A stretch of DNA of 64,000 nucleotides from Eunapius fragilis (lineage: Eukaryota; Porifera; Demospongiae; Spongillida; Spongillidae): positions 6,856,350-6,920,349 of the forward strand of contig OY811972.1 in the NCBI GenBank assembly GCA_963681505.1, written 5' to 3'. Shown in pieces: positions 1-64,000 of the stretch. Both the position numbers and the translations under genes were made by a program. Position 1 is the stretch's first letter; each line of letters opens with the position of its first letter. The notes under the pieces are model-generated. The model searched no databases. It saw only the letters and a list, made by a program, of their open reading frames with translations, and was not told the DNA's origin.

Positions 1-16
1 GCTCGAGTTCGTTGAA

Positions 17-502
17 ATGATAGGGGTAGTCCGCACATCTTGGACATTCGATGGTCAGGCTTGGGTAACTTACGATCACCTATTCAGGCGTCAGGCAGCA
101 GCCAACCGCAGTTTGGACTGGGCCACCGAGGACCAAGCTATCTACATGTATAACAAGGGGTTTGCTGGGCGTGCTAAGGCCACGACGAGATGCAAGCACT
201 GCCTTAGCGATGCACTCGTGCACGACCAGTGTCCAGACATACCATGGACGTCGATGGTGTGGTCATTCATGCCGAGCCAGGCCCTGCTGGGACGGCATCC
301 CACTCCGACGGGCGGGGACAAAGAGACCTGTCACCGGTTCAATGAGGAACGCTGCTTCGTCCAGCGATGCAAATACCGGCATGTTTGCAGCTTATGCTTA
401 GTGGGCCACCCAGCGACACGGTGCTCAAAGCATCACCCACTCATGGGTCAGGGCAGCCACCACCCATATCTTCGCAACCCCAAGGAGTCCCCAGCTAGTT
501 AA
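17..502 (+). pseudogene. Gag-like zinc-finger ORF of the outer element (C-terminal part)
   Basis: This is a 161-codon open stretch. The first part (W-V-T-Y-D-H-L-F-R-R-Q-A-A-A) resembles the conserved gag-like segment placed before RT in invertebrate DIRS-like elements. It is followed by Cys/His clusters: RCKHC with a later HDQC, then C-H-R-F-N, RCFVQRCKYRH and VCSLC with a GHPATRC tail. These are probably zinc-binding and would act in packaging or nucleic-acid binding. The real start is likely to lie before the window; the Met at 17 is just the first one seen. The RT start lies about 300 bp downstream in the same element. Assignment rests on motif resemblance only. Confidence 0.6.
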
Positions 503-975
503 AGACCGGGACTTTCAGCGTTTGATTATTTCATGTGGGGGTGATTTGATTGATCTTCATGCATGTGGTACGCTTACGGTTATTACCATGATGATGAGGT
601 AATGTAATGTTAATTTAGTTTGCATGGTGTACGGGTAACGGTTGTTTGACTCCACCCTCCCTTGCTTCCATGAGCCGGTGATGCTTGGGGCCCCTACCCG
701 TATACGTTGCACCTGGTTAAGCTGCACTTTGACTCAAACTGTGGAGCCAAATGGACTATTGATCAGCGCGGGGGTACTTCCCCACCGAGGATATAGGCGC
801 GGCATGTTCTCATGTCACCACACCCAGACCCCCCTTTTCAAGAACTGGCTGTTCGACGGATTAGCGCACGGGTTTCGCATTGGCTTCTATTAGTTGTCCC
901 GGCTCATAGTGGCCACGCAGAACTTGCCATCGGCCACGCGGCAGGAGTCGGTGGTTTCTGAATACCTCCGGACTC
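503..975 (+). pseudogene. Linker and start of the reverse transcriptase of the outer element, cut by Ngaro-1
   Basis: After about 290 bp with no clear coding signal, 786-975 carries the typical N-terminal segment of DIRS-like RT: LFDGLAHGFRIGFY, an in-frame stop, then QNLPSATRQESVVSEYLRT. In intact relatives this runs on into the RT fingers. Here it stops at about 975 and resumes near 3790, where AQVSAVSLSLLKAGIHLNP leads into the RT core. The break coincides with the start of the Ngaro-1 A repeat. The in-frame stop near 893 shows that the copy is dead. Confidence 0.6.
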
Positions 976-979
976 TAAA

Positions 980-1299
980 AAGAAATACAATTTTCTGTCG
1001 TTTGAGGAACGAATTAGAAAGAAAACATGCTCCCAGCAGAATATGGAGGAGTAGCCTACATGCATGTGTTGTGCACGCAGCGGACATGTAAGCATATAGA
1101 TCGATAAAGATGGTAAGGTGTGTATATGAATGTGCAGCTCTAAATGTCAGGTGAGGGAGAGCACATGATCTGTACAATGAGTCATCAGCTGTGTGTGCGT
1201 GCGCATTTGGGCTTAGATATAGGGCTAGGGAATGTGTGTTAGAATCACTCTAGGCGTATTGTGCACAGCCACCGGCACCGCTAACCCCACTTTTTTCCG
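980..1299 (+). repeat. Ngaro-1 A1 repeat
   Basis: About 320 bp that recur as A2 at 2336-2435 plus 3229-3445. The copy starts with a stem-loop (ttttctgtc ... pairing arm partly mutated to aaagaaaa) and ends in ccccacttttttccg directly before the gag start codon at 1301. It probably holds the promoter and 5' leader. Confidence 0.7.
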
Positions 1300-1300
1300 A

Positions 1301-1929
1301 ATGGAGGACAACCAAATAGGGCAGCTGTTATCGGGTTTCATGGAGCTTCGGAAAGACGTGCTGAAACAGCAGGAGAAGGCATAAGTTTCTTGGCCAGGAG
1401 AATGAGAGCAGGCGACAACCAGCACGTTTTTAAGAAAGCAGGAAACAAAGCGCAGTTCAAGTTTACAACGCGGTTGCTGGACCACATTCAGGGAGCTCAG
1501 GAATGCATGAAAAGAAAGAATGACGAAGGCTACGAGAAAGCAACTCAGGAAATGGATGCAGGTGAGACCCTTTTGATCAACAGGCAAAAAATGATCAAGC
1601 TCGCCGATCACTCGGAACTGGGATGGTCCGTTGTTGAAGAATACGAAGCAGATGAGCTTGCCGATAATTCCAAGGACGAGAAGAGGATGGCTAGAGCAGA
1701 AAAAGAAGCAGAGAGAAAGGCACTCAAGAGGAAGAAAAGATTTGCAGATGGGCAGTCATTTGAAGAGCAACAGAAGCAGAGATCCAGTCAGCACACTACT
1801 CCAAGATTTGGTCAGTGCTTTGGCTGTGGCGAAGTTGGGCACATTCGGGAATTCTGCCCCAAATTGCTATCCGGGTCTGAACCTGCCAAGGTCGTTTCAC
1901 TGTATGCATGGCATGTGCAATGCATGTGA
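1301..1929 (+). pseudogene. Ngaro-1 ORF1, gag-like protein with CCHC zinc knuckle
   Basis: The natural start is the ATG at 1301, one base after the A1 repeat. The first 27 codons (MEDNQIGQLLSGFMELRKDV...) hit a stop at 1382 and the protein resumes in another frame (SFLARRMRAGDNQHVFKKAG...), so there is one frameshift near 1380. The middle carries the conserved gag-like block with LIKLADHSELGWSVVEEYEADE written here as KMIKLADHSELGW, then a basic run KRKKRF. Near the end is a CCHC zinc knuckle, CFGCGEVGHIREFC. This protein would bind element RNA in the particle. RT and YR that should follow are missing. Confidence 0.7.
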
Positions 1930-1964
1930 TGTGCGCAATTGAGATACAGTACATTTTGAATGTC

Positions 1965-2120
1965 ATACATGGTGGGTTGTGCAGCACATGTTGTTGCGTG
2001 TTGCGTGAAGGTTGAAAGCCATTCGATATGCGTAACTGAGCAAAAAAAAAAATTGACATGCATGGTGGATTGTGCAGCGCATGTTGCTGCATGCGTGTTG
2101 TGTAAAGGTCGAAAGCAGGT
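1965..2120 (+). repeat. Imperfect tandem duplication of about 90 bp
   Basis: The block catggtgggttgtgcagcac...gtgaaggttgaaagcc (from 1969) recurs in diverged form as catggtggattgtgcagcgc...taaaggtcgaaagc (from 2060), with an A-run between. Non-coding tail of Ngaro-1. The remaining sequence to 2247 holds nothing recognised. Confidence 0.5.
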
Positions 2121-2246
2121 GCCACCGCAGTTGGCGCTGCAGGCAACGTGGACGCCAACGTGCAGTGCAAAAAGTGCATACCTGAGGCGGCGAGAATGCC
2201 AGGAAATGGAAGGTGAGATAGTTCTAACCCTTTCTTTGAAACTCTA

Positions 2247-2335
2247 GTGCTGGTGGCGTGCATAACGGACACTGCACCAATATTGACAGAACGGGAATAT
2301 ATACATGGCGGAGCATATGGCGTTGGGAAATATAC
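2247..2335 (+). repeat. Ngaro-1 B1 repeat
   Basis: This 89 bp block is nearly identical to 3705-3790 (B2). It abuts A2 directly, which gives the B1-A2-B2 order of a Ngaro right end. Confidence 0.7.
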
Positions 2336-3445
2336 TATTTTCTGTCGTTTGAGGAACGAATTAGACAGAAAATATGCTCCCATCAGAATATGGAGGCGTA
2401 GCCTACATGCATGTATTTTGCACGCAGCGGACATGTACAGTAGTGGTCAAAATAAACTTGACGTTTTTTATAACGCCGTTGCAGTTGCACGGTGTGAGAA
2501 CTATAGTTCAAGGAGCGTACCGTTCCGCGCCGTTTTATAGAATATAGAAATTCTTATTGACACTTTATGTGTCAACGAAATCTATGTTGTGTCACCGTGC
2601 CGTTTAAAAAAATGTTTTGATTATGTGTCAACGTAACTACGAACGCTTCGACATTTCAAATATTGGTACAGCGGACCAAAGCAATCAGAAATGGATTTAT
2701 TGTGATATATGAAGCTGCAGATAAGCCGCTGTTCGGCGAAAAGATGTTTCTGGCGTGGTTTGTGTTAGAGACGCAGCGGTTGTTATCTACCATTATCGCA
2801 ACATGAATGTTTTCTTCTAGCTCGCGAAGAAAACATTCATGTTGCGATAATGGTCGGATAACAACCACCGCGTCTCAACCACAAACCACCGCTAGAATGA
2901 CCAGAAACATCCTTTCACCGACAGTTCCACTGTAGCGCCTATTGCCAATTGACCCGAGAAGCTAATAAAGGGAAGCGATTAGAGTGGGCGTGGGCAAACA
3001 TCAGCGAAGCGTTAAGCTTCTAAATGCGCGTGTAGAAACGTTCTCGCGAACGGTGACAACGTTCCAGCAAACGGTGTTCGCGAACGGCGATCAAAGAACT
3101 TGTTAATTAGGTGTAAACTACTGGTGTCCGCGTACAGTACAGTTGGACTAGCGTGCGGTCTTTTAAAACGACCGTGCAACTGTAACGACATTACAAAAAA
3201 CGTCAAGTTTATTTTGACCACTACTGTACATGTGTAAGCATTTAGATCGATAAAGATGGTAAGGGTGTATGTGAATGTGCAGCTGTAGATGTCAGGTGAG
3301 GGAGAGCACATAATCTGTACAATGAGTCGTCAGCTGTGTGTGCGTGCGCATTTGGGCTTAGATATAAGGTTAGGGAATGCGTATTAGAACCACTCTAGGT
3401 GTATTGTGCACAGCCACCGGCACCACTAACCCCACTTTTTTCCGC
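2336..3445 (+). repeat. Ngaro-1 A2 repeat, interrupted by a MITE
   Basis: 2336-2435 and 3229-3445 together match A1 (980-1299) up to the shared end ccccacttttttccg. The intact stem ttttctgtc / gacagaaaa is at 2337-2372. The middle is the MITE 2438-3226. Confidence 0.7.
2438..3226. mobile_element. Tc1-type MITE (789 bp), TA target duplication
   Basis: Long TIRs: CAGTAGTGGTCAAAATAAAC... on the left and its complement ending ...gtttattttgaccactactg on the right. TA dinucleotides at 2436 and 3227 flank it. Inside lies a second palindrome (about 2742-2910) with arms of ~75 bp around a short loop near 2826. No transposase is present, so movement depended on an enzyme supplied elsewhere. The TIR start (CAGTA..GGTCA.AATAAA) matches that of Tc1-BEN element A. 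Confidence 0.85.
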
Positions 3446-3704
3446 CTGTGAGCAAGGAGATGTACGTTTTCACGACTTGAGTTCGCAGGTGCACCACTGA
3501 AGAGGCGTGTGAACGGGAAACTCTTCTATGAAAGCATAAATAAATTATAATTTGAGCAGACCTGAACTCGGTTTTTCCCTTGCAAAAGGTTTATTCCAGG
3601 AGGTGTGGGCCCACTTCCTCTAAATATAGGCAAATTTAATAGTTGGACCCTGCTCATGTGCTGGCAGTATGTGGTGTACAATGTACTTCGTGTGCAGAAT
3701 GTGA

Positions 3705-3790
3705 TCTAGTGCTGGTGGCGTGCATAACGGACGCTGCACCAATATTGACAGAACGGGAATATATGCATGGCGGAGCATATGGTGTTGGGA
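3705..3790 (+). repeat. Ngaro-1 B2 repeat and right end
   Basis: This is the second copy of B1. The outer RT frame resumes straight after gttggga at 3790. Confidence 0.65.
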
Positions 3791-4375
3791 GCTCAAGTCT
3801 CGGCCGTTTCACTCTCCCTTCTGAAGGCGGGCATCCACTTGAACCCGGTTGGTGTGATACCAAAAGGTCACACGCCCAGTAAGTGGCGGATGATTACGGA
3901 CCTATCCTCCCAGGCGGGTGGGAACATGAATGATGGTATTGACCCTCACTTGTGCTCCATGACCTACGTCACTGTCGACGCCGTGGCTAGTATGGTCAAT
4001 ACGCTGGGGGGTGGAGCACTGATAGCCAAGATCAATATTGAGGCTGCATACAGGCTGATCCCAGTTCACCCATTGGACTGGCCTCTATTGGGAGTCATAT
4101 GGGAGGGGATGGTGTACTGTGACTGTATCCTCCCGTTCGGTCTGCGGTCGGCTCGTAAGATTTTTAATGCGCTAGCCGATTCACTCGAGTGGATCATTCG
4201 GCAGAAGGGAGTTGCCTACACGGCCCACTATCTGGATGATTACATGATTGCCGGTCCCCATGGCACCTCCAGATGTGCCAATGATTTGCACACCCTAGTC
4301 GAGACGTGCAACGAGTTGGGAGTTCCGTTGGCAGTTGCAAAATGCGAAGGCCCCACATCGTGCTTGACATTCTAG
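3791..4375 (+). pseudogene. Reverse transcriptase core of the outer element
   Basis: RT fingers and palm of DIRS/Ngaro type. Seen in order: HLNPVGVIPKGHTPSKWRMI (the 'IPK..pgkWR.I' block), DLSSQAGGNMNDGIDP, IAKINIEAAYRLIPVHPLDW (palm motif with the first catalytic Asp apparently replaced by Asn in K-I-N), LPFGLRSARKIFNALAD and the catalytic AHYLDDYMIAG. It copies element RNA into DNA. Open to 4375, then a frameshift leads into the connection and RNase H part. A dead fragment, since the neighbouring parts are broken. Confidence 0.85.
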
Positions 4376-5072
4376 GCATTCAGGTAGACACAGTGAATGG
4401 TACACTGAGCCTCCCAAAAGTGAAGCTGGAATGCGTACAATCCATGGTGCAACAGTGCGAGGGGAGTAAGGCGTGCTTGAGACGTGAACTCGAGGTCCCT
4501 GACAGGGCTACTCAATCATGCCTGCAAGGTTGTCCGACCTGGGCGCTCTTTCCTGCGCTGCATGCTCAACCTCCTCTCCAGCTCTGCTGCGCACGGTTCC
4601 CACCGGGGCCACAGCGGCTTCATCTGGCTAAATAGGGCATTCCAAGCTGACGTGGCGTCGTGGCGTGCCTTTCTTCAGGAATGGAATGGAGCCGGCTTTA
4701 TGTCCACCTGTGTGCAGCTATCTGCCATGGTTGAACTGGTGCCTGATACGTCTGGGTCGTGGCGCCTTCTGGGGCTCTCATTGGTTGCAAGTGCAATGGG
4801 ACGAGAGCGCAGTGCGTTTGCCCATCGTTGCGAAGGAGCTTCTTCCAATCATCCTTGGCTCCACAATCTGGGGCGCTGAGTGGAAAGGGCTGGTGGTGAC
4901 GTGCAGGTGCAACAACCAGGCCGTGGTGTCCACATTGCTCTCGTGAACCAGTCGGGAGGAGCATATGATGCACATGCTCTGCTGTCTCTTCTACATCGAG
5001 GCTGCATTTAATTTCCAGCTTTGCTGCCTTCATATCCCCGGAGTTCTTAACACAGCGGCCAACCTTTTCTTT
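4376..5072 (+). pseudogene. Connection and RNase H region of the outer element, cut by the DDE transposon
   Basis: Several frames must be read in turn. Recognisable pieces are FLGIQVDTVNGTLSLPKVKL (about 4368-4427), SLTGLLNHACKVVRPGRSFL (about 4490-4549), QWDESAVRLPIVAKELLPII (about 4790-4850) and LCCLHIPGVLNTAAN (about 5023-5066). These match the order of the thumb, connection and RNase H/tail of DIRS-like polyproteins. The reading stops in NLF at 5072 and continues at 14175 with LFAQVPLANP, with CTTT repeated on both sides of the inserted transposon. Confidence 0.7.
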
Positions 5073-5117
5073 GGGTCATTCCATACTTAATTGAGCCCTA
5101 ATCTCCAACAGAAGTAA

Positions 5118-5816
5118 CAGTACCGGTCATAATAAAAGTCACGTTCCGTTTTAGTTCTACGATCGTAGCACTGTGCAGTCTTTTTAGAACACGAAGATAA
5201 AACGATGATCTTATGTACCTGTTAATAAGTTCCGCGAAGTGCACAACTCCGTTTACACTGGTTTTATAGTAACGCACGCGGTAACAAAACGATGACGCTG
5301 CATAGATCGCTGAAAGGATTGAGCAAAGGAATTCTAACGTAGCATATAAAACTGAACAAGCGCATTCATTCAGAAGATCCGTTTTAATAAATACGTTTAT
5401 GTAATTATGCCTCCGCCCCTACAGTAAAAATCGCTCGCTTCGACCGCTACATGTACTTCTTCTATACGTCTCCTCTTTGAGTTCCCAAAATCCTCCCTCC
5501 GTTTGAAGGATAAGTGGATGATGTCATACAACAGATGAGACCGCTTTTAACTTTAGCCACATTAATTGAACCGATCGCGAGCGCTGTTGCAGAACGTCCA
5601 TCCAAGCGATGTTATGCAACCAATCAAGCGATGCGAACGGTTTGTTAGCATTCCAAAAACGCATCTAAACCGCTAGTGATTAACAACTTTTGTGTTAATC
5701 ATATTAGAAGAATACATGTAGCTACAATGCCAAAACAAAACGAAACCAGAAGCCATATCCTAGTGCTACGATCGTAGCACTAAAACGGAACGTGACTTTT
5801 ATTATGGCCAGTACTG
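5118..5816. mobile_element. Tc1-type MITE (about 700 bp) in the left arm of the DDE transposon
   Basis: TIRs of more than 50 bp: CAGTACCGGTCATAATAAAA... and its complement ...ttttattatggccagtactg, both carrying the palindrome gtgctacgatcgtagcac further in. The opposite (right) arm of the host transposon lacks it, which proves an insertion. The TA duplication is not clean (aa left, ca right). Nothing coding inside. Confidence 0.8.
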
Positions 5817-5936
5817 CATATTATCTACCCCATGAAATATACAAAATCTCTGTACATGTTTATAATCTTAAGTTATTCGGTTTATGAAATATAACGTGGC
5901 CCAATTGGATTGAGGGACCCAACAGTATCTCAAGTA

Positions 5937-6161
5937 ATGGATGCAGACAGAACAAAGTTCTGTAGTGCATGGAACCAGCTTGTCTTGGATTACGAGGAAC
6001 TTAAGCAGAAGACAATTGCAGACCATTACGGTTCCCTCATAACACAATATGAAGAGGAAATTTCAGAATTGGAGTCAGAGATAAGGAAGGCTACGAAAAG
6101 TGGCCAAGTGAACCGTTGGAATAATTTGGGGTTTGGACTACATGGAGGAGCATTGCTTTAA
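5937..6161 (+). CDS. Small coiled-coil ORF lying in the left transposon arm, product unknown
   Basis: A 74-codon frame from ATG at 5937. It is rich in Glu, Lys and Leu and has heptad-like spacing in LITQYEEEISELESEIRKA, so a coiled coil is likely. The first ~180 bp (5894-6110) are missing from the otherwise matching right arm, and the last 17 codons (WNNLGFGLHGGALL) are arm sequence. It may be a captured exon or a relic of a second transposon gene; no family is recognised. Codon content looks protein-like, but whether it is expressed cannot be judged. Confidence 0.35.
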   Translation: MDADRTKFCSAWNQLVLDYEELKQKTIADHYGSLITQYEEEISELESEIRKATKSGQVNRWNNLGFGLHGGALL

Positions 6162-6349
6162 CCTTGTAATGGCTATGCTAGGGAATCATATATACAATGA
6201 AGGGTACAAGGTGGGCGTACTCATTAGTAATGCAATTTATTACATAATTCACAAGATCTAACAGATTCATGAATATTTAATGAGATTTTTAAGTACATAA
6301 GAATTCATTTAACCAAATTGCACCAAATTTTTTGGGGTGGTGGCTGCTA

Positions 6350-6500
6350 ATGCTAATAGGGGTTCAAGCTTGTAAGTATTTTGGGAAACAAATACCCTGG
6401 GTTGGCAGCCATTTTTGTGTCCTCCCCTTAAAGTTGTTATGGTCAAGTGGGTTCACATAGTACTCTTAGGTGTTAATTGCCAATGTCATTATAGAGTATA
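6350..6500 (+). repeat. Inner part of the left TIR
   Basis: The block gctaataggggttcaagctt...gtgttaattgccaatgt is repeated in inverted orientation at about 13815-13990. It marks the inner end of the long arms. From 6500 to 6968 I see only a probable 5' leader of the transposon gene, with two copies of aagtgggt(g/a)gtgtgttgct at 6865-6915. Confidence 0.7.
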
Positions 6501-6968
6501 AACATACAGGCCTTCATCTAAACACCACAATGAAGCGTTTATTGCGCACCATTCATGTAGACAAAGGGTGGCCGCTTCGATGTTGGATGTTGGCTTCGAG
6601 ACAAAAAGCAACGCTATAGCGCATCGTTAAGTTAATATACACGAAGGCCATGGCCGCTCCAATGTTTGTTGTGCGGCTCTGCTTTATTGAATTGTATGCT
6701 AAAACAATAACGCAATTCAACCTAGCGCACGCATTGGAATGGTGCGTAGCATCTTTGTTAGAGATGACACAAAAGGTAGCACATAACCGGTCGGCATGCA
6801 TGTATAAAAGGCCTACCACCTTTACCAATTCGTGACGATCATGGGAATATTGTTGCCGAAAAAAGTGGGTGGTGTGTTGCTAAAGTGACACTAAGTGGGT
6901 AGTGTGTTGCTATGGTGACACCAAGTGGGTAGTGCTACACATGTGGATTAGAAGTGTAGTTCCCTGCC

Positions 6969-7860
6969 ATGTCTTTTCTTGGTATAAAAATCTGCTGCAA
7001 CCCACTGAAGCTCCATCAGAAGGTCCAGAAAAGGGATGTAAGACATTTGTCAGAAAGAGTTGTAGCCCAGTATCCATCACTTGGACTCACTCCCTATCAA
7101 TACATTTGTACTACTTGCCGGAAAGAATTGAAAAAAAGAATCCAAGCTGTAGTACCTGCACCCACTTCACTTGAGAGCATGGATGATAGCCTGCCACCTC
7201 CTGTTGACAGCCCTGGTGACACCAGAGACAGCGAATGTTGAAGCACACGTTCCTCTGATAGCAAGCAGACAACTGACAGCACTGAACAAGATGCATCTTC
7301 TGTTGATTCAGCAGGACCCTCAGCACCGTTTAAGCGCAAACACTGTCAGACGGATGATACTGGAGAAGAGATGATTCGCCAGCTGAAAGAAAAATTTCAT
7401 TCCACGACATCTAGAAGTGAGAGAATGAGGGTACTGACAGTCTTACCTCAGAGCTGGTCCACACGCAAAGTTGCCAAGGTGTTCGGTGTATCAAGGTACT
7501 TAGTGACAAAGGCCAAACAGTTGGTGGCAGAGAAGGGTATTCTATCTAGCCCCAATCCTAAAGGAGGAATGACACTTCCTGTCAAGTTAAAAACTTCTAT
7601 CTTTGTGATGACATCAGCCGCATTATGCCTGGGAAGAAGGACTTTGTATCTGTTTTGGGAGCTGATGGTAAAAGAGACCATCGACAAAAGAGACTACTGC
7701 TCTGCAACCTTAGGGAAGCCTACAATGAATTTAAGGTACGGCATGATGGACTGAAGGTTGGCTTCTCCAAGTTTGCTCAGCTGCGACCAAAAGAGTGCAT
7801 TATAGCAGGAGGCAGTGGAACACACTCGGTGTGCGTTTGCACTATCCACCAGAATGTTAA
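6969..7860 (+). pseudogene. N-terminal half of the DDE transposon gene, cut by piggyBac
   Basis: Three frames must be combined. Seen in order: a Cys-containing start (KICCNPLKLHQ ... YICTTCRKELKKR) that may bind zinc; a helix-turn-helix-like piece (SWSTRKVAKVFGVSRYLVTK); then YLCDDISRIMPGKKDFVSV, KRLLLCNLREAYNEFK and LKVGFSKFAQLRPKECI with SGTHSVCVCTIHQNV at the end. The same protein family is widespread as single-copy-looking ORFs in invertebrate genomes. The frame breaks at 7857 in the TTAA target and resumes at 12359 with KLMMAGSRLESLTQ. Frameshifts near 7240 and 7590 show that the copy is inactive. Confidence 0.65.
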
Positions 7861-8384
7861 CCGATTACCAGCCAAATAGATTATTACGTAAAACCGCTTC
7901 CGGCCGAATTAATTTCGTCCTTTTTTGAATTAAGACGCTATGCAGTAAACTGTTAACAGCAGCTGAACAGAAGGAGATTTGTATGGGCAAGTTGATTTTT
8001 TCTTGATCAGTGGTCCATATTCTATCGTATATTCGTTAGATCGCCGTGCTATTATATGTTTCTACATCCAGCATACGATAGGCTATAGTTTGCATAGCGC
8101 CGTATGTGGAGGATGAGATGTAACTAATGAAGTTAGGTTTTTGAGTAGTGTATTCTTGCAAGGCATCCTTTTAGCTTCAGGATTATATTTCTGCACCGCT
8201 GCAATATGTTCTGTGATATGAAAATCATCGTAAGTTCATATATGTATTTTATTCGACTTGTATTTTACCCTTGTTTTACTTGAGGAACCAGTTGGATGCC
8301 GTTTGTAGGATTTATTTGCGCCGCTAGATTGTTGTGAGTTATTACATCATTTCGGATTGAAACTCATGCGTTTTCCTCCCCAGG

Positions 8385-10040
8385 TTTCTGTGTGTACTAT
8401 GTGAAATTTATACCATGTAAGTGCACTCACTATCTCCTCCCCAGGTCTCTGTGTGTACAAGCATACTTCCTGGTCAGTGCACTCTCTATCTCCTCCCCAG
8501 GTCTCTGTGCGTACAAGCATACCTCCTGGTCAGTGCACTCTCTATCTCCTCCCCAGGTCTCTGTGCGTACAAGCATACCTCCTGGTCAGTGCACTCACTA
8601 TCTCCTCCCCAGGTCTCTGTGCGTACAAGCATACCTCCTGGTCAGTGCACTCTCTATCTCCTACCCAGGTCTCTGTGCGTACAAGCATACCTCCTGGTCA
8701 GCGCACTCACTATCTCCTTCCCAGGTCTCTGTGCGTACAAGCATACTCCTGGTCAGTGCACTCTCTATCTCCTCCCCAGGTCTCTGTGTGTACAAGCATA
8801 CCTCCTGGTCAGCACACTCTCTATCTCCTTCCCAGGTCTCTGTGTACAAGCATACCTCCTGGTCAGTGCACTCTCTATCTCCTTCCCAGGTCTCTGTGTG
8901 TACAAGCATACCTCCTGGTCAGTGCACTCTCTATCTCCTACCCAGGTCTCTGTGCGTACAAGCATACCTCCTGGTTAGCGCACTCACTATCTCCTTCCCA
9001 GGTCTCTGTGCGTACAAGCATACCTCCTGGTCAGTGCACTCTCTATCTCCTTCCCAGGTCTCTGTGCGTACAAGCATACCTCCTGGTTAGCGCACTCACT
9101 ATCTCCTTCCCAGGTCTCTGTGCGTACAAGCATACCTCCTGGTCAGTGCACTCTCTATCTCCTCCCCAGGTCTCTGTGCGTACAAGCATACCTCCTGGTC
9201 AGTGCACTCTCTATCTCCTCCCCAGGTCCCTGTGCGTGCAAGCATACCTCCTGGTCAGCACACTCTCTATCTCCTCCCCAGGTCTCTGTGCGTACAAGCA
9301 TACCTCCTGGTCAGTGCACTCACTATCTCCTTCCCAGGTCTCTGTGTGTACAAGCATACCTCCTGGTCAGCACACTCTCTATCTCCTTCCCAGGTCTCTG
9401 TGCGTACAAGCATACCTCCTGGTCAGCGCACTCTCTATCTCCTCCCCAGGTCTCTGTGTGTACAAGCATACCTCCTGGTCAGCACACTCTCTATCTCCTC
9501 CCCAGGTCTCTGTGCGTACAAGCATACCTCCTGGTCAGTGCACTCTCTATCTCCTCCCCAGGTCTCTGTGCGTACAAGCATACCTCCTCGCCAGCGCACT
9601 CTCTATCTCCTCCCACCTCCTGGTCAGTGCACTCTCTATCTCCTCCCCAGATCCCTGTGCGTACAAGCATACCTCCTGGTCAGCGCACTCACTATCTCCT
9701 CCCCAGGTCTCTGTGCGTACAAGCATACCTCCTGGTCAGTGCACTCTCTATCTCCTCCCCAGGTCTCTGTGCGTACAAGCATACCTCCTGGTCAGTGCAC
9801 TCTCTATCTCCTCCCCAGGTCTCTGTGTGTACAAGCATACCTCCTGGTCAGCACACTCTCTATCTCCTCCCCAGGTCTCTGTGCGTACAAGCATACCTCC
9901 TGGTCAGTGCACTCTCTATCTCCTCCCCAGGTCTCTGTGCGTACAAGCATACCTCCTCGCCAGCGCACTCTCTATCTCCTCGCACCTCCTGGTCAGCACA
10001 CTCACTATCCCCTACCCAGGTCACTGTGCGTACAAGCATA
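8385..10040. repeat. Minisatellite, 56 bp unit, about 29 copies
   Basis: The unit reads gtctctgtgcgtacaagcat + acctcctggtcagtgcactc + tctatctcctccccag. Variants: cgtac/tgtac, agtgc/agcgc/agcac, cctcccc/ccttccc/cctaccc, plus a few shortened units near 9600 and 9980. The unit has no stop codon on the plus strand and its length is not a multiple of three, so the array is open in all three plus frames. It lies directly after the 3' end of the piggyBac transposase. Confidence 0.95.
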
Positions 10041-10100
10041 TATATGTATCTCCTGACAAGTGGCATACAGCATCCAATGTTTTACACATGTGTAGAACGT

Positions 10101-11914
10101 CTAAAGATCTTCGTGGTGAACCATGAAGCAGTCTGATCCATCCAGTTCTCCAGTATGGCATAAGTGTAATTTGCAATCAGTACAATACCATGTTGTTTCC
10201 TTTCTTTTGCCATTCTTTAGACACCTGTCACATCGTACAGCCTTCTTCTTGTTTTCTGAGTGAAACTTGGTTGCATAATGTTGTTTTGTACGCTTTGCTG
10301 GTGGTAGAGCAAGGTGAGATACTCGTCCTGGTCTTTTGCGTGACATGTAGGTGCCAATGAATTCATGGGCAAGTGTTCGCCTAAACTGTTTGACTGTGAT
10401 ATGAGCCATTGATGGTACATGTTGCCTCATTAGAATGAAGGTATTAGTTGTAACAAGTTCAAATAGGAACCAGAATATGTACTTATAATACTTTCTGCCT
10501 TTTGTTCTGACCTTATAATATTGTCTTATCTGGTCGTTGTGATCTACCCCCCCCATATGTTTTGAGTATAATACGACTGCTTGAGGGCAGTCGATATCAA
10601 TAGGGGAATCATCCTTCTGTTTCCTGGATATACTTTGAATATCTTCGGGTTGAGAGTTACTGTAGTTGAAAGCACTGACACCACCCTGTTATCGAGCCAT
10701 GCGGTGGCAACCAATGACCCCTTTTGCCTAGCAACCATATCCCCCCTGTGGGTAAAGTAGTTTATTTAGTTTCTTAAATGTGTTATGTACTTACCTCTTT
10801 TGTAGGCCTATCTCTCTCTCTCTCTTCTTCGTCTTTAGGTTTTTCAGATCCTCAGGATATCCCTTACAATTCGCTCTGATTGTGCCACATGCATAAATTC
10901 CATCCTCCAGTAGGGCAAGGAACAAGCGGGGCGATGTGAAGTAGTTGTCACAGTAGAGGTGGTGATATTTGCCCTTCAAGTGACTGGAAAGGTTTTTTAC
11001 TACCCTAGCACCTAATCCTGAGTCATCATCACTTTCTTCCCCAGACTGTCCTGTATACACGTCAAATCTTTGCACATAGCCATTGCTGCTATCTGCCAGG
11101 CACCAAACTTTTATTCCACGTTTAACTGGCTTCTTTGGTAGATACTGCTTAAGGCTGGAACGGCCCTGGAATGGGATCATGGCTTCATCAACAACAATCT
11201 CTTTGGAGACGTTGTAACAGTCGGTGAGTGTTTTGGAAATAGCATTTATCACCGGTCGTACTTTTCCAAGCCTGTCGTATCCAGGTTGCCCCCGTTGTAT
11301 GAGATCATCATTGTTTGTGAAGTGGAGATATCTTGTGATCTCCATGAAACGGTGCCTGGAGATTCTTTCCGCTAGCATAGTGGAAATATGGATCAGATGT
11401 CCAATAATCCGACAGCTCTGGTAGCGGCACAAGGCCCATGAGGATACAAAAGCCAATGTATGCCTTCAACTCCTCAAGGTTTATTTCCATCCATGCACTG
11501 TACTTTGCAGGCTCCATCGTCTCTTTGGCATACATGTTGGATTGTTCATTTCCAAAAGTGTATCTAGAAGAAGATGGCCAAGTACTTCAGCTACTGAGGC
11601 ACCTACAGGGAATGTTGGACCCACATCTTCAAGGAATTCCAAGACAGGTACCGCATTAAATTCTGTTGTCCATTCATCAGCCACATCAGAAACACCTCCA
11701 GAAGGTCCTGCAACAACATCAACATGATGTTCATCTTCGGCCTCTTGTGCTGCATCCAGGTTGTCATACTCTCATACTCTGTTGACACTTCTACATCCAT
11801 TGCTTTTTCCACCACCAGGTCTTCAAATTCTTTATCGCTACCGTATGTCATAGGTTCTGCAGCATCATCTATCATTTCCAGCACCTCATCTAGCGTATAG
11901 TGCTCACCAGCCAT
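10101..11914 (-). pseudogene. piggyBac transposase (DDE_Tnp_1_7 family), frameshifted
   Basis: Read from 11914 down: acidic start (MAGEHYTLDEVLEMIDDAAE), EELKAYIGFCILMGLVPLPE, then FMEITRYLHFTNNDDLI, VDEAMIPFQGRSSLKQYLPK (second catalytic Asp region), YHHLYCDNYFTSPRLFLALL (further catalytic Asp), MGGVDHNDQIRQYYKVR, and a C-terminal Cys-rich zinc-binding tail RCDRCLKNGKRK ... WYCTDCKLHLC. It would cut and paste the element at TTAA. A short GT-AG intron is seen at 10746-10794 (49 bp). Frameshifts near 10625, 11370 and 11680 break it. Confidence 0.85.
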
Positions 11915-12358
11915 TCTACGTATTATTATTTTTAAAATGTTTTCGTGTTATATAATCTAAAACCGCATCTACAACCACAGATCAGGCTTACCTACCACCG
12001 GTTCCAACGAGGCAACCAACTCAAATGTGTACGGTAACAAAGGTTCCACCAGGCAAACGATAAAAAGCGCAACAGAGAAAGAACACCTGCTAGATGATAC
12101 GTAATCCCCTTTAGCCCGCCACCTCAAATTTTGACTCGCGCAAGCGTAAAATCTAACTCGCTAACCTACCTTGATCTATACATAAAACAGAAAGGCAATC
12201 CATCCTGTGTACAACTGTAATAATGAATCATCGAAATAACGCCGTTTGTGCAGCTGAATACCCGTGTTATGACATGCATCTTGTTTGCGCCAGTAAGCGC
12301 TTGCGGTCATTAAAATAAGTAACGTTTTGCGCCAGATGGCGCTATGGCGGTTAAACAG

Positions 12359-13750
12359 TTAAGCTAATGATGGCAGGTAGCAGGCTGGAGTCGCTCACAC
12401 AGGGAGAAATCAAACATTATTGACACTGCCTTGCTGCAATGCAATGCAATCCTCCCAATGTAGAGTGCTTTCTTGGCAACTGCAACCAATGCCCTGGTAC
12501 AGAGCCACTTCGTGCTAGACTGCAAGCTGTGACCGATGAAATTGAAATTGACACAGTGGATGGAGATCAGGCAGTGGACAACTACAGACCGTGCTACACT
12601 TGAAACTAAAGTCTTGTCTGTGGATGAGTTCATTGAGATGTTCATCACTATGCTCAAAAAGCTATTGGTACACGACTTTATAGCCACAATGCAGGCCAGT
12701 TTCTTGCAGCAACGAAAGGATACTCTTAAGGACGGAGAGTTTTTAGTTGTACCAGACTTTTCAGAGAATTATAGTTTTGTTGTACAAGACGAAATCCAGT
12801 CCTTTCACAGGAACAATTCATCAGCAACCATCCATCCATTTGTGTGCTACTACATGGACAAAGGAAAGCTCGCAAACCTGTGCTACATGTACATCATCAT
12901 CTCGAAAAGTCTCCAGCATGACACAATAGCAGTACACCTTTTTCAGAGTAAACTTGTGGAGTTCTTGACACAGCAATGTGGAGGGAAAAAGCCGCAGAAA
13001 ATTATGTACATGTCAGATGGGTGTGCTGCAAAGTACAAGAATTGCAAGAACTTTTCTAATCTATGTTACCACTTTGAGGATTTTGGTGTCAAAGCAGAGT
13101 GGTATTTTTTTGCCAAATCGCATGGCAATTCTGCAGGAGATGGTGCTGGAGGAACACTGAAGAGGCTCGTCACAAAAGCCAGTCTTCAACGCCCATATGA
13201 GAACCAAATTCTAACTGCATACCAGCTCTATAACTATGCAGTCACTGAGATCAAAGGGATGCACTTTGGATTTGCAACTGTGGATGAGCATGACCAGGAT
13301 TCCAAGCTACTGGAGGCATGGCTGAAAATGAGTCGAACTATTCCAGGTACCCAGAAACTTCACAGCTTTATACAATCTACCAACACAGTAGAAGTAAAGC
13401 AGTTTTCAAACAGCAGTACATCAAGAATTGAAAAGGTTAATTTTGTGGAGGCTGTTAACCATCTCCCGTTTGTTGCCATCAGTGGATACATTACTGTTCT
13501 ATACAATGGATCCTGTTGGCTCGGATACATTCTTGGAAGCGAGGAATCAGACCATGTGGTAAGAGTAACATTCCTCCATCCATGCATTCCAGCTGCATCA
13601 TGTGTTTACCCTGATCATGAGGACGTTCTGGACATAGATCCCTCTGATATTTTGACCCATGTTAATCCAACTACTGCTACGGGTCAAACATATGTTCTAA
13701 GTAAAAAGGAAATGCAAGAAGCCAACCTTGCTTTAGCAGCTAGACTCTGA
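12359..13750 (+). pseudogene. C-terminal half of the DDE transposon gene (probable DDE catalytic region)
   Basis: It continues the 6969-7860 fragment after the piggyBac. 12359-12535 has a stop and a frameshift; from 12536 a 404-codon frame is open. Probable catalytic positions: Asp in VVPDFSENYSFVVQDEIQ, Asp in YMSDGCAAKYKNCKNFSNL, and a later acidic residue after YFFAKSHGNSAGDGAGGTLK. This layout fits an RNase H-fold transposase, although I cannot name the superfamily; the DDE call is inference. Its stop at 13750 lies just inside the right arm. Confidence 0.6.
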
Positions 13751-13809
13751 CAATTGTAACGTTTAGATAGAGCTGTACTTTATAAACTTTATGGATTTCT
13801 GTTATAACA

Positions 13810-14174
13810 TTGGCAATTAACACTTAAGAGTACTATGTGAACGCACTTAACCATAACAACTTTAAGGGGAGGACACAAAAATGGCTGCCAGCATTTAATT
13901 TAAATAGGGTATCCCAGCCCAGGGTATTGGTTTCCCAAAATACTTACAAGCTTGAACCCCTATTAGCAGTCTAGCACAGCCATAACAAGGTTAAAGCAAT
14001 GCTCCTCCATGTAGTCCAAACCCCAAATTATTCCAACGGTCATATTTCTTAAACCAAATAACTTAAGATTATAAACATGTACAGGGATTTTGTATATTTC
14101 ATGGGGTAGATAATATATGGAAAATATTACTTCTGTTTGAGACTAGGGTGGCTCAATTAAGTATGGAATGACCC
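13810..14174. repeat. Right TIR of the 9.1 kb DDE transposon
   Basis: 365 bp complementary, with small gaps, to blocks of 5073-6500. It ends in gtatggaatgaccc followed by the target copy CTTT. Confidence 0.8.
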
Positions 14175-14452
14175 CTTTTTGCACAGGTACCACTCGCCAA
14201 CCCCCCCCCCCCCCCCCCCCGACAATCCACCAGACCAGCTGGTCCAGACCTTGTTGTTCCCCGACCTCGACTGGCTCTCCCAGGCCTGGACGAAGAAGTT
14301 CATTTCTTCTTAAAGAAGGGCCTCGCAGAGTCAACCCATCGGACATACATGTACGCAGCCAGAATGAAGCGATTCAACCAGTTCTGTAACACCTTTACGT
14401 TAGCGTCCCCTTCCCCTTTATCTGAGAGTACATTATGTTACTTCGCGGTCTA
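14175..14452 (+). pseudogene. Start of the tyrosine recombinase of the outer element, with a poly-C run
   Basis: After LFAQVPLANP there is a C-run at about 14202-14220, then QLVQTLLFPDLDWLSQAW. A frameshifted continuation holds LAESTHRTYMYAARMKRFNQ and FCNTF...SESTLCYFAVY, the SAM-like/core-binding start of a DIRS-type YR. It is cut after the TA in the codon pair for V-Y by Tc1-BEN element A and resumes at 20388 with LAKDNLLSQTIKTYFAAV. Confidence 0.7.
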
Positions 14453-14711
14453 CAGTAGCGGTCAAAATAAAGTTTCCGTAACGTGCAGTTTTACGGAAGC
14501 CGTAAAGTGTGATAATTAATGTGCGGTTCCCGCGGTCGTTAAAATAAACTGATTAAACCACGCCATCACAAAGGCGTCACGACGGTTAAATTTTGTAGTC
14601 CGTTTAAACGGCAAGTAGTCGTAAGTAACGGCGTAAATAAAAAACGGCGATGATAACGCCGTTTTATGTGCACGTGCTCGCTTCCCGACTCGTCGCCTGT
14701 GCTTTTTCAAA

Positions 14712-15778
14712 ATGGTATACTCCCACTACCAAAAGCTGCGTATCCTGTTCTTTTTTTCGAAAGGTTTAAATCCACCTGCCATTTTAAAACGCCTAGAAGA
14801 AGAAGGCATGTACGCAACTAGGCAAGGCATATTGAAGTTTATCAAGAAGTTCAAATCAGATGGCACTATTGGAAGAAAGCCTGGGGGTGGACGTAAGTCG
14901 AAGGTAACGGCGGAAGTAAAAGCCATCGTTGAAGAGCAGATGAAGAAGGATGATGAAACAACTGCGTCGCAACTGCACGCTCTTTTGAATGCTCGGGGTC
15001 ATTACCTATCGTTTAGAACGATACTTCGGTGCAGAAGTGCTTTGGGCTGGACCTTTCGCGGAAGCGCATACTGCCAGATGATACGGGAGCCAAATAAACT
15101 GAAGAGACTAGATTGGGCAAAACTACACCTGCACGAGGCTGAAACAGGATTCAAGGACGTGCTCTGGACGGATGAGTGCACAGTGCAGCTGGAGTCACAT
15201 CGCCGCTTCTGCTGTCGCAAGCGAGGAGAGCCACCCAAAAACAAACCTAGGTACAGTGAAATATCGTATCATGTTGTAGATGTAATTACATTTGCAAATT
15301 TATTTATAGGGCTAAACATCCTACCAAAGTTCATGTCTGGGCAGGTATCAGTATTGAAGGAGCAACAGGAATCTGCATCTTTGATGGGATCATGAAGGCT
15401 CCATTATATGTTGAAATCCTGCAAGATACATTGCTACCATTTCTATCAGATATCCTTCCCCACAGCCATCGTTTTATGGCAGACAATGACCCCAAACACA
15501 CGTCACGGCTGGCTCAACAGTTCATCTCGGACAATAGGATAAACTGGTGGAGAACGCCTGCAGAGTCACCGGACTGCAATCCCATAGAGAATCTGTGGCA
15601 TGAATTAAAGGAGTATATGAGAAGAGAAATCAAGCCGCGAACAAAAGATGAGCTTATTGCTGGTATAATTGCATTTTGGCATACTGTAGATAAAGAGAAG
15701 TGCCAGAAATATATTAGACATCTGAGGAAAGTTATACCTAAGGTCATTGAACTCAATGGTGCTGCAACTGGTTATTGA
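14712..15778 (+). CDS. Tc1-type transposase, two exons, apparently intact
   Basis: Exons 14712-15250 and 15310-15778 (intron gtacag...tttatag, 59 bp, phase 2) give 335 residues. The N-terminus is a paired-like helix-turn-helix (YSHYQKLRILFFFSKGLNPP) with the linker GRKPGGGRKSK. The catalytic DD34E set is visible: WTDECTVQLESH, FMADNDPKHTSR and NPIENLWHELKEY, with 34 residues between the second Asp and the Glu. It would cut the TIRs and insert at TA. The start ATG follows the TIR by ~200 bp. No stop or frameshift once the intron is removed. Length fits the family (about 340). Intron position is shared with element B. Confidence 0.9.
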
Positions 15779-16069
15779 TTAATTTGCATATACATGAACA
15801 CGTATAAATAAGACTGATTTTTTTGGAATGTCCACCCGGCACTGTACCAATCATATGGGAGGGAAAGTTTGTGCATGACATATCTTAGGTGCCTATTATT
15901 TTAAAAAGGAGGCAGTTTGTGGCTTGTTGGAAGAAGGTGCTTTTTTTTTTTTAAACAAACGTGGTTTGTTTCACTGTCTTTGTGCCTAACATAGAACAAA
16001 TATTTACTTGTAGCTGTGCTGATTAGCAAACATTCCACACATCCTTATAGGGGAGGTGTTTGTGCAGTG

Positions 16070-17285
16070 ATCTAATGCCTATCAAAGGGGAGGAGGGGGT
16101 TTGGACGCCCTGATGCCTATCAATGGGGAGGAGGTAGTTTGGGCGTACTGATGCCTATCAAAGGGGAGGAGGTAGTTTGGGCGTACTGATGCCTATCAAA
16201 GGGGAGGAGGTAGTTTGGGCGTACTGATGCCTATCAAAGGGGAGGAGGTAGTTTGGGCGTACTGATGCCTATCAAAGGGGAGGAGGTAGTTTGGGCGTAC
16301 TGATGCCTATCAAAGGGGAGGAGGTAGTTTGGGCGTACTGATGCCTATCAAAGGGGAGGAGGGGGTTTGGGCGTACTGATGCCTATCAAAGGGGAGGAGG
16401 GGGTTTGGGTGTCCTGGTGCCTATCAATGGGGAGGAGGGGGTTTGGGCGTACTGATGCCTATCAAAGGGGAGGAGGTAGTTTGGGCGTACTGATGCCTAT
16501 CAAAGGGGAGGAGGTAGTTTGGGCGTACTGATGCCTATCAAAGGAGAGGAGGGGGTTTGGGCGTACTGATGCCTATCAATGGGGAGGAGGTAGTTTGGGC
16601 GTACTGATGCCTATCAAAGGGGAGGAGGTAGTTTGGGCGTACTGATGCCTATCAAAGGGGAGGAGGGGGTTTGGGCGTACTGATGCCTATCAATGGGGAG
16701 GAGGGGGTTTGGGCGTACTGATGCCTATCAAAGGGGAGGAGGTAGTTTGGGTGTACTGATGCCTATCAAAGGGGAGGAGGTAGTTTGGGTGTACTGATGC
16801 CTATCAAAGGGGAGGAGGTAGTTTGGGCGTACTGATGCCTATCAAAGGGGAGGAGTGGGTTTGGGGCGTCCTGGTGCCTATCAAAGGGGAGGAGGTAGTT
16901 TGGGCGTACTGATGCCTATCAATGGGGAGGAGGGGGTTTGGGTGTACTGATGCCTATCAATGGGGAGGAGGTAGTTTGGGCATACTGATGCCTATCAAAG
17001 GGGAGGAGGTAGTTTGGGCGTACTGATGCCTATCAATGGGGAGGAGGGGGTTTGGGCGTACTGATGCCTATCAAAGGGGAGGAGGTAGTTTGGGCGTACT
17101 GATGCCTATCAAAGGGGCGGAGGGGGTTTGGGTGTCCTGGTGCCTATCAAAGGGGAGGAGGTAGTTTGGGCGTACTGATGCCTATCAAAGGGGAGGAGGG
17201 GGTTTGGGGCGTCCTGGTGCCTATCAAAGGGGAGGAGGTAGTTTGGGCGTACTGATGCCTATCAAAGGGGAGGAGGGGGTTTGGG
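16070..17285. repeat. Minisatellite, 38 bp unit, about 32 copies
   Basis: The unit is gatgcctatcaaaggggagg + aggtagtttgggcgtact. Variants exchange aaagg/aatgg, gtagt/ggggt and cgtact/tgtcctgg. Flanking single degenerate units occur at about 17385-17450. It begins ~290 bp after the transposase stop and ends ~285 bp before the BEN gene's 3' end. Confidence 0.95.
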
Positions 17286-17569
17286 CAACTACTTAGAGGG
17301 ATTGAGAGATTTTTTTAAAAAGGATTTACTAAAGCTGTGCTGATTGGTAGTTATTTGACACATAAGGGAGGTGTTTGTGTGATCTAATGCCAATCAAAGG
17401 GGAGGTGGTATTGGGTGTACTCATGCCTAACTGATGCCAATCAAAGGGGAGATGGGGGGTTGGGGCTTGTCACTAGGTGTATTTAACATGCATGCTAAAT
17501 TCACTAACTGCTACATATACACATTGCAAAAAACTACAGCCAGAATCACTACACCATGAAAACGCGGTC

Positions 17570-20139
17570 TCACTTTGGCCTTAAACGTTTGCAACTTTGT
17601 TGGACAGCTTCCATACACTTTTTCCAGAGATCTTCAAAGCCAACAGTGTTATTCCAATATTGTGGAAGCTGTTGAAACATGATATCCTTTAAATATTGAA
17701 GTTCCCTAACAGGTAGTGCATTCAGAGCACCAGTTCCAAAAGGTGTGCATCGTATCATAATGTCATCTCCAAATATAGCTTCTCTTGCTAACTTTTGGGC
17801 TAAAGTAGGTGCCTTTCCTTCACCTTTAAGCTTAGAATTTTTAATTAGTACTACCTCCACAGAAGATAGGCGCTCTTTCTGTATAGCAGATGAGGGTAGA
17901 GGTTGTCCAGGAGGCACATCACTGCCCTCTGCTGTCCCTTGAGGTGGTTGTACAGAGGAGGACTGAGATGATGCACTACCACCCAGGGCCAGTTGGGACA
18001 GTATGGAAGACATTGGTGACTGAGATGGCATAGAAGTGCCCATTGCTAGTTGAGGTGGAGCAAAAGACATTGGTGACTGAGATGGTACAGAAGTGTAAGA
18101 TGGTATAGAACTGCTCAGTGCTGGTTGAGGTGGAACAGAAGACATTGGTGACTGAGATGGTACAGAAGTGTAAGATGGTATAGAAATGCCCAGTGCTGGT
18201 TGGGGTGGAACAGAAGACATTGGTGACTGAGATGGCATAGAAGTGCCCAGTGCTGGTTGAGATGGAACAAAAGACACTGGTGACTGAGATGGTACAGAAG
18301 TGTGAGATGGCATAGAAGTGCCCAGTGCTGGTTGAGGTGGAACAAAAGACACTGGTGACTGAGGTGATAAAGTAGTGCCCAGTGCCAGCTCGAATGGTGC
18401 AGAAGTGGATACTGGTGATTCAGACAGCGTAGGAGCTTCAGTAATGGATGTTGAATAGTGAGGTGCAGCCAACAGTCGAGGGGCAAATCTGGATGGTGTG
18501 AGAATGTGCCTTGTTGTTTGAACAGATACTTGTTCGAGTGCAGTTAATCTTTTCACTAAGTTGTCAATTAGTTGCTCCACTTTGGTAAGACGACACTGAA
18601 GATCTTGAACAGTTGCTTGCAGCAATATGCGGTCCTGTAAACCTGAAATGTTGTGTTTGCTACAAGGAAGTGATTGTGCAACAAAAGCACCTACCAGGTA
18701 ATGAAATGTCAGAATCAGATGAGTATGATGAGAATGATGAGGATAATTGTTCACCATCTAAATACAAAAATAGTAAAGTAATGTTTATACATGTAAATCA
18801 AGATTTTCTTGCCATACTGCTTACCTCCAGCTGATGTACATGTAACACCATTAGGTTTGGAAACAGTGCCTGTAGCATGTTTGCTAATCGCAGAGCCTTT
18901 TGGGTATAAATGTACATGTACATTATAAAGTATAGAACCCTAAATGTTACATACCTTCTGCACCTGTCACCGCTGCTGTGGATGGTAGATTAGAACTATA
19001 AACTAACATTCATTTTTACTAGAGCAAATTAGTCTTACCTTTTTCATGTAAAGCAATTTGCAGGATTTTTCCCACAGCAGCAGGTTTCCTAGGCTTCTTT
19101 TTGATAGCATCACTACCCTTCTTGCTGCCCTTTCCTTCATTTGCTTTAAATTTCTTTACTCTTTTTGGTGGTGACTGCTCTTCCATCTTCTCTACATCCT
19201 CCTCTTGCACCTTCTCATCATTTGCATCCTTATTCTTTTTCCCTCTATTATCATCCCTCTTTCTTTGCACTGACTGCTCTTCCATCTTCTCTAAATCCTC
19301 CTCTTGCACCTTCTCATCATTTACATCCTTACTCTTTTTCCCTCTATTATCATCCCTCTTTCTTTGCACTGACTGCTCTTCCATCTTCTGTACATCCTCC
19401 TCTTGCACCTTCTCAAAAGGTGTGTAGGTACCATTAATAAAGCCTTCCTCAAGAGCTGCCATCTCATCCTTGGTACCTATATACATGTATGAGTGACAAA
19501 TTTCAACATGCCCGTTTTTTCTAATACAGTCTACCCTCGATATAGTCCGGGCTACGGGAACCCCCAAACTAGCGGACTGTAGGACAAACGGATAGTAGCG
19601 ATGCGAAGTTTAGCTTACGAAGGGTTAGTAGTTGGCAAGAAAAATAGCGGACATTATCGCGGATGGACTGTATCGAAGCGGACACTATCGAGGGTAGACT
19701 GTAGCAATAGAATCAAATGCGGTAGGCTTGTGTAAACTGTGGTTTAACTATCAGATGTTTCCTTGGTTACGCTATTTAGTAACAGCAATGCATCGTTCTT
19801 GTCACCTCGCAGATATACATTTCTATCGTAACATACACTGTACGCTAGGTTAGATGCACGTGCGTGTGCTTGTGCATATATGCGCTTGCTTACCTTTTGC
19901 CAAAATCTTTCCAACATACTCCTTTCTGTGCACCTTCACCTTACAGTTCTCACCGATCTTATCGGACGACAACGTGTCTCCAGATACAACTGACACCGAC
20001 TCTTCATCTGGCCAGTGAACTAAATAGTAATTGTCTATACATGGTGACAGGTGGGCATATTAAAACATCGGTAGACAATCCTTTTTCTCTTACCGGATTG
20101 AATTATCTTCAGCGATCTCCTAAGGCTGGTTGGGTTCAT
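17570..20139 (-). CDS. BEN-domain protein, cargo of Tc1-BEN element A, seven exons
   Basis: Exons (minus): 20094-20139, 19894-20034, 19039-19476, 18955-18975, 18825-18869, 18695-18757, 17570-18642. All junctions are GT-AG, and the phases fit to give 608 residues with no stop. Module order: short basic start (MNPTSLRRSLK); a ~50-residue module (YYLVHWPDEESVSVV ... VKVHRKEYVGKILAKG) repeated in element B; three EEDxEKMEEQSVQRKRDDNR-type charged repeats; a Ser/acidic stretch; a coiled coil (LQCRLTKVEQLIDNLVKRL); Pro/Ser repeats of the PSQSPMSSVPPQPALG kind; and a C-terminal BEN domain with LAREAIFGDDIMIRC, ALPVRELQYLKDIM and CMEAVQQSCKRLR. BEN domains bind DNA or chromatin proteins; the role here is unknown. 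The micro-exon 4 is the least certain. Confidence 0.75.
19527..19701. mobile_element. pogo-like MITE (175 bp) in intron 2 of the BEN gene
   Basis: TIRs CAGTCTACCCTCGATATAGT and the complement of cactatcgagggtagactg, flanked by TA at 19525 and 19702. The CAGT..ACCTCGATA-like start resembles pogo/Tigger ends. No coding sequence. Confidence 0.75.
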
Positions 20140-20387
20140 CTTGATGCGTCAATAATCAAAAAACCGTTCTCGAGCGTAAATATCAACGCCGTTACGATCA
20201 CACGTCAAATGTAACGCCGTTGAAATATACGCCACGTGTGTGCGTGCGCATACAATAACGTAACGGGCGTTCAACGGTTTAAGAACTAATTAAAACGCCG
20301 TTCTAATACCGCGCGGTTTCTATAATTGCACAACGCCGTTTACGTGAAACTGCACGTTACGGAAACTTTATTCTGACCGCTACTGTA

Positions 20388-20658
20388 CCTTGCCAAAGAC
20401 AACTTGTTGTCACAGACAATAAAAACTTACTTCGCTGCGGTACATGACGCCCAGATCGCCCTGGGCATGCCAGAGCCTTGCTGTCACTCCTCCCTCCTGA
20501 GACTCGATAAAATCCAAGCCGGAATTTGTTGAGTCCAATCCCAGAAGAGCACGCCCCTAAGATGAGACTTCCGATCACTCCGATGCTTCTGCGACGCCTG
20601 CGAGATCATTGGGGTAGCGAGGAATCAGGTCACAACGAAGTGCTGTGGGCAGCCGCTT
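20388..20658 (+). pseudogene. Middle of the tyrosine recombinase of the outer element
   Basis: LAKDNLLSQTIKTYFAAVHD + AQIALGMPEP, then in another frame KMRLPITPMLLRRLRDHW and NEVLWAAAC. This is the core-binding end and the start of the catalytic domain. It is cut by Ngaro-2 after the Ala run and continues at 35415 as CFFGFFRLGELLNPGG. Confidence 0.75.
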
Positions 20659-20824
20659 GATACACGTTTCTGTCGGTTGAGCAACACGAATTAGACAGAA
20701 ACTTAGCTCCCTCCCAAATGTGATTGGCTAGACAGCATGTGATTCGGCCACGTGCTGGATGGGGTTTAAATGGGAATGTGCACGTTGGAATTGTCATTCT
20801 AAGTGTTGTGCACGTGCTGCAAAC
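20659..20824 (+). repeat. Ngaro-2 A1 repeat with stem-loop
   Basis: 166 bp nearly identical to 34870-35037. It starts gatacacg and contains the stem TTTCTGTC (20667-20674) pairing with GACAGAAA (20694-20701). It ends at gtgctgcaaactttt/g just before the ORF1 ATG at 20831. Confidence 0.85.
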
Positions 20825-20830
20825 TTTGAG

Positions 20831-20950
20831 ATGGGCAGAGAAGGTGAAGCGCCAGTGAATGACATCAGGCAGAACAGTGAAGAGGCAACAACCTCTACCG
20901 CCGCTGTCAACCTCATGTTAAGCAAACTACTCTCAGAGCAAAGTTCATAG
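20831..20950 (+). pseudogene. Ngaro-2 ORF1, first 39 codons, then internal deletion
   Basis: MGREGEAPVNDIRQNSEEAT followed by a Leu/Ser-rich end, stop at 20950. Position right after A1 mirrors ORF1 of Ngaro-1. Immediately afterwards the sequence gctggtgggtaagatcatat codes the end of RT (KIIFMSFAL), so the rest of gag and the RT core were deleted. Confidence 0.55.
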
Positions 20951-21692
20951 CAAGCCTGGTGGGTAAGATCATATTCATGAGCTTTGCATTACAGGGTTCG
21001 TACAGGTTTGAGATAATGAAATTCCAAACTATTTCAAGACTATTTTAAAGACTGAACTAATTGTTTTCAAAACTTCACATTCAAACATGAGATACAGCAA
21101 CAGTAAAAAAACTCAACATATATTGTAATACTGATTTCTTAATGAAGTACAGCAAACAGTGTTAAGCTAGATTGGTGTAGTTTCCAGGTCTTTCAACTAT
21201 TGATTGGAGTTTGTTATCAAGCGACACAACCTCATTCTGTTTTTCCTTGACCGACCTTCTTACAGCATTGAACTGTGTAATAAACTCCATTGGCTTTGAT
21301 GATCCTTCTGCCTGCTCTGCTAGCGTATCTGCAGATTTGGTCAGAGTTGCAATACCAGACTCGATTCTGGCCTTCTTTGCTTTCAGATCATCAATCTCGT
21401 CAAGGATCGCTTTACATTTAGTACTGCGCTTCTCTGAATCTTGATTCTTTTTCTCCTCATCTAAATGCCTATGATAACGTTGCCTGGCAGATGATGCACT
21501 CAACAGAAGTTCCTTTGACATAGGTACATTTGTCGCACCACCAACACTAATCAAATAGTCTTTAAATGCTCTTTGTGCAACAAGGGTTTGGGCACTCATG
21601 TTTGCAACACTTACTTCCTTGTTAATTGATAATCCCCTCTCCACAGAAGCCTGGCCATGAGAAAGAAGAAGTAGCTTTTTTGATAGGTTCCA

Positions 21693-21976
21693 CAAGTAAA
21701 TAAAAACATTCTCTACGGGAAAGTTGGTGGGATATAGGATTTGATTATGACATTGGTGGTGTAAAAAGCAAGGAAACAAGGTCTTATCAGAAGGGAAAAT
21801 GTCATAGTCCTATATTTAGCACATTTCTAGGGCATGTGTTGTTTGTGTGCTAAATATAGGACTATGACATTTTCCCTTCTGATAAGACCTTGTTTCCTTG
21901 CTTTTTACACCACCAATGTCATAATCAAATCCTATATCCCACCAACTTTCTCGTAGAGAATGTTTTTATTTACTTG
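21693..21976. mobile_element. Foldback MITE (284 bp), family F
   Basis: A near-perfect palindrome: caagtaaataaaaacattct at the left and its complement at the right, arms of about 125 bp around a loop near 21820-21845 (gctaaatataggactat on both sides). A second copy is at 51104-51396. It breaks the hAT transposase gene. Confidence 0.9.
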
Positions 21977-22018
21977 TTTCTTTATTTTTTTTCATACCCA
22001 TTTAATTATACAAGACAT

Positions 22019-22151
22019 TAGTCTCGTACCCAGACCGTCTATGACGTAAGCGATTATCGCTGTAAACACTACATCCATACGTACGGACGTAGTGATTATA
22101 CTGATTACAGCGATAATCACTTACGTCATAGACGGTCTGGGTACGAGACTA
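22019..22151. mobile_element. MITE (133 bp) with 9 bp target duplication, MULE-like
   Basis: TIRs of ~45 bp: TAGTCTCGTACCCAGACCGT and its complement. Direct copies of acaagacat at 22010-22018 and 22152-22160. A 9 bp duplication is typical of Mutator-like elements. No coding capacity. Confidence 0.85.
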
Positions 22152-22194
22152 ACAAGACATAGGAGGCTGATAGTCGATTGTTTATCAAAGTATT

Positions 22195-22535
22195 ATATTA
22201 TATAAAAGCGAGTCCTCCAGCCGATTCTGAAGCTATTGGTGAAATTTTCATCGCTTAGAAATGTTCCTGTCCTGAGTTATGCGTTGCCAAGAAGGAGAAG
22301 ACGACCCGCCCCTTGTTCCAAGACTGGGTACGAGGACGGGCAGTACACTCTTGTTCTCAACAACCACGCGGTTCAGCAACATGAAACAAAAACGAAACTA
22401 CTCATTTTTGACTTCTAGATCGATTGCTAAAACAAGCTACACGATCCGATCGTTGGGAGTGTTGTTACAGACGGGTCGCGTTTTTTTTAATGACATTCAT
22501 AGTCGTGGTCAAATCCTATATGGAAGTTTCTAACG
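22195..22535 (-). repeat. Dispersed repeat family X, copy 1
   Basis: About 340 bp whose complement matches 50596-50944. It ends in a small hairpin ggaagtttc / gaaacttcc at 22522-22543. Contains conserved blocks gtttcgtttttgtttca and gaaccgcgtggttg. It separates parts of the hAT gene. No product recognised. Confidence 0.7.
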
Positions 22536-24819
22536 AAACTTCCGATAATTCAGCTCGCTGCGTGTTTTTCCCCAAAGTACCATAAAAAAGGACATCAAGT
22601 CTATCTGTACCAACTTTGAAAGACATGAAATTCTCATTAGCAGCATTTTCAGTAGCAAATTCATTGTACTGACGAATAATAAGATCACACTGTCCAGCTG
22701 CAACATGGTGCATGTCAACAAGGATTTGCAATGCTCGTGTAAGCTGTTGCACACACTTAGGCTGGTTAGTACACTAAGCTCTAGGGTTTAACCATTCAAG
22801 GTTTCTAACAAGACCATACCTAATTGGAGACTTCTCTAACAACTTATTAACAAGAAATACAAGTACTTTTCTAGTATCTGACTTCACGCTAAAAATATCC
22901 TTGTCAGATATCTTCTTTGTCCCCTTCAGTTCATGCAATACCTTTTCTGACACAAATCCTATGTTGACCTTTGAGGTGTCTTTATGAAGTGATGTATTCG
23001 ATACATCATTCCCTAAAACTTTTATCATCCTAATAGCAGAGAGCTTAGCCTGTTCCATAACATCTTCCTTTATAAATCGATCAAGAAGGCGAACGAGGGT
23101 ATCATGCAGGTCTTTAACAAGAAATGGAACCATTGGAAGATCAGTCTGGTACTTTGTCAGAAAAGGAGTAATCTCTAGAGCTATAGAAAGAAATATATTA
23201 GCCTTTACAATGTAAAGAGGGTCATCACAACACCTTGCTATTACATCAAAAGACTTGATGCGAGGATTTGGTAGTTTTCCTGATTTTACAGCTTTAACAT
23301 AATTTGCTATATGTGGCCAGACTTCTAGAGCTCTTTCCACAACAGGCACATTCTCTACCCATCTATGCGAGCAAAACTTCTTTGGAAAGACTTCACAAGC
23401 TGATGCATTCACATGCATAAAATCTTCTCGTCTTGCCGGTGAATCCTTAAAGAGCCAATACAATGAAGAAAGAGAATGCTCTATTTCCCAACCAGACTGT
23501 GAAAAATCCAACCGGAAAGCATTATGCAAAACATGCAATCCACAGCTCCCAATATTCAGTGGGGCTCTGCCAACTTCAGTTTGAAGGTCAGTATTAAGTA
23601 ATTCATATGTGGCCTAGTTAACATTTGGGCCATCCATAGAAAGCTGCACAATACCTTGTTTTCCAACATCAATACAGCATGACTGGAGTTCTTCAAAAAG
23701 GTGCTCAGCTGTAGCATGACCAAGAAACCTCGAAGTGAAATAATGTGTAGCTACTTTCTCATCTTCCAACATGCGAATGTGGAGGTCTAGTTGTTTCATT
23801 TGCATGTGATTATTCAAGCTTTCATCAAAAAGCAGAACATAACTACCAGCTGATTTAAACTTTGAAGCCAGCAACTGCTGCATATGTGGAGCAATTCCAA
23901 ATGTAGTGAGATACATGTAGGAGCACTTTTTTCCCCACAAGCAAATTTTGATGCAACAGAACTATCAGGAAACATCTTTGTAAATAGTGTGCTAGTATCC
24001 TCTGAACTCTTGAATGAGTAGTGCTTTTCAACAACAGTCAGTGCCCAGTAGATTTCAACAGTCAGTACAGCATTTCCAGTACAGGAAGAGTCCATGGAAG
24101 ATACATGTAAGGGTGCTGATCTACAAAAATAACGCTATTATAAAGCCAAAAACCATTACACAACGTCAAAGTACTACTCTCGCGTATAAGACATATCATT
24201 ATTTAGCGCACATCCTACAACGTCAATCATTCCCGAAACGAATAACGCCCACGTAATAGCATGCGCATAGCTTAGATCATTGGAAGACTTTTCTACTTCA
24301 CTTGGCAGTTCTGGTGCAGCCAAGAAAGAAACAAGGCTTTCTTTGGGCTTAAGACCCATCAGATAAGTGTGCTTCTTGCCCTTCATATGGCTTACAAGAG
24401 CAGCTTCACCATACTAGCGACATCAAAGGATTTGTTACAAATTCTACAGCGCGCTTTGCTCTTGCTCGTTCGATCCGCTGCGCTTGCAATCCAGTTTTTG
24501 TACTCCTCCTTTTGTATCCAACCTATAAAGAATACACACTTACCCATCCAACCGAACGCTTCAAGTTCGTCGTCGATCACTCACAATACACGTGTACGAA
24601 GCACCTCCCACTGAACTCATACGGTTTCATAGTATCGCAATCGTGGTCGCAATATATTGGTATAGCACAGCGCTAGTGCATAGCTTATACGCCAACGTGA
24701 TTTTCCATACTTTTTCATATTTATGTTGCATTTCAAGACCTTTTCCAGGTCTGGAAATCGGTATAGTCATTTTTAAGACTTTTTCATAAATTCCAAACCG
24801 CGTACGAACCCTGGCATTA

Positions 24820-25801
24820 GGTCCAGTTGCCAGATTTATGACACGAGCGTTGTATTCCGTATTGGAGACCAGGAATGCATGGTGTGAATTTCTAGCAGTA
24901 ACAAATGAGGCAAGGGACGAATTGCAATTTTGGGTAGATTGTCTACAGGAGTATAACTCACAGCCTATATGGCACAGTCCATCTGCAGTCAGATGTGTGT
25001 ACTCGGATTCAAGTGATATAGGTTATGGAGGATATACTGTGGAGCATGGTATACATATTGCTCAGGGTAACTGGTTACCTGACGAAGCTAAACAGAGTTC
25101 AAACTGGAGGGAGCTCGTAGCAGTGGGAAGGGTGTTGATGTCAGTGGCTGGAAAATTGCATAAAATGAGAGTGCGTTGGTTTACGGATAACCAAAATGTT
25201 GTTCGCATTCTGCAAGTAGGTAGTTGCAAGCCCCATTTGCAGGTAGAGGCCTTGAAGGTGTTCAAAGCATGTGTGGCCAATAATATCAGGTTGGAGCCAG
25301 AGTGGGTTCCAAGAGAGAAAAATCAGCTTGCAGATTACTGATTATGACGATTGGTATATTGACCAGAAAGTGTACGAATGGGTGGATACTAAGTGGGGCC
25401 CACACACAGTGGATAGATTTGCTACTTGTTATAATGCTCAGGTTGAGTGATTCAATTCCCGATATGCTTGCCCGGGTTCAGAAGCAGTGGATGCTTTTAC
25501 AGTAGACTGGTCAAAAGGAAACAACTGGTGGTGTCCACCACCGATGTTAGTGCCACGAGTACTCAGGCATGCAGAGCGATGTAATGCACAGGGCACACTG
25601 GTTGTGCCTTGGTGGGAGTCAGCCCCGTTTTGGCCTTTGTTGTACACAAGTGCTAACGGATGGGCACCATTTGTGTCGGATTGGCTAGCACTACCATTGT
25701 CAGAACAGCTTATTCAGCAAGGTAGATCTGGTTCAGCCTTGTTTAAAGGGAAGTTCCCTACCACAGAGGTTATTGCTGTGAGAATTGACTTCGAGCATGT
25801 C
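24820..25801 (+). pseudogene. Ngaro-2 RT end, RNase H and tail
   Basis: Open from the GCATTA junction: GPVARFMTRALYSVLETRNA, then WHSPSAVRCVYSDSSDIGYG (RNase H motif with Asp), EAKQSSNWRELVAVGRVL (with Glu), RWFTDNQNVVRIL (with Asp) and EWVPREKNQLADY (last Asp). These are the four acidic positions of an RNase H that removes the RNA strand. A frameshift near 25340 and a stop at 25447 follow; the tail (GPHTVDRFATCYNAQVE, VPWWESAPFWPLL) is typical of DIRS/Ngaro polyproteins. The upstream RT palm is deleted. Confidence 0.8.
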
Positions 25802-25805
25802 TAAA

Positions 25806-26005
25806 TTAGCCTCTGCGGCTATTTTGTGCTTATAGCCTTGGCGGCTGGGCAGGGTGTATGTATTTGCCTCAGCGGCTATGTTGTGCCTATAGCCTTGGAG
25901 GCTGATGGGCAGTGTGTATGTAATAGCCTCAGCGGCTATGTTGTGCCTATAGCCTTGGAGGCTGATGGGCAGTGTGTATGTAATAGCCTCAGCGGCTACG
26001 TTGTG
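25806..26005. repeat. Tandem repeat, 60 bp unit, about 3 copies
   Basis: The unit tagcctcagcggctatgttg + tgcctatagccttggaggct + gatgggcagtgtgtatgtaa is repeated, the first copy diverged. It lies between the Ngaro-2 RT/RNase H stop and the Tc1-BEN B insertion. Confidence 0.9.
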
Positions 26006-26299
26006 CAGCGGCTGTTGTGTTGAACCCATACCTCAGCGGTGGCGTAATTGGTGTTGTAGCCTACAGTATGGGACACGAAAAAGGTTACGTTCCGTATTGT
26101 TAACACGCAATATGTACGATTGTATAGTTCCGTACTACGCTCGTATACACGGAGTTAACACGATCGAGCGCAGGTACGGTTCAATTATCGTGTATGAATC
26201 CGTTTACGTCTGTACGCATCGCGTTTCAATTGTGCGCATCGTATCTACGCACGCAATCACAAGTCCTATCGGTTGCAGTAAAACGCAGCGATCAAGAAT

Positions 26300-27355
26300 A
26301 TGGTTTACTCGTGTTACAAAAACCAGAGAATTGTTCAGCTTTCACAGATGGGGCACAAGGCGCCTAGCATATGTAAACTGCTGGTGCAGGAGAATCTGTC
26401 ATGCACCCGTAAAGGTGTGCATGCTTTTCTCAAGCGATATGATTTATCGCAGACTATCGAAAGGAAGCCAGGATCGGGTGGACCGTCGAAGATTACAAGA
26501 GAAGTGAAAGACAGACATCGTTGAAAACCAAATGCGACTCGACGATGAGACCACAGCCCTTCAGCTCCATAGACTCCTGCAGAGCCTCGGATACAATATT
26601 CATAGGCGTACGATTCTGCGTTGCAGAACTTCACTGGGATGGACATTTAGAGGCAGCGCGTACTGTCAGCTAATTCGCGATGCTAATAAGCAGAAGCGTT
26701 TAGATTGGGCGCAGGATAACATTAACAACTCTTTTGATGATGTAATTTGGACTGACGAGTGTACGGTGCAGTTGGAAAGCCACAGAAGATTCTGCTGCCG
26801 CAAACGTGGAGAGGCACCTAAACCTAAGCCCAGGTATGTAGCTGGTTCAACATGTACATGTACACTGATCATTTCATTGTTTTCAGACCAAAACATCCCA
26901 CAAAAGTGCACGTGTGGGCTGGAATAAGCAAGCGGGGAAGGACTGCAATTTGTGTTTTTGAAGGAATTATGAAGCAGGAGCTGTTTGTGGATATCATGCG
27001 TTCTGCATTGATACCATCCATCAATTCACTTTTCCCTGATGGCCACAGACTGATGATGGACAACGATCCTAAGCACACATCAAGACATGCTGGTGCTTGG
27101 ATGGAAGCTAATGGGATAAATTGGTGGAGGACACCACCCGAGTCACCTGATTTGAATCCCATAGAAAACCTCTGGCATGAACTGAAAGAATACATCCGAC
27201 GAGAAGTCAAGCCAAAGGTGAAACAGGAGCTCATTGATGGTATCCTGGCATTCTGGAGGACTGTAACCAGAGAAAAATGTTGTAAATACATAGGGCATTT
27301 ACGTAAAGTAATTCCCAAAGTTATAGATTTGCAAGGGTGTGCAACAGGCTATTAA
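26300..27355 (+). pseudogene. Tc1-type transposase of element B, one frameshift
   Basis: Exons 26300-26833 and 26887-27355 (intron gtatgt...tttcag, 53 bp). Start MVYSCYKNQRIVQLSQMG, helix-turn-helix, linker ERKPGSGGPSK; catalytic WTDECTVQLESH, MMDNDPKHTSRH and NPIENLWHELKEY (DD34E). A single-base shift near 26515 in exon 1 separates the DNA-binding part from the catalytic part; the second part is otherwise intact. Intron position (after the KPR codons, before KHPTKVHVWAGIS) is the same as in element A. Confidence 0.85.
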
Positions 27356-27474
27356 ATTTTATGATACTTGTCCATCATACAGACACTATAGGTGTTGAAA
27401 TGCATGGAATGTGCTAATGAATAACCCTGTGAGGTCATTCCTACATGTATGCCCACAAGCCTTGTAACCCATAT

Positions 27475-30400
27475 CTGTTAGACCACACCCAATACCAAGC
27501 CTTCGGCTAATCATGTAACCCCATACAGCCTGACTGCTAGACCACACCCACACCAAGTCTTCGGCAAATCATGTAACCCCATACAGGCTGAATGTTAGAC
27601 CACACCCACAGATACCAAGCCTTCGGCAAATCATGTAACCCCATACAGCCTGACTGTTGGACCACACCCACACCAAGTCTTCGGCTAATCATGTAACCCC
27701 ATACAGGCTGATAGTTAGACCACACCCACAGATACCAAGCCTTCGGCTAATCATGTAACCCCATACAGCCTGACTGCTAGACCACACCCACACCAAGTCT
27801 TCGGCTAATCATGTAACCCCATACAGGCTGATAGTTAGACCACACCCACAGATACCAAGCCTTCGGCTAATCATGTAACCCCATACAGCCTGACTGTTAG
27901 ACCACACCCACACCAAGTCTTCGGCTAATCATGTAACCCCATACAGGCTGATAGTTAGACCACACCCACAGATACCAAGCCTTCGGCAAATCATGTAACC
28001 CCATACAGCCTGACTGCTAGACCACACCCACACCAAGTCTTCGGCTAATCATGTAACCCCATACAGGCTGATAGTTAGACCACACCCACAGATACCAAGC
28101 CTTCGGCTAATCATGTAACCCCATACAGCCTGACTGCTAGACCACACCCACACCAAGTCTTCGGCTAATCATGTAACCCCATACAGCCTGACTGCTAGAC
28201 CACACCCACCAAGCCTTCGGCAAATCATGTAACCCCATACAGGCTGAATGTTAGACCACACCCACAGATACCAAGCCTTCGGCAAATCATGTAACCCCAT
28301 ACAGCCTGACTGTTCGACCACACCCACACCAAGTCTTCGGCAAATCATGTAACCCCATACAGGCTGATAGTTAGACCACACCCACAGATACCAAGCCTTC
28401 GGCTAATCATGTAACCCCATACAGCCTGACTGCTAGACCACACCCACACCAAGTCTTCGGCAAATCATGTAACCCCATACAGCCTGACTGCTAGACCACA
28501 CCCACACCAAGTCTTCGGCAAATCATGTAACCCCATACAGGCTGAATGTTAGACCACACCCACAGATACCAAGCCTTCGGCTAATCATGTAACCCCATAC
28601 AGCCTGACTGTTGGACCACACCCACACCAAGTCTTCGGCAAATCATGTAACCCCATACAGGCTGATAGTTAGACCACACCCACAGATACCAAGCCTTCGG
28701 CTAATCATGTAACCCCATACAGCCTGACTGCTAGACCACACCCACACCAAGTCTTCGGCAAATCATGTAACCCCATACAGCCTGACTGCTAGACCACACC
28801 CACACCAAGTCTTCGGCAAATCATGTAACCCCATACAGGCTGAATGTTAGACCACACCCACAGATACCAAGCCTTCGGCAAATCATGTAACCCCATACAG
28901 CCTGACTGTTGGACCACACCCACACCAAGTCTTCGGCTAATCATGTAACCCCATACAGGCTGATAGTTAGACCACACCCACAGATACCAAGCCTTCGGCT
29001 AATCATGTAACCCCATACAGCCTGACTGCTAGACCACACCCACACCAAGTCTTCGGCTAATCATGTAACCCCATACAGGCTGATAGTTAGACCACACCCA
29101 CAGATACCAAGCCTTCGGCTAATCATGTAACCCCATACAGCCTGACTGTTGGACCACACCCACACCAAGTCTTCGGCAAATCATGTAACCCCATACAGGC
29201 TGATAGTTAGACCACACCCACAGATACCAAGCCTTCGGCTAATCATGTAACCCCATACAGCCTGACTGCTAGACCACACCCACACCAAGTCTTCGGCAAA
29301 TCATGTAACCCCATTCAGGCTGAATGTTAGACCACACCCACAGATACCAAGCCTTCGGCAAATCATGTAACCCCATACAGCCTGACTGTTGGACCACACC
29401 CACACCAAGTCTTCGGCTAATCATGTAACCCCATACAGGCTGATAGTTAGACCACACCCACAGATACCAAGCCTTCGGCTAATCATGTAACCCCATACAG
29501 CCTGACTGCTAGACCACACCCACACCAAGTCTTCGGCTAATCATGTAACCCCATACAGGCTGATAGTTAGACCACACCCACAGATACCAAGCCTTCGGCT
29601 AATCATGTAACCCCATACAGCCTGACTGCTAGACCACACCCACACCAAGTCTTCGGCTAATCATGTAACCCCATACAGCCTGACTGCTAGACCACACCCA
29701 CCAAGCCTTCGGCAAATCATGTAACCCCATACAGGCTGAATGTTAGACCACACCCACAGATACCAAGCCTTCGGCTAATCATGTAACCCCATACAGCCTG
29801 ACTGTTGGACCACACCCACACCAAGTCTTCGGCAAATCATGTAACCCCATACAGGCTGATAGTTAGACCACACCCACAGATACCAAGCCTTCGGCTAATC
29901 ATGTAACCCCATACAGCCTGACTGCTAGACCACACCCACACCAAGTCTTCGGCAAATCATGTAACCCCATACAGCCTGACTGCTAGACCACACCCACACC
30001 AAGTCTTCGGCAAATCATGTAACCCCATACAGGCTGAATGTTAGACCACACCCACAGATACCAAGCCTTCGGCTAATCATGTAACCCCATACAGCCTGAC
30101 TGTTGGACCACACCCACACCAAGTCTTCGGCAAATCATGTAACCCCATACAGGCTGATAGTTAGACCACACCCACAGATACCAAGCCTTCGGCTAATCAT
30201 GTAACCCCATACAGCCTGACTGCTAGACCACACCCACACCAAGTCTTCGGCAAATCATGTAACCCCATACAGCCTGACTGCTAGACCACACCCACACCAA
30301 GTCTTCGGCAAATCATGTAACCCCATACAGGCTGAATGTTAGACCACACCCACAGATACCAAGCCTTCGGCAAATCATGTAACCCCATACAGCCTGACTG

Positions 30401-30805
30401 TTGGACCACACCCACACCAAGTCTTCGGCTAATCATGTAACCCCATACAGGCTGATAGTTAGACCACACCCACAGATACCAAGCCTTCGGCTAATCATGT
30501 AACCCCATACAGCCTGACTGCTAGACCACACCCACACCAAGTCTTCGGCTAATCATGTAACCCCATACAGGCTGATAGTTAGACCACACCCACAGATACC
30601 AAGCCTTCGGCTAATCATGTAACCCCATACAGCCTGACTGCTAGACCACACCCACACCAAGTCTTCGGCTAATCATGTAACCCCATACAGCCTGACTGCT
30701 AGACCACACCCACCAAGCCTTCGGCTAATCTCGTAACCCGTACAGCCTGACTGCTAGACCACACCCACAGATACCAAGTCTTCAGCAAATCATGTAACCC
30801 CATAA
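27475..30805. repeat. Minisatellite, about 60 bp unit in a 120 bp dimer, with larger duplicated blocks
   Basis: Two related units alternate: one with accaagccttcggctaatca and cagcctgactg, one with accaagtcttcggctaatca and caggctgatag. Both share catgtaaccccata and gaccacaccca. The 120 bp dimer is regular from 27541. Rare short units (cacccaccaagccttcgg) recur at about 28205, 29700 and 30710, marking copied blocks of ~1.5 and ~1.0 kb. Starts ~120 bp after the transposase stop and ends ~50 bp before the BEN gene end. Confidence 0.95.
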
Positions 30806-30855
30806 GCCTGCAAAGCATGTAAAATCTCAAACTGAATGGATAGACTAAATGCACT

Positions 30856-33411
30856 TTATTGTGGGAGCTTCTTTTTCTTTTCTCTCGCCCTTTTGCAGGC
30901 CTGCCCAATTGCATCCAAACACTCCTTCCAAACTGATTCAAACTCACATGATGCTAAGGTTTGTAGTTGCTGCATCATGATAATCTTCATCCGCTTCATC
31001 TCCTCCACTGGTAGTGCATAATATCCACCCCGCTCACCTGCTACCGTACACTGCATTAACACGTCATCACCAAACATAGCTTCTCTTGCAAGCTTCACTG
31101 CGAGAGTGCTTGCTCTTGCAGGCACACATAGTTTTTTGTTTGCAGCAATGACGCTTAATATGTCCTTTAAATCCTTGCATCTGATTTCTTCTGATGGGAA
31201 GTGCTTAGCTGAACCTTGTGGTGGCTGCAATGTACATGTAGGTGTTTTTGTCAACCCTGGTTGAACTGCTTGCACAGCTGTAGTTGGTACAGATTGAGAA
31301 AGAGGTGTAATTGCTTCATAAACCGGGATCATGGGTAGAAGAGCTGGTGAATGTTCTTGATTAACTGGCATAGTTGATTGTGTAGATAAACAGGTGTAGT
31401 TGAATGATAAACTGGGGTAGTTGATTGTGTAGACAGATGAACAGGTGTAGTTGAATGATAAACTGGGGTAGTTGATTGTGTAGACAGATGAACAGGTGTA
31501 GTTGAATGATGAACTGGGGTAGTTGATTGTGTAGATAGACGAACAGGTGTACATGTAGTTGAATGATGAACTGGGGTAGTTGATTGATAAGCTGGTATGG
31601 TTGTTATTTGAACAGGGATAGGTGATTCAAGATCTGGCATAGCGATTTGGTTAACTGGTGTAGCAGGTCTTCTGCACTGACAGGTGCATGTTTTTAACTG
31701 TTGTTGCATGTCTGCTAGTTGCCTCTCCATCATCCTCATTTGATCCTTCAAGCACATTACTTCAACCTCCAACCGAAATGGATCTGTTTTAGATTCAAAA
31801 ATATGCATTTGGCCATTATTGTAATTAATACTCACCAGAGTCACTGATCCAACTATTATCCGTATCTGAATCTCTCACTTGCATGCAAGGATCGGTTGGC
31901 TTTATGCCAATGTGTGAATCCATTGTCTAAAAATTAAAGTGTTGTTAAATTGTCATAAGAATAATACATGCTGTACCACACCTGATTAGAAGGTACTCTC
32001 ACCAACAAAGGCACCGTAGGGCTTTCTTCCGGCTCTGATGGGATCTAAAAAGTATTAAGTCATGGACAGGATTAATGAGAGACACTACATATAATAATGA
32101 ACCTGAAATCTACTAGTTCTATAATTGCACTACATTCACTGCACATGTACCTGTTTAATACTCTGGTTCACTTCTGATGATGCCAGTGCATGTGTCTTAC
32201 TAGCCTGCAAAAGAGGAAATATCATAACTAAGATGAATACAACTCTAAATACCTCTGTCGTGTCAGTATTCGGTAGGTTTTCTGAGATATCTACACACAG
32301 AATGGTCCCTGCAAAATCAATAAGTCAATATTGGCATGTAAAATATGGTGCATAAGAGATGGTGTCCACAAAAATGTTCACATACCAGGCTCTTTTGCTT
32401 TCTTCTTTGACGATTTTCCACCTATGTGCAGAGGACACACAATCTTAGTTATCACAGCATATGTATGTACTGTAGGTTGTTTACATGTTCACATACCAGG
32501 TGTTTTTGGTTTCTTTGTTGATGTTTTCCCACCTACATGATAGGAATTCATATAACCATAGTTATTTATGCATGATGAGATTCATTTACATGAGATGGAC
32601 ATCGTTGAAATAACAATTTTGATTAGCGGTCAAAAAAAAGAATTACGTATCGTTTTAGTACTACGGTAGCGTATGGTTTCACCTCCGAGGTAATATAACC
32701 CCACCCCTCCACCGTGCGTATCGCCGACGAGTGCCTAAAGTCTAAACCATGCATTTCCTTCATGTCAACGATTAAGGCGCGTGATTTGTACTGTACATGT
32801 GCCGTTTTTTCTAAGCTATAATCTAGCGAACGATTGTCGCTACAAGTTATTTATGCAAGCTGCTAATTATGACATTATCTAATCTGCACTGCATGAAATA
32901 GATACCTTCTGATTCGCTTCGTCTCTTCTTTTTTGGTATTGGCGCGGTTATTTTTGACACTTCTACAACTCCACTGCTCGAGCTCTTGCCACTGCTACCA
33001 TCTTCTGGGAGCCCCAACGGATCCCATTCCCCAGATTCAAACGCAGCCTCACGGTTTAACATCTCTTGTTGGGTTCCTATTACATTTTAACAATTAGAGC
33101 CGATTAATGGACAGTACAGACAACACAAGTATGGCCTACAACTAAATTCAATCCTTTTTACTTACCGATTGCGGCCAATATGCCTTCATACTCGCGCCTT
33201 CCATCCTTCACGAGACATTTACAACCGATGCTTCGATCGGCTGTTACCAAACGCTCAATTTGGACAGCAGAGACCGATCTTTCCGCTGGCCAAAAAACGA
33301 TTGCAAATGCTTCTGGAATCAGTGCAGAGGAAATAAACCATCACAATGTTGTTAGATATGGAGAGACTTACTTTCTTTTTCTGAAGACTTCAGAACGCTT
33401 CTAAGCGACAT
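30856..33411 (-). pseudogene. BEN-domain protein, cargo of Tc1-BEN element B, ten exons, one frameshift
   Basis: Exons (minus): 33372-33411, 33166-33312, 32906-33076, 32497-32532, 32386-32421, 32253-32308, 32151-32204, 32003-32044, 31836-31926, 30856-31783. All junctions are GT-AG and phases agree. Order: MSLRSVLKSSEKE start; the module shared with A (AFAIVFWPAERSVSAV ... RREYEGILAAIG); Lys-rich micro-exons (GGKTSTKKPKTP, GGKSSKKKAKEP); a coiled coil (MRMMERQLADMQQQLKTC); STQSTTPVHHSTTPV repeats; and BEN domain KLAREAMFGDDVLMQC, ALPVEEMKRMKIIM, CLDAIGQACKRAR. In the last exon a 4 bp loss in the final STQSTTP-type repeat (about 31385) puts the BEN part out of frame. Function unknown. Confidence 0.75.
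32533..32905. other. Intron 3 of the element B BEN gene with a Tc1-end-like relic
   Basis: Longest intron of the gene (373 bp). At 32620-32650 the words gattagcggtcaaaaaaaag and ttacgtatcg recall one Tc1 TIR (..GCGGTCAAAATAAAG..), but no partner end was found. Otherwise nothing recognised. Confidence 0.3.
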
Positions 33412-33648
33412 CGCGACAGCTAAAGCGACTCACAAACGAGGTGACGAACGTGGCGCACAAACGATCGCGCAAGCGCAACGGTAGCGTGCAGCCAGGTAGT
33501 GCAAACGATGTAATGCGTGTACGCAATCAACACCCATCAACACACCTTACAGACGCAATTTGTACTTCGTATAACAGGCTGTAGTCAACACCGTGCAACG
33601 ATCGTTTTATGTAAACGGAACGTAACCTTTTTCGTGTCTCCTACTGTA

Positions 33649-34744
33649 TGTCAGGCCCTCGGCAGCAGTGATGTAGCTGCAGTGCAGTGTCAGAGAGGGA
33701 TAATGCAGTTACGCTGTTCTTTTTTGCTGCAGGTGTCTTCAGATCAGGAGCTTGGCCTCTGCTCAGTATATTGGAGGACCCCGAGCTGAGAAGATTGGCC
33801 AAAGCACTACCACCAACGGTGCTGAGGAGCAAGGCGGACAGCACCACAACGAAGTACCTCGGTGCATATCAGCGTTGGAAGACCTGGGCGGATGCAAGAC
33901 AAGGAGTGCCGAGCTTCCCAGTACAGGAGCTCCACCTGGTGCTGTACATGCAGCACCTCAGTGAGTCCACAGAATCCAAGGCTGCAGTAGAGGAGGCAGT
34001 GCATGAGCTCTCCTGGTTGCATGGGTTAGCGGGGCTCCAGCCATTGGGTGGGTCACCCTTAGTTAAGACTATCTTAGAAGGTTTGAGGCGCATTTTGGCA
34101 AAGCCTAAGGTTCGGAAGGAACCGGTTACAGCTGAGATGTTGAGGGCCATGGTGGAGGCTGCTGGAGTAGCTCCATCCCTGACGGAGGTCAGGTTGTTGG
34201 ATGTGTGTCTTGTAGCTATTGCAGGGTTTATGCGGTGTGATGAGCTGATAAGGTTCAAGTGTGAGGACACATCACATTCAATGCTGAGAGCATGGTAATT
34301 AGAATACTGTCCAGTAAGACGAACCAGGACCGGTAAGGTTCATCATTGGTTATAGCTCGTATGGGGGAGCAAACATGCCCTGTCGTTATGATGGAGAAGT
34401 ATTTCCGTATGGGGGAGCTAGAAAACACCCCTAAGGAATGTGTGTTTCGGGGAATATCAGCGACCAAAAACGGAGAACAGCTAAGAAAAACAGGAGGTCT
34501 TAGTTATTCCAGGTTGAGGGAATTACTGTTGAGTAAAATTTCGCGGTTGGGTTATGACCCTAAGCTTTTTGGGATGCATAGCCTTCAGGCAGGTGGGGCC
34601 ACAGTGGCTGCCAATGCAGGTGTACCTCACAGACTGTTCACGCGACACGGTCGCTGGAAATCTGAGTCAGCCAAAGATGGTTACATCAAAGATTCAGTTG
34701 AAAAACGACTAAAAGTGTCCAAACAGCTACATGTAGGCATATAG
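33649..34744 (+). pseudogene. Ngaro-2 tyrosine recombinase
   Basis: Core-binding part in 33687-34298 (ELRRLAKALPPTVLRSKADS, TTKYLGAYQRWKTWADARQG, VRLLDVCLVAIAGFMRCDEL with the first catalytic Arg in FMRCDEL); then a frameshifted stretch; catalytic part in 34346-34744 (FGMHSLQAGGATVAANAGV, HGRWKSESAKDGYIKDS with the nucleophile Tyr). The usual HxxR of this family reads H-S-L-Q here, so the second catalytic Arg is lost. It would integrate the circular DNA copy. Dead by frameshift and by this change. Confidence 0.8.
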
Positions 34745-34765
34745 CAAAGAGGCCCATTCTTTGTG

Positions 34766-34869
34766 TTCTCTATGTGGTGTGTGACCGCAAGCATGCACAA
34801 TAGACTTGAACCAGATTGATGGTTGGCAGGGGGTGGGGACATCACGTGCTGTAGCGGCATGGGGAGGGA
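34766..34869 (+). repeat. Ngaro-2 B1 repeat
   Basis: Matches 35301-35414 (shared gtgcacaatagacttgaacc ... gctgtagcggcat.gggaggga). It directly follows the YR stop and abuts A2. Confidence 0.85.
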
Positions 34870-35040
34870 GATACACGTTTCTGTCGGTTGAGCAAGGCGA
34901 ATTAGACAGAAACTTAGCTCCCTCCCAAATGTGATTGGGTCAAGGCAGCACGTTATTCGGCCACGTGCTGGATGGGGTTTAAATGGGAATGTGCACGTTG
35001 GAATTGTCATTCTAAGTGTTGTGCACGTGCTGCAAACTTT
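34870..35040 (+). repeat. Ngaro-2 A2 repeat with stem-loop
   Basis: Second copy of 20659-20824. Stem TTTCTGTC 34878-34885 and GACAGAAA 34905-34912. 35041-35300 between A2 and B2 is unique, with no gene seen. Confidence 0.85.
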
Positions 35041-35300
35041 TCAGGGTTGGTGTATTGAGTGGGAAGACCCTAGGTGTTGAATGTTCTGTTCCTTGACAGC
35101 AAGATAGACCAAGATGATAGAAAGCTGGAAGGTCTCTGAGAGTTCAAGACCAGAATGGAACTGTCGGGAGTATGAGAAACTATTCAATTAGATTAGGGAG
35201 CATTTTCCTGGGTGCAGGTTTTGTCCCAAAGGGTTTTCCTGCACCTAAGGTTTTTTCCCGCTCTGTGTGTTATGTGTCTTGAGATGTTGCTGTAGATGCT

Positions 35301-35414
35301 GTTCTATGTGGTGTGTGTGTATGTGTGTGACCGCAGCGTGCACAATAGACTTGAACCAGATTGATGGTTGGCAGGGGGTGGGGACATCACGTGCTGTAGC
35401 GGCATCGGGAGGGA
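35301..35414 (+). repeat. Ngaro-2 B2 repeat and right end
   Basis: Second copy of B1. The outer YR frame resumes at 35415 (tttgtttctttgggttcttc). Confidence 0.8.
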
Positions 35415-35908
35415 TTTGTTTCTTTGGGTTCTTCCGTCTCGGTGAGCTCCTGAATCCCGGGGGCGGCTGAAATGAGAGGACATCTCATTCGATCACCCAA
35501 GCAAGCCCACAATGATGAAGATCCACCTCTCTACCTCGAAGTGTGATCAATACGGGCACGGACCAGACGTATTTATCGGGCAAACCTTGAATGCACTCTG
35601 CCCCATCACGGCGTGCCTGGCGTTTCTCCGTGTGAGAGGAACGGAGCCTGGTCCGTTCTTTGTCACAAGAGACGGCAGCCCATTACGAAAGGAAAAGTTC
35701 ATTGCTGAAGTTCGGAAGGTGCTGGCACATGCGGGGGTTATGCCCTGAGCAGTACGCGGGCCACAGCATCCGTATTGGGGCCGCAACGGCAGCCGCAATT
35801 GCGGGTGTCGAGGACTCGACAATTCTAATGCTTGGGCGTAGGAATAGTGCTGCATTGTTGCGGTTTGTACATTCGCGCATACTTCCGGATAACTCCCATA
35901 GAAAATGA
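35415..35908 (+). pseudogene. Catalytic end of the tyrosine recombinase of the outer element
   Basis: CFFGFFRLGELLNPGG (first catalytic Arg), a stop, then MMKIHLSTSKCDQYGHGPDV, FIGQTLNALCPITACLAFLR and FFVTRDGSPLRKEKFI, a frameshift at 35747, and YAGHSIRIGAATAAAIAGVE (HxxR) and LGRRNSAALLRFVHS. In the family the last block reads about LGRW.S.A...Y; here the Tyr position holds Phe (RFV) and the Trp is Arg. Stop at 35906. Confidence 0.75.
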
Positions 35909-35943
35909 ACGGCGTTTTATAAACTTGATTGTTAATTAATAAC
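35854..35943 (+). repeat. 90 bp direct repeat, copy 1 (possible B1 of the outer element)
   Basis: Identical to 38727-38816 except for about one base (cgcgcatac / cgcgtatac). It spans the last codons of the YR and 35 bp after the stop, ending ttaattaataac. Confidence 0.85.
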
Positions 35944-37560
35944 TCTCCATGAACCGTGGTTTCCCTCCTAGCAATACCACCACCACCCCCATACCCTGAG
36001 TCATCATTAAAGGTCTGTTGTATGTGGTTCTAACCTCTTAGAGGCCAGTAGACAAAAACAGCAGTCAAGACTCCAGACAGGTACAGAGTAACCAGCAACC
36101 TTCAGACTGAACAGAGGAAACAGTAGTCACCAAACAGGAAGAGATGAAGTAGTACTCTAAAAACCAAACAACAGCAGAGGCGATGGAAACCACTGATGCA
36201 CATACATAAACCACAAAGCATGACAAGCACACATCATAGTTAAATCAATCTCACAGATCACAACACAAACGTGGGATTATAGTTGAGAGTGCACAGCACA
36301 TATCCCACTATCTCCCCTTTCCCTACATCCAAGACAGACAGACATTAAACACTCTTAAGCCAGCTCAAGTGTCTTTTACAACTATGGACCATCCTGAACA
36401 GGGTACCATTTTACTGAACTCCTTATAACGCTAAATCTACAACACGTGCACTTTTATCCTGAAAAGGTTTTTCGGAAGTGAAGTAATAATTTTACTTCAT
36501 TGGATTTGTCATTCGCCTGCACCTTTACGCATAGAATTGAGGAACTTGATAGCACATTCAGAGGTAAAAATTCTCCTAGACATAACATCATCACATGCCT
36601 ATTTAATGTGGTTTTGTGTGGTTCTAACCAAGCAGCTAAACCTGTAAGGCAAATATTCTGTTGTGGCAGGCCTGGTTTTGACTTATGACTATTTCACAAA
36701 AGGAGAAACTTTGCCCTTTCCTAATATATGTAGCTGCCACACTCACAATTCATGTCTAGAAAGAAGTTCAAGCAGTATAGCGTTGAAACAACACGTACCC
36801 AATATCATCTCGGCTTACAAAGCGACGGTATGCACTGAGGACTGACGGCTATTTTAAGCTTTGTTTTTCGTTCAACGTGCCTTACAAACGATATTAAACA
36901 TTCATACGGCATGCTCAGCAAACTTACCCACTATCTGTTCAAAACCTTACGTACAGGGAGAGTTTATGTAATCAAAACATCTTATATGAAAACCCATTTT
37001 TCGCCTAGTATAGGGACAAACATGGCGCTTACACATTCGACCTCATGAATCCGTTCGGTAGACTACGGACGCATCCGCTCAAAATGTCAGGTGCGCTCCA
37101 TATAAAAACGTAGCGTGTCACCACTCAGCATGGTGCATACCCATTAAAACAAATAACGCCTGCCTCACCTTAGAAACTGTGCGAGTGTACTTTAGTATTC
37201 CAAGCTATACGTTCAATAAGTGATCAACCTAAGCTAGATTTACGTTTAATCTGGCAAGCAACACACTGACGACACTCACACAATCATTTAAAACTAAGAG
37301 AAACTACCACAACATTTCTTTGTACACTTACGTCTAGTGGATTAAATTACCTACCTGAATACCTTCTCTTTCATATGCAGCGCAGGCGCAGTGAAGTGTA
37401 CCGAAAATCCAAATAAAAGAAACATTTAGGAAAAATAGTAATTTTCCGCCGTCGTACATGTAATCAGGGGGGGGGGGGGGGGGGGGGGGGAAGCATCCTT
37501 CGCAACCAATTCCACCTGAGACGGGCATGTAGGGCACGACGCGAACATAACGTTGGGGGT
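35944..37560. other. Non-coding stretch between the direct repeats, left part
   Basis: No supported gene. Seen: a CA/AG-rich tract at 36040-36330; a small hairpin gaagtgaagtaataat / tttacttcatt at 36475-36502; and a run of 24 G at 37467-37490. It may be a nested insertion, but its ends were not found. Confidence 0.4.
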
Positions 37561-37584
37561 AAGAACAAAGTTACGTGGCTGGCA

Positions 37585-37672
37585 TTAAGCTGTCAGCGTC
37601 AGCGTCGGTGAATCGTCATATTGTAAGCAATCATTGTATACCCCAGCGTCGCTAACGTGACGTGACCAGGGC
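37585..37672. repeat. CGTCA-rich repeat, copy 1
   Basis: The sequence cagcgtcagcgtcggtgaat + cgtcatattgtaa...taacgtgacgtgacc is partly matched in inverted orientation within 38430-38600 (gaatcgtcatattgtaaac in complement). Confidence 0.6.
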
Positions 37673-37899
37673 CGCCAAGAGCCAGCCCGGGCAAGGGGCA
37701 AATTTTTTCTCGGGCCCCTAGCCTAATGAATTAGTAATACATTAGTGTACAATACTGTATGTATTCATGCTATGTTGTTTGCCATTTGTATTATGTACAA
37801 AGCAAATTTTAAAAAAGAACATAAACATAAACATACAGTACGCCCAAATCATCAATTGAAGGGGGTGCAGACAACAGCCTTGCGCGCTTTTTTGTTTGC

Positions 37900-38075
37900 G
37901 AAGGTTTCTATTTATTCATTAAAATCTAGTGCTTCGCCAACTCTGACTCGACAGCCAATGTTCCTAAAGAAGTCAACCGCATCTGGCACATAGTTCATCG
38001 GAGATAGTTCTTAATTCTTTTTATAACACTAAAAGATCGTTCTGCTTTAGCTACCCCTGATTATCACGAATCTCA
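37900..38075 (-). pseudogene. hAT (ZMYM1-like) dimerisation-domain fragment
   Basis: On the minus strand, 38060-38005 reads VAKAERSFSVIKRIKNYLR, close to the (A/S)AERSFS.LK.IK.YLR signature at the C-terminus of hAT transposases of the ZMYM1-like group. Downstream MNYVPDAVDFFRNIGCRVRV (about 37997-37938) lies in another frame. A short decayed relic. Confidence 0.5.
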
Positions 38076-38379
38076 TCAATCTCATTAAATCTTTAAACGC
38101 TATCACATACATCAAACCCATTTTGTTTTAGCGTATTCTGCCTTCTGACCCCTTCAGCACGCATTGCCTTTCCCCTTCTTTTCTGGGCGCCTGATGTGTG
38201 TCGGTAGCTCATTCTTGCCGCTCGTTAAATAGAAAGTGTAAACCAAGACGCTGATTGGTTACAACGGTCTGGGCCCCGAAACTAATTACATTCATTATCG
38301 ACCAGGCCTGAGGGGGCGTGCCTAGTGACTAATAAAGGGCGTGGCTCTAAAGGCCCGGGCCTCATTGGGGCCCGGGCTC

Positions 38380-38605
38380 GGGGATTTTGCCCCCCCCCCC
38401 CCCCCACACCCCCTCTCATTGGGGCTGGACGTGACGCTGGAATAGACTTGAGTTCTATTCCAGCGTCGGCGTCGGCGTCAGCGTCAACGTCACGTCACGT
38501 TAATTGTTTACAATATGACGATTCAGCGACGCGGACACTGACGCTGACGCAACATTCAGCTAGCGTCATATTGTAAACTAGTAACGTGACCGTAACGGTC
38601 GCATT
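38380..38605. repeat. CGTCA-rich foldback and poly-C tract
   Basis: A C-run near 38390-38405 is followed by the hairpin gacgctggaatagacttgag / ttctattccagcgtc, tandem gcgtcg/gcgtca words and an inverted match to 37585-37672. Looks like a compound short element. Confidence 0.6.
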
Positions 38606-38726
38606 ACACGTTTTTCTACGCCGTTCATTCTCCCCGGCCCCTTCATATCTTCACGTTACAGTAGTGTAGTTGTGGTACTACATTCACGCAAATGTAACCA
38701 TATACAGAAATACGCGGTCAAAGGCA

Positions 38727-38816
38727 ATTGTTGCGGTTTGTACATTCGCGTATACTTCCGGATAACTCCCATAGAAAATGAACGGCGTTTTATAAACTTG
38801 ATTGTTAATTAATAAC
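38727..38816 (+). repeat. 90 bp direct repeat, copy 2 (possible B2 and right end of the outer element)
   Basis: See 35854-35943. Sequence after 38816 (gtaatcgggtac) is unrelated to that after copy 1. Confidence 0.8.
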
Positions 38817-39962
38817 GTAATCGGGTACAACTTTTGTGGCTATCAATATTGTTTCAGATACGTACGATCTTGATTTAGCTAAACAAAAACAACTGCTTTG
38901 TATTGAAAATTGTTGTAATTTTTTGTGAAAACAGCACTTTCCATAGAGATGTATGGATAATCAACTTTTTCACACCTAATTAACGTATTCTGCAGCTCAT
39001 AATTCTTACACCAGATTAGATTCAGATTTTGTGGGCCCCCAGAATAAGAGGTCATGCAGTTCTATGATATTTTTAAAAATTTACCTATTATAGATTTCGA
39101 CCATTTGAATTTTATATTGTTTTGGGTCACAAGGACTAGGAAACAATTAGCGCCATCTTGTTGAGTGTTTTTAATGTAGTTTTTAATGTAGCTTCCATGG
39201 ATACGGATACATGGCCGGCTAAATGCAAACTAATTAATTAACTGGGATGTTGGCTTATTGAATGGGTTATTTGTCTAGTGCAGCAGCTCGAATGATGTCA
39301 TGGGGCCTGTTCAGTGCTGTACCAAGGACTACAACATTAGTCGTTGACTGTAGCAAGTGAGAGCATACGTGTATTCATCCACTTCTTTGTGTAACAATAG
39401 AAAAGAAAATGAGACAAATCTCATTTAGCACATGTAAATGTAACAGAACCAAAAGAAGTGCTAAATATAGGATTTTTGTCTCATCTTTCCTTTCCCAAAA
39501 CCTTGTTCCCTTCCTTTTTACACCACCTTTGCCGCCAATTCCTATATCCCACCAACTTTCTCGTTAGAGAATGTTTTTCTTTACTTTTACTTATACATCC
39601 TCTACTGTGAATATAAATGTACGTAGCAATCGTTTTCAACTTATAATATAATACACATATCCATTTCTTACAAATGGAGTTTCAAGTGAGTTGCTTTTGT
39701 CAAAGTCTTCTTTGTAGCTTGCTATTGGAAAATTGAAATCAGTCATACTCATTCTTTCTTGAACCTACCACGCAAACAACAATCATGAATTACATAGCCA
39801 TTAAAATTATGCCTTACATTGTAAATGCTATAATTTGCAAGAAGTACTGTCATTTTATGAGGCCAACCTGTAACAACTCTATAAAGTACTACCATTCACG
39901 GCTATACACTTGAACACAATACTATAGAATTTCTTCTTAATGGTATGTATAAAGGCCCTCAC
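38817..39962. other. Intergenic stretch with half of a family F foldback element
   Basis: No gene supported. 39455-39580 (gtgctaaataaggat-like start, ccttttta caccacc, tatcccaccaactttctcgt) matches one arm of the family F MITE; a matching arm in opposite orientation is at 46445-46540. The rest is AT-rich with nothing recognised. Confidence 0.5.
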
Positions 39963-40235
39963 CTGGCTGACACTGAACTCATTGCAGTACCAGCTATGGC
40001 TGTTGAATGGTTAGCGTCTACGTTGTTGATAGTATCGTCATTAGTGTCTACTGAAGTTATGATTCGTTTTGGGTTGTGAACGAGTTCTGCAAGCGCCTTA
40101 AGCTTGGTTTTGCTTCCTCTTTGACATCTTGATTTCATTGGCGATGGTAGTGCAACGTCCGCTCATATCGCGCTTTCTGATTGGTCTCATGACTCCTGTT
40201 CCACTGGAGCTTGCTTCATCAGGGGAAGGGTCCAT
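39963..40235 (-). pseudogene. Possible first exon of an unknown gene, with a one-base frameshift
   Basis: From ATG at 40235 (minus): MDPSPDEASSSGTGVMRPIR, KRDMSGRCTTIANEIKMSKR, then after a one-base shift near 40105 KLKALAELVHNPKRIITSVD and on to a consensus GTGAGG donor at 39962. Basic and Ser-rich. No family recognised and no downstream exon found. It could be a decayed host exon or a transposon relic. Confidence 0.3.
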
Positions 40236-40344
40236 TTGGGACGCCACGCAGTAATGGTTCTGAAAAGAACCCGTGGCGGAAAACTCGTCGTAGATGGCTA
40301 TCTGTAGCACACACACACCCACTGACGTTGCGTATATCATTTAC

Positions 40345-41044
40345 TGAAGAATCCTAGCACAGTATAAATTTTAAACTTTTCTTCTTTTGTAGCAATATTT
40401 ATTGTGGTTTTCAATGTCGAATAAAATATTCAAAATTATAAGGGACCTCTGAGTAGTATGACATGATTTCCATCTCTTAAGTCGAATTAATTCGGCCGTA
40501 ATGATGCTAAGGGTGATTCTGCTGGACACTGTTCCAGATTGTATTGTATATAACGTTACAAACCAACCATACAACTGTCTATGATTATATCAGTACCGCA
40601 TATCAGCAACTTGACAAATCACGTAACTACCGTAAAAAAATTCTTGAAACGTAATTTTTAATTGCCGGAGTGGGTTGATTTGAGGCTACCGGTTGGTCGC
40701 GCTGTCTGCATATGTATATCATGCAACCCATTCAATGCGCCAATGAATTCTTTAACCATCAAACCATAACCTTTTTTGATAAGCCCACCACTTACTAATG
40801 CGTATCAGTTATTTAAACGAATAGCAAATCATAAAAGAAGTTGTGGGCTAACTTGAAAGATTATCACAGGCTTAAAACCATTAAGAACACTTAGATGCAT
40901 TACATATTTCAGGCGCGGACGTACGAAGGGGCGTGGTAGTTAAAGAGGGGGGGGGGGGGGTTAATGATTCATTCACAACTATCAATGCAGATTGCCTAAT
41001 TTCCTGCAAAGAATAATATTATTGAAGGGCTGGGAGGGGTTTGA

Positions 41045-41075
<31 letters not shown>

Positions 41076-41640
41076 CCCCCAGAGATCCACTACTGTATTT
41101 AAATATGATGGCAATCAGAAAATGCGCAGGGTGTTACCTCAAAGACCCCACGAAAGGCTTCATAGGGTTTAAAGTACGCGAATCGTGAAAGCTAATAACT
41201 TATACGACTGTGGGACGTCGTGTTCTAATGTTACAATGGTATGTTTAAGCCTTTTATTCGTAAGTAGATTGAGGGTGTTAATGAGGTTGTTCAATATGAA
41301 ACGCATAATATCATTTATGTGGGTTCTAAAAATAAACTATTCTCGGATTCTGCTGATTATATTGTAACAGTTTGTTGCATATCATGAGATTCTGATCTAG
41401 CGCAGGACCCTTACGAATCAAACCAATTAATCAAAATATTGTGATGGCAACATGCTGGGTGATAGATCATGGTATATTCATCCAACTCAATGTTATTATT
41501 CAACATTTTATTCTATGTTATAAAGACTCTTGCTGATTTGGAGAGTATTGTTGAATGTTTTATGAATGGCATTAAATGTAATGAACTGCAAGCACCCATG
41601 ATATAAAGGGGGCTAGTGTTTTACATCTACTATCTCAATA
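40345..41640. other. Intergenic stretch with G and C homopolymer tracts
   Basis: A run of 14 G at 40947-40960 and a run of about 26 C at 41048-41073 followed by tcccccc, only ~90 bp apart, so they could pair with each other. No gene supported elsewhere in it. Confidence 0.5.
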
Positions 41641-42475
41641 TACAGGAAGTATCATTGAATCAGTTAAGGAGCACTCTGCTGGGAGCTGTTCAGGTAAATA
41701 TGATCCTGCAGGGTTTAAGAATGCTTGCGCCAAGAAGGTATTAAACTAAGCCTAATTCCACAGACAGATTTTGTATTATGTTTCATCTTGCAGCATGGTG
41801 TGATATTTTAACTTAAACTAAGCCTAATTCCACAGACAGATTTTGGATTGTGTTTCATCTTGCAGCATGGTGTGATATTTAACTTAAGGATAAAGTCGAT
41901 AGTTTATCAAGAAACTACGGTAGAAAGGCAATTACCCTGTGTTTAGAAATTCTGAATGACTTTAAGAATAAACAAATGAATTACCTTAAGAGTAAACATA
42001 TTCTCTTGCTTTGGGATTGTTGTAGTTCCAGCGCCATGAATGCAATGGTTATATGATAGTAGCACAATAATGACGTTACTCTGTGCATTAAAACATGTTT
42101 GGAAGACCTGAATATATCATCTACATCATCCAATACTTATGCTGTGTTTGGTGCTACAATAGATAGAAAACAGATGATGTCATGTGGAGACTATTGCCAA
42201 GATCCAAGATCAACTGAAAAAATGAAGAAAAAAAAATTCAAGTTACAAATAGAAAAAGCCGCTGAATTTAGTATTTCATAACAATGTTGAGTTGTCTGAG
42301 GTTCTCCCACAACCGGTTAGCATTGAAGAAAATGAACAAACTGAACCTGTCAGAAATGTTATACCCTATTCTACTGGAAACATGAAGGCACTGAGGGAGG
42401 ATGAAAAAATATGTATCTTGCTGCTGCTAAATGGTTATATTACTGGTGATATGATTTGGTAGCATTAATATTGGT
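41640..42475 (+). pseudogene. Decayed coding fragments of an unknown protein
   Basis: Protein-like pieces follow each other in changing frames: KYDPAGFKNACAKKV (about 41697), DKVDSLSRNYGRKAITLCLE and ILNDFKNKQMN (41890-41980), LEDLNISSTSSNTYAVFGAT (from 42102), DRKQMMSCGDYCQDPRSTEK, and SEVLPQPVSIEENEQTEPVR to DEKICILLLLNGYI (42296-42460). A 72 bp duplication interrupts it. I recognise no family. Confidence 0.35.
41740..41884 (+). repeat. Tandem duplication, about 72 bp, two copies
   Basis: taaactaagcctaattccac ... cagcatggtgtgatatt(t)taact occurs twice back to back with three differences. Confidence 0.9.
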
Positions 42476-42539
42476 ATGCTTACAGAAGTGGGGTCTGGAA
42501 ACAAGATTACAGACTACAGCAGTATGTAGAATGCAGATG

Positions 42540-42837
42540 TATTTAATTATACACTACGCATCGAATCAGTAAAGTGATCAGCGGCAAATATGCATAAAAT
42601 ATCCGGATCAGTTTGGCTGCAAAAAGTGATCCACTTACATGTATTCATACGTATACTATACCCGGATACGTTTTGGCTTAAAAAGTTGAACAGCTAGGGT
42701 ATGCACATGCACACATATTACCCGGATGACCGGATCAGCTTTGGTTGCACAAAGGTATCCGAGCGTACCTTATACATACAGTATATGCATACGTAAAATT
42801 ACCGGCCCGGATCAGTTTGGCAGCCAAACACGCATAA
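42540..42837. repeat. Degenerate repeats around ccggatcagtttggc
   Basis: The words ccggatca(g)tttggct recur at about 42602, 42660, 42727 and 42806, 50-80 bp apart, with gcatacgta-type spacers. Too diverged for a clean unit. Confidence 0.5.
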
Positions 42838-43372
42838 AACAATGGCTGATATAAATGATGAGCTGTAAACATCTGGTTGCATGGGCACTCCATGACCAAT
42901 TCACCACCCTCCTGGGCTACCTGGGTTACAACGATTGACTCCCGGTCAAATATGGCCTCCCAAGCTTCCTGCCATCCTGCAGACACATTGACCCACTGGT
43001 CAACATACCACTAGCAACCCGTTAGACAAAATTACGCATTCGTCAGCATAGCAAGTGTTGCCAAAAGGCTGACACAATGACCCACTGGTCAACATCGCAC
43101 TGCACTGGACATGTGACACATGCGCTAACACATAACCCTGGCCTACACACCGCCATTCCTGTCCCCCTCATTTCCCTTGACCACTAGCTTGTTAAGCATC
43201 ATTAATATATTAGATACGTACCAACGCATATAGTTCTACAGGAAAACGCCGCATATGCTCTAGGTTCGAACTCACATTGGAGACATACAGCGGCTCAAAT
43301 TAATCAGTAAATAAATTGATATCAAAGTTATACATGTACATGTAGCTCTAAGTCGCTGGCTATAGTTATTTT
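42838..43372 (-). repeat. Dispersed repeat family Y, copy 1
   Basis: About 530 bp matching the complement of 54236-54720 over most of its length; shared blocks include gacccactggtcaacat, cacaccgccattcctgtccc and aatggctgatataaatga. The word aggttcgaactc resembles a tRNA-type B box, so a SINE origin is possible but not shown. Confidence 0.7.
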
Positions 43373-44040
43373 CATCCTTTTCCTTTCATAGATCATCATG
43401 GTGGCCTGTGGTATATGCTATGGGTATTCACGTTGACAGCAGTGAAGAACCATTTTAGAAATCAGATGTTACCACGTACCGCCGAGGTAAAGCCATGTAT
43501 CGATCAGTGATGCCTCAGTATGCTACATTGTATACTTTTTATATACAGGTTTGTCCCCGGCCGTTCTCTATCAACTTAATCATATTTTGTAACTTCAAAA
43601 CAACAAATAAAAACCTCTGCAAAATATACTGTAACTATTACCAATAACCTCGCACAGCAAATAATAAGTTTACTTAACTTCCGTTACGTCATACAATAAT
43701 TGTGCGGGTGGGTTGCTTGGTCCCGTAAAAAATTGCACGTTCGCGCGCGATGTTGATCTCGAATTACCCCGTGCGCTTACAAATTATCCTGAGAAATCAT
43801 TCGTATAAAATCGGTCCACTCACGATTTCGAGAGCACATGGCGCACAAAATTCGGTAGCACGCTCTTCCGGGTGATATTGCGTGCTGTCACGGGTCCGGA
43901 ATCAAAGCCCTGAATTGCTGTGACAGGATCTCTCAGCTAAGGAACAAGGATTAATTTGTAACTCGGTTCCAAATGGGCCATTCCATTATAAGTGGAGTAA
44001 GTGCGTGCTTCACATCTTCCGATCCTGATGCAATTTTTTC
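43373..44040. other. Intergenic, nothing recognised
   Basis: No open frame, repeat or site that I can support. Confidence 0.5.
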
Positions 44041-44044
44041 ATCT

Positions 44045-45205
44045 AAGGATGAATGTTATTTGAACCAGTTTTTCCGTTAATAACCTTAATGGTTTAGGAA
44101 ATATACTGCACTAAATAATGAAAATTTGCAAATTTCCAGGCTTATAACCTTTCTATTTTTTGCCTGGTAGTGACTTCTTTAGCATCAAATCGAAGCTCAA
44201 TTTACTTAGAATCTGGATATATATTTAAGTTTAGTACGTGGTGAAAGGGTTAAAAAAATTTATCATCATAGCGTAGATTTCAAAATTAAGATCGTTTCCG
44301 GATCGAAATTGTTTTTCAGGATTGCAGGGACCATCAATATTGTTGTTTTCATCAATAGACAAGCTGTAGGGACCGCATCGAGTTTTACGAGTGTCTACCA
44401 TCTTAAATGTTATACTGCATATTTTAGCACTAATCTAATGTAAGTGTTTGTTTAAGTATGTTACATAAGTATCGCGAACCGCAGCTAAGAACACTGGCCA
44501 CAAATTGCGCTCAGCTAAATTAAAATGAGTTTCTTTTTAAAGAGTGCATTTTTTTAAAGAATGGGTGTGCTGTTCAGGTAAGCAAGTCTATAATGCATGA
44601 ATATAGAAATATAAATTGCTTCGTTCTTGTTGTAAGTAAAAAGCAATCAGCCACGGCCGAAAACTCTCTTCTTCTTGAAAGCGACCCGGCACTGATCGCG
44701 CCTGCATGCATGAACCATATACATTAGGTGAACCGGCAGCGATTGCATCTGTGACTGATGGCGACCCGGCTACGATCGCATCTGTGACAGTCCATGTAGC
44801 GAGTCGAGCGTTCTTCCAATGCAGGCGTTCTATAAATAGAATGCAAAAAGGCGGGTTCACAGGCTGCGTCATCATAGACCTCATAGCTGTGGTGTGATAG
44901 TTACGTAACACACTTAGCACCACTTAATTTAATAACGCGGGATATTAGTCTTCCCTTCATGTTTGTATTTTTAAAACTACAACAGCAACCCGAATTTTGA
45001 AATCAACGCTGTAAACGTAATATATATTTAACCCTTTCACCACCCACAAAAATGATCATTAAATATGGGTTCCACTTAACTTTAGCTTTTAAAGTTGATG
45101 TCTGTATCAGACAAAAAATGGAGCTTGCAAAATCTGGAAAAATATTCAGGACAGCATAATTCGTAAACCATTTCAGTTATTAACATAATAAGCGGTTAAA
45201 GTAAC
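44045..45205. repeat. Old foldback element with diverged arms of about 190 bp
   Basis: gtggtgaaagggttaa at 44238 pairs with ttaaccctttcaccac at 45029, and aatggtttaggaaatatac near 44090 pairs with gtaaaccatttcag near 45160. The arms are diverged. Between them a short tandem of gatggcgacccggctacgat-like words lies at 44690-44780. No gene. Confidence 0.45.
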
Positions 45206-45855
45206 AATCCCCCAAAGACGAACAAATATGAACAAATGCATCATGATCTGACGATGTGAAGTACGCTCCCATACAAAGTCATAGTGGAATGACCCAGATG
45301 TATTGCAAGACTTAGGTTGATCTTTATACGTTTGTCAGACACAATCCACAGCATAACCTTCACTGAATCTATGTACTTTAACTAATTGTTAATGATAAGG
45401 GTGTATAGAAGGTTTCATTCAAAAATTAAATAACAGACGTATTAGGTATTCAATATATATATTTGTTTATTTTATTGATAAAATTAATCCCTAGCGATTG
45501 CACTACTGTCGAAGCGCGCATATAGCTTTGAAAGTATGAGTTGGCGGTGTGGTAAAATTGTATTTCTCCGCGTAATCATCAGTAAACTAGTATACAAACG
45601 TGCGCGGGTTTCCCCCAGCCAATTCGCCGTTCATTGTATCTCACGTTTACTCATGCGCCGGATTTGTGTCACTGAGCATGATTGCCTGGCAGTTGAAAAC
45701 CTGATAGGACGCAGATATGGTGCTAATTGAACAAAGTGAAGTCTGTCATCGGCATCTAGATTATTGCCTGTTTATTATTCTAGTTGCATATAACATATGT
45801 ATAAATGTGGTGAACGATTTAAAAAATAATAAACAGTTGTATATGTGGCTAGCCC
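45206..45855. other. Intergenic, nothing recognised
   Basis: No supported gene or repeat. Confidence 0.5.
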
Positions 45856-45858
45856 TTA

Positions 45859-46018
45859 AGGCCGACATACACGGGTCGACTTCCTGCCGATTAATCGCCT
45901 GCAACTCAAATGAATATGCCTAAAAACTCCGTAAAACTTTAGTTTACTGAATTTTCACCCGTATTCATATCAGTTGCAGGCGATAAATCGGCAGGAAGTC
46001 GACCGTGTATGTCGGCCT
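45859..46018. mobile_element. MITE (160 bp) with TTA target duplication, Harbinger-like
   Basis: TIRs of ~50 bp from AGGCCGACATACACGGGTCG to its complement, flanked by TTA at 45856-45858 and 46019-46021. TTA/TAA duplications are typical for PIF/Harbinger. Non-coding. Confidence 0.85.
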
Positions 46019-46021
46019 TTA

Positions 46022-48664
46022 TGGATAATTGAATTTGTTCTGATCAGATAGTGCATGTGGTCAAATGGTACGATGTCCACGTGCCTTTCCCTCGCGGCTG
46101 TCTGGCCACGTACGACCACTGGGTGGGAATTATAATCACAGAGAGCAAAAGAAACCTATTTCTTTTCAAACATACTATTCCTTGTCGAAAATAAATGGAA
46201 CAGTGAGCACACGAAAAGTAACGCTTGCATTGAAATGTACATGGCTAATTATAAATTCAGTGCCTAATAAAATTATGATGGATAGTCCAATTAAGCATGA
46301 AGGACCATTTCTTTTGAATTCATGGAATATGAAAACTTGAAAACTTGAAAAACTACCCAGAAGGGTGATTTCGATGGACACTGTGACCCAAATGTATTTT
46401 TAAATATACTGAAGCATAAGAATTTTTCTTTTATAAATGAAACGAGTAATTAAAACGAGAAAGATGGTGGTATATAGGAATTAAAGGCAATAGTGGTGTA
46501 AAAGCAAGGAAACAAGGTTCATTTACAGGGAAGGAAGCCTATTTTCTGCAGCCACAGGGATGCAGGTTCACCCAAGGTAATAAACCCTGGGGTCGTTATG
46601 AGTTCTGCTTGGGGGCTTTCCAATCCAATTCTTCATTGAACTAAATTGCAAAAATATTTTTCTATCTATGGTTGTGCTTTACATATACCATACAATTTTG
46701 CGATGAGACGATATCCCCAAATCCAAGTACCTACTCATATTCATCACGTGACTCATGCATCATGAATTTGTCGATCGCACCTCGCCCCTAAGTTATAGCT
46801 TAGTATGTGAATAACTTTTACCATGAACGCTAAAGCTAGTAATTATTGCCACTTGAAAAAATAGGAGATAGTCTAATTTAAACTAGAAACTTGCAGAAAT
46901 CGAAAAGTGAGGGCTATAGCGTGTTGTTGGTAAACCATAACTGGTCTCGCCTATAATCTCACATGATCACGTGTTAATGATGTAATTTTGGGTGTGGCAA
47001 TATTATATTAATGGAGGACCTCACTAAACAAAGGTTTGTACTCTGAACTCGATGTATGTATTAAGGATGGTGAAAATGTGATTTGCGCAAAGTAACCCAC
47101 TTTCCCTCTAATTTCCCAAACAACGCGCCATGCTGGTATTAATCATTCATACTGAGGGTGATGGGACAAAATTCTATTTACAGTAACTTAGCAACGACTG
47201 CATGGTAATGTACCACAACGAAATAATCTACAGATCCTTTAAATTGTCATAACATATCGACAATTGGTACACAGCCCATTTACAGCGATTCGATTGCCCT
47301 GCCGTGGGTCAGGCGTAACGTCACGTAAATTCAATTGTAACCCTGTCGTGACGGATTACGTTGACATCAGCCGTAGTTATTCATCAGTGTGTTTGCGCGA
47401 TAGTACGTGTGCAATATCCATAAGACTTTATTTCATCTCGTCCCCACGTTGTTTGTCGAATAATGACTCGCTGCCAGTAGTAACATGATTTGCCCGGTAA
47501 TTTTTTTCGTATACAATTTTACATGTGCATGCACAGAGGGGAATATAGCAATGAGCCAATTGAGGAGATCATGGCATTAAGCTCTTCCACACAGGCTAGG
47601 TCTGGGAGACGCCCACCCTAGACTAAATGGTGCATATGAATAAAATGCACGCATGCTGAACGATCTGCTCTACCTTGTAAAAAGAATACTACTTCAAGAT
47701 GTGTTTGGTCCCACCGCCTACATGCACGCAGCTAGACCCTTAACTTTAGTAGGGATCGCTTGACTCGCCTAGCTGAATCACTATTAGAGTCGATGTAGGA
47801 CTGAAATTAAAAAATTATCAACACCATACATTCACTAACCCTTTTCAAACAAACCTCCTCTTTATCAAAGTTCTTCTATATTCAATGTACATTTACACAT
47901 TTACTTGAATTTACGTACGGATTTACGGACTTACATAGAGTGCATTCGATTCGCGATAAATATCGCGCGATATAAGATTGAATGTTAAATCGATACACAA
48001 TTGAACGATTGAACGATTAAAGTTGATTAATGTTAGTTCAGGAAGCGGCGCGGCCTCTGCAACCGCGTGATATATAATGGTTCACAGCTGTATTTAGCCT
48101 CACGACGTGACGTCGTGATGAAAGCAGTTGCGCACCGCGCTTTGATAAATATGCGATCGAAATTAGTGATTTCGCAACTATGTAACCACCAACGCTGCGT
48201 TGATTAGCTGCTGCAGATGTGAAAGATAACAGAGAGGGGCGCTGATGAAGCCGCTAGATCCAGTCTTTTTCAACTGGGTTGACTCAACTGTAGGCAACCA
48301 ATTTACCTTTAAGGCATACATGTATGATACGCGGGGTAAAACATAACCTCATCGTGTTGGTGTCATACCTTGTTTGACTTGCTTGTTTCAGAGCCTTACT
48401 TCAACACATACCTATGATGCGCGCAATGTTTATCTTACGCAGTACAACATGTACCCTTCAACAATGCGACTAACAGTAGAGTCGTAGAATAAATGGCTAC
48501 CACTACCAACAACAAACGTATGCGTGTAAATCTTACCCCTCCAGAGGGCAGCAACAAAATGTAAAAGGCAGAATACGTTTATGATGGGATTCTATTTCAC
48601 CATAGTATATAGAATAGTCCACGGGATTAACAAAACGTGTCTCGGAACAGCCCATTTGCCAACA
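46022..48664. other. Intergenic stretch with half a family F element, upstream of the SH2-like gene
   Basis: 46445-46540 matches one arm of the family F foldback MITE (gaaagatggtggtatatagg, ggtgtaaaagcaaggaaaca). At 48102-48118 lies the palindrome cacgacgtgacgtcgtg. The last ~600 bp before 48665 should hold the promoter of the next gene, but no TATA box is convincing. Confidence 0.5.
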
Positions 48665-50195
48665 ATGTCAGTTACTGGCGGAAACGAAAATATTGCAGAA
48701 TCACCTAGGCATTTGTGAGCATTTAGAGATTTTCGCGTAGTAAGGGTTAACTATCCTGACCAAAGCTATGGAGGTTATGTATATTTGGGTCTGAGTACTA
48801 GACACATATTGGTTAAAATTCTTTACGTGAATGATGCGGCATGATGTGTTCAAAATAGGAAATCAATATAGCGTTTACTGTTAGAAAGCTAAAACGCGAT
48901 GAATTTTCGAAAGGCAGGCATTAAGCAAAGTATATATCATCATCGAATTCGTTCTGTTTTGAAGAGCACAATACATGCTTGCATTCACATAGAAACTAAA
49001 TATTGCCTGATTAGAGAACACACAACCTCCTGATGGTGTATACACATGTGTACTCCTAGAAATATTTTATACGTTCAGCTACTATGATATTATTGAATGT
49101 ATTTCCATACTCATAATTGAATCTAGGTGGTTTCTTGGCGAGCTGAATGCAGATGCGGGTGCAGCATTCCTTGAATCCAGTGATCGAAACACATTCATTG
49201 TGTATAAAGACAATGTCACAAAATCATTTGTGGTGGCCTTCAGGTATGAATCCTCGCATTGAAATATACACCTTACATTACTATGACACAGTTCTGATGC
49301 AGTGGACTCTAACAATGTTGTTAAAGTTTTGGAAATCAAGTTTGTTGACCAAAAGTACATGGTCGATGGCCAGGTAATGTGAGGAATTTTTCCTACTGTG
49401 TTTTTTTTTAATTTAAATTTTATAGAATGAACTTAGTGATGATGCTGTACAAGCTGTTAGTTCCTTTGCTGCACAATACAACCCTCCGCTTTTGCCAGGA
49501 TTTAACAACACATTACAGACACAAAGTCATATAATAAGCATGGATTATCCTCCTTCATATAGCCAAGCAGTGGGAGATGTACAGGTATTTCATTTGTATT
49601 GGTGATAAGATACAATGATAAGTGTGTGCCATTATTATAGTTAATGCAATTACATTATGTAAATTACTTGATGCTAGGCAGTATATCTGAGTTTTCATGT
49701 ATGGCTTTGCTACTAGATATGTACAGTACTTCGGTATATTCAAGAAAGGAGTACTTTTATGCGTATTGCATTAGTTGTTTACTATCGCAATCACATTTTC
49801 ATTTGCAGCTTGATACAGCTCAATTGCCTAAACTTAATGAACCTCATAAGAACCCGGATGGTATGTTACTGATATATGGACAAAAAAGACAATGATTATA
49901 ATAATTGCTGTCTATAGAGGCTGAGAATCCATCAGAGCCAGAGACAAATGCACCAAGGTCTCACTGGCACTATTATGCAAACTACAATGTTTGCCATCCA
50001 AAAAATACCTGCCATGCTTGCTGTTACATGGAAGGAGACTGGTACTCACCAAAAGCCAAAGGATTGCTTCTTGCCATTTTCATAACATTGATATGGATAA
50101 TTATAATAGTGTTAACAATTTGCTTCAGTCCCATAATAGTAATCATTCTATGTTTGATTCTGCTGTTATCTTTTTTATATGATTGTAGTAGATAA
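48665..50195 (+). CDS. Membrane protein with SH2-like N-terminus and PPSY motif, six exons
   Basis: Exons 48665-48714, 49127-49243, 49292-49373, 49426-49584, 49809-49860, 49918-50195; every junction is GT-AG and the phases fit, giving 245 residues. Residues 17-105 look like an SH2 domain: LWFLGELNADAGAAFLESSD, NTFIVYKDN, KSFVVAF, VVKVLEIKFVDQKYMVDG, AVQAVSSFAAQYNPP. The Arg that binds phosphotyrosine in the usual FLVR block is not there (FLESS), so phosphopeptide binding is doubtful. Then YPPSYSQA (a WW-domain ligand type PPxY), a Cys-rich stretch (CHPKNTCHACC) and a hydrophobic tail of ~40 residues ending DCSR, probably one or two membrane spans. No signal peptide. Family not named; this is the best candidate for an ordinary host gene here. 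Confidence 0.7.
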
Positions 50196-50595
50196 ATATT
50201 GTCTAATTGCATCCTAAAATATGTAAAGTGGTACACAAATTACTCCTATCATTTTGCTGCATTATATCTCATACCAGCAGTGAGCATTTTACACAACTTG
50301 TGAAAATCTATACCCCCATGGTGGTGTTAACTTGTGGTTAAGTGTGTCATGAATATGCTAATTTTGGCTAATTGCAATAACAACTCTTAATCCTGTTATC
50401 TATAGTATTGCAGAACACTGGAAAAGTTAGAGATTAGAACAAACATGATGGGAACATTCTCAATAAGTCAAATTTTATCCACATAGTTTGTTTTGTATGT
50501 TCATCAAACAAATTCTGTTTCTTTTTGGTAATCACTTTTGCAGTCAAATGCTCTAATTTATGTATGCCTGTACACATATTATGTTGTATCACTAT
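50196..50595. other. 3' flank of the SH2-like gene, nothing further recognised
   Basis: AT-rich, no gene or repeat that I can support. Confidence 0.5.
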
Positions 50596-50944
50596 CGGAA
50601 GTCTCGCTAGAGACTTCCATATAGGTTTTGACCCAGACTATGAATTTAATTAAAATCACGCGACCCTACGGTAGCTTCGCTCTCGACAATCGGATCGTCT
50701 AACTTGTTGCGGCAATCGATCAAGAAGTCAAAACTGAGTAGTTTCGTTTTTGTTTCACGTCGTAGAACCGCGTGGTTGCCGAGAACGAAAAATACTGCTG
50801 TCTTCGTTCCCCTTCAAAAAATAATGGGTGGGTCGTCTGCTTCTGCTTCTTCTTGGGAATTCATAACTCGGGACAGAAACACTTTTAAGCAATGAAAAAT
50901 TGCACCAATAGCTTTAGAACTTGCTGGAGGACTCGCTTTGGTAC
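50596..50944 (+). repeat. Dispersed repeat family X, copy 2
   Basis: It starts with the hairpin ggaagtctcgctagagacttcc and matches the complement of 22195-22535, ending ctggaggactcgctt. The shared blocks include gtttcgtttttgtttcacgt. Confidence 0.7.
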
Positions 50945-51103
50945 ACAAAAGCCTAAAAGCCTTTATATGGTCTTATCAAGTCTAATTAAGCAAAAGTACC
51001 CAGAAAATTTTCACAATACGTCTGGATTGAATTAAATCAGTTAAATGAAAGGGGGGAAACCTGCCATGCAACAGTGATTTGGGTGTTAAAAAAATTAAGG
51101 AAA

Positions 51104-51396
51104 CAAGTAAATAAAAACATTCTCTCTGAGAAAGTTGGTGGGATATAGGTTTTTGCAGGCAAATAGTATACTGGTGTAAAAAGCAAGGAAACAAGTTTTA
51201 TCAGAAGGGAAAATGTAATAGTCCTATATTTAGCACAGAAACAACGTATGTCTCAGTCGAAGTGTACTAAATATAGGACTATTACATTTTCCCTTCCGAT
51301 AAAACTTGTTTCCTAGCTTTTTACACCAGTATACTATTTGCCTGCAAAAAACTATATCCCACCAACTTTCTCAGAGAGAATATATTTATTTACTTG
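51104..51396. mobile_element. Foldback MITE (293 bp), family F, copy 2
   Basis: Same ends (caagtaaataaaaacattct / complement) and inner block ctaaatataggactatta as 21693-21976; arms of ~130 bp around a loop near 51240-51265. Confidence 0.9.
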
Positions 51397-51680
51397 TAGT
51401 AGTATACTGTTTTCAAATGAGTACTGAAAGTGATAGAGGGCATGATATAGTAACTATATCATATGAAATTATTCATGTGGTTGTATCAGGAAAATTTTCC
51501 AGTAAAATGTGCACAGGTGTACACAAATTAGTCCTATGTAAGAAAATGATGTTCATTGCAAAAGAATCATGCAAAATCAATCACTTATGTATCAAAAAAC
51601 AGCAACAATGCTAAATGTTCATTAGTATCACTCCACCATCTCAGGGCAGACTGCTGCTTAAGATTTTGAGGTTTTACTCC
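51397..51680. other. Intergenic, nothing recognised
   Basis: No supported feature. Confidence 0.5.
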
Positions 51681-51684
51681 TTCA

Positions 51685-51835
51685 CTCCTACATGCACTTC
51701 CTCTACCTCTACTTGCACTTCCTCTACCTCTACTTGCACTTCCTCTACCTCTACTTGCACTTCCTCAACCTCTACTTGCACTTCCTCTACCTCTACTTGC
51801 ACTTCCTCTACCTCCTCTACTTGCACTTCCTCTGC
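51685..51835 (+). repeat. Tandem repeat, 24 bp unit, about 6 copies
   Basis: The unit is cttgcacttcctctacctctac + variants with cctcaacctctac. It is open on the plus strand, coding CTSSTSTC repeats, but this is probably chance. Confidence 0.85.
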
Positions 51836-51849
51836 CACTTCGAATTCTC

Positions 51850-52095
51850 TACCATGCCTGCACTACTCACGCTTTCACTATATGCACCTTCAGTGCTTGC
51901 GCCTTCACTATTCGCGCCTCCACCATTTATGTCTCCACTATTCGAGCCTTCAGTGCTCTTGTTTCCTCTACTCGCGCCTCCACTATTCGCGGCTCCACCA
52001 TTTGTGCCTCCACTATTCGAACATTCAGTGCTCGATCGTGCCTCCTCTCCTAGCGCCTCCACTATTTGTGACTCCACTATTCGAGCCTTCAGTCA
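51850..52095. repeat. Degenerate 15 bp repeat, cctccactattcg(c/a)g
   Basis: Many 15 bp words of the form gc(c/t)tccactattcgcg recur. Both strands are open over ~240 bp, giving 5-residue repeats (e.g. GGANSEG on the minus strand). No known product. Confidence 0.6.
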
Positions 52096-52352
52096 AAGAT
52101 AGTATATAGAGGGATTGGAAACGAGTCACGTGCGCCATACATAGAATTGGCATATCACGCGAACCATCCGACCTCGTGTTATTCGCGTTTTGAGAAAAGT
52201 GAACTAATAGAAGCAAGAAGTACGAAAACCACTTTTTTCCTTCGTGTAGGTATGCATATTTTTATAAAATGTGTATGAACTAAGTACTATATTACATTAG
52301 TTTAAGGATTGAGGTGTTCAGATCTGACAAGTTATAAAGGTTTTTGTAAAAG

Positions 52353-53172
52353 CATAGATAGTTTAGAGATGGATTGGAAGCACGGTTAATTTTCACGAAT
52401 TATCACCTACACTCCGTGATCTGCTGGTATGCTGTGAGCATAGATAGTTGCGTGTACTTCAGATACTAAATCTATGGCTGAGGCAATGACAAAACCCGAC
52501 GAAATACTGAAAAGAGCTGTTGAAAATGTGTTAGCTGACGATTGCTTTAAGATTCAGACTCCATCGTCGAGAAGCGCTGTTGAAAATTAAAAACCTTGTA
52601 CATAAATCACAAAAATCCGCGTTGTTTGAGGCAGCGTATTAAGAAAAGCAAGTACTATTTTCAAAAAACGAAAAAAGTCCCTCCTGTAGCTTTCACTGAA
52701 CATTTAGGATTGGTTCGTAGAATTACAAAGCCACTTAGGATGGCTCGTAAACAGGTACATGCACGAGGTATACTAATTTATGCCCTCAACTACTATATGA
52801 CGGTGTTACACACGATCGGATGAAGATAAAACAAAACTTAAAAAAATCCCTCCTAGACAAATGACCTCTATAAGCATAGAAAACATAATAAACCTTTGGA
52901 GACTCACCCGTTTCTCACAAAAGGTACATACGTACACAACAGTGGTGAAATTATCGGTACGAAGCGCGCGTAGTACAAACAGTGGCTATTTTAAGGTCAA
53001 TACCTTACAGAACACTTAACGTTCAAATAGGCGATGAGGAATGTCCACCAAAAATCAGTATGGCACAGTTTGACGACTTTTGCCTCGATTTGCCCTCTAG
53101 AAAGGTGTGATTCGCGCGATCACGGAGTGCGCGCGTAGTCTTAATGGCTCACGCATCTCTAAACTATCTATG
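52353..53172. mobile_element. Non-autonomous DNA transposon (820 bp), 7 bp target duplication GTAAAAG
   Basis: TIR CATAGATAGTTTAGAGATG at the left and its complement at the right, flanked by gtaaaag at 52346-52352 and 53173-53179. Further inward atcacctacactccgtgatc and cgcgatcacggagtgcg are related in inverted order. A short frame MAEAMTKPDEILKRAVENVL at 52473 may be a relic of a coding region. Superfamily not recognised. Confidence 0.75.
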
Positions 53173-53179
53173 GTAAAAG

Positions 53180-53540
53180 CAACTAATCATTTCGTAGGCC
53201 GGTTTTTGGCCGACAGTATCAGCTTAATTACTGCGTTTTCTGTAACCAAACGTGGTGTATCTCGAATGGAATAAGCGTAAAAAGTGGCGTAAAGCATTTT
53301 TTTATACGTTTGGGATTACTTTAATCGCTGATGTGCATTTTTGGATACGCTAACTTTGGCCTACAGTTTCTTCGGTCTTTTTTTTTTGGCTACGAGAGTG
53401 TAAGCTGATTTGTCTCGTTGGCTCGAAGCTTGGAAAGTGGCGTGGCCATATGTGTTTTGACGATGAGCGTACACTTCGTAACATTTTCTTTTTCAAAGGT
53501 CATGGGTAAATTTCGGATTTCGGTTGGCGCGTCATCGAAA
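53180..53540. other. Intergenic, nothing recognised
   Basis: No supported feature. Confidence 0.4.
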
Positions 53541-53542
53541 GC

Positions 53543-53920
53543 ATGGAGAGGCGCATACAACGTCAGCTTAGAGACGCCTTTGCTGTTCTACTAGTGTGTA
53601 TTCCTCGCCAGAACATTGTTGTTACTGCGTCTCCAGGGCTTAGTGTTCCTGTGCTACCCGAATCTCTGGATGCAGACCTGTTGATACAGGGTATGTTAAG
53701 TACACTTTTTTTTTCCACGTGTTTATACAGGTCTCCTATACTTAGGATCCACAGCTCTTGGTTTGCACATTTTCGTTACCGTTATCAGGGATTTCTGGAC
53801 AGCAAGTGTTCAGAACAAGATTGTTGTCCCTGGTTTATGTCCACTCCTTTCTTCTATGGAGCTAGTGGTGAACTCTGTATGGAAGTTAAAGTGTATTTTG
53901 GATCAGTGCAAGTTGTGTGA
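53543..53920 (+). CDS. Hypothetical protein or first exon, unknown
   Basis: Open for 125 codons from the ATG at 53543 (MERRIQRQLRDAFAVLLVCI). The first 49 codons look protein-like and end at ADLLIQ before a consensus donor (cag|gtatgt at 53688), so this may be an exon followed by an intron; the read-through part is Cys/Phe-rich and less convincing. No family recognised, and no second exon could be assigned. Confidence 0.3.
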   Translation: MERRIQRQLRDAFAVLLVCIPRQNIVVTASPGLSVPVLPESLDADLLIQGMLSTLFFSTCLYRSPILRIHSSWFAHFRYRYQGFLDSKCSEQDCCPWFMSTPFFYGASGELCMEVKVYFGSVQVV

Positions 53921-54235
53921 GGGATTTCTGACGTAGAGTTAGTGCAACGATGGCGTGAGGGTGCATCCTCCTTTCATGGTTTATCAGGGTTTTTTTTGTC
54001 TTTCATTAATGCGCTTCTTGTTTTGTAGGTGGCAAAGTTGGTCTACCACCACTGTGCAAAAAACCTAGTATACGCTAGCGTATATTTTTGCGTATATTTC
54101 GCGTATACCATCAATATACCAAGGGTAGTGTATATTTCGAATATCCACCTGGTATATTTCAAGAATCCCTAGGTGACAATTATTCATTGTGCGTATTCTC
54201 GAAATATCACGTATACGCACACCGCAATGAATTAT
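53921..54235. other. AT-rich stretch with palindromic words
   Basis: 54066-54215 holds tatacgctagcgtata and repeated gtatatttcg/cgtatatttcgcgtata words, able to fold locally. No gene. Confidence 0.5.
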
Positions 54236-54720
54236 GCAACGCATCCAAATATAAATAACTTACATGTATAACTTTGATATGAATAATTTGAACCGCTGTA
54301 TGTGAATTCGAACGTAGAGCATTATGGACGTTTACCACTTGAACTATAAGCGTCGGTACGTATCTAAGATATTAATGATGCATGGCATGGGCTTAACAAG
54401 TGCTTAAGATAAGTGAGGGGGACAGGAATGGCGGTGTGTAGGCCCGGGTTATGTGTTATCGCATGCGTCACGTGTGTGTTATGCCGTGCGATGTTGACCA
54501 GTGGGTCATTTTGGCAAAACTAGCTAAGTTGACGAATGCGTAATTGTATGCTGTATACCAGTGGGTCAATGTGTCTACCGGATGGTAGGAAGCTTGGGAG
54601 GCCATGTTTGACCGGGGTCAATCTTTGTAACCAGGTAGCCCAGCAGGGTGGTAAATTGGCCGCCCATGCAACCATATATTTGCAGCTCATCATTTATATC
54701 AGCCATTGTTTTAAAGTGTG
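54236..54720 (+). repeat. Dispersed repeat family Y, copy 2
   Basis: Complement matches 42838-43372. See that entry. It directly precedes the 154 bp satellite. Confidence 0.7.
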
Positions 54721-54879
54721 TGAGGGAGCAGGAGTATGGTCACGATCCCCAGTGAGAAGGACCAAGAGTTGCAGAGGTTAGCTGAAGTGGTTCCTGACAA
54801 ATAGGCCAACAGTAATATCACCACTGAAATAGCAGTGAAATAGCAGTGACACCTTGTGGTCTTGGCACTTGATAGGTGA

Positions 54880-57800
54880 GTTGTACAATTTAATTTATTG
54901 TACACTGGCATGTAATCACCACCAGACTTTGAGGACAGTATGTCCCTAAAGCTGTTCATGCTTTGAGACCTTTCAACCTTGATGGGGTCATTGGAGTCAC
55001 GTGACTTTGATGGGCGTGGCACTTGAAAGGTGAGTGGTACCATTTATTAATGTATTGCACACTTGTGCGTAATCTCCAACAGACCTCGAGGACAGTATGT
55101 CCCTAAAGCTTTTCATGCTTTGAGACCTTTCAACCTTGATGGGGTCATTGGAGTCACGTGACTTTGATGGCCGTGGCACTTGAAAGGTGAGTTGTACCAT
55201 TTAATGTATTGCACACTTGCACGTATTCTCCAACAGACCTCGAGGACAGTATGTCCCTAAAGCTTTTCATGCTTTGAGACCTTTCAACCTTGATGGGGTC
55301 ATTGGAATCACGTGACTTTGATGGGCGTGGCACTTGAAAGGTGAGTTGTACCATTTAATGTATTGCACACTTGCACGTATTCTCCAACAGACCTCGAGGA
55401 CAGTATGTCCCTAAAGCTTTTCATGCTTTGAGACCTTTCAACCTTGATGGGGTCATTGGAGTCACGTGACTTTGATGGGCGTGGCACTTGAAACGTGAGT
55501 TGTACCATTTAATGTATTGCACACTTGCACGTATTCTCCAACAGACCTCGAGGACAGTATGTCCCTAAAGCTTTTCATGCTTTGAGACCTTTCAACCATG
55601 ATGGGGTCATTGGAGTCACGTGACTTTGATGGGCGTGGCACTTGAAAGGTGAGTTGTACCATTTAATGTATTGCACACTTGCACGTATTCTCTAACAGAC
55701 CTCGAGGACAGTATGCCCCTAAAGCTTTTCATGCTTTGAGACCTTTCAACCTTGATGGGGTCATTGGAGTCACGTGACTTTGATGGGCGTGGCACTTGAA
55801 AGGTGAGTTGTACCATTTAATGTATTGCACACTTGCACGTATTCTCCAACAGACCTCGAGGACAGTATGTCTCTAAAGCTTTTCATGCTTTGAGACCTTT
55901 CAACCTTGATGGGGTCATTGGAGTCACGTGACTTTGATGGGCGTGGCACTTGAAAGGTGAGTTGTACCATTTAATGTATTGCACACTTGCACGTATTCTC
56001 TAACAGACCTCGAGGACAGTATGTCCCTAAAGCTTTTCATGCTTTGAGACCTTTCAACCTTGATGGGGTCATTGGAGTCACGTGACTTTGATGGGCGTGG
56101 CACTTGAAAGGTGAGTTGTACCATTTAATGTATTGCACACTTGCACGTATTCTCTAACAGACCTCGAGGACAGTATGCCCCTAAAGCTTTTCATGCTTTG
56201 AGACCTTTCAACCTTGATGGGGTCATTGGAGTCACGTGACTTTGATGGGCGTGGCACTTGAAAGGTGAGTTGTACCATTTAATGTATTGCACACTTGCAC
56301 GTATTCTCCAACAGACCTCGAGGACAGTATGTCTCTAAAGCTTTTCATGCTTTGAGACCTTTCAACCTTGATGGGGTCATTGGAGTCACGTGACTTTGAT
56401 GGGCGTGGCACTTGAAAGGTGAGTTGTACCATTTAATGTATTGCACACTTGCACGTATTCTCCAACAGACCTCGAGGACAGTATGTCCCTAAAGCTTTTC
56501 ATGCTTTGAGACCTTTCAACCTTGATGGGGTCATTGGAGTCACGTGACTTTGATGGGCGTGGCACTTGAAAGGTGAGTTGTACCATTTAATGTATTGCAC
56601 ACTTGCACGTATTCTCCAACAGACCTCGAGGACAGTATGTCTCTAAAGCTTTTCATGCTTTGAGACCTTTCAACCTTGATGGGGTCATTGGAGTCACGTG
56701 ACTTTGATGGGCGTGGCACTTGAAAGGTGAGTTGTACCATTTAATGTATTGCACACTTGCACGTATTCTCTAACAGACCTCGAGGACAGTATGTCCCTAA
56801 AGCTTTTCATGCTTTGAGACCTTTCAACCTTGATGGGGTCATTGGAGTCACGTGACTTTGATGGGCGTGGCACTTGAAAGGTGAGTTGTACCATTTAATG
56901 TATTGCACACTTGCACGTATTCTCTAACAGACCTCGAGGACAGTATGCCCCTAGCTTTTCATGCTTTGAGACCTTTCAACCTTGATGGGGTCATTGGAGT
57001 CACGTGACTTTGATGGGCGTGGCACTTGAAAGGTGAGTTGTACCATTTAATGTATTGCACACTTGCACGTATTCTCCAACAGACCTCGAGGACAGTATGT
57101 CTCTAAAGCTTTTCATGCTTTGAGACCTTTCAACCTTGATGGGGTCATTGGAGTCACGTGACTTTGATGGGCGTGGCACTTGAAAGGTGAGTTGTACCAT
57201 TTAATGTATTGCACACTTGCACGTATTCTCCAACAGACCTCGAGGACAGTATGTCCCTAAAGCTTTTCATGCTTTGAGACCTTTCAACCTTGATGGGGTC
57301 ATTGGAGTCACGTGACTTTGATGGGCGTGGCACTTGAAAGGTGAGTTGTACCATTTAATGTATTGCACACTTGCACGTATTCTCCAACAGACCTCGAGGA
57401 CAGTATGTCTCTAAAGCTTTTCATGCTTTGAGACCTTTCAACCTTGATGGGGGTCATTGGAGTCACGTGACTTTGATGGGCGTGGCACTTGAAACGTGAG
57501 TTGTACCATTTAATGTATTGCACACTTGCACGTATTCTCCAACAGACCTCGAGGACAGTATGTCCCTAAAGCTTTTCATGCTTTGAGACCTTTCAACCTT
57601 GATGGGGTCATTGGAGTCACGTGACTTTGATGGCCGTGGCACTTGAAAGGTGAGTTGTACCATTTAATGTATTGCACACTTGCACGTATTCTCCAACAGA
57701 CCTCGAGGACAGTATGTCCCTAAAGCTTTTCATGCTTTGAGACCTTTCAACCTTGATGGGGTCATTGGAGTCACGTGACTTTGATGGGCGTGGCACTTGA

Positions 57801-58648
57801 AAGGTGAGTTGTACCATTTAATGTATTGCACACTTGCACGTATTCTCTAACAGACCTCGAGGACAGTATGCCCCTAAAGCTTTTCATGCTTTGAGACCTT
57901 TCAACCTTGATGGGGTCATTGGAGTCACGTGACTTTGATGGGCGTGGCACTTGAAAGGTGAGTTGTACCATTTAATGTATTGCACACTTGCACGTATTCT
58001 CCAACAGACCTCGAGGACAGTATGTCTCTAAAGCTTTTCATGCTTTGAGACCTTTCAACCTTGATGGGGTCATTGGAGTCACGTGACTTTGATGGGCGTG
58101 GCACTTGAAAGGTGAGTTGTACCATTTAATGTATTGCACACTTGCACGTATTCTCCAACAGACCTCGAGGACAGTATGTCCCTAAAGCTTTTCATGCTTT
58201 GAGACCTTTCAACCTTGATGGGGTCATTGGAGTCACGTGACTTTGATGGGCGTGGCACTTGAAAGGTGAGTTGTACCATTTAATGTATTGCACACTTGCA
58301 CGTATTCTCCAACAGACCTCGAGGACAGTATGTCCCTAAAGCTTTTCATGCTTTGAGACCTTTCAACCTTGATGGGGTCATTGGAGTCACGTGACTTTGA
58401 TGGGCGTGGCACTTGAAAGGTGAGTTGTACTATTTAATGTATTGCACACTTGCACGTATTCTCCAACAGACCTCGAGGACAGTATGTCCCTAAAGCTTTT
58501 CATGCTTTGAGACCTTTCAACCTTGATGGGGTCATTGGAGTCACGTGACTTTGATGGGCGTGGCACTTGAAAGGTGAGTTGTACTATTTAATGTATTGCA
58601 CACTTGCACGTAATCACCAACAGACCTCGAGGACAGTATGTCCTTTAA
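54880..58648. repeat. Satellite, 154 bp unit, about 24 copies
   Basis: Highly uniform units: aggtgagttgtaccatttaa ... cacacttgcacgtattctc(c/t)aacag, acctcgaggacagtatgtcc ... gacctttcaaccttgatggg ... cacgtgactttgatgggcgt + ggcacttgaa. The outer units are more diverged (first near 54880, last near 58600). On the plus strand each unit holds a perfect donor aag|gtgagt and a good acceptor tctccaacag, which delimit a 50 bp 'intron' and a 104 bp 'exon'. On the minus strand each unit holds a 66-codon frame beginning at ATG (MVQLTFQVPRPSKSRDSND). Neither needs to be used. Confidence 0.97.
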
Positions 58649-59537
58649 GCTTTTCATGCTGTAACAGGTACACAAACGTAATTGGTGTGTGTGTAATTAG
58701 AATATGACATCAGTTGTGTGGCATCATAGATTTTCGGTCACTTCCTGTGCTGTGACCTTATCTCCCTCCCCCCCCCCCCTCTCTCTCTTTCCAACCCCTC
58801 TCTTTCCCTTTCACTCTTACTGGATATCATTGAAGGACATGATGTAGACTTGTGGTTCTTCTGGATATGATTGCTATAAAGTTATCATTAATGAATTAGG
58901 TCTGAGGTAAGTGCGAAATCACCAATTCTTTTAGAAAGGTCATTAGCTGCATTCAATGTTTTTTAGACCACAATTTGTAACAACACTGTCATCAGAAACG
59001 GGGAACCTTGACAACAGACTACCTGCCATAAGACTTCCCTCTTGTTGCCACTGCTACTTTGGCAAGGAAGCATATGACATCACCACCACCATTGACACTA
59101 GACCATCATCATTGTACATGAGCACATGCATGTATATTTTTACATATTGACACTGAACATGTGTAGCATTAGCATCGTCGTCACTAGAGTTAGCATTTAT
59201 CTATTCTGTAAATGATGAGAACATCAGTGGTTGTTGTCATCACATGATTCATAGACATTACAATGATACTTTCAACCCCAATAGAAAGATATGTGTGGAA
59301 TGAACACCTCGGCAATTATGGTATAAAAACCTACAGTCCTTGAGAATGACAAAAATGATTGATGTAATGGCTAGTGGAACATCAATTATATATTGCACAT
59401 TACAAACACACAGAGAATATATTTTATTAGTTGTCCATTGCATTGTAATTAAAAGTCTCAATTGAAGTGTTTAGTCTCAGAGGAAACATATCCATCCTGC
59501 ATTAATGAAAAAACAGATTGATCACATTCAAAGCCAT
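58649..59537. other. Spacer between satellite and TNP2-like gene
   Basis: Low-complexity C/CT tract at 58760-58815; a few ATG-rich words; no gene supported. 59160-59537 should contain the 3' UTR of the minus-strand transposase. The CACTA-like element's left end was not found. Confidence 0.5.
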
Positions 59538-62500
59538 TCAAAACCGTACTTTTCTATTTATTGGACATAAAACTAAAACGTTATCAATTCCAAAGTCAAA
59601 TTTCATTGTACTGTTGAACTCAGCACATTGATTAATGATTCGACTTAGAGGGATAAACACTGATGCTCCAGTTTTCTTTTTGATATTTGTGAAAACTTTT
59701 AGTGGAAATAGTTGTTCATCGTAGCAAGGATGTTTTTCATACCAGTGAACATATGCAAATACATGAGATACAGATTTCTCTGGTTGCTCTGGCAGTATTA
59801 TTCCTACCGTGTGGTGAAAAAAGTACTGAATTTCACCAGCACGATACTCACAATGTCTTGACAATTCGCTTGTTCCTTGGATTGATTCTGGCCAATATGC
59901 AATAATGCTATGTGAGTGATTACCTTTTGCTTTTACAGATAAATATATTTCACCGAATATATTGGCCTCATTAAAAACATCATGACTCATGTTGACATGT
60001 GTAATTGTTGATGTTGGATATAATGCCATATATACATTCCTAAGCCACTCAACTTCGTGCAACAATAACAGTTTTTCGCATTTTTTTGACACGGCTTCAT
60101 ACATCAAACTATTTGTTGCATTAATTTTCTCAATTGGGCAGAGTATAAATCTAGAGTGTGCATTTAACAGGTTAGGATCAGTACTTGTTTGCTGAATTGA
60201 TCCTTTGTGGGATGTTTCATCATTGATGTCACCAAGCCATTCAAAGTGGGGCAGTTCTGATGACAATTTACTCATGATCACTGACTCCTGGTAGTTTAAA
60301 AATTTAGTCATTATCTGAAGTTCAGGACATATCCAGTTCTTGTTGAAACTTTCAAATATACCATTAAAACGCTCAAACGGAAAACACCAAAAAGAATGAA
60401 CTGGTCCGTAGTCCAATAAGCATTGTTTCAAATGCAAATGAAGGTGCATATTGGGTGTACATTTGCTTTTACCATATAGCTGTTCATAACATTTACAGAA
60501 CTGAGTAATCTTGTCATCACCCTTAATGACATCATCAATGTTGATGATTGGCTTGAGAATCAAGGAGCATGCTGTAACAAATAATGACCAACATTCTAAA
60601 TGTTCTCGTGGTAGAATAGAACACAGTGCAGGTATGGAATAGATTAGCACCCAATTCTTCCACTGATCAGCTGTCAGAGAAGATACTTGAGACTCGACTT
60701 TGTGTGGAATGCGACCAATATTTACTGGGACCCTAATCCTGTCTACTGTATCCTGCATATTCTGGTAGTCTGATTTGGATATCAAAGATTCATCCTTCCA
60801 AACAGACATCATGTACTTAGCAGTGCCTAGTAGGAGATTATGCATTGGATCCACTACATGGTAACGAATAAGATCTAAATAAGGCAGTCGTACTAGTTCT
60901 GAGTGTCTGACTCCCCATGCTTTTTGAATTTCTTTTCTTTCTGAGACCAATTTCTTTTGCATAATCTGATTCAAAATATGCATGTGAGACAGATGATCCC
61001 TTGAAATCCATGAAGTATTGTCAAAGCCCGAAAAATCAGGTTTTGAATTAAACTGATCAGTGACAAATTCTTTCAAGCATTTTGAGCAACCTCGCCTAGC
61101 ATTGTGGGAAAAAAATCCACACAATTTTCGAGTTGCAGGGATATCAGCAGAAATTGATGTTAGCATACACCTGACTGATGTAAATCCAAATGCAGACTGT
61201 GACTTTATAAACACACCATGCCATAGTTCCAACAATTCATCAATAAGAGGCTTCAAAAATGAGTTTACTGTGAGCTTGGGTTCATTAGGACCTGGAATAC
61301 ACCCCACAATTATGATATTCTCGAGATTAAATCTTTTGTGTCTCGGCAGATTTTCAATGACTAGGTAAACCAATCCTACACTATAGTTGACATGTTTATA
61401 AATCCTAAACCAGTCTATGTTTAATCGTAATGCAAGGCTAAAAGGAGTTGACAAAAATTGCCCTGGGCTGGATAGCTCTTTCCAAATGTTACCATCATAA
61501 ACATCTGACAGTACATTACATTCAGACACCCGAGTTCTCCATTTTTCAATATCTGTGATAAATTCCTTTTTTTGGAATAACCGAGACAACGAAAGTTTAA
61601 GTGGGCTGTAGATATAAATCTTCTTTGGGACAAATTTGTACTTCTTTCCACATTTAACTTTCCGAAGAAGCTCTGCCCCACAAGTCTTTTTACTAAATTC
61701 TGACTTAGCAGAGCAAGTTAAATTTGTAGAGGCACTGCAAGGAATCTTGTGGCAAGCTGAGCATTTAGGGCAGACGGCAAATTTATCAAACTCTTTTTTG
61801 TAGTGCCCAAATATTTTTCTCAGTTTGTATATGTTTTTAGGGAGCTGTACTAATAGGAACTGAATTTTTTCATTATTTGCACACTGTGCAATTATTTTTA
61901 TAAATGAATGGAACAGCATTAAAATGAATTCAATCCCTCTATCCGACACCTTGTATACTAGTTGAAAGAAAATCAAACTAATTGCTAAAGGCTGAAGCAC
62001 AAGGGAACTCAAATATGTCTCTGTGTTGTCTACATGCACGTCAGCAGCTTGATGGTCAGAAATCAAAAGTTCTACACTGCTAGACAATGGTGCAGATTTA
62101 CAGCGACTTACACTGTCTTCTTCTTGTGGAAAAAGGTCTTGCTCTATGACATCAATATCATCCACGACCTGTAATTCATCGTCTTGCGCAGGGTTCTCCA
62201 AATTTAATTCTTCGTCAGAATTCTCAAGGCTCTCAACGTTCCATTCGTAAGCAACATCTTCCTCATGGGAATCCAGTTGATCCGCAATTTCAGCACTGGT
62301 ATCTCCTTCGTCCTGCAACTCAGCTGTAACGTCAGGATCCAGTTGATCCGCAATTTCAGCACTGGTATCTCGTACATTTCCTTCGTCCTGCAACTCAACT
62401 GTAACGTCAGGGGAGGCAGTTTCTTCAGGAAAACGTGAATTCGATGGTTTACAATTATACAAAGGGTTTGTATGGCGTTTGTACGCAGAATAGCTCAGTT

Positions 62501-62543
62501 TTTCGTGGCATTTAGGACACCGAATTCTGTTACGCATAGACAT
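59538..62543 (-). CDS. TNP2-like (CACTA/EnSpm-type) transposase, intact 1001 residues
   Basis: Single open frame from ATG at 62543 (MSMRNRIRCPKCHEKL) with no intron needed. N-terminus: possible C2H2 finger CPKCHEKLSYSAYKRH, then an acidic linker with two DVTxELQDEG repeats. Middle: CPKCSACHKIPC cluster, SLALRLNIDWFRIYKHVNYS, VGLVYLVIENLPRHKRFNLE, IIVGCIPGPNEPKLTVNSFL, which match the order in TNP2 transposases. VVDPMHNLLLGTAKYM is the conserved D-x-MH-x5-G block. Later HLHLKQCLLDYGPVHSFWCF + PFERFNG resembles the DUF4218 part that follows TNP2. It would excise CACTA-type elements. Uninterrupted length suggests a young copy. Confidence 0.8.
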   Translation of the reverse strand: MSMRNRIRCPKCHEKLSYSAYKRHTNPLYNCKPSNSRFPEETASPDVTVELQDEGNVRDTSAEIADQLDPDVTAELQDEGDTSAEIADQLDSHEEDVAYEWNVESLENSDEELNLENPAQDDELQVVDDIDVIEQDLFPQEEDSVSRCKSAPLSSSVELLISDHQAADVHVDNTETYLSSLVLQPLAISLIFFQLVYKVSDRGIEFILMLFHSFIKIIAQCANNEKIQFLLVQLPKNIYKLRKIFGHYKKEFDKFAVCPKCSACHKIPCSASTNLTCSAKSEFSKKTCGAELLRKVKCGKKYKFVPKKIYIYSPLKLSLSRLFQKKEFITDIEKWRTRVSECNVLSDVYDGNIWKELSSPGQFLSTPFSLALRLNIDWFRIYKHVNYSVGLVYLVIENLPRHKRFNLENIIIVGCIPGPNEPKLTVNSFLKPLIDELLELWHGVFIKSQSAFGFTSVRCMLTSISADIPATRKLCGFFSHNARRGCSKCLKEFVTDQFNSKPDFSGFDNTSWISRDHLSHMHILNQIMQKKLVSERKEIQKAWGVRHSELVRLPYLDLIRYHVVDPMHNLLLGTAKYMMSVWKDESLISKSDYQNMQDTVDRIRVPVNIGRIPHKVESQVSSLTADQWKNWVLIYSIPALCSILPREHLECWSLFVTACSLILKPIINIDDVIKGDDKITQFCKCYEQLYGKSKCTPNMHLHLHLKQCLLDYGPVHSFWCFPFERFNGIFESFNKNWICPELQIMTKFLNYQESVIMSKLSSELPHFEWLGDINDETSHKGSIQQTSTDPNLLNAHSRFILCPIEKINATNSLMYEAVSKKCEKLLLLHEVEWLRNVYMALYPTSTITHVNMSHDVFNEANIFGEIYLSVKAKGNHSHSIIAYWPESIQGTSELSRHCEYRAGEIQYFFHHTVGIILPEQPEKSVSHVFAYVHWYEKHPCYDEQLFPLKVFTNIKKKTGASVFIPLSRIINQCAEFNSTMKFDFGIDNVLVLCPINRKVRF

Positions 62544-62596
62544 TGTTTAAATGTGGAGGATAAACCTTTATAATCCATGCACGTGCGAGACACGAA
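62544..62596. promoter_or_regulatory. 53 bp divergent intergenic region
   Basis: The start codons of the transposase (minus) and its partner (plus) are only 53 bp apart, so a shared bidirectional promoter is likely. Sequence contains tgcacgtgcgagacacg with an E-box-like cacgtg. Inference only. Confidence 0.4.
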
Positions 62597-63906
62597 ATGA
62601 GCGGACTAACGCGAGCTCGACGTCGTGGTGGCAATACCACTTTTAGTGCACATCGTCATCTGGGAGGAGATACACCCGAGAGAATTAGTGAGGCAAGAGA
62701 CTTCAACATTTTTATTAATTATTAAAAGTGTTTTTTGATCAAAGGCAGGTCACATTATACCCAGAAGGCTGATAAGTAGCGCATCAACGAGTTCATTTTA
62801 CGGCCCTACACGTACACCTGCTGTGGAAAACTCCCTAACGTGGCTTCCAGGCGAGACCATAAATTGTGGTTTGAGCGATACCAACTCCGGATCCCAGTAT
62901 GAATCAGAGCTAGAGCGGCTAAAAGAGTGGATGCACCGGCTTGTATCCGATATGCAAGCAGCGGTACTAGGACGTATAAGTGGCATTGAGGAAACAATTC
63001 AGAGCCTTTCTGTTCGAGTTGCAAAACTGGAGGAAGATGCTGCACGCAATCAACCGGCTGAGTCTCCCGCTACAGGGGGTTCTCATCAAAGCCACAGTGA
63101 CATTCGCATACGTAAAACTCCCACTGAATTGCAGGCAAGTTATTCGCGTTATTAAAGTTGTTAGTATTCATTATTCATGATATGGTCCTAAACAACTTTT
63201 TTGCAGAGTCGCATCAGGGAGGTGTATAGAAATTTAGGGGGGGATCAGCAGTTTCACCTTGATGAAGAGTAAGTACCTGTACATGTGTCTTCTACATTAA
63301 CTCTTTGAACCTACTTATTTTGTAGGATTGATAGTGAGCACAACTCCAAGGTTGTGAAGCTTGTGGCTGCCGAGTTTGATAGCCCACTTGCTATGATTAA
63401 AGGTATACTTTAAGTCGTTGAATTGATTAGCAAAATATCTCCTGCATGGTAGGCGGTCTTGCAACCTACAAGAGAACTCTTAAAAGAGCTATGACAGACG
63501 AGGGTGCCGGTGCTTGTCGGCGTACAAAGCGTTCCCGCCAGCAGCGTGTATGTTGAGAGAGCCGAAGTTCAGACGTGTATTTATGGTGTTTTCTCACTTG
63601 CAGCTCTGGGAAAAAAGGTGCGAAAAGATTACAAGTGAAGAGGAAAGACGGCTGTGGAGTGACGTAAAACCCTGTGCGATGTCTGACGAAGAAACTGATG
63701 ACGAGGACCCACAGATGCTGAAACATCGTCGACCATCTTGGCGTTCTGAGCAACTGAATGAACTGATAGACACACTGGATGCTAGAAACAGCCAGCTGCA
63801 CAGCAACAAGAAAAACCCTAGCAAGAAACGTGTAACTGGACCGCTACTACAGACTCTTCCTCCTCCTTCCACTCCAAACTGGATGGTTCGCCAGCCACTT
63901 GTTTAA
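62597..63906 (+). CDS. Partner protein of the CACTA-like transposase, six exons, C14orf93-like
   Basis: Exons 62597-62687, 62749-63134, 63207-63268, 63326-63402, 63453-63547, 63604-63906. Phases fit and give 337 residues without stops. Intron 2 uses a GC donor (cag|gcaagt), the others GT-AG. N-terminus basic (MSGLTRARRRGGN), then a coiled coil (LERLKEWMHRLVSDMQ ... VAKLEEDAARN), SRIREVYRNLGGDQQFHLDE, an Arg/Lys-rich piece, LWEKRCEKITSEEERRLW, MSDEETDDED and RRPSWRSEQLNELIDTLDAR. The last blocks recall invertebrate proteins named C14orf93-like. Divergent from the TNP2 gene by 53 bp, so probably a second element protein, perhaps DNA-binding. Assignment from memory of motifs, moderate. Confidence 0.65.
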
Positions 63907-64000
63907 ATAATTATAATGCTCCATTTGTACACAGCACCATTTATTAATACAAAATTCAGTTAGTAGTAATTTCAATTGGAGCCCCACAACGTGGCTTGAG
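63907..64000. other. 3' flank, window edge
   Basis: AT-rich 3' sequence of the partner gene. The element's right end must lie beyond the window. Confidence 0.4.

Follow-up and report, generated by a model that had tools for sequence, protein, structure and literature searches.

Tc1/mariner is the textbook transposon that needs one protein only. Two large elements of this type lie in a 64,000-nucleotide stretch of the Eunapius fragilis genome (hereafter the window), and each also contains a second gene that ends in a BEN domain. The locus therefore raises the question of whether this gene is a chance neighbour, a captured passenger or a resident of the transposon, and of what its protein might do there.

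Two-gene elements in the window

The two elements, E1 (14453-20385, 5.9 kb) and E2 (26064-33646, 7.6 kb), both have exact terminal inverted repeats (TIRs) and TA on both flanks (Table 1). In each of them a two-exon transposase gene is convergent to a multi-exon gene with a terminal BEN domain. The original prediction of two elements with TA-flanked TIRs, a DD34E transposase, a minisatellite and a convergent BEN-ending gene was confirmed in all of these parts. E1 looks intact, and five copies of its transposase exon 2 occur in the source genome at 99-100% identity. Joining the E1 flanks at the TA insertion site gives one frame that is open across the site. The frames of E2 are broken in transposase exon 1 and in the last exon of the BEN gene.

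Table 1. Positions of the elements, their parts and their relatives within the window.
Feature	Position	Strand	Remarks
Non-autonomous relative, family-B type ends	2436..3228	.	791 bp (one TA counted out); ends identical in 34/34 columns
Non-autonomous relative, family-E type ends, mutated tips	5116..5817	.	5117-5172 is 96% like the family-E left end; another end of that family, inverted, at 5816
E1 left TIR and TA target site	14451..14498	+	TA = 14451-14452; 93.8% match to inverted right end, 48 bases
E1 CpG-rich left end	14453..14720	.	presumed transposase promoter inside; CpG observed/expected 2.10
E1 transposase exon 1	14712..15250	+	first D of DDE, HTH region
E1 transposase exon 2	15310..15778	+	second D and E, DD34E, DDE_3 (60.3 bits)
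E1 minisatellite	16075..17286	.	38 bp unit; separates the convergent stops
E1 BEN gene last exon	17570..18642	-	coiled-coil-like start (by eye), then P/S/T-rich repeats, BEN domain
E1 BEN domain	17573..17926	-	model pLDDT 95.5
E1 BEN gene exon 3	19039..19476	-	N-module end, K/E-rich repeats
E1 BEN gene exon 2	19894..20019	-	Tudor-like N-module; fold inferred from E. muelleri relative
E1 BEN gene exon 1	20094..20139	-	start MNPTSLRRSLK
E1 CpG-rich right end	20118..20385	.	presumed BEN-gene promoter inside; CpG observed/expected 2.18
E1 right TIR and TA target site	20340..20387	-	TA = 20386-20387; pairs with left end
E2 left TIR and TA	26062..26095	+	
E2 transposase exon 1	26300..26833	+	broken frame
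E2 transposase exon 2	26887..27355	+	DDE_3 72.1 bits
E2 minisatellite	27475..30810	.	separates the convergent stops; TRF periods 120 and 298
E2 BEN gene last exon, C-terminal frame	30856..31626	-	BEN domain 30859-31212
E2 BEN gene coiled-coil-like and repeat part	31329..31874	-	frame differs from that of the BEN domain (frame break)
Family-H type end fragment	32624..32679	.	nested in E2 between its BEN-gene exons
E2 BEN gene exon 2	33164..33310	-	Tudor-like N-module
E2 right TIR and TA	33615..33648	-	

The likeness of these elements to the Tc1 family (IS630-Tc1-mariner superfamily) includes the DD34E spacing (34 residues from the second D to the E, counted on the E1 and E2 sequences), the DDE_3 domain (both scores above the Pfam cut-off of 28.6), the TA target duplication and the TIRs, which begin with CAGT. 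One exception at the TA is an H-family copy, whose right end has TG. The scores of the N-terminal HTH region are under the cut-off, with 25.2 for HTH_32 (cut-off 33.7) and 20.6/23.3 bits for HTH_Tnp_Tc3_2 (31.5). A Tc1 element is usually short with one gene, although this plan is not strictly defining; the present elements depart from it in their two genes and their lengths. Their own features are the intron-split transposase, the second, convergent Tudor-BEN gene and the intergenic minisatellite.

BEN domain and N-terminal module

The Pfam model PF10523 (BEN) gave no hit to the E1 or E2 domain; among the other families, E (31.9) and B (25.1) pass the cut-off, H and G have hits beneath it, and D, F and C have none. 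Structural comparison of the E1 BEN-domain model (pLDDT 95.5) returned BEN domains in all of the first eleven rows, and the nearest solved structures were BEND3-BEN4 and BANP. This confident model predicts a BEN fold for the domain of the window copies, although Pfam misses both. BEND3-BEN4 and BANP bind unmethylated CpG motifs and BANP requires oligomerisation, according to the portion of PMC11472053 consulted.

The N-terminal module was modelled on a relative from another sponge (E. muelleri) only, which has the same order of N-module and BEN domain; the modelled fold resembles a hybrid Tudor domain, and the module is thus predicted to be Tudor-like. Ephydatia muelleri has a named BEN relative, P0003, and the proteins P0004-P0007 fall into one group with it. 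BEND5 is presumably a likeness for this module. Sequence searches of the PDB with alignments A1 and A3 showed no meaningful match. Scans for contaminating copies detected no relative in IMG/VR (full-length-protein and BEN-domain alignments) or in prokaryote genomes.

Recurrence in the source genome

The lineage was traced within a single genome of 219 Mb, that of the source. A BEN exon is located downstream and convergent within 9 kb at 51 of the 90 transposase clusters, and the same holds for 26 of the 30 best transposase loci; counted from the other side, 51 of the 66 BEN clusters have a transposase partner. The original prediction had named two findings that would speak against it, namely that other copies never contain the BEN gene and that this gene lies mainly outside TIRs, and the counts run against both. 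Transposase clusters of at least 450 bp have a convergent BEN in 30 cases and lack it in 11 (total 41). Many of the 39 clusters without a convergent BEN within 9 kb are fragments.

End pairs enclosing both genes were found in all ten diverged families examined. The TIR matches are clear in nine families (24-26 of the outer 26 end columns) and weak in I2 (15/26). Five copies of family A have both ends and both genes free of stops. The left end of E1 has 23 family-A matches, ten of which are the two ends of these five full copies; the other 13 are not paired into two-ended copies (fragments, solo ends or short derivatives). A minisatellite between the two 3' ends is usual and family-specific.

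The BEN-less loci among the best 30 are four: L013 and L016 have no recognised left end, L032 has no recognised left end plus a stop, and C9:2383188 has a left end followed by a long tandem array. A true absence of BEN is thus not demonstrated by these four. Outside the best 30, an N-module of the BEN gene is located near C2:4406093.

The DDE_3 search of the source genome gave 82 matches, including 60 at places of the BEN-carrying lineage and 22 elsewhere. Seven of the latter are one element (e.g. C3:14212705 and C20:2773320) with a convergent 400-residue frame of its own and no BEN match; its use as a plain, BEN-free Tc1 control was rejected because of this frame. Locus J (C1:13447747) contains an intronless transposase (46% identical) and a convergent host-type BEN. 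It might be an early offshoot of the BEN-carrying lineage; the link is unproven, because its BEN shares a very long branch with the BEN gene at C11:7578955.

Joint divergence and selection

The transposase and BEN trees from the same copies, a comparison that the original prediction had proposed, have three clades in common. The distances of the two proteins are correlated (r = 0.76, p = 5e-5), and the correlation falls to 0.54 when two degraded families are added. Both genes of this old lineage appear to have diverged together. When 120 public relatives (the portion listed among 1944 hits) were added to the transposase tree, the ten families and 24 public proteins formed one clade (support 0.86), and the three clades are therefore not exclusive to the source genome.

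In six family pairs the synonymous differences are saturated (pS 0.75-0.84), with a BEN pN of 0.18-0.28; the BEN gene is under purifying selection between families. Four of the six pairs have a higher pN for BEN than for the transposase. In the copy C18:3307058 (L021) the transposase is of the F type at 97%, whereas the BEN is only 83% (dS 1.29), and this mismatch indicates that module exchange occurs. The recurrence, the shared clades and the purifying selection indicate that the BEN gene is a resident and not a one-off cargo. The vertically kept two-gene Tc1 lineage that had been proposed is thus borne out by the paired clusters, the enclosing ends and the shared clades; the word cargo, used for the BEN gene, was wrong.

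CpG content of the element ends

At 20 of 20 ends, CpG observed/expected is higher in the outermost 200 bp of the element than in the adjoining 200 bp of flank (medians 1.92 vs 0.52). Tiles of the window have a median of 0.53 and a 95th percentile of 1.48, and two of the 20 ends are under this percentile. The window also holds further CpG-rich tiles that were not traced to these elements. The non-autonomous relative with family-B type ends has values of 1.78 and 1.74 at its ends and no transposase or BEN match, which suggests that the feature is not merely a promoter. Clusters of subterminal 7-mers exceed shuffles in four of the ten families; in the other six no such cluster reached significance, and the one in I2 consists of a run of CG. 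In E1 and E2, the start of each gene is within about 300 bp of one of the two similar ends.

Possible functions of the BEN protein

The sequence evidence suggests that the BEN protein may serve the element. The original prediction had suggested target choice, silencing escape or transposase control as its benefit, and the Tudor-like fold and the CpG-rich ends may bear on these. We consider that it works as an end-binding protection or expression-control factor with a probability of about 0.5. The transposase reads in from the left end, and the gene for the Tudor-like, lysine-rich, coiled-coil-like and BEN parts from the right end. The coiled-coil-like region might form oligomers, whose BEN domains would bind sites containing CpG in the terminal ~200 bp on either side, while the Tudor-like module would contact chromatin. 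The ends, in which both genes start and the sites for the transposase presumably lie, could then stay unmethylated, open and regulated, a role that would be comparable to that of other element-encoded anti-silencing proteins. However, the CpG-rich ends could instead serve the transposase or host factors. End joining or target choice is a close second to protection and control.

A more specific form of protection, offered tentatively, is self-encoded anti-silencing: the Tudor-BEN protein would recognise the CpG-dense ends and keep them methylation-free and open, the protein and ends would evolve pairwise by clade, and such elements could have given rise to animal BEN genes. The BEN protein may otherwise, with lower probability, be a transposition cofactor that binds the ends and joins the synaptic complex or target choice, with the Tudor-like module as a tether to marked chromatin. 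The BEN and Tudor-like folds and the CpG-rich ends also fit this, and the CpG-rich ends retained in the derivative without transposase or BEN match suit a role in transposition. Second element-encoded proteins also exist in other superfamilies, such as the Myb-like protein of Harbinger and MURB of MuDR; however, Tc1 transposases generally act alone.

It is unlikely that the BEN protein restrains the element by repressing the transposase promoter and curbing copy number. One type of site could reach both genes, since similar ends are close to both gene starts in E1 and E2, and a BEN protein of Drosophila acts as a repressor according to the part of PMC4574769 consulted. However, selection for more copies should easily discard genes for restraint, and all ten families examined have retained the BEN gene.

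That a BEN gene of the host was captured on a single occasion and then carried passively, without use, is strongly disfavoured. The BEN gene at C11:7578955, which has the same kind of N-module and no transposase match nearby, would suit it; a protein search with this gene returned one short relative, P0158, which does not settle its origin. Against passive carriage stand the purifying selection despite saturated synonymous divergence, the joint divergence with the transposase and the stop-free BEN exon in 5/5 family-A copies. No evidence was found for a chance neighbourhood or for an artefact of assembly; both are refuted by the 0.12 convergent transposase/BEN pairs expected against 51 observed, by ten families with paired ends on both sides, and by the same N-module/BEN order in the relative from another sponge.

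Comparison with known systems

Full-text literature searches returned no description of Tc1 elements carrying such a BEN gene. The kept chromatin-type protein suggests that even Tc1/mariner may depend on, or profit from, host chromatin management, and that transposons may produce chromatin helpers of their own. The elements might be a compact system for asking how transposons escape silencing and whether BEN proteins recognise CpG at transposon ends.

The ciliate Tec/TBE elements of the Tc1/mariner superfamily also have extra genes. As described in the sections of PMC7325037 consulted, they have three ORFs, including a zinc finger protein in TBE and a site-specific recombinase in Tec, and purifying selection was reported for the TBE ORFs. 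They differ from the present elements in their ciliate hosts, the Tec TIRs of ~700 bp and the three ORFs versus two, and these sections name no BEN or Tudor-like protein (PMC7325037). The Pfam scan of the main E1 frames detected no recombinase or zinc finger protein domain as in Tec/TBE, and the gene count of E1 is two. The plant Vandal elements, fungal elements with TET/JBP and elements with SET likewise carry proteins thought to act on chromatin marks, but they belong to other superfamilies and protein types, going by the consulted part of PMC12730594; the term mariner is absent from its main text.

The bracovirus BEN gene, as far as the consulted part of PMC4574769 describes it, is set apart by its wasp virus circles, its N-terminal domain PHA02737 and the lack of a reported transposase lineage; it is similar in its carriage in a viral genome and in a last exon that closes with the BEN domain. 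The cellular proteins BEND3 and BANP have the BEN fold in common with the present proteins (11-14% identity in the aligned rows), whereas the gene here sits inside a transposon. These comparisons raise the question of whether some cellular BEN genes were derived from, or were the source of, transposon genes.

Co-occurrence of the two genes

The source genome (219 Mb, 24 contigs) was searched for relatives of the window elements E1 and E2, two Tc1-type elements with a DD34E transposase and a convergent multi-exon gene that ends in a BEN domain. The transposase exon 2 of E1 gave at least 111 matches, and the BEN exon at least 75. The 111 transposase matches merged into 90 clusters, and 74 of the 75 BEN matches into 66. 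A convergent BEN exon was located downstream, on the opposite strand and within 9 kb, at 51 of the 90 transposase clusters, versus about 0.12 convergent pairs expected by chance. BEN lay on the same strand within 9 kb at two clusters, and no BEN was found within that distance at 37. The convergent neighbour was present at 26 of the 30 best transposase loci and at 30 of the 41 clusters of at least 450 bp; 51 of the 66 BEN clusters had a transposase partner. The two-gene Tc1 lineage of the original prediction therefore recurs across the genome.

No BEN gene in a Tc1 element was described in the titles and starts of abstracts that full-text searches brought up, a scope that leaves aside subscription papers, Repbase entries and preprints. 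Multi-gene Tc1/mariner elements are reported from ciliates (PMC7325037), and accessory genes acting on chromatin from other superfamilies (PMC12730594).

Element structure and termini

The predicted limits of both window elements hold (Table), and E2 shares the plan of E1 as proposed. Their outer ends agree in 33 (E1) and 32 (E2) of 34 columns. When the E1 flanks were fused at one TA, a single frame stayed open across the site, as a clean insertion predicts. The E1 transposase is intact in two exons, and the exons of its convergent gene join in frame, with possible extra small in-frame exons between 18643 and 19038. E2 has frame breaks in transposase exon 1 and in the last BEN exon. E1 sits within the open frame of another mobile element, which looks like a recombinase when judged by eye; a similar-looking frame was also seen elsewhere in the window.

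Table. Coordinates of the elements and other features (plain numbers, window; Cn:position, contig and position in the source genome)
Feature	Location	Remarks
E1	14453-20385	TA on both sides
E1 transposase exon 1	14712-15250	
E1 transposase exon 2	15310-15778	
E1 convergent gene	20139 down to 17570	
Open frame around E1	~14172-14450 and 20388-20690	
Similar-looking frame	33672-34744	
E2	26064-33646	TA on both sides
Short relative	2436-3228	791 bp, family-B ends
Short relative	5116-5817	family-E type ends
Tandem array	8420-10040	56 bp unit
Tandem array	54863-58660	154 bp unit, 24.6 copies
L021	C18:3306105-3307519; C18:3307058	mosaic
L075/L003/L076	C1:13447747-13449597	degraded lineage
L079	C2:7115366-7116802	degraded lineage
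L002	C11:7578955	BEN gene
L077	C3:14211500-14214700	DDE_3 element
L078	C20:2771800-2774900	DDE_3 element

The left end beside the transposase and the region past the BEN exon were read in one or two copies of each of ten diverged families (A-H, I1 and I2; E1 belongs to A). TIR-flanked copies holding both genes, as anticipated, were found in all ten, with a weak end match in I2. The left end TACAGTA was present at 25 of the 30 loci read. In nine families 24-26 of the outer 26 columns agree between the ends; the I2 ends agree in only 15 of 26, and both begin TACAGTATAGG. The right end of family H has TG instead of TA. Family C was missed in its first copy, and its ends were recognised in the copy on C4. 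A search with the family-A end gave 23 matches, of which ten are the paired ends of five full copies and 13 fall outside this count. In all five copies, neither transposase exon 2 nor the BEN exon contains a stop.

The exon of the Tudor-like N-terminal module (WPDEESVSVV ... GKIAAIG) was identified by reading in nine families; that of family C is a weak tblastn match beside the right end (22-43% identity). Among the nine families read, a start exon of the MSLRTALK type lies upstream in eight and was not found in H, the exception. An exon beginning like TK.EM..LE follows the module in eight of nine (F is doubtful); its acceptor is always two bases ahead of the motif, and the acceptor of the second exon is less constant. 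Lysine-rich, coiled-coil-like (DPLLLEME) and P/S/T-rich parts precede the BEN domain. P0003, a public gene model and BEN-protein relative from the sponge Ephydatia muelleri, connects these same exons, and the DPLLLEME part is a helix in its predicted model. The relative labelled Em0025g21a is taken to be from E. muelleri too. The unnamed public protein P0001 is contained letter for letter in the family-H protein. The host is thus probably a sponge.

In eight families the two stops are separated by a minisatellite whose unit is family-specific: 38 bp in A, 28 bp in B, 61 bp in F, 36 bp in H and 62 bp in I2, longer periods in E and C, and 120/298 in I1. None was detected by TRF in D or in the degraded copy L047.

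Joint history of the transposase and BEN

Distances of the two proteins were correlated over the ten families (Mantel r = 0.755, p = 5e-5), and r fell to 0.536 (p = 1.5e-4) when two degraded families were added. Both trees share three groups (A+B+D, C+F+I2 and E+G+H+I1); some inner nodes are discordant or weak, for example E/G/H, at 20-42% in the BEN tree, and the branching inside A+B+D. Of 120 listed public proteins, 24 fall inside the three clades of the transposase tree, and public relatives are likewise interleaved in the BEN tree; the clades therefore seem to predate the radiation within this species. In six family pairs, synonymous sites of BEN are saturated and pN is 0.18-0.28; the transposase has a like pattern, with pN below that of BEN in four of the six. 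Within families the BEN ratio is 0.41-0.87 (five comparisons), between copies too similar for a firm ratio. L021 is a mosaic with a near-F transposase and a BEN at dS 1.29 from F, a sign of module exchange.

CpG-rich ends and a possible function

The first 200 bp inside the ends have a median CpG observed/expected of 1.92, versus 0.52 in the 200 bp outside; the inside value was higher at 20 of 20 ends. The next four inward bins have 1.18, 1.07, 0.85 and 0.41, and some late bins of single families reach 1.68. Among 270 bp tiles of the window, the elements included, the median is 0.53 and the 95th percentile 1.48, which 18 of the 20 ends exceed. The E1 and E2 interiors away from the ends are CpG-poor (0.17-0.70), and the window shows a TpG excess (1.25), a pattern compatible with a methylated genome. 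The 791 bp relative keeps CpG-rich ends and was matched neither by E1 transposase exon 2 nor by the BEN exon in the genome searches. The second short relative also has CpG-rich ends and no transposase or BEN match. Clustering of subterminal 7-mers exceeds that of shuffled sequence in four families (A, C, H and I2); no such excess was found in B, D, E, F, G and I1.

The nearest solved folds to the BEN domain are BANP and BEND3, which are reported to bind unmethylated CpG motifs (PMC11472053); an increase of DNA methylation upon Bend3 mutation is reported in mouse cells (PMC10602864). From these properties, the CpG-rich ends and the 7-mer data, we infer that the BEN protein might bind the ends, with a link to chromatin, and might protect or regulate them.

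Other loci

At L075/L003/L076 and L079 lies a second lineage of Tc1-type transposases, which is degraded (46-50% identity). It has no intron where the main lineage has one, and a convergent BEN exon is nearby at both loci; the BEN at L075/L003/L076 exceeds the Pfam cut-off. L002 is a BEN gene with a similar N-terminal module and no nearby match in the genome transposase searches; it is either a host gene or a domesticated copy. Two large tandem arrays lie in the window outside E1 and E2. Another multi-copy DDE_3 element (L077 and L078) carries a frame of 400 residues in convergent orientation, with no Pfam family assigned to it, and two of its copies share 99.96% identity over 2516 bp.
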